The position numbers and the translations under genes were made by a program. Under the pieces are notes generated by a model. It was not told where the DNA came from. It searched no databases and saw only the letters and a program-made list of their open reading frames with translations. Shown piece after piece: positions 1 to 64,000 of a DNA stretch of 64,000 bases. How positions within the stretch are numbered: the stretch's first letter is position 1; every line of letters starts with the position of its first letter. Source of the stretch: Vreelandella piezotolerans. Its GTDB lineage: Bacteria; Pseudomonadota; Gammaproteobacteria; Pseudomonadales; Halomonadaceae. The stretch covers positions 3,038,001 to 3,102,000 of the forward strand of contig NZ_CP048602.1 in assembly GCF_012427705.1 (NCBI RefSeq), read 5' to 3'.

Positions 1-433
1 CCGCCGAGAGGCGAATGGCCACGCTCTGCTGACCGCTGCGCAGGGCTTGGCGCTCTTGGCGAGCCATCTCGCGAAGCTCCGCCGCTGCGGCGGTGTTCAT
101 TCGCCTGGCCACATCGGGCATGAGGCCGCATTCGATCAACTGGCGGGCATCAAACACGTCTTTCGCTTCCTCGGCGGTAGGTCGCGTCACGCTAGCCCCA
201 CGACGCGGGGTCAAGGTTACGAGCTGCTCCAGCGCCAGCCGCTGGAGAATTTTACGAATCCCCGTGCGGCTAATGCCGAATACCTCCGCGAGCGCATCTT
301 CCCGCAGCCGAGCGCCGGGTTTGAGGCGTTGCTCCACAATGGCATCGCTCACTGCCCGGTAAATCGCTTCGTGGCGCTCGTCGCCCTCTTTCTCGGAGGG
401 CCGCCGTTTTAACGCCGCCTGCGCATCGCTCAT
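1..433 (-). CDS. GntR-family (FCD) regulator, partial
   Basis: This is the N-terminal 144 residues of a transcription regulator; the gene runs off the left edge. Reading leftward from the ATG at 433 gives a winged helix-turn-helix of GntR type (recognition region around [12 protein letters not shown], then the wing [12 protein letters not shown]), followed by the first helices of an FCD ligand-binding domain ([15 protein letters not shown]). It lies 24 bp downstream of puuD on the same strand, so it is probably the local regulator of urate catabolism. FCD regulators usually respond to carboxylic acids or related metabolites. The effector is unknown here because the ligand pocket lies outside the window. 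Candidate operators are the palindromes between uraH and uraD. Confidence 0.88.
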
Positions 434-457
434 AGTGTCTCCTGTCCGCGACTGTGA

Positions 458-1657
458 TCACTCCTTCCAGGCCGCAATGATATCGCGCTCTTCGTCACTC
501 ATGTTGGTGATATTACCCAATGGCATGTAGCGACTGCCAACGACCTGCTGGATGTGCGCTTTGTGGCCTAGAATATCGTCCCAGCTATCGAAGGCATAGC
601 CTGCTGGCGGCGCGGAGAAACCGGCGTGCTCAGGGTTGCGGGCATGGCACTGGGTGCAGTGTTGCTCAATCAATCCAGAAATCTGTGCTTGTGTGGGCGC
701 ACCGCCAGTGCTTTCTGCGGTGCTACTTGGGCTGGGCGCCGCCACCCAGAACGCGAGCAGAATCAGTCCAACGCCCACCGCCGGGTAAGCAGGCTGAATC
801 TTCCCGGCATGCATCAGCACGAAGAACTGACGAATCAACGCACCGGCAAAGATGAACAGCACCATCACTACCCAAGCAAGTTCATGGGCGTAGATAAAGG
901 AGTAGTGATTACTCACCATTAGCAGTACTACGGGGAGCGTGAAGTAGGTGTTGTGCACCGAACGCTGCTTGCCGCGCTTGCCGTCTAGCGGGTTGGGAGC
1001 CTCGCCCGCCTTCATGGCTTTCACCATGCGGCGCTGGCCGGGAATGATCCAGAAAAAGACGTTGGCCGACATGGCCGTGGCCATCACCGCGCCGGTGAGT
1101 AGAAACGCCGCACGTCCAGTGAACATCTGGGTACTTAGGTAGGCCACCACCACCATCATCACCGCCACGGCAATGCTCAGCAGGCCATCGCGCTCCATGT
1201 TGGGACTGATGCGCTTACATAGCTCGTTATAAACCACCCAGCCGCCGAGTAGGAAGCCAAGCGCCAGCAGGTTCGCCTGCCAACCGGTCAGGTTAGCCGC
1301 CCAGGCCCAGTTGCTGTCCGGGTTCACCAAGTAAAAACCGGGATTCACCATGTAAAGAATGACGAACAGCGCAAACCCCGATAGCCACGTGGTATAGGCT
1401 TTCCAGAACGACCAGTGCAGGTCGTTGGGCAGCTTGGCGGGGGCCGTCGCGTATTTCTGGTTATGATAGAAACCGCCGCCGTGAACGGCCCACATCTCAC
1501 CAAAGATGCCTTTCTCACGATCTTCAGCGGCTTTGGGAGTGCGCAGGCCGTTATCGAGCATGACGAAGTAAATCGATTCGCCGATCCAGGCAATGGCCGC
1601 AATCACGTGCAGCCAGCGCAGCAGCAGGTTGACGAATTCGATGATGTACGCTTGCAT
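458..1657 (-). CDS. puuD: Urate hydroxylase PuuD (membrane urate oxidase with cytochrome c domain)
   Basis: PuuD oxidises urate to 5-hydroxyisourate at the membrane and passes electrons to a c-type cytochrome instead of making hydrogen peroxide as soluble uricase does. The 399-residue protein has about eight hydrophobic helices in its first 300 residues (early His-rich stretch LLRWLHVIAAIAWIG). A periplasmic cytochrome c domain follows, with the heme motif CTQCH at residues 334-338 and a likely Met ligand in YMPLGN near residue 378. The ATG at 1657 has a GAGGG ribosome site about 8 bp upstream. It sits 11 bp after uraH, and the two form an operon for consecutive steps of urate breakdown. Domain order and length match the PuuD family well. 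Confidence 0.93.
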   Translation of the reverse strand: MQAYIIEFVNLLLRWLHVIAAIAWIGESIYFVMLDNGLRTPKAAEDREKGIFGEMWAVHGGGFYHNQKYATAPAKLPNDLHWSFWKAYTTWLSGFALFVILYMVNPGFYLVNPDSNWAWAANLTGWQANLLALGFLLGGWVVYNELCKRISPNMERDGLLSIAVAVMMVVVAYLSTQMFTGRAAFLLTGAVMATAMSANVFFWIIPGQRRMVKAMKAGEAPNPLDGKRGKQRSVHNTYFTLPVVLLMVSNHYSFIYAHELAWVVMVLFIFAGALIRQFFVLMHAGKIQPAYPAVGVGLILLAFWVAAPSPSSTAESTGGAPTQAQISGLIEQHCTQCHARNPEHAGFSAPPAGYAFDSWDDILGHKAHIQQVVGSRYMPLGNITNMSDEERDIIAAWKE

Positions 1658-1668
1658 GATCTGCCCTC

Positions 1669-2022
1669 TTAACTACCGCGATAGGTCGAGTAGCCATACG
1701 GCGAGAGTAGCAGCGGCACGTGGTAGTGCTGGCTTGCATCGGCTACGCCAAAGCGCAGCGGAATCACGTCTAAAAAGCGTGGCTCGGCGGCTTCGATACC
1801 CTGACGGCGTAAATAGTCCCCCGCGTGGAACACTAACTCATACTCACCGGGCGTGAGCGCATCGCCTTCTAACAGGGGCACATCACAACGGCCATCGCTG
1901 TTGGTGACGGTGGAGCCTAAGTGCTCGCGGTGGCCGCTCGCTAGCCGAAAGACTTCAATGGTAATGCCTTGGCCGGGCTGCCCTTTGGCGGTATCCAGCA
2001 CGTGGGTAGTTAAGCGTCCCAT
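1669..2022 (-). CDS. uraH: 5-hydroxyisourate hydrolase (transthyretin-like)
   Basis: This enzyme hydrolyses 5-hydroxyisourate, the PuuD product, to OHCU. The 117-residue protein has the family marks: the N-terminal [14 protein letters not shown] strand, the central [13 protein letters not shown] and the C-terminal signature ending in YSTYRGS. The family has catalytic His residues in the first strand and a catalytic Arg and terminal Ser; here the corresponding His is in TTHVLD. The ATG at 2022 is preferred over a GTG two codons upstream because AGGAG lies 5 bp before the ATG and would overlap the GTG. It is the first gene of the leftward operon uraH-puuD-gntR and is divergent from uraD. Confidence 0.94.
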
Positions 2023-2079
2023 CGTCACTCCTTACATTGGCGAGGTTGTTGGCGTTATGAATAGACGTTATGAGTAGGG

Positions 2080-2097
2080 TTTGACCTATTGGTCAAA
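2080..2097. promoter_or_regulatory. Perfect inverted repeat between uraH and uraD
   Basis: TTTGACC and GGTCAAA form a perfect 7-bp inverted repeat around a 4-bp TATT spacer, in the 138-bp divergent intergenic region. Its position suits an operator controlling both directions. The cognate factor is unknown; the GntR-type regulator at the left edge is the natural candidate. Confidence 0.5.
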
Positions 2098-2118
2098 GAG
2101 TACCGTCGATGCTATTTA

Positions 2119-2128
2119 TTGTATACAG
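2119..2128. promoter_or_regulatory. TTGTATACAG palindrome, possible GntR (FCD) operator
   Basis: The sequence TTGTATACAG holds the 8-bp palindrome TGTATACA. It resembles the TTGTATACAA form I associate with some FCD-domain GntR regulators and lies about 33 bp before the uraD start. Which of the two palindromes in this region is the real operator cannot be told from sequence alone. Confidence 0.4.
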
Positions 2129-2160
2129 CATTTCCCTTTTCGCACGCCTGGAGAATTTTT

Positions 2161-2703
2161 GTGTCAACCGCCACCTCACTCACGTTATTCCCTCTTCCCA
2201 GCCAATCCAACTTGGAAACGTTCATTGCCCACTATGGTGATGTGTATGAGCACTCCCCCTGGGTGGCGGAAGCCGCTTGGCAACACGGCTTACGCCAAGA
2301 GCATGATGCCCCTGATGCACTGGCCGAATTGATGGGCTTGATGCTTCGACAAGCTACTCCTGAGCAGCAGATTGACGTCATTCGCGCCCACCCCGATCTA
2401 GCGGGCAAGGCAGCGTTGGCGGGCGAGTTGACCCACGACTCCACCAGCGAGCAGGCCGGCGCAGGGCTCGACCAGTGCTCGCCCGAGGAATTTACTCGCT
2501 TCGAACAGCTGAACGCCGCTTATAAAGAGAAATTCGGCTTTCCGTTCGTGATTGCGGTGAAAGGTCTGGATCGCTACGACATCCTTGCGGCGTTTGAAGA
2601 GCGTTTGGATAACGGCTTGGCCCAGGAGCGTGAAACCGCGATTCAACAAATTATTCGCATCGCGCGCTTCCGTCTTCGAGCCCGTGCTGACGAGGCATCC
2701 TAG
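2161..2703 (+). CDS. uraD: OHCU decarboxylase
   Basis: UraD decarboxylates 2-oxo-4-hydroxy-4-carboxy-5-ureidoimidazoline to S-allantoin, the third step after PuuD and UraH. The hallmark RAHPDLAGKAAL is present with the catalytic His, followed by QCSPEEFTRFEQLNAAYKEKF and FPFVIAVKG, all typical of the family. The reading frame stays open upstream to about 2089, but the GTG at 2161 is the better start: GGAG lies 7 bp before it, the product has the usual length (180 residues), and the upstream codons (MVKEYRRCYLLYT) match nothing expected. The gene is transcribed alone and away from uraH-puuD. The stem-loop at 2729-2760 follows its stop. Confidence 0.93.
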   Translation: MSTATSLTLFPLPSQSNLETFIAHYGDVYEHSPWVAEAAWQHGLRQEHDAPDALAELMGLMLRQATPEQQIDVIRAHPDLAGKAALAGELTHDSTSEQAGAGLDQCSPEEFTRFEQLNAAYKEKFGFPFVIAVKGLDRYDILAAFEERLDNGLAQERETAIQQIIRIARFRLRARADEAS

Positions 2704-2721
2704 TCATCTTTCCTCCATCCC

Positions 2722-2760
2722 AAAAAAATGCCGCACCCAGAATCGGTTCTGGGCGCGGCA
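2722..2760 (-). terminator. Rho-independent terminator of the phasin gene
   Basis: A 14-bp stem (one G-U pair in the leftward RNA) with a TCGG/CCGA loop spans 2729-2760. It is followed on the minus strand by seven T residues (complement of A 2722-2728). It ends the phasin transcript and may also stop uraD read-through. Confidence 0.85.
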
Positions 2761-2781
2761 TCTTTGCCATCAGACGGTTGC

Positions 2782-3138
2782 TTACTGCTTGGCAGTCTCT
2801 ACCGCTTTCTTGGTGGTTTCTTCGGCCATTTTCTGGCTGTCTTGCATGAAGCTCTGGCTAATGGAGGTGACTTTTTCAGAGTCGCCTTTCATGCGCTCCA
2901 TTAGATCGGTAGCGGTTTTTTGCTGGCTCTCCATCGCTTTTTTGAAGCTGTCCGCGTCTTTCACGTCTAACCATGTACGCGCTTGGGCGATGGTCATGTC
3001 GGAGTAGGCACGGGCTGCATCCATCTGAGCGCCCACTAGCTGCTCGTAGTAGTTCAGCGCAGCGAGCGTGTAAGAACGCATCGGGGACACGAAAACAGAG
3101 TCGAACTGTTGGCTGGTTTTTTCTGCGGCCTTGTTCAT
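2782..3138 (-). CDS. Phasin family protein
   Basis: This 118-residue amphipathic helical protein resembles polyhydroxyalkanoate granule-associated phasins. Seen features: an N-terminal segment ending FVSPMRSYTLAALNYYEQLV, then an unbroken Gln/Lys/Glu/Ala-rich helical region (ARTWLDVKDADSFKKAMESQ and onward) with no cysteine and no membrane helix. The ATG at 3138 has AAGGAGA 8 bp upstream; the frame continues further upstream but without a ribosome site or recognisable sequence. Phasins coat PHA granules and limit their coalescence. No PHA synthase gene is in the window, so the role rests on sequence character only. It is a single-gene unit with its own terminator. Confidence 0.82.
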   Translation of the reverse strand: MNKAAEKTSQQFDSVFVSPMRSYTLAALNYYEQLVGAQMDAARAYSDMTIAQARTWLDVKDADSFKKAMESQQKTATDLMERMKGDSEKVTSISQSFMQDSQKMAEETTKKAVETAKQ

Positions 3139-3316
3139 CACGTAATCTCCTTGAGTGAGATAGTGGTTCGGCCTGCATTGACGCAGGTCGTAAGAGGGGC
3201 GTTTGCCTTTGCTACCCACAAAGCTAGCAGCGCTTTTTGTGCAGCGCAACATGATTTTTGGTCATACTGCGCTTGCTCATCTGTCGTTCTCTCGGACGCT
3301 CGAAAAGGCCGTTTGA

Positions 3317-4006
3317 TTAACGATTTCCAAACAGGTGCTTACGAGCTTCAGCATCCATCGTCACGCCTGACTCGGGGTTCACATCTTCCACTAAGGCATA
3401 GGCTTTACGCACGGCGGGGCGTTGCGAGACGTCGTCGAACCAGCGTTCAAGATCGGGAAACTCCTCAAGCGTTTGGCGCTGCTTCTCCCAGGGAACGATC
3501 CAGGGATAAATCGCCATATCGGCAATGGAGTAGCGGTCACCGCCAACAAAATGCTGCTGGGAAAGCCGCTGATCCAGCACGCTATAAAGACGATTGGTCT
3601 CACGCACGTAACGCTCGATGGCGTACTCGATTTTTTGCGGCGCGTAGTGGCAGAAGTGGTGATTCTGCCCCGCCATGGGACCCAGTCCGCCCATTTGCCA
3701 ATGCAGCCACTGCAGCACCACGTAACGTTCGCGCCCTTCTGTCGGTAGAAACTGGCCCGTCTTGTCGGCGAGATACTCCAAAATAGCGCCAGATTCGAAT
3801 AGCGCCATGGGTTGGCCGCCATCTTTCGGGGCATGGTCCACGATGGCTGGGATACGGTTATTCGGCGCAATGGTCAAAAATTCAGGGTCAAATTGCTCCC
3901 CCCGACCAATATTGATCGGCTTGACGCGATACGCCAGTTTGGTCTCTTCGAGCATGATGGAGATTTTGTGGCCGTTCGGGGTTGTCCAGTAGTACAGGTC
4001 GATCAT
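3317..4006 (-). CDS. yfcG: Nu-class glutathione S-transferase (YfcG-like)
   Basis: The protein is recognisably similar to E. coli YfcG, a glutathione-dependent disulfide-bond reductase. Shared stretches include TPNGHKISIMLEE, APNNRIPAIVDH, MALFESGAILEYLADKTG, QWLHWQMGGLGPMAGQNHHF and YSIADMAIYPW. Residues 1 to about 85 form the thioredoxin-fold domain with the TPNG active-site region; the rest is the helical domain. Two ATGs lie in the right place, at 4012 and 4006. AAGGAG abuts the first with no spacing and is 6 bp before the second, so 4006 is preferred. A perfect 26-bp palindrome sits just upstream. It probably acts in cytoplasmic redox homeostasis; the substrate is not known. Confidence 0.9.
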   Translation of the reverse strand: MIDLYYWTTPNGHKISIMLEETKLAYRVKPINIGRGEQFDPEFLTIAPNNRIPAIVDHAPKDGGQPMALFESGAILEYLADKTGQFLPTEGRERYVVLQWLHWQMGGLGPMAGQNHHFCHYAPQKIEYAIERYVRETNRLYSVLDQRLSQQHFVGGDRYSIADMAIYPWIVPWEKQRQTLEEFPDLERWFDDVSQRPAVRKAYALVEDVNPESGVTMDAEARKHLFGNR

Positions 4007-4020
4007 CGCCATCTCCTTTC

Positions 4021-4046
4021 ACACCAACGACCTAGGTCGTTGGTGT
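4021..4046. repeat. Perfect 26-bp palindrome upstream of the YfcG-like gene
   Basis: The half-site ACACCAACGACCT is followed directly by its exact reverse complement, with no spacer. It lies immediately before the ribosome site of the GST gene at 3317-4006 (AAGGAG complement at 4013-4018). It could be an operator or a stem next to the start region. There is no T-run, so it does not look like a terminator. Confidence 0.7.
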
Positions 4047-4062
4047 TGCCTGTGGGTCGTCT

Positions 4063-4079
4063 GACGGCTTATGGCCGTC
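4063..4079 (-). terminator. Small stem-loop after the second GST gene
   Basis: GACGGC and GCCGTC form a 6-bp stem with a 5-nt loop just past the stop of the upstream GST gene (4087). There is no T-run, so intrinsic termination is doubtful. Together with the adjacent palindrome it makes an unusually structured 80-bp spacer. Confidence 0.35.
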
Positions 4080-4086
4080 TCAACGA

Positions 4087-4779
4087 TTATAGATCACGAA
4101 CAGTGACGGCCTTGCCTGCCACTGAATCGTGCACCTCTAGCATACGCTTGAACCAAGCCGCGACAGGGTCTTTTTCATCCACTAGTGTTTCGGTTGAAAC
4201 GGTGTAGGCCCACATCATGCTGCCAAACAGCAAATAATCGGCACCGCTTGGGGTATCGCCATCTAAAAACGGGCTCTCTTTCAACTGAGCATTCACCGGT
4301 ACCAGCGCTTGCTTCAACAGGTGTCGCCCCTGCTCAGGATCGTTGACGGCCTCTAAAGTAGCTCCAAAGCGCGCCTCACGTGTTTTACGAAAGTAATCAC
4401 GATCCTCAGGATGAATCGCGGCTAACAGATCTAACGCAACGATCTTGAATAGCGCAGGAGTAATGCTCCGCTCTACCGACTGCTTGAACAGCATCAAGCG
4501 CTGCAGACTCATCCCTTCACCCACCACGGGGGCATCTGGGTAAGCGCGGTCTAAGTAGCGCATGATGTCAAAGCTATCGGTGACCACGTTGTCACCATCC
4601 GTCAGCACGGGCACTTTGTCGTAATCGGCAAACGCGAGCGCCTCTTTTTCCTGAAAGCGCCAAGCCACGGTGGTGACCTCCAAGCCTTTGTGGGCCAGCG
4701 TCATACGTACACGCCAACAATAGGGAGAAAAACGCAGGCGTTCGTCACGGCCGCACAGGTCATAAAGGGTGATTGCCAT
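4087..4779 (-). CDS. Glutathione S-transferase family protein
   Basis: A 230-residue two-domain GST. The N-terminal thioredoxin-fold domain carries SPYCWRVRMTLAHKGLE, with Ser/Cys near the start of helix 1, the cis-Pro strand YDKVPVLTDGD and the glutathione-contact motif TDSFDIMRYLDRAYP. The C-terminal all-helical domain includes the family Asp region DGDTPSGADYLLFGSMMW. It resembles the beta-etherase/LigF-like branch of GSTs, but the substrate cannot be named. The ATG at 4779 has AAGGAG 9 bp upstream. It is the upstream member of a GST pair; the 80-bp spacer before the next gene contains two stem structures, so the two may be regulated separately. Confidence 0.85.
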   Translation of the reverse strand: MAITLYDLCGRDERLRFSPYCWRVRMTLAHKGLEVTTVAWRFQEKEALAFADYDKVPVLTDGDNVVTDSFDIMRYLDRAYPDAPVVGEGMSLQRLMLFKQSVERSITPALFKIVALDLLAAIHPEDRDYFRKTREARFGATLEAVNDPEQGRHLLKQALVPVNAQLKESPFLDGDTPSGADYLLFGSMMWAYTVSTETLVDEKDPVAAWFKRMLEVHDSVAGKAVTVRDL

Positions 4780-5140
4780 CGAGTCATACTCCTTTTGTCA
4801 TTGGGGGGCATCGCCACTACAGTGAGTCTAAGTGATCGACAGCGCAAGCGGCGCGTTTGGCGATGTTGGTGCAAGCGCTTCACACTGTCTATTAGTCTAA
4901 TGAGGCCCACCTAGCTAGCATGCTAACGCAAACTTTAAAGCTCCATAAAAACAACATCTTATTTTAAAACGACCGCTTGGTTCCCATGCTATCTTGCGCC
5001 TATTTACTGGTAAGACCAATTTTCCAATGTAGTCATTCAGCCTGCCTGACCGTATCTTTCACGCTGACCCAACTATCATTGCAATGACGAGTTGGCTTTC
5101 GCGGAGCATACCAAATCAATAACAAGGGGCCGTTCCTCCC
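4780..5140. other. 361-bp divergent intergenic region (GST / lctP)
   Basis: No coding capacity is evident. It holds the promoters of the leftward GST pair and of lctP. The one clear element is the TGGTAAGACCA box at 5008-5018. The lctP ribosome site is probably the AAGGGG at 5124-5129, 11 bp before the ATG. The middle section (about 4920-5000) is AT-richer than its surroundings. Confidence 0.6.
5008..5018 (+). promoter_or_regulatory. GlcC/LldR-type operator upstream of lctP
   Basis: TGGTAAGACCA fits the TNGTNNNACNA pattern known for FadR-subgroup GntR regulators (FadR, PdhR, LldR, GlcC). It lies 122 bp before the lctP start. A box of the same form is found between glcC and glcD, so the glcC product encoded 14 kb away is a plausible regulator; no lldR gene is in the window. 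Confidence 0.6.
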
Positions 5141-6832
<1,692 letters not shown>

Positions 6833-6857
6833 TCCTCTTCTCAACCCCGTAAAACGA

Positions 6858-6892
6858 TTTACCCCCAGGCATTGCCTGGGGGTAAATTTTTT
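6858..6892 (+). terminator. Rho-independent terminator of lctP
   Basis: A perfect 13-bp stem (TTTACCCCCAGGC / GCCTGGGGGTAAA) with an ATT loop is followed by a run of T residues. It lies 25 bp after the lctP stop and may also serve the convergent gene ending at 6907. Confidence 0.93.
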
Positions 6893-6906
6893 ACGACTTA
6901 CTCACC

Positions 6907-7431
6907 TCAACCAATCCGCTTCAGAGTCGTTGCATGCTGCTGGCCTCGAATCACATAGCTTTGCGCATTGAGCTTCAGTGCCTCCACCGCCTCCGCCGTC
7001 AGCTCTCTGACCACTTTGGCGGGTGAGCCGACGATCAACGAGTTTGGCGGAAATACCGCCCCTTCCTTGATGAAGGCCCCCGCGCCTACCAAGCTGTTCT
7101 CGCCAATCACGGCGCCGTTGAGCACTACCGCCTGAATGCCGATCAAACAGCCATCCCCTACGGTACAGCCATGCAGCATCGCCTGGTGCCCGACGGTCAC
7201 CCCCTTTCCCACCTTCAGCGGGTAGCCGGGGTCCGCGTGCAGCACGGCGCCATCTTGAATGTTGCTCTCTTCACCGATGTCCAGATGGTCGCTGTCGCCG
7301 CGCAGTACGGCTTGATACCACACGCTGGCGCGAGCCTTCAGGGTAACCTGACCGATAACGTCCGCCGTGTCGGCAATGTATACGTCTTCATGAATAGCGG
7401 GCTGATGCTCGCCAAATTGATAGATGGCCAC
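6907..7431 (-). CDS. Gamma carbonic anhydrase family protein (YrdA-like)
   Basis: A 174-residue left-handed beta-helix protein of the gamma carbonic anhydrase/hexapeptide-repeat family. Hexapeptide-like turns recur through the middle (ADVIGQVTLKARASVWYQAV, GEESNIQDGAVLHAD, KVGKGVTVGHQAMLHGCTVG, GCLIGIQAVVLNGAVIG). The His residues in VLHAD, GHQAML and LHGCTVG correspond to the usual metal ligands. Homologues form trimers; many have weak or no carbonic anhydrase activity and act on other metabolites. The GTG start at 7431 is supported by AAGGAG 6 bp upstream. It lies 28 bp downstream of the FAD/Fe-S dehydrogenase on the same strand and could be its last co-transcribed gene. Confidence 0.88.
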   Translation of the reverse strand: MAIYQFGEHQPAIHEDVYIADTADVIGQVTLKARASVWYQAVLRGDSDHLDIGEESNIQDGAVLHADPGYPLKVGKGVTVGHQAMLHGCTVGDGCLIGIQAVVLNGAVIGENSLVGAGAFIKEGAVFPPNSLIVGSPAKVVRELTAEAVEALKLNAQSYVIRGQQHATTLKRIG

Positions 7432-7459
7432 GTAACGCTCCTTTTGTTGGTTGTCGCTA

Positions 7460-10400
7460 TCAGGCTAGCGCTTGCGCCAGCAGGCGAGCAACGTGAATCG
7501 CTTGGCGTCCGCTGCCATCCTGAATTTGATGGCGACAGCTGGTGCCATCGGCCACCAACACCGCCTGCTCATTCGCGCTTCGCACGGCAGGCAACAGCGT
7601 CAGCTCTGCCATTTTCATCGAGGCTTCGTAGTGTTCGGCTTCGTAGCCAAAACTGCCTGCCATGCCGCAGCAGGACGACTCGATCGTCTCGACCGCCACG
7701 CCAGGAATCCAGCTCACCACTTGTTCTACCGGACGCAACGCATCAAACGCTTTCTGGTGGCAGTGGCCATGCAGCATCACGCGCTGGCCTTCCATGGGCT
7801 TGAGCGTTAACGACAGCGCTCCTGTCGAGTGAGCATGTAGCAAAAACTCCTCAAACAGATAGGCAGCTTCCGACAATGCCTGCGCCTGTTCGCCAAAGCC
7901 ATACTGCAAGAATTCATCACGCATGCTGAGCAAACACGAGGGCTCCAACCCCACCACGGCCACGCCACGCTCCACGAACGGCATCAGGAAATCCAGCGTG
8001 CGCTGTGCCTCGGCCTTGGCTTTCTCGAACTGGCCCGAAGAGAGGTAGGTGCGGCCACAGCAGAGCGGCCGCTGACCTTGGGTCACGTTAAGATGAACCT
8101 GATAACCAGCGGCCTCCAGCACTCGCTTGGCGGCGGAGGCATTGTCGGCCTCCATATAGTTATTGAAGGTATCCACAAACAGCAGGACTTCTTTCTCTGC
8201 AATTGGCCTCTCTGCAATTGGCCTCTTAGCGATTGACGAAGAGGCCGCCGTCGCCAGGAAGTTGCCGTTAAACGCGGGGAGCGCTCTTTGCGGGGCGAGC
8301 TTGAGCGCCTGCTTGATGCGCTTCGCCAGCCAGGGAGCCCGTTCGATACCGTTCACCAAACCTGAGAACCGGCTAGCCCAAGGGGCGTAACGGGGCATTT
8401 CGCCAACCATGCGATCACGCAACGTGAGGCCTTTGGCGCGCACCCGGGCCGCCCGCGCTTCGATCTTGAACTTGGCCATATCAACGCCCGTGGGGCAGTC
8501 GCGTTTGCAGCCTTTACAAGAAACGCATAGGTCCAGCGCTTCTTTCACCTCATCGCTGGCGAGTCCTTCATCCCCCAACTGCCCCGAGAGCACCTGTCGA
8601 AGCGTGTTTGCTCTACCTCGGGTCAGGTGCTGCTCCTCTTTGGTGATGCGGTAGCTTGGGCACATGGTGCCTGCATCGAACTTGCGACAGTGGCCGTTGT
8701 TGTTGCACATCTCGACCGCCATGGCCAAGCCATGGGTCGTGTCTCCGGCACTGCCAGGAGGCGTTTGCTCACCCGTGAGCGGATCTCGCTTCACGTTCCA
8801 GGAGGACCAATCGAATACCGGTGTCATCGGAATACGCTGATAGGTGGACGGAAAACGGAAGTAGCGCTCGTCATCCATTTTCGGGGTATCGACGATTTTT
8901 CCAGGATTGAGCAGGTTCTGCGGATCAAAGAGCTGTTTCACTTCGCGGAAAGCGTCATTGATGGTCTCGCCAAACTGCCAAGCAACCCACTCGCCACGGC
9001 AAATACCGTCGCCGTGCTCACCCGAGTACGCGCCCTTGTACTCACGTACCAGCGCAGAGGCCAGCTCTGCGATTTCACGCATTTTTTGCGCCCCGTCGCG
9101 GCGCATGTCCAGAATGGGGCGAACGTGTAGCGTGCCGACCCCCGCATGGGCGTACCAGGTGCCCTCTGTGCCATAGCGATTGAATACCTCGGTGAGCTTT
9201 GCGGTGTACTCGGCAAGGTGCTCGAGAGGAACGGCGCAATCTTCGATGAAGGAGACCGGCTTACCATCGCCTTTCATGCTCATCATGATATTGAGCCCAG
9301 CCTTGCGCACGTTCCACAGCGCTTTCTGCTCGGCCGCCTCCGGCATATTCACCACGCTGCCGGGCAGTCCTAAATCACTCATCAACTCATTCAAGCGGCG
9401 TAACGCTTCAAGCTGGGCATCTCGGTCTTGCCCGGCAAACTCCACCAGCAAAATGGCTTCCGGCTTGCCGATCAGCGCTTTTTCGATCACCGGCCTGAAC
9501 GCCGGATTCTCAAGCGAGAGCTCGATCATCGTGCGGTCGACGAGTTCGACTGCCATCGGCCCCAGCTTGACGATATGCTGGGTAAAATCCATGGCTTGAT
9601 AGAACGTGGGGAAGTTGACGACCCCCAGCACTTTTTGTTCGGGGAGCGGCGACAGCTTCAGCTTGATACGGCGGCTTACCCCGAGCGTCCCTTCAGAGCC
9701 GATAAGCAAGTGCGCTAAATTCGCCCGCCCATTCGGGTCATAGGGGATAGGGTTTTGGCAGTCGAACAGGTCGAGGTTATAGCCCCCCACGCGACGCAAC
9801 ACTTTGGGAAAGTGGTCGCGAATATCATGGCCGACCCGCTCGGCAATGGCTTTTACCTGCTGGGCAAGTTGGTGTTCTCTTGTGCCCTCAGCGAACCCAT
9901 CTACAAAGCTGAAATTCACGTCGCATCCATCGGCCAGCGTGGCTTCGATGCCCTCGACGTTGTGCACCATGTTGCCGTAGTAAATAGAGCGCGACCCGCA
10001 GGAGTTGTTGCCTGCCATGCCGCCAATGGTGCACTGGGCACTGGTGGAGACATCCACCGGATACCATAGCCCATGGGGCTTGAGCCAAGCATTGAGATGA
10101 TCCAGCACCATGCCTGGCTCCACCACCACGGTGCGTGCGTCGGGGTCGAACTCCACCACTTGGTTCAGCCAGCGCGTGGTATCGATGACCAATGCCTCAC
10201 CCACGGTTTGACCACACTGGCTGGTGCCTGCCCCACGTGCCAACACCGGCACGTGGGCGTCACGGGCAATGTCCAGGGCAATTTTCAAATCTTCCTGATG
10301 GCGTGGGAGTATCACGCCCACGGGGGTTACCTGATAAATGGATGCGTCAGTGGCATAACGCCCCCGAGTCGCCTGATCAAATAAGACATCGCCTGTGAGC

Positions 10401-10483
10401 TCTCGTGAAAGCCGTTCAGCCAGACCGCTGATCGGCTTGATCTTGGCATCTCTAGGCGCAGGTTGGCTGGTCAGTGACGTCAT
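7460..10483 (-). CDS. FAD- and Fe-S-containing 2-hydroxyacid dehydrogenase (YdiJ/Dld-II type)
   Basis: A single 1007-residue chain fusing the parts that glycolate oxidase splits between GlcD and GlcF. The N-terminal half is a PCMH-type FAD domain (VPVLARGAGTSQCGQTVG, TIGGMAGNNSCGSRSIYYGN) with a C-terminal FAD-oxidase cap (TWYAHAGVGTLHVRPILDMR, YSGEHGDGICRGEW). Then come [4Fe-4S] motifs, CVSCKGCKRDCP plus an upstream Cys pair, and two CCG domains (PLCCGRTYLSSG, ESSCCGMAGSFGYE). Relatives oxidise D-lactate or D-2-hydroxyglutarate and reduce quinone; the substrate is open. It is 16 bp downstream of the aminotransferase gene and co-transcribed with it. GGAG precedes the ATG at 10483. A 15-bp tandem repeat lies in the linker. 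Confidence 0.9.
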   Translation of the reverse strand: MTSLTSQPAPRDAKIKPISGLAERLSRELTGDVLFDQATRGRYATDASIYQVTPVGVILPRHQEDLKIALDIARDAHVPVLARGAGTSQCGQTVGEALVIDTTRWLNQVVEFDPDARTVVVEPGMVLDHLNAWLKPHGLWYPVDVSTSAQCTIGGMAGNNSCGSRSIYYGNMVHNVEGIEATLADGCDVNFSFVDGFAEGTREHQLAQQVKAIAERVGHDIRDHFPKVLRRVGGYNLDLFDCQNPIPYDPNGRANLAHLLIGSEGTLGVSRRIKLKLSPLPEQKVLGVVNFPTFYQAMDFTQHIVKLGPMAVELVDRTMIELSLENPAFRPVIEKALIGKPEAILLVEFAGQDRDAQLEALRRLNELMSDLGLPGSVVNMPEAAEQKALWNVRKAGLNIMMSMKGDGKPVSFIEDCAVPLEHLAEYTAKLTEVFNRYGTEGTWYAHAGVGTLHVRPILDMRRDGAQKMREIAELASALVREYKGAYSGEHGDGICRGEWVAWQFGETINDAFREVKQLFDPQNLLNPGKIVDTPKMDDERYFRFPSTYQRIPMTPVFDWSSWNVKRDPLTGEQTPPGSAGDTTHGLAMAVEMCNNNGHCRKFDAGTMCPSYRITKEEQHLTRGRANTLRQVLSGQLGDEGLASDEVKEALDLCVSCKGCKRDCPTGVDMAKFKIEARAARVRAKGLTLRDRMVGEMPRYAPWASRFSGLVNGIERAPWLAKRIKQALKLAPQRALPAFNGNFLATAASSSIAKRPIAERPIAEKEVLLFVDTFNNYMEADNASAAKRVLEAAGYQVHLNVTQGQRPLCCGRTYLSSGQFEKAKAEAQRTLDFLMPFVERGVAVVGLEPSCLLSMRDEFLQYGFGEQAQALSEAAYLFEEFLLHAHSTGALSLTLKPMEGQRVMLHGHCHQKAFDALRPVEQVVSWIPGVAVETIESSCCGMAGSFGYEAEHYEASMKMAELTLLPAVRSANEQAVLVADGTSCRHQIQDGSGRQAIHVARLLAQALA
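8194..8238. repeat. Tandem 15-bp repeat inside the dehydrogenase gene
   Basis: Two identical 15-bp units (TCTCTGCAATTGGCC, 8194-8208 and 8209-8223) are followed by a degenerate third (8224-8238). On the coding strand they encode the repeated pentapeptide pattern IAKRP-IAERP-IAEKE, in the linker between the Fe-S part and the first CCG domain. Frame is kept, so copy-number change would only lengthen or shorten the linker. Confidence 0.8.
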
Positions 10484-10499
10484 GACACTTCTCCCCTTT

Positions 10500-11723
10500 T
10501 TAACGCGCCTGATGGTCGCTTGACGCTTGCAACGGGTTTGCCGCGAAGTACTCCAACGCTGCCAAGACACCGCTGCCGCGCAGTGAAACGCCTGCCAGCT
10601 TCATGCCCGCTTCGCAGCCGCCCAGCGTGGCAATCAGGGTCAAGTCGTTGCAATCCCCCAGGTGCCCGATCCGGAACATCTTGCCTTTCGCCTTGCCAAG
10701 GCCCATTCCCAGCGACAGGTCAAAACGCTCATAGATGATCTTGCGCACGGCATCCGCATCCACGCCTTCCGGCATCACCACCCCGGTGAGTACCGGGGAG
10801 TACAGCGCGGGGTCCTGGCACTGAATCTCCAAGCCCCACGCTTGTACCGCCGCACGCACCCCTGCCGCCCAGCGCTGGTGGCGGGCCAGTACCTGTGGCA
10901 TACCCTCATCCAGCAGCATGTCGAGCGCCTCGTTAAGGCCGTACAGCAAGTTGGTGCTGGGGGTATAGGGCCAATAGCCGTTCTGGTTGGCTTCCAGGAT
11001 TTCATCCCAGGCCCAGAAACTCTTGGGCAGCTTGGCCTGTTTGCTCACCTTGATCGCTTTGGGTGAGAGCGCATTGAAGCTGATGCCCGGTGGCAGCATC
11101 AGGCCCTTTTGTGAGCCGGACACCGTGACATCCACGCCCCACTCATCGTGGCGGTAATCGGCACTGGCCAACCCGGAAATGGTATCCACAATCAATAAGG
11201 CCGGATGATTGGCCTCATCGATGGCGCGACGAACCTCAGCGATGTCACTGGTGACCCCCGTGGAAGTTTCGTTGTGCACCACACAGACCGCTTTGATCTC
11301 GTGGTCAGGGTCGTCTTTTAGCCGCTCTTTGATCATCTCGGCCTGCACGCCTTGGCGCCAGCCTTCATACCCCGGCAGACCAATGAATTCCGGCGTTAGA
11401 TCCAGACGCAGCGCCATCTTGTGCCACAGCGTAGCGAAGTGGCCTGTTTCGAACATCAGCACCCGGTCGCCAGGCGACATGGTGTTGGCAAGCGCCGCCT
11501 CCCATGCGCCCGTGCCTGAGGCGGGGTAGATCACTACCGGGTGCTCGGTCTTGAATACCTGCTTGGTCTTGGCCAGCAGTTCGCGGCCCAGCGCGCCGAA
11601 CTCTGGCCCGCGGTGATCGATCGTTGGCAGGCTCATGGCGCGCAGGATGCGGTCGGGCACCGGCGATGGGCCAGGAATCTGCAGAAAATGACGACCGGAG
11701 GGGTGAAAATCGAGTTTCAACAT
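10500..11723 (-). CDS. Class V aminotransferase (serine/aspartate-glyoxylate type)
   Basis: A 407-residue PLP enzyme of the serine-glyoxylate/alanine-glyoxylate aminotransferase family. Seen: the N-terminal IPGPSPVPDRILRAMSLPTIDHRGPEF, the cofactor region YPASGTGAWEAALANTMSPGD, VVHNETSTGV, the Asp of LIVDTISGLAS, the Schiff-base Lys in TVSGSQKGLMLPPG and the C-terminal FRIGHLGDCN. The family moves an amino group from serine, alanine or aspartate to glyoxylate, making glycine. Such an enzyme beside glycolate oxidase would consume the glyoxylate that GlcDEF makes. The ATG at 11723 has AGGAAG 7 bp upstream and replaces a longer open frame. It leads the aminotransferase-dehydrogenase unit; its promoter region carries a TGAATTCA palindrome. 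The amino donor is not predictable. Confidence 0.88.
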   Translation of the reverse strand: MLKLDFHPSGRHFLQIPGPSPVPDRILRAMSLPTIDHRGPEFGALGRELLAKTKQVFKTEHPVVIYPASGTGAWEAALANTMSPGDRVLMFETGHFATLWHKMALRLDLTPEFIGLPGYEGWRQGVQAEMIKERLKDDPDHEIKAVCVVHNETSTGVTSDIAEVRRAIDEANHPALLIVDTISGLASADYRHDEWGVDVTVSGSQKGLMLPPGISFNALSPKAIKVSKQAKLPKSFWAWDEILEANQNGYWPYTPSTNLLYGLNEALDMLLDEGMPQVLARHQRWAAGVRAAVQAWGLEIQCQDPALYSPVLTGVVMPEGVDADAVRKIIYERFDLSLGMGLGKAKGKMFRIGHLGDCNDLTLIATLGGCEAGMKLAGVSLRGSGVLAALEYFAANPLQASSDHQAR

Positions 11724-11786
11724 GATGTCGCTTCCTATTGTTGTTTTGAGGCGGTTGTCGCGAAACAGCACGGCACAAAATTGGAT

Positions 11787-11798
11787 AATGAATTCAAA
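11787..11798. promoter_or_regulatory. TGAATTCA palindrome upstream of the aminotransferase
   Basis: AATGAATTCAAA contains the 8-bp palindrome TGAATTCA, in the 92-bp space between the CoA-transferase stop and the aminotransferase start. The same core occurs before dctP and before the local gntR gene, which suggests a shared operator. Confidence 0.5.
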
Positions 11799-11815
11799 CT
11801 GTATTTTTAAAAAAA

Positions 11816-13003
11816 CTACTTTATGCACCCTTCGGCACGCAGTGTGTCACGCTCTTCATCCGACAGGCCCAATTGCTCGAGCACCTCGTCGGTATGCTGA
11901 GCAAAGAGCGGTGCTGAAGAGCGGATCTGAGCAGGTGTGCGTGAGAACTTGCTGGGAAAGCCGATGGTTTTCATTTTGCCGATCACCGGATGGTCCATCT
12001 CCTCCACCATGCCACGGGCCAAGTAGTGCTCATCCTGCATGGCCTGGGCAAAGTCATTGATGGGGCCTGCCGGTACGCCTGCGGTATCGCAGAGTGTCAG
12101 CCACTCATCGACGGTCTGGTGGGCCATCAGCTCTTCGAGCAGCGCCTCCAGTTCATCCACATGCTGGCCACGGTCATAGTTGGTCAGAAAGCGGGGGTCT
12201 TCCATCAGTGCGGGACGTTTCAATACATCGCCGCAAAACCGCTCCCAGGTTCGTTGGTTGGCGCAGCCCAGCATCAAATAACCATCCTTGGCCTTCACCG
12301 CCTGATAAGGCGCAGACACCCGATGGCGCCAGCCAGTGGGGCCAGGCACGGTGCCTTCAGAGAAGTAAGCCGCCGCTTCCCAGGTAAACCAGGGCAACCC
12401 GCATTCGGTAATGGCGATATCGATATGCTGCCCTTCCCCCGTCTTCATCTTGTGGATGTGGGCGGCCAAAATCGAATAGACCGCCGTGATGCCACCGCCA
12501 ATGTCGTAGACCGCGATACCGGTTTTTAGCGGGCGCCGCCCGGCTTCGCCGGTCATCGACATCAGCCCGGTCATTCCCTGCGCCACCAGATCGAATCCGC
12601 CTCTGTGGCTGTAGGGCCCGGTTTGGCCATACCCCGAAATGGAGCAGTAAACGATACCTGGGTTGATGGCTTTGATGGTGTCGTAGTCGATCGACAGTGA
12701 CTGGGTGACCCCCGGCCGATAGTTCTCGACGATGACATCCGCATCGGCTGCCAGTCGATAAAAGATCTGGCGGGCACGCTCGTCTTTCAGGTTGAGTGAA
12801 ATGCTTTTCTTGTTGCGGTTGATTTGCGAAAAGCAGGTCGACTCGCCGTTCACGTATGGCCCCATCTGACGGCTGTCATCACCGCCATTGAGTTTCTCTA
12901 CCTTGATGACCTCGGCCCCCATATCCGCTAGCACCATGGTGCAGTAAGGGCCAGCCATGATTTGTGACACATCGAGGACTTTTATATCTTGTAAAGGAAG
13001 CAT
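11816..13003 (-). CDS. CaiB/BaiF class III CoA-transferase
   Basis: A 395-residue family III CoA-transferase; members swap CoA between acyl-CoA and a free carboxylate through an aspartyl-CoA anhydride. Seen: the N-terminal VLDVSQIMAGPYCTMVLADM, the NRNKKSISLNLK stretch, ENYRPGV, SGYGQTGP and GFDLVAQGMTGLM. The likely catalytic Asp is D167 in TGIAVYDIGGG, matching Asp169 of formyl-CoA transferase. It is downstream of the crotonase in the dctPQM run (gap 52 bp), so it probably activates the imported acid or recycles CoA from the product. Which acid is unknown: family members act on formate/oxalate, carnitine, acrylate/3-hydroxypropionate, itaconate and others. Confidence 0.9.
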   Translation of the reverse strand: MLPLQDIKVLDVSQIMAGPYCTMVLADMGAEVIKVEKLNGGDDSRQMGPYVNGESTCFSQINRNKKSISLNLKDERARQIFYRLAADADVIVENYRPGVTQSLSIDYDTIKAINPGIVYCSISGYGQTGPYSHRGGFDLVAQGMTGLMSMTGEAGRRPLKTGIAVYDIGGGITAVYSILAAHIHKMKTGEGQHIDIAITECGLPWFTWEAAAYFSEGTVPGPTGWRHRVSAPYQAVKAKDGYLMLGCANQRTWERFCGDVLKRPALMEDPRFLTNYDRGQHVDELEALLEELMAHQTVDEWLTLCDTAGVPAGPINDFAQAMQDEHYLARGMVEEMDHPVIGKMKTIGFPSKFSRTPAQIRSSAPLFAQHTDEVLEQLGLSDEERDTLRAEGCIK

Positions 13004-13055
13004 GCGCTTTCCTCCTCAAGCCTGTGATAGGCATCTACTGAGCAGAGCGGCAGCC

Positions 13056-13862
13056 TTACTGGCCGCGCCACTCAAAAGGCGTTTTATTGACGAATTTGTT
13101 CACCGCTGCCGAGAAATCCTGGCTCAGGTAGCAAGTGGCCACCCAATCGTCGCTGGCATCGGCCGGGAGCCGCCGCTGGGCCTGCACGCGATTGATCAGC
13201 GCCTTGCTGGCCTGCAGGGTCAGGGGTGCATATTTGGCAAATTCGGCGGCAATGGTGGCGACTTCGGCGTAGATATCCGCCCCATCGAACAGCTGATTGA
13301 CCAAACCCGCGCCCAGCGCCTCTTCTGCCGTCACCAGTTTCGCCATCATCAACACTTCTTTCGTGCGCGGGATACCGACCATATCCACCAGCCGAGACAC
13401 GTTGGTAATGGAGAGCGTGTTGCCCAGCGTCTTGGCAATGGGCACGCCAAATTTCAGCGTGTCGGTGGCATAGCGAAAATCACATACCAGCGCCAACGCC
13501 GCGCCGCCGCCTACACAGGCCCCATCGATCAGCGCCAGCGTGGGTTTCGGAAAGGTTTCCAGCTTTCCCACCACGCGGTCGATGCGCCGCTCGTAGCCAA
13601 TGGCATCCTCCGCTTCCGCAAAATGTGCAAACTGGGTGATGTCGGTACCCGCCACGAAGGCGTCTCCGCCGACACCGTGAAGCACCAGAGCGTGGATATC
13701 GGTATCGTCGGCTAACGTGTCGCAGTAGTACTCCAAGGCGTTGTACATTTCCCACGTCATGGCATTGCGGCTTTGCGGACGGTTGAACCCTAACCAGGCC
13801 ACACCGTCTTTCACCTCGAAGCGCACACTCTCAGTGGTGGGTGCTTGTCGTTGCTGTGTCAT
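13056..13862 (-). CDS. Enoyl-CoA hydratase/isomerase family protein, catalytic Glu pair missing
   Basis: A 268-residue crotonase-fold protein. The CoA-binding and oxyanion-hole regions are present: RPQSRNAMTWEM, the DAFVAGTDI strand (usually AFxAGxDI) and DGACVGGGAALALVCDFRYA. The two glutamates that hydrate enoyl-CoAs (Glu144 and Glu164 of rat enoyl-CoA hydratase) are replaced by A122 (GGGAAL) and I142 (FGVPIA). A plain hydratase reaction is therefore unlikely; crotonase relatives without these residues act as isomerases, hydrolases, decarboxylases or lyases. The ATG at 13862 has AAGGGG 7 bp upstream and starts 10 bp after dctM, so it is in the transporter operon just before the CoA-transferase. 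Its substrate is presumably the CoA ester of the imported acid. Confidence 0.88.
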   Translation of the reverse strand: MTQQRQAPTTESVRFEVKDGVAWLGFNRPQSRNAMTWEMYNALEYYCDTLADDTDIHALVLHGVGGDAFVAGTDITQFAHFAEAEDAIGYERRIDRVVGKLETFPKPTLALIDGACVGGGAALALVCDFRYATDTLKFGVPIAKTLGNTLSITNVSRLVDMVGIPRTKEVLMMAKLVTAEEALGAGLVNQLFDGADIYAEVATIAAEFAKYAPLTLQASKALINRVQAQRRLPADASDDWVATCYLSQDFSAAVNKFVNKTPFEWRGQ

Positions 13863-13872
13863 GGAGCACCCC

Positions 13873-15156
13873 TTATCCGTAGATGAAGTTGACCAATGCC
13901 AGGGCAAAGGCAGGAATGTAGGTATTGATCATCAAAATCGTGAACAGTACGGCAATGAACCAGAGATTGGTTCTGGACGTGGCCCAGATGTCTGATTTCG
14001 CAATGGAGCAGGAGGCAATCAATACGCTGGCAACCGGCGGGGTCTGCTGCCCAATGGCCAGGTTCAGCGTGACGATCAGACCGAAGTGCAGCGGGTCGAT
14101 ACCCACTTCCAGTACCAGCGGCAGCACGATAGGGACGACCAGAATGATGGCGGCTGCCGAGTGCAGGAACACACCGAGAATCAGGAAGATGATGTTCAGC
14201 AGTGCCAGGATCACATACTTGTTGCTGGTCAGGTCGCTGATTTGCAAAGCAATGGCCTGAGGAATACGGGTTTCGGTCAGATACCCGCCCACCACCGCAG
14301 ACGCCGCCACGAGCAGCATGACGACGGCAGTTTGCACACCAGCGCTTTTGCACGAGTCGATGAAGTTCTTGAGGGTAAACTCGCGATAGACCACCGCACT
14401 GATGAAGATGGCGACACACACTGCCAGCGCAGCACCCTCCGTCGCCGTCACGAAGCCGCCGAAAATCCCACCCAGAATGATGACCGGAATCAACAGCGCC
14501 CAAACGGCCTCTTTCAGTGCCTTCCAGAGTTGCGACACCCGGAAACGACCTTCAGAGGGGAAGTTGTACTTACGCGCCAGGTAGTAGCACATGGCCGCCA
14601 AGCCCATCGCCCCCAGCAGGCCAGGAAAGATACCGGCCACGAACATCTGAACGACCGACTCCCCCGACATGACCGCGTACAGAATCATGGGTATGGAAGG
14701 CGGAAGGATAATTGCCAGACTGGCCGCCGAAGAGGAAATCGAGGCGGCAAACTCTTTGGAGTACCCCTTCTTGCGCATGGCAGGAATCAAGATACTGCCA
14801 ATCGCCGACACGCCCGCCACCGATGACCCGGAAATTTCGGCAAAGAACACCGACGCACCGATGGTCACCATCGACAGGCCACCCTTGATGAACCCCACCA
14901 TGGCCATGGCCAGATCGATCAAGCGTCGCGAGATGCTGGAGGCGTTCATGATGGCACCTGCCAGAATGAACAGCGGGATGGCAATCAACGGAAAGTTGGT
15001 TGCCCCCTCGAACATCGTCATACCCACCGTCGGCATCGCCATGCTGCCGTAGGTAATGAAGGTGGCGATCGTCCCCACCAATGCCAGAGCGACCGCCACC
15101 GGCACATTGATCAAGATCAGCGCAATCAGTGCAATGAAGATATAGAGAATGATCAT
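13873..15156 (-). CDS. dctM: TRAP transporter large permease DctM
   Basis: A 427-residue, roughly 12-helix inner-membrane protein of the DctM family, the ion-coupled permease of a TRAP transporter. Family stretches include IAIPLFILAGAIMNAS, the conserved FAEISGSSVAGVSAIGSILIP and a late ATEGAALAV plus PPVASVLIASCSIAKSD. It works with the small subunit DctQ (9 bp upstream) and the periplasmic receptor DctP to take up organic acids on a sodium gradient, which suits a halophile. The next genes downstream are the crotonase and the CoA-transferase, so the transporter probably brings in the substrate of those enzymes. Confidence 0.94.
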   Translation of the reverse strand: MIILYIFIALIALILINVPVAVALALVGTIATFITYGSMAMPTVGMTMFEGATNFPLIAIPLFILAGAIMNASSISRRLIDLAMAMVGFIKGGLSMVTIGASVFFAEISGSSVAGVSAIGSILIPAMRKKGYSKEFAASISSSAASLAIILPPSIPMILYAVMSGESVVQMFVAGIFPGLLGAMGLAAMCYYLARKYNFPSEGRFRVSQLWKALKEAVWALLIPVIILGGIFGGFVTATEGAALAVCVAIFISAVVYREFTLKNFIDSCKSAGVQTAVVMLLVAASAVVGGYLTETRIPQAIALQISDLTSNKYVILALLNIIFLILGVFLHSAAAIILVVPIVLPLVLEVGIDPLHFGLIVTLNLAIGQQTPPVASVLIASCSIAKSDIWATSRTNLWFIAVLFTILMINTYIPAFALALVNFIYG

Positions 15157-15165
15157 GATGGTTAC

Positions 15166-15726
15166 TTATCCTCGCGGCTGGGTGCTAACGGCTTCAATGT
15201 CGTCGGCATCGATACCGGCCTCTTCAAGCTCGTGGTCGATGAAGCCTTTTCCGCGGGCACTTCTCACTATGTCGGGTAGCCGTAGCAGCTCCGCGATGAT
15301 GAACAGCACCGATGCAATGGGAATGGCCGACTGCACCACTTGCATGGAAATAGCCGGCAGACTCACCATGTTCATGCCGTCGAGAATCAGCATGACTTGA
15401 TAGCTCGCCAGCCCCAGAAATATGAAAAAACCAATGGTGATCGCTTCGGCGAGTAATGCGACTGGCACACGAATGGAGGGCGGACACATATTCAGTACAC
15501 TAGGACATGTAATGTGAGCCCCTTTAGCGGCCGCCAAAGCCGCCCCGTAATACGTTACCCAAGCCAATAGAACGGCCGCCAATTCGTCATACCAACTCAA
15601 CGGAGAACCTAAATAGCGAGAAACGAAGCCAATGGTGACCACCCCCGCTAACGCAATCACCAACACCACAACGATACCTTCAAGAAATGCAAAGTAAGCA
15701 TTCTTGAATTTGGTATAAGCGCTCAT
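15166..15726 (-). CDS. dctQ: TRAP transporter small permease DctQ
   Basis: A 186-residue membrane protein with four predicted helices (about residues 12-35, 45-65, 85-110 and 125-150), the size and topology of DctQ subunits. Typical elements are GFVSRYLGSPLSWYDELAAVLLAWVTYYGAALA followed by a GAHI motif. The C-terminal 30 residues are acidic and hydrophilic (EEAGIDADDIEAVS), which is somewhat long for the family. It sits between dctP and dctM; a stem-loop in the 69-bp space after dctP may lower its expression relative to the binding protein. Confidence 0.92.
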   Translation of the reverse strand: MSAYTKFKNAYFAFLEGIVVVLVIALAGVVTIGFVSRYLGSPLSWYDELAAVLLAWVTYYGAALAAAKGAHITCPSVLNMCPPSIRVPVALLAEAITIGFFIFLGLASYQVMLILDGMNMVSLPAISMQVVQSAIPIASVLFIIAELLRLPDIVRSARGKGFIDHELEEAGIDADDIEAVSTQPRG

Positions 15727-15751
15727 TGAAACCTCCTTTAGGAAGAGACGC

Positions 15752-15769
15752 CCACCTCCAAAGAGGTGG
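15752..15769 (-). terminator. Intercistronic stem-loop between dctP and dctQ
   Basis: CCACCTC and GAGGTGG form a 7-bp stem with a CAAA loop. There is no T-run, so it is more likely a partial terminator or 3' end stabiliser for the dctP message, which would keep the binding protein in excess over the permease. Confidence 0.45.
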
Positions 15770-15795
15770 AACGCCGCTTCGAGATGATGGCTTGG

Positions 15796-16773
15796 TTATT
15801 CGCGCAGGGCAGCGACGGCATCCAGCATTTCCTGGCCGCCTTCGACATCATTGGCAAAGGTGTCATAAATGGACTGAGAGGCGGCCACGAAGGCATCGAA
15901 GTCTACTTCGTTCACTTCCATTCCCGCATCACGCATCAGAACCAACGTCTCATCATCCAGACGCTGCCCCTCTTCCAGAGCAAAGTCTTCGAGTTCAAGA
16001 GCGACTTCCTGCAGCACGTTACGGACATCGTCAGGTAGGCGATTCCAACTGGCACCGGCGGTTAAATAGGCGGGGGTATAAACGTGATTGGAAATAGAGA
16101 GATAGTCTTGCACTTCGTGAAAACGCGAGGAGTAGGTTTGAATCAGCGGGTTCTCTTGACCATCCATGGCTCCTGTCTGCAGGGCCACGAATACTTCGGA
16201 GAGCGACATGGGAGAAGGCGCGGCACCATAGCTGCGGAACATCTCTATCCGCCAAACACCGCTCGGGGTGCGTAATTTGATGCCGCCAAGATCTTCAGGA
16301 GTGGTAATAGGGCGTACGTTATTGGTGATTTGGCGGAAGCCATTTTCCCACACGGCAATAATGTTAAAGCCCTTGGCTTGGGCCGCCTCATAGAGCGGGC
16401 CACGGACGACTTCATCGCGAACGCGTTTCATGTGCTCGCGATCCTCAATCAGATAAGGCATTTCAAACAGTGCAAACTGCTCGGCTTCTGAGCTCATGAC
16501 CGTTGAGGGAATCGCAAGATCGAGCGAACCAAGACGCAGACGACGCATCATGGACTCGTCGCTACCTAACTGGCTATTGCCATAGACATTCACTTCGGCA
16601 GCGCCGTCCAAGCGTTCATTGGCCAGCTCAGCAAAGCGGTTAGCAGTAATTTCAAACAGCGAGCCAGGCCCACCGACGTGGCCAAGCCTCACCTCGAGGT
16701 TAGCGCTGGCAACCGATGCGTGTAGCCCGAAGGTAACGGCAGCTGCCGCTAGCGCAGTCTTGATAAATTTCAT
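15796..16773 (-). CDS. dctP: TRAP transporter periplasmic solute-binding protein DctP
   Basis: A 325-residue periplasmic receptor. The first 28 residues are a Sec signal peptide (MKFIKTALAAAAVTFGLHAS, cleavage probably after SVASA). The mature protein starts NLEVRLGHVGGPGSLFE. The family's carboxylate-binding Arg is likely in GGIKLRTPSG; the conserved GAMDGQENPLIQTY follows, and then the long hinge helix near the C-terminus. TRAP receptors bind acids with a free carboxylate; the ligand is not predictable from sequence. The ATG at 16773 is chosen because the signal peptide begins there and TTGGAG lies about 8 bp upstream. A perfect TTTGAATTCAAA palindrome lies about 50 bp upstream and is the likely operator of the operon. 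Confidence 0.93.
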   Translation of the reverse strand: MKFIKTALAAAAVTFGLHASVASANLEVRLGHVGGPGSLFEITANRFAELANERLDGAAEVNVYGNSQLGSDESMMRRLRLGSLDLAIPSTVMSSEAEQFALFEMPYLIEDREHMKRVRDEVVRGPLYEAAQAKGFNIIAVWENGFRQITNNVRPITTPEDLGGIKLRTPSGVWRIEMFRSYGAAPSPMSLSEVFVALQTGAMDGQENPLIQTYSSRFHEVQDYLSISNHVYTPAYLTAGASWNRLPDDVRNVLQEVALELEDFALEEGQRLDDETLVLMRDAGMEVNEVDFDAFVAASQSIYDTFANDVEGGQEMLDAVAALRE

Positions 16774-16822
16774 GGGGTACTCCAAGTGAACCGTTGTTGT
16801 TGTTGGGTCTTCACCATTTCAA

Positions 16823-16834
16823 TTTGAATTCAAA
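16823..16834. promoter_or_regulatory. TTTGAATTCAAA palindrome upstream of dctP
   Basis: A perfect 12-bp palindrome followed by a partial second copy (TTCAAAATT). It lies in the AT-rich promoter region of dctPQM and has the size and symmetry of an FCD-type GntR operator. The regulator encoded at 17673-18353 is the obvious candidate. Confidence 0.6.
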
Positions 16835-16920
16835 ATTCAAAATTAGGTATTAAACTTTCGTCTTGAAGCAGCCTCCTAAGCGTCAACTTACTGATACACC
16901 TAGCATTTAAAAAAGTGATG

Positions 16921-16952
16921 ACATAAAAAAAGCAGCGTTCGACGAACGCTGC
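16921..16952 (-). terminator. Terminator of the GlcG/HbpS-like gene
   Basis: GCAGCGTTC and GAACGCTGC form a perfect 9-bp stem with a 3-nt loop, followed on the minus strand by a run of seven T residues. It separates the GlcG-like gene from dctP transcriptionally. Confidence 0.9.
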
Positions 16953-16977
16953 CTGCTTGAACGACCACCTCGTTGGC

Positions 16978-17451
16978 CTAATGCTCTTCGCCACCGGGCG
17001 CTAACCCCCAGTGCAAATCGGCCGCTTTGATACCGGCAATGGCGACTTGCTGATCCTCTTCTGACGAAGCGCCACTCACCCCCACGGCACCTATGACACA
17101 TTGCTCTCCATCAAGAATAGGCACGCCTCCCGCCACCGGCACAAAATGCCCTTTCGAAGCCGCTGCAACGCTAGCAAGAAACGCAGGGCGTTCGATATTG
17201 CGTTCCCCAATAATGCCGCTGGCAATGCCCATACCCAGTGCGGCGTGTGCTTTTCCCTGAGCCACCGGAAAACGTAGTGGCGCGCAGCCATCTTCACGCT
17301 CGGCAGCCACCACATGGCCACCTCCATCCAGCACTACCAGCGTGAGAGGCGGAAGACCGACTTTTCTCGCCCGTGCCCTCGCCCCGTCTAAGATGGCTCT
17401 GGCCTGCTCTCGACTCAACTGAACGCTACACATGAAAATATTCATTGCCAT
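16978..17451 (-). CDS. GlcG/HbpS family protein
   Basis: A 157-residue member of the GlcG/HbpS (DUF336) family. Family stretches: LPPLTLVVLDGGGHVVAAERED, FPVAQGKAHAALGMG, FVPVAGGVPILDGEQCVIGAVGVSGAS and EEDQQVAIAGIKA. Relatives include heme-binding HbpS and the unexplained GlcG of glycolate operons. No signal peptide is seen. The ATG at 17451 has AGGAG 8 bp upstream; two later in-frame ATGs lack one. It is divergent from the gntR gene and lies beside the TRAP cluster, much as the second paralogue (23300-23701) sits beside glcDEF. That pairing suggests a job tied to hydroxyacid oxidation, but no reaction can be assigned. Confidence 0.85.
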   Translation of the reverse strand: MAMNIFMCSVQLSREQARAILDGARARARKVGLPPLTLVVLDGGGHVVAAEREDGCAPLRFPVAQGKAHAALGMGIASGIIGERNIERPAFLASVAAASKGHFVPVAGGVPILDGEQCVIGAVGVSGASSEEDQQVAIAGIKAADLHWGLAPGGEEH

Positions 17452-17535
17452 ACATTGGCTCCTACATGGTTATTGATTGTTATGGGGAGCAGTTGGGTCA
17501 CTGCCGCCTATCTAGCATAGCTCGACTTGCTACAA

Positions 17536-17545
17536 TTGAATTCAT
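17536..17545. promoter_or_regulatory. TTGAATTCAT palindrome in the GlcG-like / gntR divergent region
   Basis: It contains the same TGAATTCA core (17537-17544) as the sites before dctP and the aminotransferase. Its position between the two divergent starts fits autoregulation of the GntR protein. Confidence 0.5.
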
Positions 17546-17672
17546 AATTACTTTTGCGAATCATACAAAGAGTCGCCAATATAAGCGTATGGCTTTGTGT
17601 TCAAATGGTGTTTACAAAGCGGCACCCGTCGCTTGGTGGATACCAAGCGGATACACAAGAAGGGACAGAACA

Positions 17673-18353
17673 ATGACGAAAATTTTACAGCGTAATCTTT
17701 ATCGTGAAGTCGCTGACCGCATTGGTGAGCTGATTGAGCACGGTGAACTGGCCCCGGGTGAGCGGATCTCAGAAAAGCAGCTTTGCGAACGGTTCGGCGT
17801 ATCACGCACGCCGCTTCGAGAAGCACTCAAGGTGCTGGCCACAGAGGGGCTTATCGAGCTGCTGCCCAATCGAGGTGCGCGGGTGGTGCGCTTGACGTTC
17901 AAAAAAGTGAAAGATACCTACGACTTAATGGCAGCATTGGAAGGTTTGTCCGGCGAGCTCGCCTGCCAGCACATCAGCGACGCTGAAATTGCGGCTATAC
18001 GTGCCTTACACGATGCCATGCTCGAACACTATCGCCATCGAGATCTGGCCACTTATTTCGAGATCAACCAGCAGATCCATGAAAGCATTTTGGCCGCTTC
18101 GCGTAATGAGGTGTTGCAAGAGATGTACAGCAACCTCAGTCAGCGCGTAAAGCGAGTGCGCTACTCGAAAAAAATGACCCAAAAATTTTGGAGCCAAGCC
18201 GTTCAAGATCACGAGAACATGATCTCCGCGCTCGAGCAGCGCGACAGTAAACGACTTGGGCAAATTTTACGCGACCACCTGTGCAACAAGCTGGAAGTGG
18301 CCACCTTGGCAGGCGTCATTGAGGATGACAGCCTGAGTGCGGCCAACGCTTAA
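17673..18353 (+). CDS. GntR-family transcription regulator with FCD domain
   Basis: A 226-residue regulator. Residues 1-75 are the GntR winged helix (LYREVADRIGELIEHGELAPG, QLCERFGVSRTPLREALKVL, wing LIELLPNRGARVVRLT). Residues 80-220 are the helical FCD domain, with the usual metal/ligand Asp and His positions in DLATYFEINQQIHESIL and QDHENMISALEQRD. The ATG at 17673 has GGGA 8-9 bp upstream; the longer open frame (from 17445) runs back through the promoter region. It is divergent from the GlcG-like gene and close to dctPQM, and very likely controls both through the TGAATTCA sites. It ends 4 bp from the convergent glcC stop. The inducer is probably the imported acid or a derivative. Confidence 0.88.
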   Translation: MTKILQRNLYREVADRIGELIEHGELAPGERISEKQLCERFGVSRTPLREALKVLATEGLIELLPNRGARVVRLTFKKVKDTYDLMAALEGLSGELACQHISDAEIAAIRALHDAMLEHYRHRDLATYFEINQQIHESILAASRNEVLQEMYSNLSQRVKRVRYSKKMTQKFWSQAVQDHENMISALEQRDSKRLGQILRDHLCNKLEVATLAGVIEDDSLSAANA

Positions 18354-18357
18354 CCTG

Positions 18358-19140
18358 CTATTGCCACTGTTCGAGGCGCATTGCTGAACGCTCTAAACGA
18401 TCATGCTCCGCTTCTAGCTCACGAAGTAGCTCGCTGATACTGGTCAAGTGTTCCAACGCAATCTGTCGCGCCTGCTCGGCATCACCACTTACCACCGACT
18501 CATGCAGCCGAGCGTGCTGCTGATTGATCATCTCGCGAGGACCAGGCCGATGGTAGAGATGCTTTACCGAAGCAAACACGGAGCTGAGCAGCAAATCGGT
18601 CAAACTCTGTAAGGTATGCACCAAAACCGGGTTATGGGAAGCTTGCGAAATGGCGAGGTGAAACGCATGGTCTAGTCGAGCCAGATGCTCTACCTCTAAC
18701 TCATCTGGCGAGGCAGCAGCATACGCCGCCATTTCGCGGTAGCGGCGAGTGATCAATACTCGATCCATCGATGTTCCCCGCCGTGCGGCCAGATAGGCGG
18801 ATTCTCCCTCCAATAAGGCACGCACTTCGAGCAAATCAAACAGGGTACGCGGATGGTCGTTAAACAGGTGCATCAGCGGGCTTTGCTGGTGCATGGGGAG
18901 CAGCGACGCCACGGTCGAGCCGTGACCCTGGCGGGTATTGATAATGGCTTTACTGCGCAGAATGCGCAGCCCTTCCCGCAGCGAAGCCCGCGAAACGCCT
19001 AGTCGTTCGCACAGACGCCGCTCGGAAGGCAGCAACTGCCCAGGCCGAAAAACACCTTCCAGTATCAACTCTTCCAGGCGAGCAGCCACATGCTCGGGCG
19101 TGCGCCGCCCCATGGAGATATCGTCTCTGCTAAACGCCAT
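18358..19140 (-). CDS. glcC: Glycolate-responsive regulator GlcC
   Basis: A 260-residue GntR/FCD regulator clearly close to E. coli GlcC (254 residues). Shared runs include LPSERRLCERLGVSRASLREGL, the FNDHPRTLFDLLEVRALLEGES segment, LDHAFHLAISQASHNPVLVH and TLQSLTDLLLSSVFASV followed by LYHRP. It should activate glcDEFG in response to glycolate. The ATG at 19140 (MAFSRDD) has GGGAG 6 bp upstream and is preferred over an upstream extension. It is divergent from glcD across a 213-bp region with two GlcC-type boxes, one perfect and one with a mismatch. Confidence 0.93.
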   Translation of the reverse strand: MAFSRDDISMGRRTPEHVAARLEELILEGVFRPGQLLPSERRLCERLGVSRASLREGLRILRSKAIINTRQGHGSTVASLLPMHQQSPLMHLFNDHPRTLFDLLEVRALLEGESAYLAARRGTSMDRVLITRRYREMAAYAAASPDELEVEHLARLDHAFHLAISQASHNPVLVHTLQSLTDLLLSSVFASVKHLYHRPGPREMINQQHARLHESVVSGDAEQARQIALEHLTSISELLRELEAEHDRLERSAMRLEQWQ

Positions 19141-19175
19141 ACGCCGCTCCCTTGGATCAATTGGCCATCTCAACT

Positions 19176-19186
19176 GGGTAAGACCA
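19176..19186. promoter_or_regulatory. Imperfect GlcC-type box (GGGTAAGACCA)
   Basis: It differs at one position from TGGTNNNACCA and lies 36 bp before the glcC start codon, where it could serve autoregulation. It shares the TAAGACCA half with the box upstream of lctP. Confidence 0.4.
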
Positions 19187-19239
19187 AGTCATTCAGGCTC
19201 TTCTTCAAACTTACCACCGCCCTACTATCGACCAATTAC

Positions 19240-19250
19240 TGGTCAGACCA
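19240..19250. promoter_or_regulatory. GlcC operator upstream of glcD
   Basis: TGGTCAGACCA is a perfect match to TGGTNNNACCA and is symmetric apart from the central base. It lies 104 bp before the glcD start and 100 bp before the divergent glcC start. Confidence 0.6.
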
Positions 19251-19353
19251 TTGCACCACAACCTAGACAGGCGCACAAAAAAAGCTCAAATTGAGCGCCA
19301 TGGTAAAGCAACGCTACCGTTACTTTTAATGATAAAAACTTAGGGATGTCGTT

Positions 19354-20853
19354 ATGAATATCCTTTTCGACGAGCGCCTCGATGGCGAGCTTGTCCACCG
19401 TGATAAAGCTGACGTACTCAGCGACCTGCAAGGCGCTGTCCCCTCTTTGACGCTATTGCATCGCGAGGAAGATTTACGTCCTTTCGAGTGCGATGGCCTC
19501 GCCGCCTATCGCGTGCTGCCCATGTTGGTGGCGCTACCGGAAACGCTGGAACAGGTCGAAGGCCTGTTGAAGCGCTGCCACGCGCTGGGCGTACCGGTGG
19601 TTACCCGCGGCGCAGGCACCGGCCTGTCCGGCGGTGCGCTACCGCTCGAACAGGGCGTGCTGCTGGTCATGTCGCGGTTCAACCAGATCATCAGCGTTGA
19701 TCCTGATGCTCGCATTGCCCGCGTGCAACCAGGAGTGCGCAATCTTGCCATTTCAGAGGCGGCCGCCCCTTACGGGCTCTACTACGCCCCGGACCCCTCC
19801 TCACAAATTGCCTGCTCGATTGGCGGCAACGTGGCTGAAAATGCAGGCGGCGTGCACTGTCTGAAGTATGGTCTTACCGTGCATAACGTCATGCGCGTGG
19901 ATGTCCTGACCATTGAAGGCGAACGTATGACGCTGGGCTCTGAAGCCCTGGATGCCCCCGGTTTCGACCTTCTGGCTTTGATGAACGGGTCAGAAGGCAT
20001 GCTAGGCGTGGTCACGGAAATTACCGTGAAGCTGCTGCCCAAACCGGAAACCGCCAAGGTATTGATGGCCAGCTTCGATGATGTGGAAAAAGCGGGCCGC
20101 GCGGTGGGCGACATCATTGCCGCAGGCATTATCCCCGGTGGCCTGGAAATGATGGATAAGCTCGCCATCAAAGCGGCGGAAGATTTCATCAAGGCAGGCT
20201 ACCCCGTGGAGGCCGAAGCCATTCTGCTCTGTGAGCTGGATGGTGTGGAAGCCGACGTGGACGACGACTGCGAGACCGTGCGCCGCGTACTGGAAAAGGC
20301 TGGCGCCACTAACATTCAACAGGCACGTGACGAAGCCGAGCGCGCCAAGTTCTGGGCCGGGCGCAAGAATGCCTTCCCTGCCGTAGGCCGCATGTCGCCG
20401 GACTACTACTGCATGGATGGCACCATTCCCCGCCGCGAGCTGCCGCGCGTGTTGAAAGGCATTGCCGCACTTTCAGAAGAGAGCGGCCTGCCCGTGGCCA
20501 ACGTCTTCCACGCGGGTGACGGCAATATGCACCCGCTGATCCTGTTCGATGCCAACAAAGAGGGTCAGCTTGCCCTGGCGGAAGACGTAGGCGGCAAGAT
20601 CCTGGAGCTATGCGTGGCCGCCGGTGGCTCGATTACCGGCGAGCATGGCGTAGGTCGCGAAAAAATCAACCAGATGTGCAGCCAGTTCCAGCCCGATGAG
20701 CTGACGGTCTTCCACGCGCTGAAAGCGGCGTTCGACCCCAAACGGCTGCTCAACCCAGGGAAAAACATTCCAACCCTGGCGCGCTGTGCCGAATTTGGCG
20801 CGATGCATGTGCATAACAACGAGTTACCGCATCCGGAGCTGCCACGCTTCTGA
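19354..20853 (+). CDS. glcD: Glycolate oxidase subunit GlcD
   Basis: The FAD-binding subunit of glycolate dehydrogenase, which oxidises glycolate to glyoxylate at the membrane. The 499-residue chain has the PCMH FAD domain (GVPVVTRGAGTGLSGGALP, CSIGGNVAENAGGVHCLKYG, NGSEGMLGVVTEITVKLLPK) and the FAD-oxidase C domain (VANVFHAGDGNMHPLILFD, GSITGEHGVGREKI, FDPKRLLNPGKN). Length equals E. coli GlcD. The ATG at 19354 has AGGGA about 8 bp upstream. It is the first gene of glcDEFG; glcE starts 17 bp after its stop. Regulation by GlcC is expected from the operator at 19240. Confidence 0.97.
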   Translation: MNILFDERLDGELVHRDKADVLSDLQGAVPSLTLLHREEDLRPFECDGLAAYRVLPMLVALPETLEQVEGLLKRCHALGVPVVTRGAGTGLSGGALPLEQGVLLVMSRFNQIISVDPDARIARVQPGVRNLAISEAAAPYGLYYAPDPSSQIACSIGGNVAENAGGVHCLKYGLTVHNVMRVDVLTIEGERMTLGSEALDAPGFDLLALMNGSEGMLGVVTEITVKLLPKPETAKVLMASFDDVEKAGRAVGDIIAAGIIPGGLEMMDKLAIKAAEDFIKAGYPVEAEAILLCELDGVEADVDDDCETVRRVLEKAGATNIQQARDEAERAKFWAGRKNAFPAVGRMSPDYYCMDGTIPRRELPRVLKGIAALSEESGLPVANVFHAGDGNMHPLILFDANKEGQLALAEDVGGKILELCVAAGGSITGEHGVGREKINQMCSQFQPDELTVFHALKAAFDPKRLLNPGKNIPTLARCAEFGAMHVHNNELPHPELPRF

Positions 20854-20870
20854 TGCTATAAGGAACCACC

Positions 20871-21971
20871 ATGACCGAACTAGCGATACACGCTGCCGAC
20901 CGAGACATTGCCATTGAGCTGAGCGAACAGGTTCGCAGCGCCTACCACGACCGCACTCCGCTGCGCATCGTGGGGGGCAATACCCGGGCCTTTTATGGTC
21001 GTCCGGTGGAAGGCACGGAACTCAGCGTCGCTGCCCATAGCGGCATCGTCTCTTACGACCCTATAGAACTCGTCGTCACGGTTCGGGCAGGCACCCGCCT
21101 GAGCGCGCTGAACGCGGCGCTGGCAGAAAAACATCAGATGCTGCCTTTCGAGCCGCCCATTTTTGGCGACGCCAGCACCATTGGCGGCGCGGTGGCCACC
21201 GGTATGTCCGGCCCTCGTCGCCCTTGGGCAGGTGCCGCACGGGATTTTGTCCTGGGCACTCGAGTGATTACCCAAGAGGGCAAACTGCTGCGCTTTGGCG
21301 GCGAAGTCATGAAAAACGTGGCGGGCTATGACCTGTCCCGCATGATGGCAGGTGCCCAGGGCACGCTGGGCGTGCTGGCCGATATCTCGTTTAAGGTGCT
21401 GCCCATTCCCACCGCCAGCCACAGCCTGCGCCTTGACATGGGCTTGCAAGATGCCTTAGCGAAGCTCTCTGAGCTTGGCCGCCAGCCATTGCCCATCACC
21501 GCTGCGGCATGGCACGCAGGCGAGCTTTTTATTCGGTTGGAAGGCGGTGAAAGCTCCGTCAAGGCCACCAAAGAGCGCCTAGGCGGTGAAGAACTATCTG
21601 CGGATTTCTGGCAGCAGCTGCGTGACCAGCAGCATGGCTTTTTCAGCCTCAATGAAGAGCAAGCACTGTGGCGCCTCTCGCTACCGCCCCATACCCCAGC
21701 GCTAGAACTCGCCGTTGATGAAAGCGATATCTTCTATGATTGGGGCGGCAGCCAACGCTGGGTGAAAACCGCACTACCCGCAGACACGCTGCGCGATGCA
21801 TGCCAGAAGGCCGGTGGCCACGCTACCTGCTATACCCCGCATGCCCAAGGGGGTGCAGAGTCACCCTTTACGCCACTGAATCCTGTGGTCGAGAAGTACC
21901 ATCGCAACCTGAAGGCCGAGCTGGATGCCCACGGCATTTTCAACCCTGGTCGTCTTTATGCGGCATTTTAA
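20871..21971 (+). CDS. glcE: Glycolate oxidase subunit GlcE
   Basis: The second FAD-domain subunit of glycolate dehydrogenase, 366 residues. It keeps the short PCMH core (PLRIVGGNTRAFYGRPV, PPIFGDASTIGGAVATGMSG, RMMAGAQGTLGVLADISFKVLP) but lacks the full FAD-oxidase cap seen in GlcD, as is usual for GlcE. The C-terminus FNPGRLYAAF is typical. A ribosome site (AAGGA) lies 7 bp before the ATG. GlcD, GlcE and GlcF are all needed for activity in E. coli. glcF follows after 14 bp. Confidence 0.95.
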   Translation: MTELAIHAADRDIAIELSEQVRSAYHDRTPLRIVGGNTRAFYGRPVEGTELSVAAHSGIVSYDPIELVVTVRAGTRLSALNAALAEKHQMLPFEPPIFGDASTIGGAVATGMSGPRRPWAGAARDFVLGTRVITQEGKLLRFGGEVMKNVAGYDLSRMMAGAQGTLGVLADISFKVLPIPTASHSLRLDMGLQDALAKLSELGRQPLPITAAAWHAGELFIRLEGGESSVKATKERLGGEELSADFWQQLRDQQHGFFSLNEEQALWRLSLPPHTPALELAVDESDIFYDWGGSQRWVKTALPADTLRDACQKAGGHATCYTPHAQGGAESPFTPLNPVVEKYHRNLKAELDAHGIFNPGRLYAAF

Positions 21972-21985
21972 TCAGGAGAGCTGAC

Positions 21986-23218
21986 ATGCAGACGCACTTT
22001 ACCGATGCCGACCGCCAGAAACCGCATATCCAGGAAGCCGAGCGCATTCTGCGCACCTGCGTACACTGCGGCTTTTGTAACGCCACCTGCCCTACCTATC
22101 AGCTACTGGGCGATGAGCGAGACGGACCGCGCGGGCGCATCTACTTGATGAAAGAGTTGCTGGAGAGCCGCGATGACGATGACCAAGTCACCGAAGAGAC
22201 TCGTCTTCACCTCGACCGTTGCCTAACCTGCCGCAACTGTGAGACGACCTGCCCCTCTGGCGTGGAGTACCACAAACTTTTGGACATTGGCCGCGCCGAA
22301 ATCGACCGCCGCGTGCCGCGACCAGCCGCCGAGCGCGCCCAGCGCTATGCGCTGCGCAAAATGCTGGTGGACCCGAAACGCTTCAAAGCGCTACTAACGC
22401 TAGGGCAAACCTTCAAGCCTCTAGTGCCCGGCAAACTGCGTAGCAAAATGCCGCCCGCACCGGTCGATGCAGGCCAGCGACCCAACAGCCAGCGCCATGC
22501 CCGCAAGGTGTTGATTCTAGAAGGCTGTGTGCAGCCCGGCCTGTCGCCCAACACCAACGCAGCCACGGCGCGCCTGCTCGACCGTTTGGGCATTAGCGTC
22601 ACACCGATTAGTGAAGCTGGCTGCTGTGGTGCTATCGACTTCCACCTCAATGCCCAAGAGGCGGGCCGCGAGCGGATGCGCGCCAACATCGATGCCTGGT
22701 GGCCGCAAATCGAGCAGGGCGCCGAAGCCATCGTACAAACCGCCAGCGGCTGCGGCGCGTTCGTCAAAGAGTATGCCGACATGCTCAAGGACGACCCCGC
22801 CTACGCTGAAAAGGCCAAAAAAGTCAGCGCACTGGCGAAGGATATCGTCGAAATACTGCGCGACGAGCCGCTCGAGGCGCTGCAGCTTAAAGAGCACCAG
22901 CGCCTAGCCTTCCACTGCCCCTGCACGCTGCAGCACGCCCAGAAACTCAACGGCGCAGTGGAAGGCGTGCTTAGCAAACTCGGCTTTGCACTAACGCCCG
23001 TGAAAGATGCTCACCTGTGCTGCGGCTCAGCAGGCACCTACTCGGTCACACAGCCAGAGCTCGCCACTCAGCTGCGCGATAACAAGCTGAATGCGCTGGA
23101 GGCAGGCAACCCTGAGGTGATCGTGACCGCCAACATCGGCTGTCAGACGCATCTCGCCAGCGCCAACCGAACGCCGGTACGTCACTGGGTGGAAGTCGTG
23201 GACGCTGCCCTGGTATAA
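21986..23218 (+). CDS. glcF: Glycolate oxidase iron-sulfur subunit GlcF
   Basis: The electron-transfer subunit of glycolate dehydrogenase, 410 residues (E. coli 407). Two [4Fe-4S] motifs are clear (CVHCGFCNATCP near residue 30 and CLTCRNCETTCP near residue 83), followed by two CCG domains (SEAGCCGAIDFHL, DAHLCCGSAGTYSV). It should pass electrons from the GlcD/GlcE flavin to quinone. The ATG at 21986 with AGGAG 7 bp upstream is chosen; the open frame extends about 245 bp upstream only because it overlaps glcE in another frame. Only 14 bp separate it from glcE. Confidence 0.96.
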   Translation: MQTHFTDADRQKPHIQEAERILRTCVHCGFCNATCPTYQLLGDERDGPRGRIYLMKELLESRDDDDQVTEETRLHLDRCLTCRNCETTCPSGVEYHKLLDIGRAEIDRRVPRPAAERAQRYALRKMLVDPKRFKALLTLGQTFKPLVPGKLRSKMPPAPVDAGQRPNSQRHARKVLILEGCVQPGLSPNTNAATARLLDRLGISVTPISEAGCCGAIDFHLNAQEAGRERMRANIDAWWPQIEQGAEAIVQTASGCGAFVKEYADMLKDDPAYAEKAKKVSALAKDIVEILRDEPLEALQLKEHQRLAFHCPCTLQHAQKLNGAVEGVLSKLGFALTPVKDAHLCCGSAGTYSVTQPELATQLRDNKLNALEAGNPEVIVTANIGCQTHLASANRTPVRHWVEVVDAALV

Positions 23219-23299
23219 ACCTCTAACACTTGCGGCGCTCGGCACAACGCTAACCGTCGTGCGCCTCGCTTCACCCCCGATGACAAAAAGGAATCTTCG

Positions 23300-23701
23300 A
23301 TGCAAACCAAAGCTGTTTTAGGCCAAGCCGACGTTATCCAAGTTCTCGACGCTGCCCAGAAAGAAGCTGACAACAACGGCTGGCCGGTCACCATTGCCGT
23401 TACTGACGATGGTGGCCACCTACTGGCACTGCGCCGTTTAGACGGTGCTGCCCCGTTCAGCGCCGATGTTGCTACCCAAAAAGCGCGTAGCGCGGCCCTG
23501 GGTCGTAAGGAGACGCAAGTGTTTGAAGAGATGATTAACGGTGGCCGTACGGCGTTTGTCTCTGCACCGCTACAGGGTCTGCTATCTGGCGGCGTGCCGA
23601 TCATCGTGGATGGTCACGTCGTCGGCGCTGTCGGCATCTCTGGCGTCAAGCCAGATCAAGACGTGCAAATTGCCAAAGCAGGCGTCAGCGCGATCGCCTA
23701 A
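23300..23701 (+). CDS. glcG: GlcG family protein
   Basis: The 133-residue last gene of the glc operon, of the GlcG/HbpS family: WPVTIAVTDDGGHLLALRRLDG, ATQKARSAALGRKE, PLQGLLSGGVPIIVDGHVVGAVGISGVKP. Its role in glycolate use is not established, although it follows glcDEF in many bacteria. AAGGA is 7-8 bp before the ATG. A shared fold and the PI-DG-VIGAVG pattern link it to the paralogue at 16978-17451, but the two are clearly diverged and differ in length by 24 residues. The 81-bp gap after glcF has no terminator-like hairpin. Confidence 0.9.
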   Translation: MQTKAVLGQADVIQVLDAAQKEADNNGWPVTIAVTDDGGHLLALRRLDGAAPFSADVATQKARSAALGRKETQVFEEMINGGRTAFVSAPLQGLLSGGVPIIVDGHVVGAVGISGVKPDQDVQIAKAGVSAIA

Positions 23702-23722
23702 CGCTTACCTAGTCAGTAACAG

Positions 23723-23750
23723 CAGCGTGCAGCGCATTGACTGCACGCTG
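23723..23750 (+). terminator. Stem-loop after glcG
   Basis: CAGCGTGCAG and CTGCACGCTG form a perfect 10-bp stem with an 8-nt loop, 21 bp past the glcG stop. There is no T-run, so it may protect the message end while the next hairpin terminates. Confidence 0.5.
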
Positions 23751-23779
23751 TTCGTTAACGTGTGGTGTACACGCAATAA

Positions 23780-23807
23780 AAAAGCCCGAATCATAGATTC
23801 GGGCTTT
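23780..23807. terminator. Bidirectional terminator between glc operon and tRNA array
   Basis: AAAAGCCCGAATC and GATTCGGGCTTTT form a perfect stem with a 2-nt (AT) centre region, A-rich on one side and T-rich on the other. It is suited to end both the rightward glc transcript and the leftward tRNA transcript. Confidence 0.9.
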
Positions 23808-23853
23808 TGGGAATTTGTTCGGCTTTATCAAACGATTGCCGATGAGTGCTTAA

Positions 23854-23930
23854 TGGCGGACCGGACGAGACTCGAACTCGCGACCTCCGGCGTGACAGGC
23901 CGGCATTCTAACCGACTGAACTACCGGTCC
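23854..23930 (-). tRNA. tRNA-Asp (GTC), copy 1
   Basis: 77 nt including encoded CCA. Acceptor stem GGACCGG/CCGGTCC, anticodon loop CTGTCAC giving GTC, and T-arm GTTCGAG are all present. It is the last gene of the leftward tRNA array and identical to the other two Asp copies. Confidence 0.97.
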
Positions 23931-23998
23931 ACTATAAGACACATAACCATTCAACAAACAATTTAAGCGGTTCAGGGGCGCATAAATGTGAAACTGAA

Positions 23999-24074
23999 TG
24001 GTGGGTGGTACTGGGTTCGAACCAGTGACCCCCAGCTTGTAAGGCTGGTGCTCTCCCAACTGAGCTAACCACCC
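23999..24074 (-). tRNA. tRNA-Val (TAC), copy 1
   Basis: 76 nt including encoded CCA. Acceptor stem GGGTGGT/ACCACCC, anticodon loop CTTACAA giving TAC, T-loop TTCGAAC. Identical to the second Val copy. Confidence 0.97.
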
Positions 24075-24125
24075 GAAATACTGAAAGCTCATTGCTTATC
24101 AATATTGCTACTTATCAAGTTATCG

Positions 24126-24202
24126 TGGCGGACCGGACGAGACTCGAACTCGCGACCTCCGGCGTGACAGGCCGGCATTCTAACCGACTGAACTACCGGT
24201 CC
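24126..24202 (-). tRNA. tRNA-Asp (GTC), copy 2
   Basis: 77 nt with encoded CCA, the same sequence as copies 1 and 3. The spacer to the upstream Asp copy is 35 bp. Confidence 0.97.
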
Positions 24203-24237
24203 GAATAGCGATAACCAACTGCAGGCTTATATGATGA

Positions 24238-24314
24238 TGGCGGACCGGACGAGACTCGAACTCGCGACCTCCGGCGTGACAGGCCGGCATTCTAACCGAC
24301 TGAACTACCGGTCC
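24238..24314 (-). tRNA. tRNA-Asp (GTC), copy 3
   Basis: 77 nt with encoded CCA, identical to the other Asp copies. It lies 46 bp downstream of the leading Val gene. Confidence 0.97.
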
Positions 24315-24360
24315 ACTAATGCATCATTAACTGCGTTACGTTTCCAGGGCACCAAATAAG

Positions 24361-24436
24361 TGGTGGGTGGTACTGGGTTCGAACCAGTGACCCCCAGCTT
24401 GTAAGGCTGGTGCTCTCCCAACTGAGCTAACCACCC
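24361..24436 (-). tRNA. tRNA-Val (TAC), copy 2, first of the array
   Basis: 76 nt with encoded CCA and anticodon TAC. It is the first gene transcribed in the array; a near-consensus sigma-70 promoter lies just upstream. Confidence 0.97.
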
Positions 24437-24455
24437 GCTGGTCACGTGGCGCTGC

Positions 24456-24483
24456 ATTCTACAGAAGCCTGCTTGAATGTCAA
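24456..24483 (-). promoter_or_regulatory. Sigma-70 promoter of the tRNA array
   Basis: Reading leftward: TTGACA, a 16-bp spacer, then TAGAAT, followed by a GC-rich discriminator (GCAGCGCC). That pattern is typical of strong, stringently controlled stable-RNA promoters. Only 19 bp separate it from the first tRNA. Confidence 0.85.
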
Positions 24484-24542
24484 CACATCGTGTTTAAATT
24501 TTTGATTTAAACCAGTGTGCTGCACCTACTCAAGGCAACCGC

Positions 24543-25262
24543 TTACTGAGCGCGGACGAAGGATGCCGCAACTATGGCGGCTTCGTCAATCAAAACCTGT
24601 TGATTGACGCCAGAACGTCGTCGCGGCTTAAAGTCATGGTCACCATCGGTGAGCCAATGAATGCGTAGCGAGTCAGGTAACGCATAACAGGCTACCTCTT
24701 CACGCGTGCCGAATGGGTCACGCTCACCTTGTAGAATGAGCATGGGCACCGAGAGATGAGAAAAGTGGCCGGTGCGAAGTGACTCAGGCTTTTTGGGAGG
24801 ATGAAATGGATAGCCTGCTGCGATGACGCCTGCGCAAGGATATTGGGTGGCAAGCAGCGAGGCCACTCGACCGCCCATCGATTTCCCTCCCAACCAAAGC
24901 GGCGTATCGTGCAGCGGCGCGAGCAAGTCATACCAAGCGGCAAAATGATCGACAGATGTCGCCACGGGCGGTGGAGGCCGACGTTTCGCTTGCTCGCTCA
25001 TCTGCTGCATATAAGGAAAGTCGATGGCCCAGACTTGAAGCCCTTGGCTAACCAGCATCGCGGCAAATTGCCGCATGAAATCGGACAGGTGACCTGCACC
25101 AGCACCATGGGCCAGAAGAATTCTTCCCCCTACGGGCATTCCCGAAACGCTCACCGGTCCAACACCCTCCACGACGAACCGCTGAACTGCGGGGCTAGCG
25201 GGCCGTGCCTTCAGGTCATTTGGAGCGACAGCCTCGAAACCATGATCGGCGTAGTACGACAC
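24543..25262 (-). CDS. Alpha/beta-fold hydrolase (KANL3/TEX30-like)
   Basis: A 239-residue alpha/beta hydrolase. Seen: the oxyanion region LLAHGAGAGHLSDFM, the nucleophile elbow GGKSMGGRVAS with the predicted catalytic Ser, a later Asp in LQGERDPFGT and the His in LTDGDHDFKP, in the usual Ser-Asp-His order. The family is bacterial and poorly characterised; no substrate can be named. The GTG at 25262 is supported by AGGAGAG about 8 bp upstream. It is a single gene divergent from the cco operon, with no apparent link to it. There is no signal peptide, so it is probably cytoplasmic. Confidence 0.82.
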   Translation of the reverse strand: MSYYADHGFEAVAPNDLKARPASPAVQRFVVEGVGPVSVSGMPVGGRILLAHGAGAGHLSDFMRQFAAMLVSQGLQVWAIDFPYMQQMSEQAKRRPPPPVATSVDHFAAWYDLLAPLHDTPLWLGGKSMGGRVASLLATQYPCAGVIAAGYPFHPPKKPESLRTGHFSHLSVPMLILQGERDPFGTREEVACYALPDSLRIHWLTDGDHDFKPRRRSGVNQQVLIDEAAIVAASFVRAQ

Positions 25263-25343
25263 CCTGCTCTCCTAATAATTCAGCGTTACATCCATTGGCG
25301 TGTTCAGCTTAGGGCGCGGCTGCGATAGAATCTAGGCCGGATC

Positions 25344-25357
25344 TTGACCTGCATCAT
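25344..25357 (+). promoter_or_regulatory. Putative Anr/Fnr box upstream of ccoN
   Basis: TTGAC-CTGC-ATCAT matches the Fnr/Anr consensus TTGAT-N4-ATCAA at 8 of 10 positions and lies 95 bp before the ccoN start. An anr gene is encoded 10 kb downstream. Confidence 0.55.
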
Positions 25358-25452
25358 CAAGCGGGTGGCCGCACCCGTGCACAATGCGATGGCAGCGTGC
25401 GATTGCAAAATGCCACGGGTTACCCCCTAACCGCGTTCGATGGGAACATGAA

Positions 25453-26877
25453 ATGAGCACAGCATTGGAACACCCGACCTACAATTACAAGGTAGTTCGG
25501 CAGTTCGCGATTATGACCGTTGTGTGGGGCATCGTAGGTATGACGCTTGGCGTTATCCTTGCCTCCCAGCTGGTCTGGCCGCAACTCAACCTCGGCCTAC
25601 CTTGGACGAGCTTCGGGCGTCTTCGTCCGTTACACACTAACGCCGTTATTTTCGCCTTTGGTGGTTCAGCGCTCTTTGCGACGTCTTACTACGTCGTGCA
25701 GCGTACCTGTCAGACTCGCCTGTTCTCTGACAAGCTCGCAGCATTCACCTTTTGGGGGTGGCAAGCGGTGATCCTGTCGGCGGTAGTCTCTTTACCGCTG
25801 GGCTACACCACGACCAAAGAGTACGCAGAGCTCGAATGGCCGATCAACATCCTGCTGGCGGTGGTGTGGATCAGTTATGCGATCGTGTTCTTGATGACGA
25901 TCAAAAAGCGCACCACGTCGCATATCTATGTGGCCAACTGGTTCTTTGCTGCGTTCATTTTAACGGTTGGCGTTCTGCACATCGTGAACAACGCCGCGAT
26001 CCCCGTCACGCCCATGTACTCCACCTCCATTTATGCCGGTGCCGTCGACGCCATGGTGCAGTGGTGGTACGGCCACAACGCGGTGGGCTTCTTTCTGACG
26101 GCGGGCTTCCTGGGCATGATGTACTACTTCGTACCCAAGCAGGCTGAGCGTCCGATCTACTCTTATCGTTTGTCCATCGTCCACTTCTGGGCGCTGATCA
26201 TGATCTACATGTGGGCGGGCCCGCACCACCTACACTACACCGCACTGCCGAACTGGGCGCAGTCGCTGGGCATGATCATGTCGATCATTCTGCTGGCACC
26301 GTCTTGGGGCGGCATGATCAACGGTATGATGACCCTGTCGGGCGCTTGGCATAAGCTGCGCACCGATCCGACCCTGCGCTTTTTGGTCGTCGCGCTGTCG
26401 TTCTACGGCATGTCGACGTTCGAAGGCCCGATGATGGCGATCAAGACCGTCAACGCGCTATCGCACTACACTGACTGGACCATCGGTCACGTCCACTCAG
26501 GCGCACTGGGCTGGGTAGCGATGATCACCATCGGCTCCATGTACCATCTGATCCCGCGTCTGTTTGGCCGCACCGAAATGTACTCCGTCAACCTGATTGC
26601 CGTGCACTTCTGGCTAGCGACCATTGGCACCGTACTCTACATTGCCGCCATGTGGGTCAACGGCATCATGCAGGGCCTAATGTGGCGCGCCATCAATGCT
26701 GACGGCACGCTAATGTACACCTTCGTGGAATCGGTCGAGGCCAGCGGCCCAGGCTATTTCGTGCGCATGGTGGGTGGCCTTTTCTGGGTAACCGGTATGC
26801 TCTTGATGGCCTTCAACGTGTATATGACCGTGAAGCGCCGCGAAGCCATTGGCCTCACTGCGCCACAAGCCGCCTAA
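25453..26877 (+). CDS. ccoN: Cytochrome cbb3 oxidase subunit I CcoN
   Basis: The catalytic subunit of cbb3-type cytochrome c oxidase, which reduces oxygen with high affinity and pumps protons. The 474-residue, about 12-helix protein has the conserved [20 protein letters not shown] start, [16 protein letters not shown] with a heme-ligand His, [13 protein letters not shown] around the CuB site (Tyr/His cluster) and [15 protein letters not shown] with CuB histidines. Late [17 protein letters not shown] holds further heme-ligand His residues. The ATG at 25453 gives the family's usual length; the open frame extends upstream without support. Genes follow in the order ccoN-ccoO-ccoQ-ccoP. A putative Anr box suggests low-oxygen induction. 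Confidence 0.98.
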
Positions 26878-26896
26878 ACCGGGGAAGTTAAGACCA

Positions 26897-27505
26897 ATGA
26901 AACACGAGATTGTCGAAAAGAACGTTGGCCTACTCGCCGTATTGATCCTGGTCGTGATCAGCTTTGCCGGTTTGGCCGAAGTCGTTCCGCTGTTCTTCCA
27001 AAAACAAACTACCGAGCCGGTCGAAGGGCTACGCCCGCTGACGGCGCTCGAATTGGAAGGTCGCGATATCTACCGCCGCGAAGGGTGCGTGGGCTGCCAC
27101 TCACAGATGGTCCGCCCCTTCCGCGCCGAGACCGAGCGCTACGGCCACTACAACGTTGCCGGCGAGCAGGTGTATGAGCACAATTTCCTGTGGGGCTCCA
27201 AGCGCACTGGGCCAGACCTGGCGCGCGTAGGCGGTCGTTACAGTGATGATTGGCACCGAGCCCACCTCTACAACCCGCGCGATGTGGTGCCAGAATCGAT
27301 CATGCCAGCCTACCCCTGGCTGTTTGAGCGTACCCTCGACGGCGAAGCCACACCGGATAAAATGCGCACCCTGCGTCAGCTCGGCGTGCCCTACACCGAT
27401 GAGGACATCGCCAATGCTACCGCTGACGTACGCGGCACCCAGGAAATCACTGCCCTGGTCGCCTATTTACAACAGTTAGGAACCGTGCTCGAGGGCACAC
27501 GTTAA
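26897..27505 (+). CDS. ccoO: Cytochrome cbb3 oxidase subunit II CcoO
   Basis: A 202-residue membrane-anchored monoheme cytochrome c. One N-terminal helix ([20 protein letters not shown]) anchors it; the periplasmic domain binds heme through CVGCH within [16 protein letters not shown]. Later PAYPWL carries a region typical of the subunit. It passes electrons from CcoP to CcoN. The start at 26897 lies 19 bp after the ccoN stop with AAGTTAAGA-type weak SD; the internal sequence [13 protein letters not shown] matches the normal N-terminus. Confidence 0.97.
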
Positions 27506-27508
27506 GTT

Positions 27509-27727
27509 ATGGATACGGGAACTTTCCGCGGCCTGATCACGCTGATTTTGATCTTCGCTTTTATTGGCATCTTTTTCTGGGCCTACTCGAAGCGACGCAA
27601 GCCAGACTTCGACGAAGCGGCTAACCTGCCCTTTGCCGACGATGATGAGCAGCCGACCCGTGACAAGCATGCTTCGACCAAACACGAAGCGGATTCCCGC
27701 CACGACAGGGGAGATAAGAATAGATGA
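27509..27727 (+). CDS. ccoQ: cbb3 oxidase small subunit CcoQ
   Basis: A 72-residue single-helix protein (membrane segment LITLILIFAFIGIFFWAYS, residues 7-25, then KRRKPDFDEAANLPF and a charged tail). That sequence and its position between ccoO and ccoP identify CcoQ, which stabilises the complex. It starts 3 bp after ccoO and overlaps ccoP by 4 bp (ATGA). Confidence 0.94.
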   Translation: MDTGTFRGLITLILIFAFIGIFFWAYSKRRKPDFDEAANLPFADDDEQPTRDKHASTKHEADSRHDRGDKNR

Positions 27728-28653
27728 ATAATTTATGGGGTGACTCCCTATCCAGCTTCTGGAGCGCCTGGATCATCGTCATCACACTGGGCACGATCGC
27801 GCTAAGCGTTTGGATTTTGCTAGCCAACCGCCGCACCGACAAAACCCCAGACGCCGATGGCAATGTCGAGACCACTGGCCACGCAGCTGATGGCATCGAA
27901 GAGTATGACAACCCGCTGCCACAGTGGTGGTTCAAACTCTTCATCTTGACCGTGGTGTTTGCGCTCGGCTACTTGGTGCTCTACCCCGGCCTGGGTAACT
28001 ATGCCGGTATCCTGGGCTGGTCCCAGGAGAGTCAGTGGGAAGAGGAAGTGGCCGAGGCCGAAGAGCGCTTCACGCCCATTTTTGCTCAGTATCAGGAAGT
28101 GCCCATCCCCGAGCTGGCGCGTGATGGTGACGCCATGCAGGTGGCCGAGCGTATCTTCCTGAACAACTGTGCCGTGTGTCACGGCTCGAACGCCCAAGGC
28201 GGCTACGGCTTCCCCAACCTGACCGACGATGACTGGCTTTACGGTGGCGAACCCGAGAACATTCTGACCACGCTGAACAACGGCCGTAACGGCCTGATGC
28301 CGTCCTGGCAGCAGCTCGGTGAGAACAACATCGAAAACCTGACTCAGTACGTGCTGTCACTCTCCGGTGAGGAGCATGACGCCGAGCGCGCTGCCAGTGG
28401 TGAAAGTACCTTCCTGGCCGCCTGTGCGGCGTGCCACACGCCCAGCGGCACGGGGAACACTGCGCTTGGTGCGCCGAACCTGACCGACGACGTGTGGCTC
28501 TACTTGGCCCCAGGCCAAAGTGTGGCCGACTCGATTCGTCAAACGCTGCGTAACGGCCGTAACGGCCACATGCCTGCCCAGGCAGCGTATATCGGTGAGG
28601 AACGCGTCCATCTCGTCGCCGCTTACGTGTATAGCCTGCGCTTCAACGACTAG
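27724..28653 (+). CDS. ccoP: Cytochrome cbb3 oxidase subunit III CcoP
   Basis: A 309-residue diheme cytochrome c. Two N-terminal helices (about residues 13-32 and 62-80) flank the conserved EYDNPLPQWW motif. Two heme sites follow, CAVCH (in NNCAVCHGSN) and CAACH (in AACAACHTPSG), each with a downstream Met region (GLMPSW, GHMPAQ). It accepts electrons from soluble cytochrome c and passes them to CcoO. The start overlaps the ccoQ stop (ATGA), indicating translational coupling. A strong terminator follows 37 bp after the stop. Confidence 0.97.
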   Translation: MNNLWGDSLSSFWSAWIIVITLGTIALSVWILLANRRTDKTPDADGNVETTGHAADGIEEYDNPLPQWWFKLFILTVVFALGYLVLYPGLGNYAGILGWSQESQWEEEVAEAEERFTPIFAQYQEVPIPELARDGDAMQVAERIFLNNCAVCHGSNAQGGYGFPNLTDDDWLYGGEPENILTTLNNGRNGLMPSWQQLGENNIENLTQYVLSLSGEEHDAERAASGESTFLAACAACHTPSGTGNTALGAPNLTDDVWLYLAPGQSVADSIRQTLRNGRNGHMPAQAAYIGEERVHLVAAYVYSLRFND

Positions 28654-28690
28654 TCCCGTTGACAGGCGTTTAACGCAAGCGTGAACGAAG

Positions 28691-28716
28691 GGGTGCGGTT
28701 ACATACCGCACCCTTT
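28691..28716 (+). terminator. Terminator of ccoNOQP
   Basis: GGGTGCGGT and ACCGCACCC form a perfect 9-bp stem with a 5-nt loop, followed by TTTCT. It separates the structural operon from the assembly operon ccoGHIS. Confidence 0.85.
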
Positions 28717-28876
28717 CTACATCTAGCGACCGCTCAGCCGCCCGACGATCCGTTACACTATCGCTAGTCATGTGCGAACAACGACTCGGCATAGCACAAC
28801 GCAACCTGCGCTGTGTGTTGACGTCGAGTTTGCCGGGCTGATGTCCACTCCTGCCTATTGAGCTGCGATCACCGCC

Positions 28877-30313
28877 ATGGAAAAAATACCTAGCCACGAT
28901 ATTACGCCGCCAACCGTTGGGCACCACACGCCGGGTGACACCACCACGCAAGAGATGTACGCCAAGCGGCGACATATCTATGTGCGTGAGATCAAAGGGC
29001 TGTTTCAAAAGGTACGACGCAGCGCCAACTGGGCGCTCATGTTGGGCTTCTTTTTGCTGCCTTGGGTGAACTGGGGGGATCGCCCCGCCGTATGGTTCGA
29101 TCTGCCTGGCCGCGAATTTCATATTTTTTCGGCGACCTTCTATCCGCAGGAATTCATCCTCTTATCGTGGCTGCTGATCATTTGCGCCTTTGGATTGTTT
29201 TTTATTACCGTTTTCGCTGGGCGCGTTTGGTGTGGCTATACCTGCCCGCAGAGCGTCTGGACCTTTCTGTTCATCTGGCTCGAACATCGCATCGAAGGGT
29301 CGCGCAATCAGCGCATGAAGTTGGATAACCAACCAATGAATGCCCATAAAGCCTGGCGCAAAGGCGCCAAACACGCCGCCTGGTTGCTGATCGCCCTGGC
29401 CACCGGCGTGACGTTCGTCGGCTACTTTACGCCGATTCGTGACCTGGTCACGGAGCTCCCCACTTTGGAAGCCCACGGCTGGTCCTATTTTTGGGTAGGC
29501 TTCTTTTTAGTCTTCACCTATCTCAATGCGGGCTGGCTGCGCGAGCAGGTGTGCATCTATATGTGTCCCTATGCCCGCTTCCAGTCGGTGATGTTCGATC
29601 GCGATACGCTGATCGTTTCCTATGACGCCGCGCGCGGCGAACCCCGTGGCCATCGTAAAAAATCCCTCGACCACGCCCAGGTTCGTGAAGCGGGCTTGGG
29701 CGACTGCATCGATTGCGAACTCTGCGTTCAAGTTTGTCCTACCGGTATCGATATCCGCGACGGGCTGCAGTACGAGTGCATCACCTGTGCAGCCTGTATC
29801 GATGCCTGCGATAGTGTGATGGACAAAATGGGCTACCCCCGCGGCCTCGTTCGCTACACCACCGAAAACGCGCTGGAAGGTAAAAAGAGTCATATCCTGC
29901 GTCCGCGTTTGATCGGCTATTTCGTCGCACTGCTGGTGATGATAGCGACCTTTGCCTGGGCGGTGAACGATCGTACGCCGCTGAGTTTCGATGCCGAACG
30001 CGAGCGAACGCAGCTCTATCAAGTCACTCGCGATGGGCTGATCAGCAACGTTTATAGCCTCACCGTACGCAACCTGGATTCGCAAGATCACACCTACGTG
30101 ATCAGCGCCGCCGGGCTACCCAACCTACAGGTGGACAACACCTCGCTGCGGGTACCCGCAGGCGAGTCGCGCATTCAGGTCATTACCGTACTGGCAACCC
30201 CGGATACGTTGAGCGAGCCTAGCCACGCCATCACCTTGACGCTGCAAGCGCAGCAAGACGAACAGATTCAACAGACCCGTGAAGCGCGGTTCTTGAGCGA
30301 CATCAGGAGATAA
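28877..30313 (+). CDS. ccoG: cbb3 oxidase accessory protein CcoG (RdxA/FixG)
   Basis: A 478-residue membrane ferredoxin. About five helices are seen in the first 220 residues, including VWCGYTCPQSVWTFLFIWLE and CIYMCPYARFQSVM. Two [4Fe-4S] clusters follow (CIDCELCVQVCP and CITCAACIDAC), then an additional helix near residue 345 and a C-terminal Ig-like FixG domain. CcoG is thought to reduce Cu(II) to Cu(I) for oxidase assembly. It is the first gene of ccoGHIS, with only 7 bp before ccoH. No clear ribosome site precedes the ATG, and no Anr box was seen in the 223-bp leader. Confidence 0.95.
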   Translation: MEKIPSHDITPPTVGHHTPGDTTTQEMYAKRRHIYVREIKGLFQKVRRSANWALMLGFFLLPWVNWGDRPAVWFDLPGREFHIFSATFYPQEFILLSWLLIICAFGLFFITVFAGRVWCGYTCPQSVWTFLFIWLEHRIEGSRNQRMKLDNQPMNAHKAWRKGAKHAAWLLIALATGVTFVGYFTPIRDLVTELPTLEAHGWSYFWVGFFLVFTYLNAGWLREQVCIYMCPYARFQSVMFDRDTLIVSYDAARGEPRGHRKKSLDHAQVREAGLGDCIDCELCVQVCPTGIDIRDGLQYECITCAACIDACDSVMDKMGYPRGLVRYTTENALEGKKSHILRPRLIGYFVALLVMIATFAWAVNDRTPLSFDAERERTQLYQVTRDGLISNVYSLTVRNLDSQDHTYVISAAGLPNLQVDNTSLRVPAGESRIQVITVLATPDTLSEPSHAITLTLQAQQDEQIQQTREARFLSDIRR

Positions 30314-30320
30314 GTACGTC

Positions 30321-30845
30321 ATGTCCGACACCCCCATTCCGCCTTGGTACAAACAGTTCTGGCCGTGGTTTTTACTCGGACTGCTGTTTTCGTCCATCCT
30401 CTTCAGCACTGGCTTCGCCATCATGTCGATCAAAAGCTACGACGGCATGGTGGTTCAGGAGGATTACTACGAGCACGGTAAAGCCATCAACATGGTGCTA
30501 GCGAAGCAGGAGCGCGCACGCGAACTCAACTTGAGCGCCGATCTGCGCATCGATCCACTCACCAGCGATATCGTCATCGACCTGACTGGGGACGCTCGGC
30601 CAGATAAGCTCTATCTCGATCTGATCTTCCCCACCGAAGATGATCGCGATCAATCCTTCGTACTGGAGCACGTGCGGGAGGGCCGCTATATCACGCAAGG
30701 TCCAGATAACCTGCGCTACCGGTGGTACCTTCAAATTCAGCCCGAGCAAGGCAACGACGCGGACTGGCGTCTCATTGGCGAAGCTCGCTTTCCCAATGAG
30801 CAGACTATTGCGCTGCTACCGGGAGGGCGGTCAGAGAGCGAATGA
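30321..30845 (+). CDS. ccoH: cbb3 oxidase assembly protein CcoH (FixH)
   Basis: A 174-residue protein with one N-terminal helix (FWPWFLLGLLFSSILFSTGFA) and a periplasmic beta-rich FixH domain starting KSYDGMVVQEDYYEHGKAIN, the family signature. CcoH remains with the cbb3 complex and is needed for its stability. ccoI starts inside its stop (ATGA overlap). Confidence 0.93.
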   Translation: MSDTPIPPWYKQFWPWFLLGLLFSSILFSTGFAIMSIKSYDGMVVQEDYYEHGKAINMVLAKQERARELNLSADLRIDPLTSDIVIDLTGDARPDKLYLDLIFPTEDDRDQSFVLEHVREGRYITQGPDNLRYRWYLQIQPEQGNDADWRLIGEARFPNEQTIALLPGGRSESE

Positions 30846-33292
30846 GCACCCACCCGCAAAGCTGCTACCACTGCGGTAGTCAGGTGCCTGACGGGGCGAC
30901 ATGGCGCATCGTCGTCGATGACACGTCCCACCCCTTGTGCTGCCCCGGCTGCGAAGCCGTGGCACACGCCATTGTGGATGGCGGGCTAGAGAGCTACTAC
31001 CGCTACCGCACCGAACTACCCGAGCGGCCCGACGAGCGCCAAGCGGCCAAAGCGGAAACCTGGTCCGTGTTCGACGACCCTGGACTTCAGGCGCAGTTCG
31101 TTCACCCGGACGGAGAAGAGGGCCACGTCAGGGCAACGCTGGCCATCGACGGCATTACCTGTGCCGCCTGCGCCTGGCTCATCGAACACCGCCTGAACGC
31201 ACTCGAAGGAGTCGCTTCCAGCGCGGTCAACCTGACCCATCACCGCCTACGCGTCTCCTGGGATCCCAGCGCCATCAAGCTCTCCCAGCTCTTTGCCGAG
31301 CTTGCCGCCATCGGCTACGAGGCACAGCCCTACGAGCCCGACCACGCCCAAACGCGCTTGCAGCACGAAGAGCGCATGAACGTGCGCCGGTTAATCGTGG
31401 CAGCGGTAGGGATGATGCAGGTGATGATGTTTTCCATCCCGATCTATGTGTCAGGGCCTGGGGAACTCAGTGAAGATTTCTTTGCGCTTTTTCACTGGCT
31501 CTCGTTTGCGTTGGCCACTCCGGTGGTCTTCTTCTCAGCACTACCCTTTTTCCGCAACGCCCTTCGTGATCTCAAAACGGGCGTCTTGGGCATGGATGTG
31601 CCCGTCTCACTGGCCATCGGCGGTGCCTATCTAGCCAGCAGCTATGCCGTACTGTTCAACGTTGGCGAGGTCTATTTCGACTCTGTCGCCATGTTCACCT
31701 TCTTCCTACTATTTGGCCGCTACGTGGAAGGACGCGCGCGGCGGCGCAGCGGCCACAGCGGCAATGCATTAAGTGGTGTGCTGCCGGTTTCTGCTACCCG
31801 ACTGGAGGCGGACGGCAGCGAACGCATCCTACCCGCCAGCGAGCTAGCTCCCGGGGATCGAGTGCTCATCAAGCCCGGCCACGGTGTGCCCGCCGATGGC
31901 ATCATAGAAGATGGTGAATCCAGCCTGGATGAGTCGATGCTAACCGGCGAATATCTACCCGTCACTCGCCGAGTAGGCGAACAGGTCGTGGGCGGCAGTC
32001 AAAACATGGAAAACCCGCTTACGGTGCGGGTTACCCATTCAGGTAGCCATGCGCGCGCGGCGGGTATCGTGGATTTGACCGACCGGGCCTTTGCCAGCCG
32101 CCCAAGGCTGGCCCAGATGGCAGCGCGAATGGCGCACCTATTCGTTCTACGCCTACTGGTGGTCACCGCCTGTGTCACCGTGGCATGGTGGTTCATCGAC
32201 CCGTCCCGTATGCTCTGGGTGCTGCTGTCGGTGCTCGTGGTCACCTGCCCGTGTGCACTGGCGCTCGCCACTCCAACGGCTCTCACGGCAGGGCATGGAC
32301 AGTTGCGCCAGCGCGGCGTCCTGATCACCCGAGCCGATGCTATTGAGTCACTTTCGAACGTGACACGGGTGATTTTTGATAAGACCGGCACGCTGACCCG
32401 TGGCGAGATGCAGCTCACCCAGACGCATCCGTTAACCGAGCAGAGCAGCGAACGGCTACGCGCGATCGCTGCCGCACTAGAAGCTCACTCCGAGCACCCG
32501 ATTGCCCGCGCTTTTCGACCGTATAGGGACGCCACGCTGCAAGCGCGGCAGGTCAAAAGCGTTACCGGCAGCGGACTGGAGGGCATACTCGACGGCGCCA
32601 CATGGCGCTTGGGCAAGCCCGATTTTGCAACGAGCCAAACACTCAGCACTCCTGGCCGCGGTCAGTGGCTACTACTTAGCGAAGACGATGCACCACGCGC
32701 CTGGTTCAAGCTCCATGACGGTGTCCGGGAAGACGCTGCGCACACCGTTGCCGCCCTACAAGCGAAAGGGCTTACTGTGGAGCTACTCTCCGGCGATACC
32801 CAAGAAGCGGTAGAAAGCCTGGCCGAGCAGCTCGATATCCCCGTATGGCACGCGGGCAAGTCACCGGAAGGCAAACTCGAGCGGCTGCGCGAGCTGCAGG
32901 CCCAAGGCGAGCGCGTGGTGATGATTGGGGATGGCATCAACGATGTGCCAGTCTTGGCCGGCGCCGATGTGGCCATTGCCATGAACGGTGCCACCGACTT
33001 GGCGCGTACCCGCGCCGATGCGGTCTTGCTCAGCCCACGTTTGATGCGTATTTTCGAGGCCATCGAGATTGCCAACGCGACGCGACGCATCATGCGTCAA
33101 AACATGATCTGGTCGGTGTGCTACAACTTCTCTGCACTGCCTCTGGCTGCGATAGGGTTGGTGCCGCCCTGGCTGGCGGCTATTGGCATGTCGCTCAGCT
33201 CACTCGTGGTCGTGGGCAATGCGCTGCGCTTGACCCGCTGGCGTAGCTCGACCGTTTCCCAGGTAGCTCCCGCGAGACCGGTGACCGCATGA
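30842..33292 (+). CDS. ccoI: Copper-transporting P-type ATPase CcoI (FixI)
   Basis: An 816-residue P1B-type ATPase that exports copper for cbb3 assembly. Order of parts: a Cys-rich N-terminus (CYHCGSQ, LCCPGCEAV), a heavy-metal-associated domain with GITCAACAWLIEH, eight membrane helices with the metal-site CPC (VTCPCALALATP), the actuator TGE motif in SMLTGEYLPV, the phosphorylated Asp in DKTGTLTRG, the SEHPIA-type nucleotide-binding motif and GDGINDVPVLAGADVAIAM. ATGA overlaps at both ends join it to ccoH and ccoS. The family's role is slow copper export to the periplasm for CuB insertion rather than detoxification. Confidence 0.97.
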   Translation: MSTHPQSCYHCGSQVPDGATWRIVVDDTSHPLCCPGCEAVAHAIVDGGLESYYRYRTELPERPDERQAAKAETWSVFDDPGLQAQFVHPDGEEGHVRATLAIDGITCAACAWLIEHRLNALEGVASSAVNLTHHRLRVSWDPSAIKLSQLFAELAAIGYEAQPYEPDHAQTRLQHEERMNVRRLIVAAVGMMQVMMFSIPIYVSGPGELSEDFFALFHWLSFALATPVVFFSALPFFRNALRDLKTGVLGMDVPVSLAIGGAYLASSYAVLFNVGEVYFDSVAMFTFFLLFGRYVEGRARRRSGHSGNALSGVLPVSATRLEADGSERILPASELAPGDRVLIKPGHGVPADGIIEDGESSLDESMLTGEYLPVTRRVGEQVVGGSQNMENPLTVRVTHSGSHARAAGIVDLTDRAFASRPRLAQMAARMAHLFVLRLLVVTACVTVAWWFIDPSRMLWVLLSVLVVTCPCALALATPTALTAGHGQLRQRGVLITRADAIESLSNVTRVIFDKTGTLTRGEMQLTQTHPLTEQSSERLRAIAAALEAHSEHPIARAFRPYRDATLQARQVKSVTGSGLEGILDGATWRLGKPDFATSQTLSTPGRGQWLLLSEDDAPRAWFKLHDGVREDAAHTVAALQAKGLTVELLSGDTQEAVESLAEQLDIPVWHAGKSPEGKLERLRELQAQGERVVMIGDGINDVPVLAGADVAIAMNGATDLARTRADAVLLSPRLMRIFEAIEIANATRRIMRQNMIWSVCYNFSALPLAAIGLVPPWLAAIGMSLSSLVVVGNALRLTRWRSSTVSQVAPARPVTA

Positions 33293-33507
33293 CGATTCTC
33301 TATTTATTGATTCCACTGTCGCTGATTTTGCTAGGGCTCGCAGTGTGGGCCTTCTTCTGGGCGGTGAAGAATGACCAGTTCGACGACTTGGAAGGCCCTG
33401 CCCATCGCATTCTGTTCGACGACAATGAGAACGATCTCACCCCCGAACAGCGCGCCGAGCGCAAAAAAGGCACCAAGCCACCCCGTGACCGTGAGCCACC
33501 GCCGTGA
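33289..33507 (+). CDS. ccoS: cbb3 oxidase assembly protein CcoS
   Basis: A 72-residue protein with one helix (LYLLIPLSLILLGLAVWAFFW) followed by AVKNDQFDDLEGPAHRILFDD, the near-invariant CcoS signature. It is required for cofactor insertion into cbb3 oxidase. Start and stop overlap ccoI and the following gene by 4 bp each. The Lys/Pro-rich tail is hydrophilic. Confidence 0.95.
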   Translation: MTILYLLIPLSLILLGLAVWAFFWAVKNDQFDDLEGPAHRILFDDNENDLTPEQRAERKKGTKPPRDREPPP

Positions 33508-34199
33508 ACCCGACCGGACTTGACTTGCCGCCACTGCTGGCAGCCTTCGTATTTGGCTTGATGGGGGGTGCCCACTGCATTGGCATGTGCGGCGGCATCA
33601 TGAGTGCGCTCACCTTTGCCGTGCCACCCAGCATGCGACACCCTGCCCGTATGGGTGGATTATTGCTCGGCTATAACCTAGGGCGCATCATGAGCTACAT
33701 GACGGCTGGCGCTTTGGTAGCCGGACTGGGCACCTTGATCTCACTATCGCCTCATGCACGTCTCGCGCTACAGGTCGTCGCGGCGGTGATGCTGATGTTG
33801 ATGGCGCTGTATATCGCTAACTGGTGGAAAGGCTTATTGAAAGTGGAAGCGATAGGGCGCAGGCTTTGGCGCCATATCGAACCCATCGGCAGGCGCTTGA
33901 TGCCCGTCGTGTACCTGCCCCAGGCGTTTGCTTTAGGCGCCCTGTGGGGCTGGCTACCCTGCGGATTGGTCTACTCGATGCTTGCTTGGAGCTTGGCCAT
34001 TGCCGATCCGTTACAAGGGGCGCTATTGATGGGTGCCTTTGGTTTGGGCACCCTGCCCGCGCTGCTTGCGACGGGCCTAGCGGCACGCCAGCTCAGCCAC
34101 TTGATTCGCCACCGTGCCACACGCAGTATCGCCGCGCTGACCATCATCAGTTTTGCGCTGTGGCAGCTCTGGACGTTGTTCTCCCCTACCGGGCACTGA
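33504..34199 (+). CDS. Sulfite exporter TauE/SafE-like membrane protein
   Basis: A 231-residue polytopic protein with about six helices. The N-terminal GLMGGAHCIGMCGGIMSALT motif marks the branch of the TauE/SafE family that is regularly found after ccoS; WGWLPCGLVYSMLAWSLA is a second conserved Cys-containing stretch. The GTG start overlaps the ccoS stop (GTGA), so it is translationally coupled to the cbb3 assembly genes. A part in oxidase maturation or copper/thiol handling is plausible by context but not established; sulfite export is only the family label. The membrane Cys residues recall CcdA/DsbD-type thiol carriers, an inference only. Confidence 0.85.
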   Translation: MNPTGLDLPPLLAAFVFGLMGGAHCIGMCGGIMSALTFAVPPSMRHPARMGGLLLGYNLGRIMSYMTAGALVAGLGTLISLSPHARLALQVVAAVMLMLMALYIANWWKGLLKVEAIGRRLWRHIEPIGRRLMPVVYLPQAFALGALWGWLPCGLVYSMLAWSLAIADPLQGALLMGAFGLGTLPALLATGLAARQLSHLIRHRATRSIAALTIISFALWQLWTLFSPTGH

Positions 34200-34273
34200 G
34201 CCTATCGACGGGCCGCACTTTCTCACCTTTCTAACTAGCTTAGCCGCTTCGGCATGGGCTTTTACGCCATTGC

Positions 34274-34287
34274 TTGATACAGCTCAA
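34274..34287 (+). promoter_or_regulatory. Anr/Fnr box upstream of hemN
   Basis: TTGAT-ACAG-CTCAA matches the consensus TTGAT-N4-ATCAA at 9 of 10 positions and lies 76 bp before the hemN start, a suitable place for activation. Confidence 0.75.
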
Positions 34288-34362
34288 CGCATTGCGCTGC
34301 CCCCTGGCGTAGCATGAACGCATCCGTTCACTCGCTTGTTCTGTTACACCGGAGCGTTGCCT

Positions 34363-35790
34363 ATGCCCGTTCATGCTACTGCTGCCCACGCTCAGCCCAC
34401 TTCATCAGTGGCTGAGGCCACTGCATGGGACGACGCCCTGTTACGTCGTTACGACACGAGCGGCCCGCGCTATACCTCTTACCCGACAGCGCTGTCGTTT
34501 CACGACGGCTTCACCGCCGACGATATGGCCCAGGCACTAGAACGCAGTAACGCCAGCCAAAAGCCACTGTCGCTCTATGTCCACGTCCCATTTTGCCGCA
34601 AGATCTGCTTCTACTGCGCGTGCAACAAAATCGCTACGAAAAATACGTCGCTGGCCGAGCCCTACCTGTCTCGGCTAGATCGTGAGATGGTGCTCACGTC
34701 GCGCCATTTAGATACCCAACGACCGGTGCAGCAACTGCATTGGGGCGGCGGCACGCCGACGTTTCTTACCTTGGCGCAAATGAGCGATTTGGTCGACCGG
34801 CTTGATGCCCGTTTTGGGTTATCGAACGCGCCAGATCGGGACTATGCCATTGAAATTGACCCACGCGAAGCGGATGTCTTTACCCTGCGACATCTCCAAT
34901 CGCTAGGATTTAACCGCCTAAGCCTTGGCGTTCAAGATCTCGATCCGCAGGTTCAAGCGGCGATCAATCGCGTGCAGCCCCGGGTGCTCACCGAAACGCT
35001 CATGGACGAAGCGCATCGGCTCGGCTTTCGCTCGCTCAACCTCGATTTAATCTATGGCCTTCCCTTTCAAACCGAACGGCGTTTTGCCGAAACGCTTCGT
35101 CAGGTCATCGAGCTGGGACCAGCACGATTATCGGTCTTCAACTACGCCCACATGCCGACCCGCTTTGCACCCCAGCGACGTATCCAGTTGGCCGACCTGC
35201 CCAGCGCCGATGAAAAGCTGGCCATGCTGCACACCACTATCGAGATGCTCACCCAGGCGGGCTATGTGCATATTGGCATGGACCACTTTGCACGCCCCGA
35301 CGACAGCTTGGCCCAGGCGCAGCGCAACGGCACGCTGCAGCGTAATTTTCAAGGCTACTCTAGCCACGCCGAGTGCGATTTGATTGGTTTGGGCGTATCC
35401 GCCATTTCTCGGGTCGACGATATTTACGCCCAAAACCCTACTCAACTCGCCCACTATGAAGCCGCTTTGGATGAAGGTAGGCTGGCAACGATAAAAGGAC
35501 TACGCTTAAATAAGGATGACCTAATAAGAAGAGACGTCATCGAGCGGTTCATGTGCGATATGGTCATCGATCTCGACGCGATCGGTCAGCGTTGGCATAT
35601 CGATGCGGCAGACTACTTTGCCACTGCCTTCGAGCGACTGGCGATCGCCGAACGGGATGGCCTCGTACAGCGTGAGGGCCTTCGGCTGAGCGCCACGCCG
35701 ATCGGGCGATTGCTCATTCGGCATTTGGCCATGGCCTTCGACACTCACTTACAACGTCAGGATGGTCAGCGCTACTCGAAGATCGTGTGA
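34363..35790 (+). CDS. hemN: Oxygen-independent coproporphyrinogen III oxidase HemN
   Basis: A 475-residue radical SAM enzyme that converts coproporphyrinogen III to protoporphyrinogen IX without oxygen. The cluster motif is C78-x3-C82-x2-C85 followed by C87 (VHVPFCRKICFYCACNKI). Other conserved parts are YTSYPTA near residue 40, LHWGGGTPTFL, FNRLSLGVQDLDPQVQAAINR and the late GYSSHAECDLIGLGVSAIS. It supports heme supply when oxygen is low and therefore cbb3 assembly. The ATG at 34363 has GGAG 8 bp upstream. An Anr box lies upstream and the anr gene 58 bp downstream. Confidence 0.97.
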   Translation: MPVHATAAHAQPTSSVAEATAWDDALLRRYDTSGPRYTSYPTALSFHDGFTADDMAQALERSNASQKPLSLYVHVPFCRKICFYCACNKIATKNTSLAEPYLSRLDREMVLTSRHLDTQRPVQQLHWGGGTPTFLTLAQMSDLVDRLDARFGLSNAPDRDYAIEIDPREADVFTLRHLQSLGFNRLSLGVQDLDPQVQAAINRVQPRVLTETLMDEAHRLGFRSLNLDLIYGLPFQTERRFAETLRQVIELGPARLSVFNYAHMPTRFAPQRRIQLADLPSADEKLAMLHTTIEMLTQAGYVHIGMDHFARPDDSLAQAQRNGTLQRNFQGYSSHAECDLIGLGVSAISRVDDIYAQNPTQLAHYEAALDEGRLATIKGLRLNKDDLIRRDVIERFMCDMVIDLDAIGQRWHIDAADYFATAFERLAIAERDGLVQREGLRLSATPIGRLLIRHLAMAFDTHLQRQDGQRYSKIV

Positions 35791-35795
35791 GCGCC

Positions 35796-35824
35796 TTGAG
35801 CCGCCTGCCCCCTGTGCCTATGAT
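35796..35824 (+). promoter_or_regulatory. Candidate sigma-70 promoter of anr
   Basis: TTGAGC, a 17-bp spacer and TATGAT lie between the hemN stop and the anr start, 25 bp before the ATG. anr may thus be expressed independently of hemN. Confidence 0.6.
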
Positions 35825-35848
35825 GGCGAAAGAAGAAGGGAGACTCCT

Positions 35849-36598
35849 ATGCCATATCCTGCCAGCCAACGACGTTCACTGCTGCAAGAGGCGCGCTGCC
35901 AGACGTGTAGTCTAAGCTCGCTGTGCTTACCGCTCGCCTTGGAGCTCGAGGATATGAGCCAGTTCGATGCGATCATTCGCCGCCGCTCGCCGTTGAAGAA
36001 AGGCGAACCCCTGTTCCGCCAAGGGGACGCTTTCACCAGTGTCTATGCGGTGCGCTCGGGTAGCTTGAAGCAGGTCACCAGCGAAGGCAACGGCCATGAC
36101 CAGCTCACCAATTTCTTTCTACCCAGCGAACTAGTGGGTTTGGACGGCATCGACGAAGAGCACTACCCCGGCACGGTGATGGCTCTGGAAACGACGACGG
36201 TGTGCGAAATTCCGTTCGACCGCCTGGACTCGCTCTCCGAGGAGCTGCCCGAGCTGCGCGGCCAGCTCTATCGCAGCATGAGTAAAGAGCTGCGCGACGA
36301 TCGGCGAATGATGCGTCTACTGTCGCGTAAGACCGCGGATCAGCGGCTGGCGAGCTTTTTGATTACGCTCTCTGATCGCTTCCGGCGGCGGGGCTACTCG
36401 CCATACAGCTTCCGCCTATCCATGTCCCGGGCCGATATGGGTAACTACCTGGGCCTAGCGGTCGAAACGGTCAGCCGCATTCTTAGCCGCTTTCAGCAGC
36501 AGGAGGTCGTGGCCGTCTCAGGGCGCGAGGTCAATATTTTGGACATGCAGCGCCTCATTACCCTGGCAGAAGAGGAGGCGCCAACGATCACACGTTGA
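35849..36598 (+). CDS. anr: Oxygen-responsive regulator Anr/Fnr
   Basis: A 249-residue CRP/FNR-family regulator with the four cluster cysteines of an oxygen sensor: C17, C20 and C26 ([10 protein letters not shown]) and C119 ([10 protein letters not shown]). Residues 30-150 form the cyclic-nucleotide-binding-like beta roll; the C-terminal helix-turn-helix ([26 protein letters not shown]) has the E-SR recognition pattern for TTGAT half-sites. It should activate ccoN and hemN under low oxygen; both carry matching boxes. The ATG at 35849 has GGGAG 6 bp upstream; a longer open frame begins inside hemN. Its last 11 bp overlap the convergent ttcA. Confidence 0.96.
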
Positions 36599-37496
36599 AG
36601 GCTTGGATGCGTCCTTCCATCAAGGCCGCCTGCTTGGCTTCGAGACCGGCAAAGTCGAATAGCTCGCGATCGGCAAGCTGCGAGGGTGCCACGTTGGTGA
36701 CTGCTTTGAACATGCTCTCCAAGCGCCCAGGATGCTTCTTGTCCCACTCCGCCAACATCTCTTTGACGATTTGTCGCTGCATGTTCGGCTGCGACCCACA
36801 CAAATTACAGGGAATGATGGGAAACGCCATCTGCCGCGAAAACTCAGCAATATCCGCCTCTTTACAGTAGGCCAGCGGGCGGATCACGATGTTTTTACCG
36901 TCATCCGAGAGCAGTTTCGGCGGCATGGCTTTTAGCGTACCGCCGAAGAACATGTTCAGAAACAGCGTTTCTAGAATGTCTTCGCGATGGTGGCCGAGGG
37001 CAATCTTGTTCGCGCCGATCTCTTCGGCAAACCCATACAGCGAGCCGCGGCGCAAGCGCGAGCAGAGCGCGCAGGTGGTTTTACCCTCCGGGGTTTTCTC
37101 CTTTACCACCGAGTAGGTGTCACGCTCGAGAATGTGATACTCCACCCCCAGCTTATCCAAATACTGGGGCAAGACGTGCTCTGGGAAACCAGGCTGTTTT
37201 TGGTCCATGTTGACCGCCACCAGCGAAAAATCGACCGGCGCGTTGCGTTGCAAGTTGCGCAAAATCTCCAGCATCGTGTAGCTATCTTTGCCGCCGGAGA
37301 GGCACACCATGACCCGATCGCCATCCTCGATCATGTTGTAATCGATGATCGCGTTTCCCACTTCGCGCCGCAGGCGTTTTTGCAACTTGTTGAATTCACG
37401 CTTCTGCTTGGCATCCTGCAGCTCGTGCTGCGTGGCGGTAGGCTCGTCAGACGCGCTGTCTGACAAAGTAGGGTCAAAGTAGTCAGGTGATAACAT
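36588..37496 (-). CDS. ttcA: tRNA 2-thiocytidine biosynthesis protein TtcA
   Basis: TtcA makes 2-thiocytidine at position 32 of certain tRNAs. The 302-residue chain has the PP-loop ATPase motif [12 protein letters not shown] and two CxxC pairs ([21 protein letters not shown]) that with other residues hold the Fe-S cluster and sulfur. [28 protein letters not shown] is also typical. The ATG at 37496 ([10 protein letters not shown]) is chosen because the family starts near here; no convincing ribosome site is visible, so the start is uncertain. It is convergent with anr and overlaps its 3' end by 11 bp, a pairing seen in other gammaproteobacteria. Confidence 0.94.
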
Positions 37497-37571
37497 GGTC
37501 GTCGCACTGCCGGTGGGTAAAGGAGCAGTGTGTATTCTAACAACACTCCGAAGCTCTACCCAATACAAACC

Positions 37572-38231
37572 CTAGGCGGTCAGGGCGATCTCGCGCTGCA
37601 AACGTAGATACAGAAGTGCACTCGCGGTGGCTTCGCTGGTCACGCTAGGCCAGATCAGCCGTGGCAGCCGCCAACGGGTCAGTGCCTCGCCAAGCGATTC
37701 GAGGGTATCGACCTGCGGATGCAAACGCCGTAGCTGTCGCCCGTGCAACTTGGCAACGTCGACCTGGGCGTTGGGTAAACCGAACCCCAATACGCGTTTG
37801 AATAGCCCGTTGAGCGGCTCGATCGTGCGCTCTAACTGCCAACCGACGAGCGGCCGATTCCCGATGAATTCGGCCAGCTCTGTCAGGCATTCGATATCTG
37901 GGGAGCGCGGGGTATCCGTCGCGTGTAACTGCTGATGGCGGCGCAAGGTGGCAGACACCGGCACGGGAGATTCTGACAGTGTGGCCCACCAGATACGGCT
38001 TGTGTGCACACGCCGCGGACTGAGCACGACGGCCGCCACGCTAACGACATTGGGCTGACCGTCACTCACCTGGCAGGCCATCGCGACCGACTCCTCGCCC
38101 ATGTACGGCTGAAATAGCCACGCGTAGGGCGAATCGGCCCATCGGCGTCGATCGCTTTCCCGCTGCAGCAGCGTTCTTAACGAGCCGCTCAGCAGCGTCA
38201 TGTGTCGATCTAACAAGCGCATTCCGCTCAC
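37572..38231 (-). CDS. Degenerate DnaQ-like 3'-5' exonuclease-related protein
   Basis: A 219-residue protein with no exact family signature. By position, just downstream of and overlapping a DUF294 gene, it corresponds to the DnaQ-like nuclease found there in Pseudomonas. The layout agrees loosely: an N-terminal helical part, a beta-rich SVAAVVLSPRRVHTSRIWWATL segment, and a helical second half (FIGNRPLVGWQLERTIEPLN, DVAKLHGRQLRR). The acidic DxE of exonuclease motif I and the HxxxxD of motif III are not present; the matching stretches read QVSDGQPN and WPSVTSEA. It is therefore unlikely to be a working nuclease. The GTG start at 38231 overlaps the DUF294 stop (GTGA), with GGAG 5 bp before it. 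Confidence 0.65.
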   Translation of the reverse strand: MSGMRLLDRHMTLLSGSLRTLLQRESDRRRWADSPYAWLFQPYMGEESVAMACQVSDGQPNVVSVAAVVLSPRRVHTSRIWWATLSESPVPVSATLRRHQQLHATDTPRSPDIECLTELAEFIGNRPLVGWQLERTIEPLNGLFKRVLGFGLPNAQVDVAKLHGRQLRRLHPQVDTLESLGEALTRWRLPRLIWPSVTSEATASALLYLRLQREIALTA

Positions 38232-40045
38232 GAATACTCCAAATGATAGCGGTGGGAAAGGCGCTGCTTGAAGTCCTTCACAATGTGGAGGGCTTCTCGC
38301 AGCAGGTCTCGCTCCAGCGAAGAGAGCTCTTGCACTACGACCCGGTTAGTGCGCTTGGCGTGGGCGTTATCCAGCTCCTGAAGCTGCTGACGCAGGCGCA
38401 GCTCGGTGAACAGTGCCAGCGCCTCACCCACATCGTCGGCAAAGCGTCGATCCAGACGCCCGTCGGTGGCCAGATCATCCAAACGATCCAGCGTCGAAGT
38501 GACCGTTATCCGCCGCTCGAGGGCCATGGTGCGCACGCCGTGCACGATGGGGAAAATCCCGCCTTTTTTGATATCGATACCGTGCTGCGGCTTCTTCAGT
38601 GAGCCAAATAGGGTCAGCGGCGTCGAGAAGCGCAGTGCCGCACGGGCAAAGTACGAGAGCAGCAGCTCATCGTGGGAGCAGTGCTCGAACAGCGCGTGGC
38701 GGACTTGGTCGAGCAGCGTCGGATTGCCCGCCACGCCATGAGAGTCGAGCAGAATGGCCAGTTTCATCAAACTGTCACCATCGCGGGCACTGACCCATTT
38801 GGCGATACGCTGCTGCCACTGGGAGACCGTGCCCACCCACTCAGGGTTGGACACCATGATATTCCCCGGACAGGGCGGGTAACCCAGCGTTATCAACGTT
38901 TGGGTCAAGGTCGCCATGTCGTCAGCGACCGTGGGCCACTGGCAGTCGTCAGCGAGGATCAAACCGTTATCCTGGTCGGTTTTTAGGATTTGCTCGCCGC
39001 GCCCCTCACTGCCCATCACCATCAGGCAACTTTGGCGGTGATACTGCTCGGGCACCGTAAAACCCCAGGCTTTACTCATGATGCGGCCATTGAGCGCTGC
39101 CAGTAACTCCATGGCAAAGCGCAGCTTCACGCCCTGCGCCATTAGCGCGTTGACCAACTCTGGGGTACGTTGGCTGGCAGCCGCCAAAGCTTCCAGGCCA
39201 TTGGCTTGCTCGACCTGTAAACTCACCACGTAGCTACGGCTGGAGAAAAAGCTCAGCACGTCCATCAATTCCACGACGCCTCGGGCGTGCTCATCCTCCA
39301 TTACCACTACGCGAGCGACCTTATGCCGAGTCATCATAATCAGTGCTTCGAACAGGTATTGATCGGGCGCGACGGTGACCAGTGATTGGTTGGCCAGCGA
39401 CGCCACAGGCGAGTGCTGGGTACTCTCCCCCAATACCAACCCATTGAGCAGGTCGGTTTTAGTGACCATGCCCAGCGCCTCTTGCGTATTCACCAGCAGG
39501 CTATCGGCATGGCTATCGTTCAGTTGGCGAACGGCGTCGTGAATGGTGCTCGATGCATCGATGAGTACCGGCTCGCGCATACATTCGCGCACTTTGGCCA
39601 GCATGAAACCCGCCATCGTGACGCCACCATCAGCGCGTTTTTCCGTTAGCAGGCGCGCTTTGTGTGACAGCGACTGCTTGAAAAACTGTTCAAACGGTGG
39701 GTAGTGACGGCAGAGCTGGGTAAACAGTGCTTTGGGCATCACATAGCACAAGCACTCCTGCTCGGCTTGGAAGCGGTAACGGCTCTTGCCATTGAGAATA
39801 CTGATCGCTCCGAACAGATCACCGGCGGTGTAGTGACCAATTCGCGCGCTAGCGGCAGGCAGCGTGGGGTCCAACTCAGCGACCTCCCCCTTATGAATCA
39901 GAAACACCGACTCGCCTGCCTGCCCCATCTCGAGGATGACTTCATCGCGATCGAAGAAGGCAAGATCCATCCCACGACGAACATGATCACGCCCGGCGTC
40001 ATCGATCAGCGTAAACGGCAGCTGGGAGAGATCCACGTCTACCAT
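38228..40045 (-). CDS. DUF294 protein: cyclic-nucleotide-binding, CBS pair and nucleotidyltransferase domains
   Basis: A 605-residue predicted signalling protein. Domains in order: a cNMP-binding-like domain (about residues 15-130; MGQAGESVFLIHKGEVAELD), a CBS pair (about 150-270; MREPVLIDASSTIHDAVRQL and LANQSLVTVAPDQYLFEALI), a DUF294 nucleotidyltransferase domain (VMGSEGRGEQILKTDQDNGLIL, with the GSxxRxEQ and DQD motifs) and a C-terminal DUF294 helical domain. Such proteins sit next to acetate symporter genes in many gammaproteobacteria and may sense adenine nucleotides and modify a target by nucleotidyl transfer; this has not been shown here. It is divergent from the DUF4212/symporter operon across a 606-bp gap. 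Confidence 0.9.
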   Translation of the reverse strand: MVDVDLSQLPFTLIDDAGRDHVRRGMDLAFFDRDEVILEMGQAGESVFLIHKGEVAELDPTLPAASARIGHYTAGDLFGAISILNGKSRYRFQAEQECLCYVMPKALFTQLCRHYPPFEQFFKQSLSHKARLLTEKRADGGVTMAGFMLAKVRECMREPVLIDASSTIHDAVRQLNDSHADSLLVNTQEALGMVTKTDLLNGLVLGESTQHSPVASLANQSLVTVAPDQYLFEALIMMTRHKVARVVVMEDEHARGVVELMDVLSFFSSRSYVVSLQVEQANGLEALAAASQRTPELVNALMAQGVKLRFAMELLAALNGRIMSKAWGFTVPEQYHRQSCLMVMGSEGRGEQILKTDQDNGLILADDCQWPTVADDMATLTQTLITLGYPPCPGNIMVSNPEWVGTVSQWQQRIAKWVSARDGDSLMKLAILLDSHGVAGNPTLLDQVRHALFEHCSHDELLLSYFARAALRFSTPLTLFGSLKKPQHGIDIKKGGIFPIVHGVRTMALERRITVTSTLDRLDDLATDGRLDRRFADDVGEALALFTELRLRQQLQELDNAHAKRTNRVVVQELSSLERDLLREALHIVKDFKQRLSHRYHLEYS

Positions 40046-40651
40046 GGGCGACCTCGCTTAAGGGCAGTGATTGAGACATACCACCCACGGGGTGGCGAAC
40101 GTTAGACATATCGACTCATTATACTTTTAGCTATAGCGCTTACGTCTTAACGACCTTTGTTTAGCGACGAAAGTAGTGACTTTCCCGAACGTTTTAAATT
40201 CGGCTAAACACCTTTGGTTAAGGTAGCAAACATTGTTTTTAAGCGAGCCATAGACCATTGTCCTATCGCGACATGAATGGCGTTAAAATAACGCTTAAAA
40301 TTCATCAAAAATAATGCTTTATGTCTTCACGCCCGGCTCTTACCCCGCCATTTAAACACCCTGATACCAAAGTCTGGGATTTATTTTTGGTGATTATTGC
40401 CCAGTATTACCCATGAGTCATACAGGGTAATCGCATGCCGCTTGTCTTATGCACTTCAAGCCGCTAACGATAACTTGCCGACCACCCCTTAACGACATAA
40501 ACGGCTTAACAATAAGAAGGTGACGTGTTTGGCAGCACTGTTTTACCGCTCACTCAACAGCGCGGTTTTCCATGCGGGGTTGCCCTGATGAACCACACGC
40601 TATCTTGAGTTCACTTTCCAACCCTAAAAATCACAACTGGAGAGCAACACA
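40046..40651. other. 606-bp intergenic region upstream of the acetate-type symporter
   Basis: No open frame is convincing. It is AT-richer than its flanks. The notable element is the ATTACCC-N12-GGGTAAT inverted repeat at 40406-40431. A GGAGAG ribosome site lies about 8 bp before the DUF4212 start. I found no convincing sigma-54 site. It is long for a promoter region in this genome. Confidence 0.6.
40406..40431. promoter_or_regulatory. Inverted repeat ATTACCC-N12-GGGTAAT
   Basis: Perfect 7-bp arms with a 12-nt spacer, 220 bp before the DUF4212 start. The size fits a dimeric regulator site. CrbR, encoded nearby, is one candidate, but its binding site is not known to me. Confidence 0.45.
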
Positions 40652-40912
40652 ATGGCAGACGATAAATCCAATGCTGCTGAATACTGGAAGGCCAACGTCC
40701 GGCTGATCTTCGGATGCCTCGTAGTCTGGGCATTTGTCTCCTACGGCTGCGCCATCCTCTTTCGCCCACTGCTCGCGGGCATTCCCGTCGGCGGTACGGA
40801 TCTGGGCTTCTGGTTTGCTCAGCAAGGCTCCATTCTCACCTTCATCGTGCTGATCTTCTTCTACGCCTGGAGAATGAACGCGCTCGATAAAAAATACGGC
40901 CTGGGGGAGTAA
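40652..40912 (+). CDS. DUF4212 small subunit of sodium/substrate symporter
   Basis: An 86-residue protein with two helices (LIFGCLVVWAFVSYGCAILF and GSILTFIVLIFFYAWRMNAL) separated by a short loop containing GGTDLGFWFAQQG, the DUF4212 pattern. Such small subunits are encoded directly before SSS-family transporters of the VC_2705 type and are thought to act with them. It is 6 bp upstream of the large subunit. The ATG at 40652 has GGAGAG 8 bp upstream. Confidence 0.92.
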   Translation: MADDKSNAAEYWKANVRLIFGCLVVWAFVSYGCAILFRPLLAGIPVGGTDLGFWFAQQGSILTFIVLIFFYAWRMNALDKKYGLGE

Positions 40913-40918
40913 GCCAGC

Positions 40919-42700
40919 ATGAGCCAGTTTGCAATCAACTTACTGTTCGTTGGCGCCTCGTTTGCGCTCTATATCGGCATTGCGATATGGGCGCGAGCAG
41001 GCTCCACCAAAGACTTCTACGTTGCCGGCGGCGGCGTACACCCGATCACCAATGGTATGGCCACGGCGGCCGACTGGATGTCGGCGGCGTCGTTCATCTC
41101 CATGGCGGGCCTGCTCGCGTCGGGCGGCTACGCCAACTCCACGTTCTTGATGGGCTGGACCGGTGGCTACGTCATTCTGGCGATGTTGCTGGCCCCTTAC
41201 CTGCGTAAGTTCGGCAAGTTCACCGTGCCAGACTTCATTGGTGACCGCTTCTACAGCAACACAGCGCGTTTGGTCGCGATCATCTGCTTGATCGTGGCTT
41301 CCGTCACCTACGTTATCGGTCAGATGACTGGTGCGGGCGTCGCGTTTTCCCGCTTCCTGGAAGTGAGTAACACCTGGGGCATCTGGATTGCCGCTGCCAT
41401 CGTCTTCATGTATGCCGTATTCGGCGGTATGAAAGGCATCACGTATACCCAGGTAGCGCAGTACATCGTACTGATCATTGCCTATACCATTCCGGCGGTG
41501 TTCATCGCCATGCAGCTCACCGGCAACCCGATTCCGATGTTCGGCATGTTCAGCACCCACACCGAGTCCGGTATCCCGCTGCTGCAAAAGCTGGATGACG
41601 TCGTGAATGCACTCGGCTTCCGTGACTACACCGCCGACGTGGACAACAAGCTCAACATGGTGCTGTTCACCCTGTCGCTGATGGTCGGTACCGCCGGTCT
41701 GCCCCACGTGATCATTCGCTTCTTCACCGTACCGAAGGTCGCCGATGCACGCTGGTCGGCAGGCTGGGCACTGGTGTTCATCGCCCTGCTCTACCTGACA
41801 GCCCCCGCGGTTGGCTCCATGGCACGCCTGAACCTGATGACGACCGTTTATCCGGAAATGGCTGGCCAAACGGAAAACTACGAAGAAGCTGCACGTAACC
41901 CGATCCTCTACGAAGATCGTCCGGAATGGTTCCGCACCTGGGAAGAGACCGGCCTGATCACCCACAACGATCTGAACGACGATGGCCGTATCCAGTTCTA
42001 CAACGGTGCTGCTGACTATTCAGACCGCGGCTGGGAAGGCAACGAACTGGAGGTCAACAACGACATCCTAGTACTGGCCAACCCTGAAATTGCCAACCTG
42101 CCCGGCTGGGTAGTGGGCTTGATCGCGGCAGGTGGTATCGCAGCGGCACTCTCCACGGCAGCGGGTCTGCTCTTGGCGATCTCGTCAGCGATCAGTCACG
42201 ATTTGATCAAAACCATGATCAACCCGAAAATCTCTGAAAAAGGCGAAATGCTGGCAGCCCGTATCTCCATGGGCGGCGCGATCTTACTGGCGACCTACTT
42301 AGGGCTCAATCCGCCTGGGTTTGCCGCACAAACGGTAGCACTTGCCTTCGGTATTGCCGGTGCCTCGCTGTTCCCTGCGCTGATGATGGGTATCTTCTCT
42401 AAGCGCATGAACAACAAAGGCGCGGTTGCCGGTATGCTGGCGGGTCTCATCTGCACCCTGCTCTACATCTTCACCTACTTGGGCTGGTTCTTCATTCCGG
42501 GCACCAATATGCTGGCCAACACGCCGGATAACTGGATGCTGGGTATCTCACCGCTCTCGTTTGGTGCCGTAGGTGCGATCATCAACTTCGCCGTGGCCTT
42601 CATTGTCTCCAACGCCACCGATGCACCGCCGCAAGAAATTCAGGACCTGGTGGAAAGCGTACGTTATCCGAAAGGTGCTGGTGCCGCGGTCGATCACTAA
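40919..42700 (+). CDS. Sodium:solute symporter, VC_2705/ActP-like
   Basis: A 593-residue SSS-family transporter with about 13 helices. SSS hallmarks: DFYVAGGGVHPITNGMATAADWMSAASF, GYVILAMLLAPYLRKFGKFTVPDFIGDR, AVFGGMKGITYTQVAQYIVL and the GIAAALSTAAGLLLAISSAISHD sodium-site region. Between helices, roughly residues 310-390, lies a hydrophilic insertion (DRPEWFRTWEETGLITHNDL and onward) not found in ActP, holding an EF-hand-like DLNDDGRI stretch (residues 351-358). Context with CrbS/CrbR and acs makes acetate or another short acid the likely substrate. It uses sodium, as expected in a halophile. A strong terminator follows. Confidence 0.93.
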   Translation: MSQFAINLLFVGASFALYIGIAIWARAGSTKDFYVAGGGVHPITNGMATAADWMSAASFISMAGLLASGGYANSTFLMGWTGGYVILAMLLAPYLRKFGKFTVPDFIGDRFYSNTARLVAIICLIVASVTYVIGQMTGAGVAFSRFLEVSNTWGIWIAAAIVFMYAVFGGMKGITYTQVAQYIVLIIAYTIPAVFIAMQLTGNPIPMFGMFSTHTESGIPLLQKLDDVVNALGFRDYTADVDNKLNMVLFTLSLMVGTAGLPHVIIRFFTVPKVADARWSAGWALVFIALLYLTAPAVGSMARLNLMTTVYPEMAGQTENYEEAARNPILYEDRPEWFRTWEETGLITHNDLNDDGRIQFYNGAADYSDRGWEGNELEVNNDILVLANPEIANLPGWVVGLIAAGGIAAALSTAAGLLLAISSAISHDLIKTMINPKISEKGEMLAARISMGGAILLATYLGLNPPGFAAQTVALAFGIAGASLFPALMMGIFSKRMNNKGAVAGMLAGLICTLLYIFTYLGWFFIPGTNMLANTPDNWMLGISPLSFGAVGAIINFAVAFIVSNATDAPPQEIQDLVESVRYPKGAGAAVDH

Positions 42701-42755
42701 GTCATAATCGTTCCACTCTATTGCGCCGTGGGCCAATAGCGAACGGAACCACCCT

Positions 42756-42791
42756 CCATCGGGCTTCCTTAGGGAAGCCCGATGGCTTTTC
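42756..42791 (+). terminator. Terminator of the symporter operon
   Basis: CCATCGGGCTTCC and GGAAGCCCGATGG form a perfect 13-bp stem with a TTAG loop, followed by CTTTT. It lies 55 bp after the symporter stop. Confidence 0.9.
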
Positions 42792-42804
42792 AGAAGGAAA
42801 ACGT

Positions 42805-43335
42805 ATGATTTGGCACTTAGTGGCCGCCGTGTTTGCAGGTCTTGCCGCGGCTGGGATTGGCCTTCTGCTTCGCACTTTGAGCCGCAAGCGGCTTCCCAAA
42901 TGGATTGTGCCAGTGTTTGGCGGACTGGGCATGCTGGGCTATCAAATACAGTTCGAGTACGGCTGGTATGAGCATAAACAACAGCAGTTACCGGAAACGG
43001 CCAAAGTGATCTCCAGCGATACCACTCGCCAGATCTGGCGGCCGTGGACACTACTGTTTCCCATGACGACTACCTTCAGCGTGGTGGATAGCGACAACGT
43101 GCGTTCGCAAACCGTCGAGGGCGACATCATCGCCGAGTTCATTTTGTACCAGTTCGAGCGTCGCCATACCGACCTGATCACCACGCAGCCCTATCTTCTC
43201 AACTGCGCTAGCCGAGAGCTGATTCCCCTCAACCCAGAGAGCGGAGAAGCGGATCTCAACGAGCTTCGCCCTCTACGGGAAACGTCCCCCCTACTGACCA
43301 CCGTTTGCCAACTAGCCAACGAACGGCAGACGTAG
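42805..43335 (+). CDS. Conserved hypothetical membrane-anchored protein
   Basis: I do not recognise a named family. The 176-residue protein begins with two hydrophobic segments (HLVAAVFAGLAAAGIGLLL, residues 4-22, and WIVPVFGGLGMLGYQIQ, about 33-49). A soluble domain of about 125 residues follows (WYEHKQQQLPETAKVISSDT, then IWRPWTLLFPMTTTFSVVDS). It is probably anchored in the inner membrane. The ATG at 42805 has AAGGA 7 bp upstream. It lies between the symporter terminator and the CrbS-type kinase in the same direction, 87 bp before the latter. Codon use resembles its neighbours, so it is likely a real gene. A link to acetate sensing is possible by position only. Confidence 0.75.
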   Translation: MIWHLVAAVFAGLAAAGIGLLLRTLSRKRLPKWIVPVFGGLGMLGYQIQFEYGWYEHKQQQLPETAKVISSDTTRQIWRPWTLLFPMTTTFSVVDSDNVRSQTVEGDIIAEFILYQFERRHTDLITTQPYLLNCASRELIPLNPESGEADLNELRPLRETSPLLTTVCQLANERQT

Positions 43336-43422
43336 CGCCTCACCTTCGCCTAGAATGGAGCCCTTTACTGGGCGAAGGGCGGTTTAAAGCTCCGTTCAAA
43401 GCATGATGGGTGAGGAGACACT

Positions 43423-46400
43423 ATGTTTCATGGCGGGCTGCTGGTCGCAGTGTCACTGCTCTATATTGCAGTGCTGTTTGGAATTGCTTGGTTTGGCGAC
43501 CGGCGGGCGCGTACTCATGGCGCCAGCCGCCGCCGCCCCCTCATTTACAGTCTGGCGCTCGCCATTTACTGCACCTCGTGGACCTTCTATGGCGCGGTCG
43601 GCCAGGCTGCCACGGCGGGCTGGTCGTTTGCCAGCATCTTTGTCGGGCCCATTCTGACGTTTTTGCTCTTCTGGCCCGTGCTGGCGAAGATGATCCGCGT
43701 TGCCAAGCACCAGAACGTCACCTCCATTGCCGACTTCATCGCTTCTCGCTACGGTAAAACCCAATCTCTAGCAGCCTTTGCGAGCCTAGTAGCCCTGATC
43801 GGCACGCTGCCTTATATCGCGCTTCAGCTAAAGGCCGTCTCGACGACCTTTAGTGTCTTGACCGACGCCCCCGACATGACCCACGCCCCTCTGTTTGGCG
43901 ATACGGCCTTTTACGTAGCGGTGGTGATGGCCATTTTTGCCATTCTGTTTGGCACCCGGCACACCGATGCCACCGAGCATCACGAAGGGTTGATCCATGC
44001 GGTCGCCTTCGAGTCGCTGGTCAAACTGGTAGCGTTCTTGGTGCTGGGTGCCTTCGTCACCTGGGGGATGTTCGACGGCCTTGGCGAATTGATGGGCCAT
44101 GCCGAAAGCCAGCTCGAGTTGCAGCGCCAGCTCGCCAACCAAGACTTTGGCCAAAGCTTCTGGGCGCAAACATTGCTCGCCATGCTCGCCATTTTGTGCC
44201 TGCCGCGCCAGTTTCACGTGGCCGTGGTGGAAAACATCCATCCAGACGATGCCACCAAAGCGCGCTGGTTGTTTCCACTCTATTTGCTGGCCATTGCCTT
44301 CTTCGTCGTGCCACTGGCGGCCGCTGGCTTGCTGCTGTTCTCAGAAAGCGGTGTAGAGCCCGATACCTATGTGCTTGCCCTCTCCATGGCCTCCGGCCAG
44401 CAGTGGCTCACGCTGCTGACCTTCATCGGCGGCTTCTCTGCCGCCACCGGCATGGTCATCGTGGCGGCGGTAGCGGTCTCGATCATGATCTCGAACGAGA
44501 TCGTGATTCCCGCGCTCTTTAGATTGCGCTGGTTCGACACCAAGGCCCGCGACTATGGCCGTTTGGTACTGCGCACTCGCCGCTTGACCATCGTGGCCGT
44601 GCTGGCCATGGCGTACGGCTTTTACCAGCTGATTGGCGAGTTCACCTCGCTGGCCTCCATCGGCATGCTCTCGTTTGCCGCAGCGGCCCAGTTTGCCCCC
44701 GCGCTGATTGGCGGGCTGTACTGGAAGCGCGGCAACCGCTTGGGCGTGATCGTGGGCATGAACGTGGGCTTTGCCATTTGGGCGTATAGCCTGCTGATGC
44801 CCGCCATGATCAATGCCGGCGTGCTGCCACAAGCATGGTTAGCGGGCGGCCCGCTGGGGCTTAACTGGCTGTCACCCACGGCGCTATTTGGTTTGAACCT
44901 GGGGGACACCTTTACTCACGGGGTCATGCTGTCACTCGGCATCAATCTGTTTTGCTATATCTTCGTCTCTCAGGTGACGTCTCAACGAGTGGTAGAGCGC
45001 ATTCAAGCGTCGCTGTTCGTCGATAGCGTCGAAACCCGACAAACCTCGGTGAATCGCCCCTGGACGGGGGCCACGACGGTGGGCGATTTGAAAGTGCTGT
45101 GCGAGCGCTTCCTGGGTGCAGGTCAGGTCGACCGCGCCTTCGATGATTACGCTCGCCGAGCGGGCAAGCCGCTGGATGATGGCACCCGCGCCTCCATCGA
45201 CGTGATCCAATTCACCGAGCGGTTTCTCGCCTCTGTCTTGGGGGCATCGTCGGCGCGGATCGTAGTGAACTCGGCCCTTCAGGGGCGCGGTATCGGCATT
45301 TCCGATGTGATCTCCATCGTGGATGAAGCCTCCCAAGTACTCGAGTTCAACCGCGCCCTGCTGCAGGCGACCATCGAGAACATCAATCAGGGCATTAGCG
45401 TGGTCGACCAGAACTTACGCCTGGTGGTGTGGAACCAGCGCTATCTGGAGCTCTTTCGCTTCCCCGACCACATCATTCGCGTTGGCGCACCGATGGACCG
45501 TATCTTTCGCTACAACGCCCACAACGGCGAGTACGGGCCCGGCGATCCCGAAGAGCACGTTCAACTGCTGCTGGACAACATCCGAGAAGGCCAGCCCCAC
45601 CGCTACGTGCGTTACCGCCAGGACGGAAGCGTGCTGGAAGTACAGGGCAACCCCATGCCCGGCGGCGGCTTCGTCTATACCTATCAAGACATCACCCAGC
45701 AAAAGCGTATCGAAGAAGCGCTGATCCGCTCAGAAAACAATATCCGTATCTATACCGATAACGTCCCGGCCCTGATCGCCTACTTCGATAAAGAGAGCCG
45801 CTACCTGTTTACCAACCGTGCCTACGAGCAGGCCTTCAACATCGACCGCAACGCGGTGATCGGGCGTCGCTACGAGGACGTGCTACCGGTGAAGCAAGCC
45901 GAAGAGCGGGTGCCCTGGGTACAGCGCACGCTGGCCGGTGAGCGGGTGAGTTTTGAGGTCTCCATGCGGGTCAACGACGCCATGCGCTATATGTTGGTGA
46001 CCTACACCCCGCACTTTGGCGATAGCCAGTCGATTCTGGGCTTCTTCGCGCTGTATCAAGACATTACCGAGCGCCGCCAAGCAGAAATTGCCCTCAAAGA
46101 GACCAACGAAACCCTGGAAGAGCGGGTGCGCGAGCGTACCCAGGCGCTCTCCGAAGCCAACGCCGCGCTTCGCCAAGAGAACCGCGTGCGTGCCGAAGCG
46201 GAGCAGGCCCTGCGCCAGGCCAAACAGCTAGCGGAAGACGCCAATGCTTCGAAAACGCGCTTCCTGGCGGCCGCCAGCCACGACTTGTTGCAGCCTCTGA
46301 ACGCGGCGCGCTTGTTTACCTCGGCACTGATGCAGAACGTCACCGCCAGCGATACCCAGCGCACCATTGGCCATATCGACAACTCGCTACAGGCCGCCGA

Positions 46401-47364
46401 AGAGCTGCTGGGCACGCTGCTGGACATCTCCAAGCTGGATGCAGGGGCGCTGACGCCTCGGCGCAGCCACTTTGCCCTGGCCGATATTTTTCGCCCGCTG
46501 CGCGCCGAATTCGACGTCATGGCGGACGATCGAGGGCTCGATTTGGTCGTGGTGCCCACCCAGCAATGGGTGGATTCCGACCCGCAGATGCTGCGCCGGA
46601 TCGTGCAGAACTTCCTCTCCAACGCGATTCGCTACACTCAAGAGGGGCGCGTGCTGCTTGGCTGTCGCCGCCAAGGAGGGCGACTGCTGATCGAAGTATG
46701 GGACAGCGGGCCAGGGATACCTGAATCCAAATTAACGGAGATCTTTCAGGAGTTCCGACGCCTCGATCAGGTTTCCCGTCATAAAGAGAGTGAAAAAGGC
46801 CTGGGGCTGGGGCTCTCCATCGCTGATCGCATGAGCCGAGTGCTCGACCACCCCATCAAAGTGCGCTCCTGGGAAGGCGTTGGTACGGTGTTCTCGGTCA
46901 GCGTGCCTATCGTAGCCGCTCGGGAAGTGTCCGTTGCCGAGCAGGAACCCAGTAGCCGTCGCAGCGGCAATAAGCTGGCCGGTACACGGATCGTGTGTAT
47001 CGATAATGAGACGCTGATTCTAGAAGGAATGACCGCCATGCTCAGCGGCTGGGGCTGCGAGGTATTCACTGCCACCAGCATTGGTGGGGCCAAATCCATT
47101 CTGCGCAACATGGATGGCGACCCTGATGCTATCTTGGCGGATTACCATCTGGATAACGAGGTCACCGGCCTGATGGCGCTAGAGGCTCTGAGCGAGCGTT
47201 TTGCTGGTGCCGTTCCTGGGATTGTGATCACCGCCGATCGCACCGAAGCAGTCGCCGAAGAGGTCAAGCGTGCGGGCTACCAGCTGCTGCTGAAACCGGT
47301 GAAGCCCGCCGCACTTCGCGCACTGCTCACCCGCACCCTCCAGGCCAGCCGCGCCAAAGCGTGA
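43423..47364 (+). CDS. crbS: CrbS-type hybrid sensor kinase with sodium:solute symporter domain
   Basis: A 1313-residue fusion. Residues 1 to about 510 form a 12-13 helix SSS transporter-like domain (IYCTSWTFYGAVGQAATAGW, LFGTRHTDATEHHEGLIHAV, HVAVVENIHPDDATKARWLF). Two PAS domains follow, around residues 650-760 (INQGISVVDQNLRLVVWNQR) and 770-890 (VPALIAYFDKESRYLFTNRA), then a coiled coil, a HisKA domain with phospho-acceptor H953 (AAASHDLLQPLNAAR), an ATPase domain (VWDSGPGIPESKL, KGLGLGLSIADRMS) and a receiver domain with D1240 (ILADYHLD). In Vibrio and Pseudomonas CrbS-CrbR turns on acs and acetate use. It is convergent with crbR. Whether the SSS part transports or only senses is unknown. 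Confidence 0.93.
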   Translation: MFHGGLLVAVSLLYIAVLFGIAWFGDRRARTHGASRRRPLIYSLALAIYCTSWTFYGAVGQAATAGWSFASIFVGPILTFLLFWPVLAKMIRVAKHQNVTSIADFIASRYGKTQSLAAFASLVALIGTLPYIALQLKAVSTTFSVLTDAPDMTHAPLFGDTAFYVAVVMAIFAILFGTRHTDATEHHEGLIHAVAFESLVKLVAFLVLGAFVTWGMFDGLGELMGHAESQLELQRQLANQDFGQSFWAQTLLAMLAILCLPRQFHVAVVENIHPDDATKARWLFPLYLLAIAFFVVPLAAAGLLLFSESGVEPDTYVLALSMASGQQWLTLLTFIGGFSAATGMVIVAAVAVSIMISNEIVIPALFRLRWFDTKARDYGRLVLRTRRLTIVAVLAMAYGFYQLIGEFTSLASIGMLSFAAAAQFAPALIGGLYWKRGNRLGVIVGMNVGFAIWAYSLLMPAMINAGVLPQAWLAGGPLGLNWLSPTALFGLNLGDTFTHGVMLSLGINLFCYIFVSQVTSQRVVERIQASLFVDSVETRQTSVNRPWTGATTVGDLKVLCERFLGAGQVDRAFDDYARRAGKPLDDGTRASIDVIQFTERFLASVLGASSARIVVNSALQGRGIGISDVISIVDEASQVLEFNRALLQATIENINQGISVVDQNLRLVVWNQRYLELFRFPDHIIRVGAPMDRIFRYNAHNGEYGPGDPEEHVQLLLDNIREGQPHRYVRYRQDGSVLEVQGNPMPGGGFVYTYQDITQQKRIEEALIRSENNIRIYTDNVPALIAYFDKESRYLFTNRAYEQAFNIDRNAVIGRRYEDVLPVKQAEERVPWVQRTLAGERVSFEVSMRVNDAMRYMLVTYTPHFGDSQSILGFFALYQDITERRQAEIALKETNETLEERVRERTQALSEANAALRQENRVRAEAEQALRQAKQLAEDANASKTRFLAAASHDLLQPLNAARLFTSALMQNVTASDTQRTIGHIDNSLQAAEELLGTLLDISKLDAGALTPRRSHFALADIFRPLRAEFDVMADDRGLDLVVVPTQQWVDSDPQMLRRIVQNFLSNAIRYTQEGRVLLGCRRQGGRLLIEVWDSGPGIPESKLTEIFQEFRRLDQVSRHKESEKGLGLGLSIADRMSRVLDHPIKVRSWEGVGTVFSVSVPIVAAREVSVAEQEPSSRRSGNKLAGTRIVCIDNETLILEGMTAMLSGWGCEVFTATSIGGAKSILRNMDGDPDAILADYHLDNEVTGLMALEALSERFAGAVPGIVITADRTEAVAEEVKRAGYQLLLKPVKPAALRALLTRTLQASRAKA

Positions 47365-47392
47365 CTGGACAAAGAGTTCCAACCAAAACGAC

Positions 47393-47426
47393 GGCGCCGC
47401 GCTTAGCATTCTCTAAGCGCGGCGCC
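47393..47426. terminator. Shared terminator between crbS and crbR
   Basis: GGCGCCGCGCTTAG and CTAAGCGCGGCGCC form a perfect 14-bp stem with a 6-nt loop between the convergent stops. T-runs are weak on both sides, but the stem is very stable and is probably bidirectional. Confidence 0.75.
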
Positions 47427-47445
47427 TCTGATCGACCGTCCGCCG

Positions 47446-48108
47446 TTACGACTCGACTTTTGGCGGCTCCACTTCCAGTTTCTGTGCCGCGATCACCGCT
47501 TGGGTGCGTGAATGGACACCCAGCTTGCGCAAAATGGCCGTCACGTGGGCTTTGATGGTCGCCTCCGAAACGTTTAGCTCGTAGGCAATCTGCTTGTTCA
47601 ACAGCCCTTCGGTGAGCATATTGAGCACGCGGAACTGCTGCGGCGTGAGCGAGGCGATCGCCTCGGCAAAGCGCGACTCCTCTTCGCTGGTCTCTTCGAG
47701 GACGTTGGCCAGCGCCTCCGGCAGCCACACCTCCCCCTGCAGAATCTCACCCACCGCCTCGGCAATCAGCTGCAGCGATGACGACTTGGGAATGAAGCCA
47801 GAAGCACCGTAGTCGATGGCACGACGTACCACGTAGGGTTCATCGCTGCCAGATACTACGGCGACCGGAATATCCGGCATCTGACCGCGCAGTTGAATGA
47901 GGCCCGAAAAGCCGTGGGCACCAGGCATGTGCAGATCCAGCAGAATCAAATCTGCATCGGGGTGTCGATTGACGACCTCAGTGGTGGCTTCCATGGTGTC
48001 GGCTTCGACAATCTCAGCCTGGGGGGCCAACTGGCGCAACGCCTGGGTGAGTGCTGCACGAAACAGCGGATGGTCGTCAGCGACGATAAACTTATGGGCT
48101 ACTGCCAT
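47446..48108 (-). CDS. crbR: CrbR-type response regulator (LuxR/FixJ class)
   Basis: A 220-residue regulator. The receiver domain has acidic residues D11-D12, the phosphorylated D58 (LILLDLHMPG) and a conserved Lys in GFIPKSSSLQ. A GerE/LuxR helix-turn-helix is at the C-terminus (LTPQQFRVLNMLTEGLLNKQ, then NVSEATIKAHVTAILRKLGV). The ATG at 48108 has a full GGAGGA ribosome site 7 bp upstream, so the longer open frame is rejected. It faces crbS tail to tail and lies downstream of acs, its expected target; a strong terminator separates acs from it. It corresponds to CrbR/ErdR of Vibrio and Pseudomonas. Confidence 0.92.
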   Translation of the reverse strand: MAVAHKFIVADDHPLFRAALTQALRQLAPQAEIVEADTMEATTEVVNRHPDADLILLDLHMPGAHGFSGLIQLRGQMPDIPVAVVSGSDEPYVVRRAIDYGASGFIPKSSSLQLIAEAVGEILQGEVWLPEALANVLEETSEEESRFAEAIASLTPQQFRVLNMLTEGLLNKQIAYELNVSEATIKAHVTAILRKLGVHSRTQAVIAAQKLEVEPPKVES

Positions 48109-48246
48109 GGATATTCCTCCGGTTCCTCGAGCAGCGGGGTTGCCTGCCGCCGCGACGCTAGGCTCATACGGTTGAAGCATGGTACCCCATGGGCTTCATC
48201 ATGCCCAAGCATCACATGCACAATTTGTCATTGAGACGTCATCCGC

Positions 48247-48283
48247 ACAAAAACAGCAGTGCCGGCCCTGTGGCCGGCACTGC
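48247..48283 (-). terminator. Terminator of acs
   Basis: GCAGTGCCGGCC and GGCCGGCACTGC form a perfect 12-bp stem with a 4-nt loop, followed on the minus strand by TGTTTTTGTG. It lies about 95 bp after the acs stop. A weaker stem (CTGCC/GGCAG) sits between the two. Confidence 0.92.
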
Positions 48284-48376
48284 ATCGGGTAAGCGCAGTT
48301 TGCCTGACAGCAATGCGCCAATGCTTGACGCCCGTCATTGAATACCCCCACTGCCATGGGCAGCGGGGCGAGTCGA

Positions 48377-50326
<1,950 letters not shown>

Positions 50327-50496
50327 GAAATTGCCTCTGTCCGTGAAGTTGCACTCTCTGGTAAGTGTGGTCGGTTTTGTTATTGGCTGCACCGACGCGC
50401 GTAATATTTACCTAGCATAAACCTGTCCCGATCGGCTTCCCTTTAGACATTGGTATTAACAATTTTTATTTAAAAAACAGTAGCTTAAAATAAAAA

Positions 50497-51063
50497 TTAC
50501 GGACTAACGAAAGCACGATAGACCAAGGTCTGATCGCAATGACGGCAGCGGTAGCGACGCCCCTTTGCGACTAAGGCATGACGTCTCGACGTAAAGCGAT
50601 GCACCCGACAGCCACACTCATAGTGAAAAGGGCGCGGTTGCGAGCGCTGAATATCGAAACGGTGGGTGACCCTAGGCGCGAGCCCAAACAGATCCCGCAT
50701 GACCGTCTGCCACTCGCGGCCATGCGGTTTAAAGCGAGTCCCCTGGGCCAGATGAAAGACCAGCCAGTGGGCCATCTCATGAGGAATCACCTCATCGAAA
50801 AACGCCTCGCGATTATCGGCCAGCAGCACCGGGTTGAAGCGCAGCCCGCCCCGCCCAAGATGCGCCTGCCCTGCCGATGCGCCCTTCAGGTCGAACCACA
50901 CCTTGGGCGTGGGCAGCGCGGGATCTACCTCACGACAGCGTGCCAGGGCCTGCGCGACCCGCTCTTGGGCGGCACAAAGCAGCGCTTCATGGGACAGCGC
51001 CAATAATTCATCGCGCGGCCAAGGGGGGAGTGGAGACGTCTTCATTAGTGATAAACTAGCCAT
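50497..51063 (-). CDS. SprT-family zinc metalloprotease-like protein
   Basis: A 188-residue SprT-like protein. The HExxH zinc site is H95-E96-x2-H99 (VIPHEMAHWLVFHL), and a third ligand is likely in the following helix (FKPHGREWQTVM). A C-terminal zinc ribbon (CGCRVHR then CRHCDQTL) completes the family. Relatives include the SprT domain of the DNA-protein crosslink protease Spartan; the bacterial role is unclear. The start is uncertain: ATGs at 51063 and 51045 both lack a clear ribosome site, and the second (MKTSPLPPW) may be the true one. It is divergent from the YecA-like gene and upstream of acs on the same strand. Confidence 0.87.
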   Translation of the reverse strand: MASLSLMKTSPLPPWPRDELLALSHEALLCAAQERVAQALARCREVDPALPTPKVWFDLKGASAGQAHLGRGGLRFNPVLLADNREAFFDEVIPHEMAHWLVFHLAQGTRFKPHGREWQTVMRDLFGLAPRVTHRFDIQRSQPRPFHYECGCRVHRFTSRRHALVAKGRRYRCRHCDQTLVYRAFVSP

Positions 51064-51132
51064 TAGTGACGTTGATCGATTGTGATGGATCGACAGCGGT
51101 TTTCAAACATGACGTTGATAACGAGGCTCCCC

Positions 51133-51813
51133 ATGGCAGAGCGCAATACCATGACCGACGCTAACTCGCCCGACAGTGCCCCGCCTCAGCCGCTGCTTGA
51201 CGACGAACAGCTCGACAGGCTGGACGATTTTCTCGACTCTGAACAAGTGGGCGAAGATGCCCTCGACCTGATTTCGGCCCATGGCTTTCTGGTCGCCCTG
51301 GCAGTCGCGCCTAGCGAGCAGCCCACCGAGCAGTGGCTGGAGGAGCTTTTTCAAGGCGAACCCAACTACCGCGATGCCACCGAGCGCGATGAGATCGTCC
51401 GACTGCTGACACTGCTGCGCGACAACGCCATGGCGGTCCTGGAGCAAGGGGGCCTACCGGAACTGCCCTTCGAACTAACGCTGGATGGTCTGCCCGCAGA
51501 AGAGACGCCGATTGGCGACTGGTGTGCAGGCTTCATGGAAGGCGTGTTCAGCGACGAGAGCGCTTGGTTCCAGGATGATGAAGAGGCTGCCGCCACGCTG
51601 CTGCTGCCGTTCATGTCGCTATCGGGGCTCTTCGACGACGAACCCGACATGGCCGAGATGGCCAAAGATCAGGCCAGCCAAGAATCCTTCGTCGCCCAGC
51701 TGCCCGAGCTCGTCCTTGACCTCTACCTGCACTACCGGGTACCACCAGAAACGCCCAAACCCAAACCGCGCAAAAAGACGCCCGCCAAAGCGAAGGGCAA
51801 AAAGCGCCAGTAG
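51133..51813 (+). CDS. UPF0149 family protein (YecA/YgfB-like)
   Basis: A 226-residue acidic, all-helical protein of the UPF0149 family. Seen: LDRLDDFLDSE near the N-terminus, ISAHGFLVALAVAPSEQP, GDWCAGFMEGVF, and a Lys/Pro-rich basic tail (KPKPRKKTPAKAKGKKRQ) that could bind nucleic acid. Some YecA proteins carry a C-terminal SEC-C zinc motif; it is absent here. The function is not known. The ATG at 51133 has GAGG 6 bp upstream; the open frame continues upstream and another ATG lies at 51151. It ends 5 bp from the convergent cardiolipin synthase stop. Confidence 0.85.
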   Translation: MAERNTMTDANSPDSAPPQPLLDDEQLDRLDDFLDSEQVGEDALDLISAHGFLVALAVAPSEQPTEQWLEELFQGEPNYRDATERDEIVRLLTLLRDNAMAVLEQGGLPELPFELTLDGLPAEETPIGDWCAGFMEGVFSDESAWFQDDEEAAATLLLPFMSLSGLFDDEPDMAEMAKDQASQESFVAQLPELVLDLYLHYRVPPETPKPKPRKKTPAKAKGKKRQ

Positions 51814-51818
51814 CCGCG

Positions 51819-52940
51819 TTATTTCAGGCGCATCACCAAACCGTCCACGACACCATACACCCACTCCTTGGCCCGCTGCCCCCAGGGGCGCGCGGCCCAG
51901 GCGGCAGCATCCACCTCTTGGCTGGCAGCAAAATTACGTTCGAAAAGCGCCTGCACGTCGCTGGCGAATCCTGGATCGTCTATCTCCTGGTTGGCCTCTA
52001 GGTTCCAGTGCAGGTTCCAGTGATCGAAATTACAAGAGCCTAGGCTAACCCACTCGTCGGCCAGGACGAACTTGGCATGTATGAAGGTCGGCTGGAACTC
52101 GAAAATGCGCACGCCCGCTTTCAGCAGTGCCTGATAAAAACGCTGGCCCGCATAGCGCACGCCGGGGTGGTCGTGCTTGGCGCCGGGCAGCAGCAAACGT
52201 ACATCCACGCCTTGTCGAGCGGCGCGGATCAAGCGGCGGCGCAGCGCAAACGTGGGCACGAAGTAGGGCGTGCATAGCCACAGCCGCTGACGCGCACGAC
52301 TGACCCGGGCATACAGCGAGTGGCGAATTGCTTGGTAGCGATAGCCTCTGGCCGACATTACTCGCCCACGCACGCCATCGGCATGGGACGTCGCGCTGCG
52401 CTGAGGCGGGAGCGGAAGGGGCGCTGGGTCCCCCGAGGCCTGGCGGGTCAGCCGGGAACGCCACAAACGGCGAAACAGTGCCTCCCAGTCTGCAACGGTC
52501 GGTCCGTCGATGCGTAGCGCGATTTCGTACCACGCCTGCAAAAACTCATCCACCGCGCCAAAACCGCCGGTAAAGGCAATTTCGCCGTCCACCACCACTA
52601 TCTTACGGTGATCACGGCTCAGATTGCGGGCCAACGAGTGAAAGCCAATCGGGTTGAACAGCTGCAAGGCTACGCCAGCGCTCTGCAAGCGTTCACGGTC
52701 GCGTCGCTCCAGCCCCATCGCACCGTAGCCGTCCAGGAGTAGAAACACCTGCACGCCGCGCCTAGCGGCGGACGCCAGCGCGTCGATGACTTGGGTGGCA
52801 AGCTCCCCCGACTCCATCAAGTAGAGTTCCACCAGCACGTAGTGCTGCGCTTGGCTCACCGCGTCGAACATCGCCGGTAAAAAGCGCGACGCTTCCGGCA
52901 GCAACACCACCCGGTTCCCTTCTCGCCACTCGTGCTGCAT
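51819..52940 (-). CDS. clsB: Cardiolipin synthase, ClsB-like phospholipase D
   Basis: A 373-residue phospholipase D-superfamily enzyme with two HKD motifs: HRKIVVVDGEIAFTGGFG near residue 110 and HAKFVLADEWVSLGSCNFD near residue 290. It has no N-terminal membrane helices, which fits ClsB (YbhO) rather than ClsA. It should join phosphatidyl groups to make cardiolipin; E. coli ClsB also makes phosphatidylglycerol. The ATG at 52940 has AAGGAG 7 bp upstream. Cardiolipin is important in salt adaptation. It lies 37 bp after rsmJ in the same direction and may be co-transcribed with tsaB-rsmJ. Confidence 0.9.
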   Translation of the reverse strand: MQHEWREGNRVVLLPEASRFLPAMFDAVSQAQHYVLVELYLMESGELATQVIDALASAARRGVQVFLLLDGYGAMGLERRDRERLQSAGVALQLFNPIGFHSLARNLSRDHRKIVVVDGEIAFTGGFGAVDEFLQAWYEIALRIDGPTVADWEALFRRLWRSRLTRQASGDPAPLPLPPQRSATSHADGVRGRVMSARGYRYQAIRHSLYARVSRARQRLWLCTPYFVPTFALRRRLIRAARQGVDVRLLLPGAKHDHPGVRYAGQRFYQALLKAGVRIFEFQPTFIHAKFVLADEWVSLGSCNFDHWNLHWNLEANQEIDDPGFASDVQALFERNFAASQEVDAAAWAARPWGQRAKEWVYGVVDGLVMRLK

Positions 52941-52977
52941 AGAGACTCCTTCTCTGGCTCCGCTGTGTCATCAACGC

Positions 52978-53688
52978 TCAGCGACTTAGGGAGCGATGGA
53001 CATATAGATCGTAGCGGCTCGTTTTGCCTTCCAACGTGTGCTGCGGCGCGGGCCCTGCAATAGGCGGCGCTTTACGGGGGCGTTTCACTACCACCCGGTG
53101 GGTCGCCACGTCGAGCGCGGCTTCCAACAAGCGAGGAGCATCGTCGTCGTCTCCGGCCAGCTCGCGAAACACGCGCATCTCTTTTTTCACCAGCGCGGAC
53201 TTGTCGCGATGGGGGAACATGGGATCCAGGTGGACGACTTGGGGCGTAAACTCGGCGTCCGCCACCAGCCTCGCCAACCGCTCGGCGGCATCGCCATGAC
53301 GCAAGTACATGCGCGCGGCAATCGCGGCGGTGTCCTCTGCGGCCGCCGCACGCGCTAGGCCGTCGCTGAGCAAGGCGGCGATGGCCGCGACCCGCTCGAT
53401 CATCAGTACCGGCGCCCCGAGGCTGGCCAGTACGAAGGCGTCGCGACCCAGGCCCGCCGTGGCATCGACCACGCTCGGCGTCACGCCTTTGGCTAGCCCG
53501 CAGGCCTTTGCCACCAGCTGTCCACGGCCGCCACCGAACTGACGACGGTGCGCGGCCTTGCCCGAGACGAAGTCGACGCTGAGCGGTTTGCCGTACTCGC
53601 GCTCGTCTCCCGCCAGGGCAAGCCGACCCTCCATGTAACCCAGCGTCAGCCCAGGTGGTAGCAAAACCTCCGGTACTGCCTGGCTCAT
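52978..53688 (-). CDS. rsmJ: 16S rRNA (guanine1516-N2)-methyltransferase RsmJ
   Basis: RsmJ methylates G1516 of 16S rRNA using S-adenosylmethionine. The 236-residue chain contains the SAM-binding [36 protein letters not shown], and the [18 protein letters not shown] segment that takes the place of the NPPY catalytic motif, all typical of RsmJ (YhiQ). The N-terminal substrate region [20 protein letters not shown] is also conserved. The ATG at 53688 overlaps the tsaB stop (ATGA), which settles the start over the upstream alternative. Confidence 0.93.
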
Positions 53689-54386
53689 GCCGGTTTCTTC
53701 CAAGCCACGTCATTTCGCAGATACACCGGCTGTACCTCATGGGCCGCCTGGCCCAGACCTGCGTCCAAGTCGCGCGCGGCCAGCCACGCCATCTCCTCCG
53801 CGCGTGGCTCTAGATCCGTGAGATGTTGCGACAAGCTGGCCTGCACGCCGACGGCAAATTCGTCCCACAGATTAAAGCCCGAGCCCACGCCCACCCAATC
53901 GGTTTCACCGGCTGGCAAACGGAATGCACCGGGCGGGATGACGACCTCGTCACTCTGTAAGCTTAGGGTATCGTTCAGGCAGTGCCAGGTAGCGGCATAC
54001 ACTTCGCCCATGCGCGCATCCAGCGCGGTGACCACATGGCGAAAGTGATAACGCCGATGCGCCTGAAGCGCGAGCGCTTCCAGGGTCGACACGCCGAGCA
54101 ATGGGCAGTCCAAGCCAAACGCCAATCCTTGCGCGGCACCGGCCGCAATGCGCAGGCCGGTGAACGAGCCGGGGCCGCGCCCAAAGGCGACGGCATTCAA
54201 CGCTTGTGGGGCAATGCCCGCATCGGCAAGCAGCTCATCCACCATTGGCATCAAGCGCTTGGTGTGCGCGCGTGGCGTCATCTCGAAGCGTGCCAGGCAG
54301 TCACGTTGGCCGCCTGTATGGCGGAGTAGTGCCGCAGAGCAGGCGCTGGAGGAGGCATCCAGTGCCAGAAGGTATAACGACGACAT
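53685..54386 (-). CDS. tsaB: tRNA threonylcarbamoyladenosine protein TsaB
   Basis: TsaB is the scaffold partner of TsaD in making t6A37 on tRNAs that read ANN codons. The 233-residue protein has the ASKHA fold: [15 protein letters not shown] at the N-terminus, [27 protein letters not shown] with the family's GPGSFTGLR signature, and [16 protein letters not shown]. The ATG at 54386 has only a weak, distant GGAG. It is coupled to rsmJ by a 4-bp overlap. trmO, which methylates the same modification, is found 9 kb away. Confidence 0.95.
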
Positions 54387-54445
54387 AGCGGTATTGCACT
54401 CCGTAAAAATAGGCCTCTAGTATACCGCCGCACGCCTGAAACGAC

Positions 54446-54474
54446 GATGGCCCGCAGGAAACCTGCGGGCCATC
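54446..54474 (-). terminator. Terminator of adk
   Basis: GATGGCCCGCAGG and CCTGCGGGCCATC form a perfect 13-bp stem with a 3-nt loop, followed leftward by GTCGTTTC. The T-run is weak, but the position, 24 bp after the adk stop, fits. Confidence 0.8.
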
Positions 54475-54498
54475 GAGGCACGTAACACTGAGGCGCGC

Positions 54499-55263
<765 letters not shown>

Positions 55264-55364
55264 TTATTTTGTGTTTTTTTGAGTAAAAACAGCAAAGTGG
55301 CCAGCGTTAGTACTTTGGTCACCCTGTTTTAATCAAACTATCGTTTAAGTGGCCTAGCTATAAA

Positions 55365-55396
55365 CACAAGCGGCGCCCCTCAGGGCGCCGCTTGTG
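55365..55396 (-). terminator. Terminator of the aceE-aceF operon
   Basis: CACAAGCGGCGCCC and GGGCGCCGCTTGTG form a perfect 14-bp stem with a 4-nt loop, followed leftward by TTTATAG. It lies 18 bp past the aceF stop. Confidence 0.9.
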
Positions 55397-55414
55397 GCTT
55401 GCTCGGTCGACCGC

Positions 55415-57430
55415 TTACAGCAGTAAGCGACGGATATCGGTGAGCACGTCCGCCAGGAAGGCGGTGAAGCGCGCTGCATCTGCCCCGTTGATCGCGCGGT
55501 GATCGTAGGAGAGCGATAGCGGCATCATCAAGCGCGCTTGGAAGGCGTTGCCATCCCAAACCGGCTTCATCTGCGCTTTCGACACACCCAAGATCGCGAC
55601 CTCGGGGGCGTTGACGATCGGTGTGAAGGCCGTGCCGCCAATCGAGCCCAGGCTCGAAATGGTGAAGCAGCCACCGGTCATCTCTTCCCGCTTGAGCTTC
55701 TTGCTCTGCGCTTTCTTGCCTAGCTCCGCCATCTCCTTGGCAATCTCGATCAAGGATTTCTTATCGGCGTCTCGCAGCACGGGCACCATCAGGCCGTCCG
55801 GTGTATCCACCGCGATGCCGATATGGACGTACTTCTTCCACACCAGCGTATCGCCGTCGCCTTTCAAGCTGACGTTGAACTGCGGGAACTTACGCAGTGC
55901 AAAGGCACACGCCTTGACCAGGAAGGGCAGCGGCGTGAGCTTGGCCCCCTGGGCTTCGGCCTCGGCCTTCATGGCCTTGCGGAAGTCCTCGAGCTCGGTG
56001 ATGTCGGCTTCGTCGAACTGGGTCACGTGGGGCACGTTGAGCCAGCTACGATGCAGGTTCGTCGCGCCCATCTTGAGCAGGCGACCCATCGGCTTCTCTT
56101 CCACTTCACCAAACTGGCTGAAGTCGACGTCCGGCACGGCGGGAATGCCTGCTCCACCGCTGGCCGCAGGAGCGGCGGCCTGGGCTTTACCCTGATTGGC
56201 CATCGCCTGTTTGACGTAGGCCTGCACGTCCTCTTTCAGCACGCGGTCTTTCGGGCCGCTGGGCTTCACGAGGCCCAGATCGACGCCTAGCTCACGGGCC
56301 AGCATACGCACGGCGGGGCCTGCATGCACCAGCTTGCCGTCGCGAGGCTTGTGAGACGCCATTTGCGCTTCGGGACTGGGGGAACCCGCCGGAGACGCCT
56401 GCTTGGCGCTGGGCGCGCGCTGCGGCTTGCTATCCGACTTTTCAGGAGCCGCTTTTTTGGGTGCGGCTTTCTTGGCACCCGCGACTTCCATATAGCCGAT
56501 CACGTCGCCTTCAGAAACGGTGTCACCCTCTTTGACGGTGAGCTCCAGAATCTTGCCCTTGAAGGGGCTCGGCACGTCCATGGAGGCTTTATCGGACTCC
56601 AGGGTGATCAGCGGATCTTCGACGTCGACCTCGTCACCGGCGGCAACACCAATCTCGATGATCGGCACGTCGGAAGAGCCCGACAGATCCGGCACGCGAA
56701 TCTCTTTGCGTTCGGGCTCGCCGCTGCCGCTATCGTCGTCAGCCGCATCGTCTTCGGCGTTGGCAGATTGGTTAGCGGAGGCAGACTCGTCAGCCTGCTC
56801 AGGCGCGTCCGCGTCGTCGGTATCGTCACCTTCGCCCGCGATCTCCATCTGGCCAATCACGTCACCTTCGGAAACGGTATCGCCCTCTTTCACCGTCAGC
56901 GACACGATCTTACCGCTGTGCGGGCTAGGCACGTCCATGGAGGCCTTGTCAGACTCCAGGGTGATCAGCGGGTCTTCGGCGTTGACGTCATCGCCTTCGC
57001 TCACGGCGACTTCGATGATTTCGACGTTATCGGAGCCGCCAAGGTCAGGCACCTTGATGTCGACGGTCTGCTTGCCACCGCTGGCTTTCTTCGGCGCCGG
57101 AGCGGCGTCTTCTTGCTGTTTGGCGGGCGCTTCGTCTGACGACGACGCTTCGTCGGCTTCCGCTTCTGGCTCGGCATCGCTCTCACCGCCACCTTCCACT
57201 TCCAGCTCGACGATATCGTCGCCTTCCGAGACTTTATCGCCCTCTTTGACCAACACTTTGATCACCTTGCCGCCTTTCGGGGCCGGTACGTCCATGCTGG
57301 CTTTGTCGGATTCCAGAGTGATCAGGGTGTCTTCCGCTTCGATGACGTCGCCTTCTGACACCGCAATCTCGATGATTTCGACATCGGTATCCCCACCGAT
57401 GTCGGGAACTTTGATGATTTCGCTACTCAA
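55415..57430 (-). CDS. aceF: Pyruvate dehydrogenase E2, dihydrolipoamide acetyltransferase
   Basis: The core of the pyruvate dehydrogenase complex, moving the acetyl group from E1 to CoA. The 671-residue chain has three lipoyl domains with lipoyl Lys at 43, 162 and 281 (each in ESDKASMDVP), joined by acidic/Ala-rich linkers. A peripheral-subunit-binding domain lies near residues 367-405 (HAGPAVRMLARELGVDLG), followed by the catalytic domain with SLSYDHRAINGADAARF. The DHRxxNG form (Asn for Asp) also occurs in Azotobacter/Pseudomonas E2. The start is a TTG at 57430, with AAGGAG 8 bp upstream and product MSSEIIKVPDIGG. It lies 58 bp after aceE with a hairpin between. Confidence 0.96.
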   Translation of the reverse strand: MSSEIIKVPDIGGDTDVEIIEIAVSEGDVIEAEDTLITLESDKASMDVPAPKGGKVIKVLVKEGDKVSEGDDIVELEVEGGGESDAEPEAEADEASSSDEAPAKQQEDAAPAPKKASGGKQTVDIKVPDLGGSDNVEIIEVAVSEGDDVNAEDPLITLESDKASMDVPSPHSGKIVSLTVKEGDTVSEGDVIGQMEIAGEGDDTDDADAPEQADESASANQSANAEDDAADDDSGSGEPERKEIRVPDLSGSSDVPIIEIGVAAGDEVDVEDPLITLESDKASMDVPSPFKGKILELTVKEGDTVSEGDVIGYMEVAGAKKAAPKKAAPEKSDSKPQRAPSAKQASPAGSPSPEAQMASHKPRDGKLVHAGPAVRMLARELGVDLGLVKPSGPKDRVLKEDVQAYVKQAMANQGKAQAAAPAASGGAGIPAVPDVDFSQFGEVEEKPMGRLLKMGATNLHRSWLNVPHVTQFDEADITELEDFRKAMKAEAEAQGAKLTPLPFLVKACAFALRKFPQFNVSLKGDGDTLVWKKYVHIGIAVDTPDGLMVPVLRDADKKSLIEIAKEMAELGKKAQSKKLKREEMTGGCFTISSLGSIGGTAFTPIVNAPEVAILGVSKAQMKPVWDGNAFQARLMMPLSLSYDHRAINGADAARFTAFLADVLTDIRRLLL

Positions 57431-57458
57431 GGTCGCGCTCCTTCCAAATCGGATCGAG

Positions 57459-57480
57459 CCGGCGGACATCTGTCCGCCGG
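57459..57480 (-). repeat. Palindromic hairpin between aceE and aceF
   Basis: CCGGCGGACA and TGTCCGCCGG form a 10-bp stem with a 2-nt centre, in the 58-bp gap just before the aceF ribosome site. There is no T-run. It may adjust the E1:E2 ratio. Confidence 0.6.
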
Positions 57481-57488
57481 GCAGCGGT

Positions 57489-60161
57489 TTAGCTGGTCAG
57501 CGGGTTCGGCTTGTTGGCATCGATGCCATACTTCTTCAGCGCTTCGCCAACCTGCTTGCGATCAAGCTCACCACGGTCGGCCAGCGCACGCAGCGCAGCA
57601 ACGGTGACGAAGTAGCGGTCTACTTCGAAGAAGTAGCGCAGCTTCTCGCGGGTATCGGAACGACCAAAGCCGTCGGTACCCAACACGGTGTAATCACTGG
57701 GCACCCAAGCACGTACTTGATCCGCGTAGAGCTTCATGTAGTCGGTAGACGCAATCACCGGACCATCACGACCTTCCAGGCACTTGGTAACGTGGGGCTT
57801 GTTGGCCTCGGCATCCGGGTTGAGGAACGCTTCACGCTCCAACAGCAGCGCTTCACGACGCAATTCGTTGAAGCTGGTCACGCTCCAGATGTCGGCACCG
57901 ATGCCCCAGTCGTTGGCCAGCAGTTCGGCGGCGGCTTCCACTTCGCGCAAAATGGTGCCCGAGCCCATCAGCTGAACGCGACCTTTGTCACCCTTCGTCT
58001 CTTTGAGCAGGTACATGCCCTTGACGATATCGTCGGCCGGTACGTCCTCGAGTTCGGGGTGCTCGTAGTTCTCGTTCATCACGGTCAGGTAGTAGAAGCA
58101 GTTCTCCTGATCGGTGAACATGCGCTTCAAACCATCCTGAACGATGACCGCCACCTCATGACCGTAGGTCGGGTCGTAGCTGCGGCAGTTAGGGATGGTG
58201 GACGCCTGAATCAGGCTGTGGCCATCCTGGTGCTGCAGGCCTTCACCGTTGAGCGTGGTACGCCCAGCGGTACCGCCGACCATGAAGCCACGCGCCTGCA
58301 AGTCGCCTGCGGCCCAGGCCAAGTCGCCGATACGCTGGAAGCCGAACATCGAGTAGTAGATGTAGAACGGCAGCAGCGTGACGTTGTTGTTGCTGTAGGA
58401 GGTCGCAGCGGCAATCCACGCCGACATCGCGCCTGCTTCGGAAATCCCCTCTTCGAGAACCTGACCTTTCTGGTCCTCGCGGTAGTACATGATCTGGCCC
58501 TTATCGACCGGCTCGTACTTCTGACCTTCAGAGGTGTAGATACCGAGCTGGCGGAACATACCTTCCATACCGAAGGTACGCGCTTCGTCCGGAATGATCG
58601 GCACGACCTGTTTGCCCAGCTTCTTATCTTTCACCAGGCCGTTCAGAATACGCACGAACGCCATGGTGGTAGACACTTCGCGCCCTTTGGAGCCGCCCAT
58701 TTGCGAGGCAAAGGTCTTGTCTTCCAGGGTCGGAATGTCCAGCGGCTCGAACGTGCTGCGGCGACTCGGCAGATAGCCGTTAAGACGCTCGCGCTGCAAG
58801 TGCATGTACTTGAGTTCGGGAGAGTCCTCTTCCGGCTTGTAATACGGCACGTCCTTGAGCTGCTCGTCGGTGAGCGGAATACCGAAACGGTCGCGGAATT
58901 TCTTCAGCGCTTCGTACTCCATGCTCTTGACCTGGTGCGCTTCGTTGGCCGCTTCGCCATCGCCGCTGCCCATGCCGTACCCTTTGATGGTGTGCGCCAG
59001 GATGACGGTGGGCTTGCCATTGGAGGTATTGACCGCTTCGTGATAGGCCGCGTAGACCTTGAACGGGTCGTGACCGCCACGGTTGAGCTTCCAGATATCT
59101 TCGTCGGAGAGGTCTTTGACCATTTCTTCGGTTTCCGGGTACTTACCGAAGAAGTGCTCACGGGTGTAAGCACCGCCGTTCGCCTTGTAGTTCTGGTACT
59201 CGCCGTCGACCGCCTCGTCCATGCGTTTTTGAAGGATGCCTTTCTTATCCTTCTCGAATAGCGGATCCCAGTGACGCCCCCAAACGACCTTGATCACGTT
59301 CCAACCGGCACCGCGGAAGACGCCTTCGAACTCGTCCATGACGCGGGAGTTACCGCGTACCGGGCCGTCCAAGCGCTGCAGGTTACAGTTGATGACGAAG
59401 ATCAGGTTATCGAGGTTCTCACGGCCCGCCAACGAGATCGCGCCCAGGGATTCCGGCTCGTCACACTCGCCGTCGCCCATGAAGCACCAGATCTTGCGGT
59501 CGTGCATGTCTTTCAGCTCACGGTGATGCAGATACTTCATCACGTGGGCTTGATAGATGGCCTGAATCGGGCCCAGACCCATGGACACCGTGGGGAACTG
59601 CCAGTAATCCGGCATTAGCCACGGGTGCGGGTAAGAAGAGAGGCCGTCGCCGTCGACTTCGCGACGGAACTTGTCCATTTGCTCTTCGGTCAGGCGACCT
59701 TCCAGGAACGAACGCGCGTAGATACCCGGCGCTACGTGACCCTGAATGTAAATCAAGTCGCCTTCGAAATCGCCTTTAGGGGCACGGAAGAAGTGGTTGA
59801 ACCCCACATCATATAGCGTGGCAGACGACATGAAGCTTGCAATGTGACCACCCAAGCCCGGGTTGGCCCGGTTGTTACGAATGACCTGTGCAATGGCGTT
59901 GTAACGGATCAAAGAGCGAATACGGCGCTCCATGAACAGATCGCCAGGCATGGGCGCTTCGCGGTGAACCGGAATCGTATTACGGTGGGGGGTTGTCACC
60001 GAGAAGGGCACCTTCATCCCGTCCCGGCGCAGGCGATCCGCCAGGCGGGTCATCAGGTAGCGGGCACGATCTTCGCCCTCACGATCCAGTACCGATTCCA
60101 GGGATTCCAGCCACTCCGTGGTTTCGACCGGATCGAGATCTTCTCTTGTCTCCAGACTCAT
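57489..60161 (-). CDS. aceE: Pyruvate dehydrogenase E1 component, homodimeric
   Basis: The thiamine diphosphate-dependent decarboxylase of the complex. The 890-residue protein matches the homodimeric AceE type (E. coli 887): GGHIASFMSSATLYDVGFNH, YIQGHVAPGIYARSFLEGRL, the ThDP motif GDGECDEPESLGAISLAGRE ending at NCNLQRLDGPVRGN, KGYGMGSGDGEAANEAHQ, and the C-terminal VTSFNELRREAL and PSDYTVLGTDGFGRSDTRE. The ATG at 60161 has GGAGAG 8 bp upstream. It is the first gene of aceE-aceF; the lipoamide dehydrogenase (E3) gene is not adjacent. A pair of GTAG-N5-CTAC motifs lies in its 410-bp upstream region. Confidence 0.97.
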   Translation of the reverse strand: MSLETREDLDPVETTEWLESLESVLDREGEDRARYLMTRLADRLRRDGMKVPFSVTTPHRNTIPVHREAPMPGDLFMERRIRSLIRYNAIAQVIRNNRANPGLGGHIASFMSSATLYDVGFNHFFRAPKGDFEGDLIYIQGHVAPGIYARSFLEGRLTEEQMDKFRREVDGDGLSSYPHPWLMPDYWQFPTVSMGLGPIQAIYQAHVMKYLHHRELKDMHDRKIWCFMGDGECDEPESLGAISLAGRENLDNLIFVINCNLQRLDGPVRGNSRVMDEFEGVFRGAGWNVIKVVWGRHWDPLFEKDKKGILQKRMDEAVDGEYQNYKANGGAYTREHFFGKYPETEEMVKDLSDEDIWKLNRGGHDPFKVYAAYHEAVNTSNGKPTVILAHTIKGYGMGSGDGEAANEAHQVKSMEYEALKKFRDRFGIPLTDEQLKDVPYYKPEEDSPELKYMHLQRERLNGYLPSRRSTFEPLDIPTLEDKTFASQMGGSKGREVSTTMAFVRILNGLVKDKKLGKQVVPIIPDEARTFGMEGMFRQLGIYTSEGQKYEPVDKGQIMYYREDQKGQVLEEGISEAGAMSAWIAAATSYSNNNVTLLPFYIYYSMFGFQRIGDLAWAAGDLQARGFMVGGTAGRTTLNGEGLQHQDGHSLIQASTIPNCRSYDPTYGHEVAVIVQDGLKRMFTDQENCFYYLTVMNENYEHPELEDVPADDIVKGMYLLKETKGDKGRVQLMGSGTILREVEAAAELLANDWGIGADIWSVTSFNELRREALLLEREAFLNPDAEANKPHVTKCLEGRDGPVIASTDYMKLYADQVRAWVPSDYTVLGTDGFGRSDTREKLRYFFEVDRYFVTVAALRALADRGELDRKQVGEALKKYGIDANKPNPLTS

Positions 60162-60321
60162 AGAGGTCTCTCCGAATGACGATAAATGACAATGAGCCCC
60201 GCCAACCCTTCGGGCCTGGGGCGGCTGCGGTGTTGGGCCACCACAGGCCATGCAATGGCACGACGCGTTTGCATCGTACGGGGGTTTTCGTTCTACATTC
60301 AACGAGCTACGCTCGCCTTGA

Positions 60322-60336
60322 TGTAGTAAAGCTACA
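60322..60336. promoter_or_regulatory. Inverted repeat TGTAG-N5-CTACA upstream of aceE (site 1)
   Basis: TGTAGTAAAGCTACA, 161 bp before the aceE start. It shares ATGTAGTNAANCTAC with site 2 and is a candidate operator for an unidentified regulator of pyruvate dehydrogenase. Confidence 0.5.
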
Positions 60337-60495
60337 CGTATAGAGTGAAGGTTAGCCTTTTGTATATGCGAAGATACCGCAAAGTCGCCACGCTGCCAAT
60401 TCCAGTGAAACGTAAAAGGCTATCCAAAACAAACTATTGCACTGCAACATAAGCGCTTTATAAGACCTTTGTCGCTACGACTAACACCCCCAAAA

Positions 60496-60509
60496 TGTAG
60501 TTAAACTAC
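60496..60509. promoter_or_regulatory. Inverted repeat GTAG-N5-CTAC upstream of aceE (site 2)
   Basis: TGTAGTTAAACTAC, about 170 bp further upstream than site 1 and with the same spacing and half-sites. Confidence 0.45.
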
Positions 60510-60571
60510 CGTTTTATTACCTGCCTCAAGAATCACTTAACATGGCTTTTTAACCAACGGGCTTACTCTAA

Positions 60572-61147
60572 TTAAAAGGTAGCAAGTGTCAGCTGTTGGC
60601 GAAAATACGCCCAGTCGAAAGCGGGCCCTGGGTCGGTCTTACGCAGCGGCGCCACCTTGGCGTGGCTGGTGATACGCTGCGGCGTCACATTGGGGTAGCG
60701 GGCCATCAGCCACCCCACCGCTTCCACCAGCGCTGCATACTGCGCCCGGGTAAACGGGGTGACGTCATCGCCTTCGAGCTCGATGCCCACCGAGAAATCA
60801 TTGAGCCTGGATCGCCATTCGCTCAGCGCTGGGTCCCACCACAACGAGCGTCCTGCGTGCCAGGCGCGACGGTCGGTATCGACGAACTGGACGCACGCGC
60901 CGTCGCGGCGAATCAAAAGATGTGCCGACACCCGCAAATGGGCGATCTCGGCAAAAAAAGGGTGCTCGCCTGGATGGAGCCGATTGGTGAACAGCGCCTC
61001 GATGGCATCGCCTGAAAACTGCCCAGGCGGCAGGCTAATGGCGTGCAAAAGCAGCAGCGAGACCTCGTTTTGAGGGCGTGCGTCCTGGTTAGGCGATGGC
61101 AGCTGCCGCGCCTTGGCCCACTCCCCCGGCCGGTTTTCTTGGTTCAT
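60572..61147 (-). CDS. ampD: 1,6-anhydro-N-acetylmuramyl-L-alanine amidase AmpD
   Basis: AmpD removes the stem peptide from anhydromuropeptides during cytoplasmic cell-wall recycling; its loss induces AmpC in bacteria that have AmpR. The 191-residue protein has the zinc His in LLLLHAISLPPGQF, a second in WHAGRS and SHAKVAPLRKTDPGPAFDW, with the third ligand and catalytic residues of the family. FSVGIELEGDD is also typical. The ATG at 61147 (MNQENRPG) is chosen; GAGGAG lies 12 bp upstream, longer than ideal. It is divergent from nadC, an arrangement common in gammaproteobacteria, with 82 bp between the starts. Confidence 0.95.
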   Translation of the reverse strand: MNQENRPGEWAKARQLPSPNQDARPQNEVSLLLLHAISLPPGQFSGDAIEALFTNRLHPGEHPFFAEIAHLRVSAHLLIRRDGACVQFVDTDRRAWHAGRSLWWDPALSEWRSRLNDFSVGIELEGDDVTPFTRAQYAALVEAVGWLMARYPNVTPQRITSHAKVAPLRKTDPGPAFDWAYFRQQLTLATF

Positions 61148-61229
61148 GCGCGCACGCACTCCTCTACGTTGGCGTTCCCTTTCACTATAATGCCCGTCAT
61201 CGAAGACGACGCCCAGAGACCTCACCGCT

Positions 61230-62084
61230 ATGGATTATCAAACTGCTCTTGCTGAAGAGATTCGCGCTTGTGCCGCCCGCCTGCTAGCAGAAGACGTAGG
61301 AGCGGGCGATATCACGGCTCAGCTGATTCCTGAGAACCAGTGGGCCACCGCCAAGGTGGTGACCCGGGAGCCCGCCGTGCTCTGCGGTGTTGCCTGGGTC
61401 GACGAGATTTTTCGCCGATTGGATGCCCGCGTCACGCTGCGTTGGCAAGCCGCCGACGGTGACCGTTTGGCGGCCGACGAGTGCTTTCTCGAATTAGAAG
61501 GTCCGGCGCGTAGCTTGCTCACTGGCGAACGCGCCGCGCTCAACGTGCTGCAAACGCTGTCGGCGACCGCGAGTGCGACGCGACGCTATGTCGACTTGCT
61601 CGAAGGCACCGGCGTACGCTTGTTGGATACTCGGAAAACCCTTCCCGGCCTGCGACTGGCTCAAAAATACGCGGTCACCTGTGGAGGCGGCCACAATCAC
61701 CGCATCGGCCTATGGGACGCTTTCTTGATCAAGGAGAACCACATTGCCGCCTGCGGTGGCATTCAGGCGGCCGTAGCGCAAGCCCGCAAAGTGGCCAGCG
61801 ACCTGCCCGTAGAGGTAGAAGTCGAAACCTTTGAGGAGCTCGACCAAGCGCTAGCGGCCGGGGCGGATATCGTCATGCTGGACAACTTCGCCATCGAGGA
61901 TCTCCACGTGGCCGTCGAAATCAACGGCGGGCGAGCTACCCTAGAAGCCTCTGGCAACGTAAAGGATGCCACGCTAAGGGCGATTGCCGACACAGGGGTC
62001 GACTGCATCTCCAGCGGCGCACTGACTAAAGACGTCACCTCCATCGACCTGTCGATGCGGATCACCCAAACCTTCAACGTTTAG
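61230..62084 (+). CDS. nadC: Quinolinate phosphoribosyltransferase NadC
   Basis: NadC converts quinolinate and PRPP to nicotinate mononucleotide in NAD synthesis. The 284-residue chain has [33 protein letters not shown], the substrate-binding [20 protein letters not shown] and [20 protein letters not shown], and late [20 protein letters not shown] and MLDNFA, all diagnostic. The ATG at 61230 gives the normal N-terminus, with no clear ribosome site. It ends 4 bp from the convergent acetyltransferase stop. Confidence 0.97.
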
Positions 62085-62088
62085 CGCG

Positions 62089-62619
62089 CTACGTTTCTAT
62101 TGCGCTGAGCCGCTTCACTAATCGGTAACGACGCAGCATTTCACCACTGCGTTCGACCCACTGCTCGCCGAGGTTGTCGAAGCCTCGACGCAGCAGGCGC
62201 TCATAGAGGACCAGGCTCGCCTCGATCTCTATGCTAGACACGCCGTTCTCAAGCAGAATGCGCTCGGCGTGGATCAGTAGCGTGGTACCGATCCCTCGCC
62301 CCGCCAGCGATGGCCAGACGTAGAGCGTTTCGATACGACCTGCGCTAATGTTGAGTTCCAGGAAACCAACACAACGGCCATCGCAAGCCGCCACCAGCGT
62401 GGTATAGAGCGCTTGGCGCGCCGCCCAAGCGCTCGCCTCGCGAGGTAGCGCGTTGGCCCAGGCGCGGCGCTCATCCAACCCGTAGTGAGTGGCCGCCCCC
62501 TGCATGACCGCATGATAGAAGACTTCCGCCTGGTCAGCGGCATCTTTGGCTAGCGCCGCGCGGTAGGTCACACGGGCCGTCGGCGCAGCAGAGGGTGCGC
62601 GTTCGTTCGTTTTCAACAT
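62089..62619 (-). CDS. GNAT-family N-acetyltransferase
   Basis: A 176-residue GNAT protein. It shows VTYRAALAKDAADQAEVFYH at the N-terminus, the central strand CVGFLELNISAGRIETLYVW, the acetyl-CoA pyrophosphate loop SLAGRGIGTTLLIHAERILL (Q/RxxGxG/A) and the C-terminal VLYERLLRRGFDNLGEQWVE. The substrate (small molecule or protein) cannot be told. The ATG at 62619 has GAGG 6 bp upstream; a TTG four codons earlier has no support. It is convergent with nadC and its start region faces trmO. Confidence 0.86.
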   Translation of the reverse strand: MLKTNERAPSAAPTARVTYRAALAKDAADQAEVFYHAVMQGAATHYGLDERRAWANALPREASAWAARQALYTTLVAACDGRCVGFLELNISAGRIETLYVWPSLAGRGIGTTLLIHAERILLENGVSSIEIEASLVLYERLLRRGFDNLGEQWVERSGEMLRRYRLVKRLSAIET

Positions 62620-62758
62620 GCTTCGCCTCAATGCGATTTAGCGGCTGGTAACGATAGCGGACTGTCGGTCACCAGCGAGCTATTTTATACTCGTTGCCAC
62701 GTTACGAAAGTACCACCTCGTCGACCCCGTCGGTGTCGGTCAACCACAAGGCAGTGCT

Positions 62759-63529
62759 ATGCATGATCGCTCGGACAGCGCGTCGTTTACACTGACGCCC
62801 ATTGGCCATATCGTCAGCGACTATCCGGATAAGTTCGGCGTCCCCCGCCAGCCTGGGCTCGCGCCAGCGGCCAACGCGCGTTTGCTACTGACTGCACCGT
62901 TCGATGATCCTCTCACCGTACGAGGCTTGGAAGCGTTTAGCCACCTGTGGGTGACGTTTATCTTTCATCACAGCCCGACCCGCTGGACGCCCTTGGTGCG
63001 CCCACCCAGGCTGGGCGGCAACCGCAAAGTCGGCGTCTTTGCTAGCCGCAGCACTCACCGTCCCAATCGACTTGGGCTGTCATTGATCGAGCTGTCGCAC
63101 ATCGACACTCGGCAAGGCGTGAGCCTGCACCTCGCCGGGTGTGACTTGATTAGCGGTACGCCCGTGGTCGACATCAAGCCCTATCTGCCGTGGGCCGAAG
63201 CCAAGCCTGAAGCACGGGGCGGGTTTGCTCCCCATGCACCGACACTGCTGCCCGTGCACTTTAGCCAGGCCGCCCAAGCAAGCCTTGCCGCTCGTGCCGA
63301 TGGGGCGTCACTCCATGCGCTGATCGAGCAAGTATTGGGCCAAGACCCCCGCCCTGCCTACCAGAAAGACCTCCAGAGCGAGCGCATATACGGCGTACGG
63401 CTGCGGGATGTGGACGTCAAATTTCAGGCGACTAATGCCGCCTCTGGAAACGACGCCACCACCTTCAAGGTGGTGGCAATCGATCCGCTGACTGACGAAA
63501 CGGTCCTAGGCGGGAAAGGTAATGCCTAG
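62759..63529 (+). CDS. trmO: tRNA (N6-threonylcarbamoyladenosine37-N6)-methyltransferase TrmO
   Basis: TrmO (TsaA/YaeB) methylates t6A37 to m6t6A on tRNA-Thr with S-adenosylmethionine. The 256-residue protein has the N-terminal [20 protein letters not shown], the core [35 protein letters not shown] followed by [13 protein letters not shown], and [10 protein letters not shown]. The C-terminal extension with DPRPAYQK belongs to the long bacterial form. The ATG at 62759 follows CAAGGCA about 8 bp upstream. Its last 24 bp overlap the convergent purC gene. Confidence 0.94.
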
Positions 63530-64000
63530 ACGACGACCCACCTCTTCGTAGGCCTCGATCACACCACCTAAGCCCTGACGGAAGCGGTCTTTATCCAGCT
63601 TCTCGCGGGTGTTGGCATCCCACAGGCGGCAACCGTCCGGTGAGAACTCATCGCCCAGTACCACCTCGCCGTTGAATACGCCGAACTCCAATTTGTAATC
63701 CACCAGCAGCATGTCGCCTTCGGCAAATAGCTGCTTGAGAATGTGGTTCACTTTGAATGTCAATGCCTTCATTTTGGCAAGCTGCTCGGGCGTTGCCCAT
63801 CCAAACGTTTCTGCCAGCGACTCGTTGATCATCGGATCGCCCTTCTCGTCGTTCTTCAAGAACAACTCGAAAGTCGGCGGATTAAGGGCGATCCCCTCTT
63901 CCACTCCCAAACGCTTCACCAAACCGCCCGCTGCAATGTTGCGCACCACGCACTCGACCGGAATCATCTGCATTCTCTTGACCAAGCTCTCGTTATCGGA
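63506..64000 (-). CDS. purC: SAICAR synthetase PurC, partial (C-terminal part)
   Basis: The gene continues past the right edge; about 165 residues from the C-terminal side are present, and roughly the first 70 are missing. It adds aspartate to CAIR in purine synthesis. Visible signature: [20 protein letters not shown] then [16 protein letters not shown], the conserved ENDxKGDP-type site here [36 protein letters not shown] and [11 protein letters not shown]. The frame is intact to its TAG at 63506. The internal ATG near 63985 should not be read as the start. The 3' end overlaps trmO by 24 bp. Confidence 0.95.

Follow-up and report, generated by a model that had tools for sequence, protein, structure and literature searches.

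A co-conserved gene cluster of Halomonadaceae with a crotonase-fold protein lacking the hydratase glutamates, and a tentative route from a small dicarboxylate to glycine

A nine-gene cluster in the analysed DNA (a stretch of 64,000 nucleotides from Vreelandella piezotolerans, here called the window) brings together a TRAP transporter, a class III CoA-transferase, a crotonase-fold protein, a fused FAD/Fe-S dehydrogenase and a class V aminotransferase whose nearest family is that of the glyoxylate enzymes. The enzyme and transport genes are co-conserved, and the crotonase lacks both glutamates of the hydratases. Our tentative proposal is that a dicarboxylate, conjecturally tartronate (hydroxymalonate), would be converted to a CoA-thioester and decarboxylated to glycolyl-CoA, which would be passed on as glycolate, glyoxylate and glycine; the ending in glyoxylate and glycine is the well supported part of this route.

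Results

Gene content

Open reading frames and family scans placed the cluster at positions 7460-18353, with eight genes on the minus strand and a divergent GntR/FCD regulator (Table 1), and all the genes named in the preliminary description were recovered. Five of the listed frames probably start too far upstream, and a likelier in-frame ATG downstream was chosen by judgement for each; with the regulator starting at 17673, an overlap with the glcG-like gene is not required. In the flanks, glcD was identified by profile scan, and the glcE- and glcF-like frames by eye.

Table 1. Features of the cluster and its flanks in the window, with listed and likelier starts
Feature	Position	Strand	Domains or evidence	Start of listed ORF	Likelier ATG start
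LctP-family (lactate/glycolate-type) permease (P0011), neighbour	5141..6832	+	339 bits, cut-off 341		
Hexapeptide-repeat, gamma-carbonic-anhydrase-like protein (P0010)	6907..7431	-	family scan		
Fused FAD/Fe-S 2-hydroxy-acid dehydrogenase (P0001)	7460..10483	-	FAD_binding_4, FAD-oxidase_C, Fer4, CCG	10570	10483
Class V aminotransferase (P0002), aspartate/serine-glyoxylate group	10500..11723	-	Aminotran_5	11828	11723
Class III (CaiB/Frc-type) CoA-transferase (P0003)	11816..13003	-	CoA_transf_3		
Crotonase-fold protein (P0004), PRK06144 subfamily	13056..13862	-	ECH_1	13907	13862
TRAP transporter (dctM, dctQ and dctP side by side)	13873..16785	-	PF06808, PF04290, PF03480		
dctM, TRAP large permease (P0005)	13873..15156	-	DctM, PF06808		
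dctQ, TRAP small permease (P0006)	15166..15726	-	DctQ, PF04290		
dctP, TRAP solute-binding protein (P0007)	15796..16773	-	DctP, PF03480	16785	16773
GlcG/HbpS-like protein (P0008)	16978..17451	-	HbpS-like/GlcG family scan		
Divergent regulator (P0009)	17673..18353	+	GntR and FCD domains	17445	17673
glcD-, glcE- and glcF-like glycolate oxidase genes, neighbours	19354..23218	+			

Conservation of the cluster

A comparison of gene neighbourhoods, as proposed in the preliminary description, bore out its view of the cluster as one unit: of 50 Halomonadaceae loci, 45 contained all seven enzyme and transport genes, more than expected by chance. Three of the remaining loci (L072, L075 and L117) are cut by contig ends, and two (L084 and L085) keep the crotonase and CoA-transferase genes without the aminotransferase, the dehydrogenase and this TRAP set. 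The 45 complete loci all carried the GntR/FCD regulator, together with the GlcG/HbpS-like gene in 42, glcD in 41, the LctP-family permease in 39 and the hexapeptide-repeat gene in 32; the last of these also adjoins the crotonase or CoA-transferase gene in L084, L085, L102, L106, L110, L161, L168 and L173, and is possibly an accessory gene of the cluster.

Among 151 Halomonadaceae genomes, the CoA-transferase and the crotonase were found in an identical set of 55, and the aminotransferase and close FAD/Fe-S dehydrogenase in an identical set of 46, all within the 55; dehydrogenases over threshold at 37-38% identity in G001, G109 and G126 were left out of the close-dehydrogenase count. For these and the 398 Proteobacteria genomes below, the thresholds were 1e-140 (CoA-transferase), 1e-50 and 1e-45 (crotonase), 1e-90 and 1e-130 (aminotransferase) and 1e-150 and 1e-190 (dehydrogenase), and the Fisher values for co-occurrence ignore shared ancestry. 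The co-occurrence of the pairs holds even with about 40 kb between them.

All four enzymes were also found together in other Proteobacteria and in actinobacteria, reordered and with other carriers, while the Acidobacteria loci held two or three of the four. A search of 398 Proteobacteria genomes for the crotonase, the aminotransferase and the dehydrogenase returned sets of 41, 46 and 42 genomes with overlaps of 34, 35 and 41. In some actinobacteria and Acidobacteria the TRAP genes are replaced by MatC-type dicarboxylate carriers, assigned by MatC_N matches in L111 (1.6e-56) and L086 (4.1e-30) and by similarity in L088, L103 and L113, and elsewhere the carriers are of the TRAP, TTT or MFS type. 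Because of the MatC_N carriers at the loci of relatives, a small dicarboxylate is the suggested class of substrate.

The named-genome scan, in which 80 of 112 relatives were kept, included loci that weigh against a single pathway: in 12 of 25 named loci neither aminotransferase nor dehydrogenase lay within 10 kb, a tally covering loci outside Halomonadaceae of at least 8 kb (L093, L095, L100, L105 and L114 being shorter). To the same effect, L149 and L153, also outside Halomonadaceae, have no close CoA-transferase neighbour; in L175 and L183 the aminotransferase and dehydrogenase are found with an MFS carrier, without CoA-transferase or crotonase. Loci L149-L192 were hand-selected from the matches and their gene orders serve as examples, not as counts; the identities of many neighbours were assigned by eye from the beginnings of their ORFs, those of some by profile. 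One of these loci, L180, lies in a 1.2-Mb genome and has a GC content of 32%.

Enzyme assignments

P0004 has the crotonase fold and belongs to the PRK06144 subfamily (336 bits, cut-off 272). The name carried by this best model is enoyl-CoA hydratase. In an alignment of 40 rows, a hand-picked spread as against 3007 relatives in all (120 listed), neither hydratase glutamate (rat Glu144 and Glu164) was present in any row, which argues against P0004 being a hydratase and makes a hydration of the AcuN/AcuK kind unlikely. In L177, L178 and L180 the place of P0004 in the cluster is taken by a second crotonase, in which the first glutamate is retained and the second is missing (3/3 rows), as in the methylmalonyl-CoA decarboxylase of Escherichia coli (ScpB/YgfG); P0004 shares 20% identity with the E. 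coli enzyme but lacks the first glutamate as well. Against the ScpB model PRK11423 it scored 107 bits (cut-off 257), so that P0004 is not classed as a ScpB member, and may at most work like one. In a fold comparison hydratases matched it as well as decarboxylases did, which gives no separation and counts against our reading. An acyl-CoA decarboxylase is a plausible assignment from the sequence features.

P0003 carries the class III CoA-transferase domain (PF02515, 6e-132, residues 4-371 of 395), and its Asp167 stands in the alignment column of Asp169 in the E. coli enzyme Frc, which we take to be the catalytic aspartate; the column is Asp in 7/7 aligned proteins. Its best models were those of succinate-glutarate CoA-transferase (320 bits) and mesaconate CoA-transferase (270 bits), with no cut-off reached. 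We propose that the CoA which P0003 attaches to the incoming diacid comes from the product of the pathway itself.

The nearest relatives of P0002 are glyoxylate enzymes, which assigns it to the aspartate/serine-glyoxylate aminotransferase group: the model of BhcA, an aspartate-glyoxylate aminotransferase, scored 443 bits (next model 178), below its cut-off of 650, and the best solved structure was the serine-glyoxylate aminotransferase 6pk1 (366 bits, next 150). The proposed reaction, judged from these family relations, is glyoxylate to glycine. In L182 the aminotransferase/dehydrogenase pair lies next to a gene for a BhcC-like aldolase (372 bits, cut-off 690); a profile search of the host genome for BhcC gave no matches (control: 3/14 genomes, none over cut-off). 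The presence of malate synthase G in the host genome, in which no glyoxylate carboligase scored over cut-off, counts for the glyoxylate end.

P0001, whose C-terminal part is CCG/Fer4 and whose gene is conserved beside or with the aminotransferase gene, would oxidise glycolate to glyoxylate. In Rubrobacter taiwanensis (L110) GlcF-like and GlcD-like genes stand behind the aminotransferase gene in place of the fused dehydrogenase, at 266 and 355 bits (cut-offs 333 and 568); this exchange, like the glcD and LctP-type neighbours of the Halomonadaceae loci, speaks for an ending in glyoxylate. Two observations weigh against this assignment: P0001 scored highest with YdiJ, a D-2-hydroxyglutarate enzyme (518 bits, cut-off 1350), above GlcD (212 bits, cut-off 568) and GlcF (72 bits, cut-off 333), and with glcDEF in the immediate neighbourhood another glycolate dehydrogenase would be redundant in part.

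Discussion

In the proposed route, DctPQM would import a small dicarboxylic acid, with tartronate as the likeliest candidate, and the CoA-transferase would load it with CoA released from the product of the pathway. The crotonase-fold protein would decarboxylate tartronyl-CoA to glycolyl-CoA through its oxyanion hole, with no hydratase base, much as methylmalonyl-CoA decarboxylase acts on its own substrate. The CoA of glycolyl-CoA would then go to the next tartronate, setting glycolate free for oxidation by the FAD/Fe-S protein and transamination by the class V enzyme. The step order of the preliminary description, CoA-transferase and crotonase followed by 2-hydroxy-acid dehydrogenase and glyoxylate-type aminotransferase, is the best supported one, and its "atypical" crotonase is so indeed; the resemblance to AcuN/AcuK that it had drawn does not hold as a guide to mechanism. 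The listings from literature searches for tartronate and related words showed no natural tartronate pathway, and nothing contrary to the earlier remark that no pathway with exactly this set was known.

The genes might instead form two modules, the crotonase and CoA-transferase acting on an unrelated acid (e.g. malonate or methylmalonate) and the aminotransferase and dehydrogenase making up a separate glycolate-to-glycine module with shared regulation and habitat. This unlikely arrangement would fit genus g4 (G003 and G043), where the pairs lie apart, as well as the nine of 55 Halomonadaceae genomes with the CoA pair and without the aminotransferase and close dehydrogenase, which count against our reading, and the 7/398 Proteobacteria with the other pair without this crotonase. 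However, the second pair without the first was seen in 0/96 genomes from the 151-genome Halomonadaceae set, and in three of the seven Proteobacteria exceptions the slot is taken by another crotonase and CoA-transferase. Hydration of a CoA-activated unsaturated dicarboxylate (fumarate-, mesaconate- or itaconate-like), with the freed D-2-hydroxy acid being oxidised by the dehydrogenase and then transaminated, would agree with the best models of the transferase, the YdiJ likeness of the dehydrogenase and the hydratase name of the crotonase model; it is made distinctly unlikely by the two glutamates missing in 40/40 rows, by a transferase that reaches no model cut-off and by an aminotransferase that groups with glyoxylate enzymes.

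Some crotonases cleave C-C bonds, e.g. hydroxycinnamoyl-CoA hydratase-lyase. If the substrate were tartrate or a different 2,3-dihydroxy acid, retro-aldol cleavage of tartryl-CoA would yield glyoxylate and glycolyl-CoA, the two products going on to the dehydrogenase and aminotransferase, and would account for glycolate and glyoxylate together; a tartrate/D-malate-dehydrogenase-like frame was seen by eye before the crotonase in L166. We consider this very unlikely, since a base is required at the 3-hydroxyl but the usual two places have no conserved acid, and the window's cluster showed no tartrate enzyme. Scarcely credible is an acrylate/3-hydroxypropionate route of the AcuN/AcuK kind, to which the same two protein families belong in Halomonas (PMC13104084): in AcuH (= AcuK), mutation of either of two glutamates left no detectable activity (PMC5651017), and both are absent here, while the Halomonas D47 cluster, as listed in PMC13104084, has no aminotransferase or FAD/Fe-S dehydrogenase.

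The tartronate proposal extends, as a doubtful but arguable possibility, to a natural tartronyl-CoA pathway in several phyla, including L180, leading from hydroxymalonate through glycolate and glyoxylate to glycine, with two different crotonases recruited to one step. If the tartronate reading is true, this catabolic cassette, which spans phyla, would hold a natural enzyme for tartronyl-CoA and serve as a biological sink of an oxidised C3 acid. It would also give a new activity to a subfamily labelled "enoyl-CoA hydratase" in databases, and the engineering of photorespiration bypasses could draw on its natural parts. Even with a wrong substrate, the absent glutamates speak against the hydratase annotation of the crotonase relatives.

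The closest parallel to the putative CoA cycle between transferase and decarboxylase is the degradation of oxalate, in which formyl-CoA:oxalate CoA-transferase (Frc) works with oxalyl-CoA decarboxylase (Oxc) and CoA is likewise recycled from the decarboxylated product to the next diacid. P0003 is 30% identical to Frc and shares its catalytic Asp column, with the Frc cut-offs missed; Oxc is a thiamine enzyme, and here a crotonase would stand in its place. P0001 agrees with the GlcDEF glycolate oxidase in the types of its FAD and Fe-S domains and in its proposed reaction, but is a single fused polypeptide. The beta-hydroxyaspartate cycle supplies, in BhcA, the nearest aminotransferase model to P0002, below cut-off. 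AcuN/AcuK of Halomonas are likewise a CoA-transferase and crotonase pair with other partner genes (PMC13104084), and AcuH/AcuK hydrates with two glutamates that our crotonase lacks, a contrast drawn from the AcuH requirement (PMC5651017). The synthetic tartronyl-CoA (TaCo) pathway, whose carboxylase is termed new-to-nature in the abstract of PMC10729300, would share the intermediates glycolyl-CoA and tartronyl-CoA; it is man-made and carboxylating, whereas the route proposed here would be natural and decarboxylating and, if true, its catabolic counterpart.

Organization and conservation of the cluster

In the host genome (G000, 3.95 Mb, one contig; the window is G000:C1:3038001-3102000), the genes for a GlcG-like protein, DctP, DctQ, DctM, a crotonase-fold protein, a class III CoA-transferase, a class V aminotransferase and a fused FAD/Fe-S dehydrogenase are transcribed in that order from the minus strand, divergently from a GntR/FCD regulator gene; likelier start codons were assigned for five of the cluster genes. 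The cluster is flanked on one side by genes of the glycolate oxidase type together with a second GntR regulator, and on the opposite side by a hexapeptide-repeat protein and a permease of the LctP family.

A crotonase scan of named genomes retained 80 loci out of 112 relatives, the nearest named one being Vreelandella hamiltonii (97% crotonase identity). The three dct genes and the four enzyme genes occurred all together in 45 of the 50 Halomonadaceae loci, accompanied by GntR (45/45), glcG-like (42/45), glcD (41/45), LctP permease (39/45) and hexapeptide protein (32/45) genes, and the entire block was also present in a Stutzerimonas stutzeri record (L083). The gene set named in the preliminary description was confirmed, as genes present and conserved as a unit. 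Broken alignments in many cluster genes of Halomonas olivaria TYRC17 (L081) suggest frameshifts in that assembly.

Outside the Halomonadaceae, 25 named loci spanned 8 kb or more. The CoA-transferase lay within 3 kb of the crotonase in 22 of them, the aminotransferase within 10 kb in 8 and a dehydrogenase within 10 kb in 10; neither of the latter two was found within 10 kb in 12 loci, which held the crotonase–CoA-transferase pair or the crotonase alone. The cluster genes were rearranged in hand-chosen outside examples, and in the Acidobacteria the stretch covered never contained all four enzymes together, three being the maximum.

Gene arrangements and individual features at loci (L) of relatives
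Locus	Coordinates	Observation
L154, L167		dehydrogenase and GntR divergent from aminotransferase-dctPQM-crotonase-CoA-transferase
L163		as L154/L167, with TctC-type binding protein
L149, L153		crotonase-aminotransferase with TctABC genes; dehydrogenase divergent; no close CoA-transferase neighbour
L103, L111, L113 (actinobacteria)		CoA-transferase-crotonase, IclR regulator, MatC-type carrier, then aminotransferase-dehydrogenase
L086, L088, L094, L098, L116 (Acidobacteria)		crotonase, CoA-transferase, dehydrogenase
L089, L097, L108 (Acidobacteria)		crotonase, CoA-transferase, aminotransferase
L090, L091, L101, L104 (Acidobacteria)		crotonase, CoA-transferase; neither aminotransferase nor dehydrogenase
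L177	12264-13112	second crotonase subfamily, ~30% identical; retains the first glutamate but not the second
L178	13252-14202	same subfamily
L180	14654-15433	same subfamily
L182	10594-11862	BhcC-like 3-hydroxyaspartate aldolase (372 bits, cut-off 690)
L174	7972-9060	threonine-aldolase-type PLP enzyme
L184	8075-9145	threonine-aldolase-type PLP enzyme
L175	9019-9786	small FAA-hydrolase/MhpD-like gene between MFS carrier and dehydrogenase; Pfam match weak
L183	9060-9809	same position and type; no Pfam match
L149 (genome G364)	3932-6694	methylthioribose-1-phosphate isomerase, methylthioadenosine phosphorylase and class II aldolase between tctB-like and tctC genes; reminiscent of 5'-deoxynucleoside salvage
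L155	1173-6477	TRAP set, amidohydrolase-like and 3-hydroxyisobutyrate-dehydrogenase-like gene near crotonase/CoA-transferase (assigned by eye)
L084	1-4431	as L155 (assigned by eye)

Co-occurrence across genomes

The crotonase was detected in 55 of 151 Halomonadaceae genomes and the CoA-transferase in the identical 55. The aminotransferase was present in 46 and the dehydrogenase in 49, 46 of them at ≥69% identity; these 46 were the same genomes as the aminotransferase 46, all within the crotonase 55. Linkage alone does not account for this pattern, since the aminotransferase-dehydrogenase pair lies ~40 kb away from the crotonase in one genome (G003) and on a separate contig in two others (G043 and G131).

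Across 398 Proteobacteria, 41 genomes had the crotonase, 46 the aminotransferase and 42 the dehydrogenase; the sets overlapped by 34, 35 and 41, and the Fisher values for these overlaps ignore shared ancestry. Seven genomes carried the aminotransferase and dehydrogenase without this crotonase. In three of them (L177, L178 and L180) the same place is taken by another crotonase, 27-32% identical to this one, whose neighbour is a CoA-transferase of 45-47% identity; the 1.2 Mb genome and 32% GC locus of L180 suggest a SAR11-like source. No replacement crotonase was seen in the stretch covered at three more (L175, L176 and L179), and for the seventh (G460) the aminotransferase contig alone was read (L188).

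A probable glyoxylate/glycine end

The best model for the aminotransferase was the aspartate-glyoxylate aminotransferase BhcA (443 bits, next model 178), and its best solved relative a serine-glyoxylate aminotransferase (366 bits, against 150 for the next). Its relatives from Rubrobacter and Prauserella behaved in the same way. Two genes take the place of the fused dehydrogenase after the aminotransferase of Rubrobacter taiwanensis (L110): first a GlcF-like one (266 bits, cut-off 333), then one resembling GlcD (355 bits, cut-off 568), both below the equivalog cut-offs. The tabulated aldolase-type genes adjoin the aminotransferase-dehydrogenase pair (L182) or the dehydrogenase (L174, L184), the low-specificity L-threonine aldolase cut-off being exceeded in L174 only, not in L184. 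Amination is a sensible outlet for glyoxylate, because the host genome has malate synthase G above cut-off and lacks a BhcC match, and its glyoxylate-carboligase matches all stay below cut-off (301 of 711 bits at best).

The pathway interpretation in the preliminary description was supported in part. The cluster is quite probably a conserved unit ending in glyoxylate/glycine, and a hydratase role for the crotonase is somewhat disfavoured.

A probable small dicarboxylate at the substrate end

Carrier type varies between loci (TRAP, TTT, MatC/CitMHS and MFS); MatC_N is a dicarboxylate carrier according to Pfam, and MatC carries malonate. The CoA-transferase retains the catalytic Asp column in the alignment and is similar to enzymes that use succinate, mesaconate or oxalate, with no model cut-off reached. 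From these sequence comparisons, the near end of the pathway would be a small dicarboxylate.

Working backwards from glycolate, tartronate would be the simplest candidate: its CoA-thioester would yield glycolyl-CoA by decarboxylation on a crotonase fold that lacks the customary base, and CoA would be recycled from glycolyl-CoA as in oxalate breakdown. The balance tips slightly towards a non-hydratase role for the crotonase, decarboxylation being the most likely one; tartronate itself is a tentative choice of substrate, and its nearest single-pathway alternative is tartrate, via retro-aldol cleavage.

Several observations count against the route from tartronate to glycine. The dehydrogenase scored higher against YdiJ than against GlcD, and a fused dehydrogenase is partly redundant given the adjoining glcDEF. 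Nine of the 55 Halomonadaceae genomes have the crotonase and CoA-transferase without the aminotransferase and close dehydrogenase; the two such loci read (L161 in G020, L168 in G126) carry a TctA-type carrier, a single-domain FAD oxidase, an aldehyde dehydrogenase and a 3-hydroxyisobutyrate-dehydrogenase-like gene, with a PdxA-like gene additionally in L168. With 845 bits, the L168 aldehyde dehydrogenase exceeds the cut-off for succinate-semialdehyde (828 bits); the 3-hydroxyisobutyrate-dehydrogenase-like protein of that locus is nearest to tartronate-semialdehyde reductase, below cut-off (171 of 341 bits). Aidingimonas lacisalsi (L084) is akin to these, with a PdxA-like gene and, as in L161 and L168, aldehyde dehydrogenase and tartronate-semialdehyde-reductase-like genes where the aminotransferase and fused dehydrogenase would stand; Halotalea alkalilenta (L085) differs in carrying genes for a glycerate kinase and an MFS carrier. 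These extra genes may supply the pathway or take over some of its steps, or signal another substrate. L175 and L183 have the aminotransferase, dehydrogenase and an MFS carrier, with CoA-transferase and crotonase absent nearby. The incomplete enzyme sets in Acidobacteria and the 12 outside loci with the CoA pair or crotonase alone slightly weaken the case for the tartronate route.

The protein families of the cluster are already known; titles and abstract openings returned by a literature search contained neither this gene combination nor the proposed reaction.
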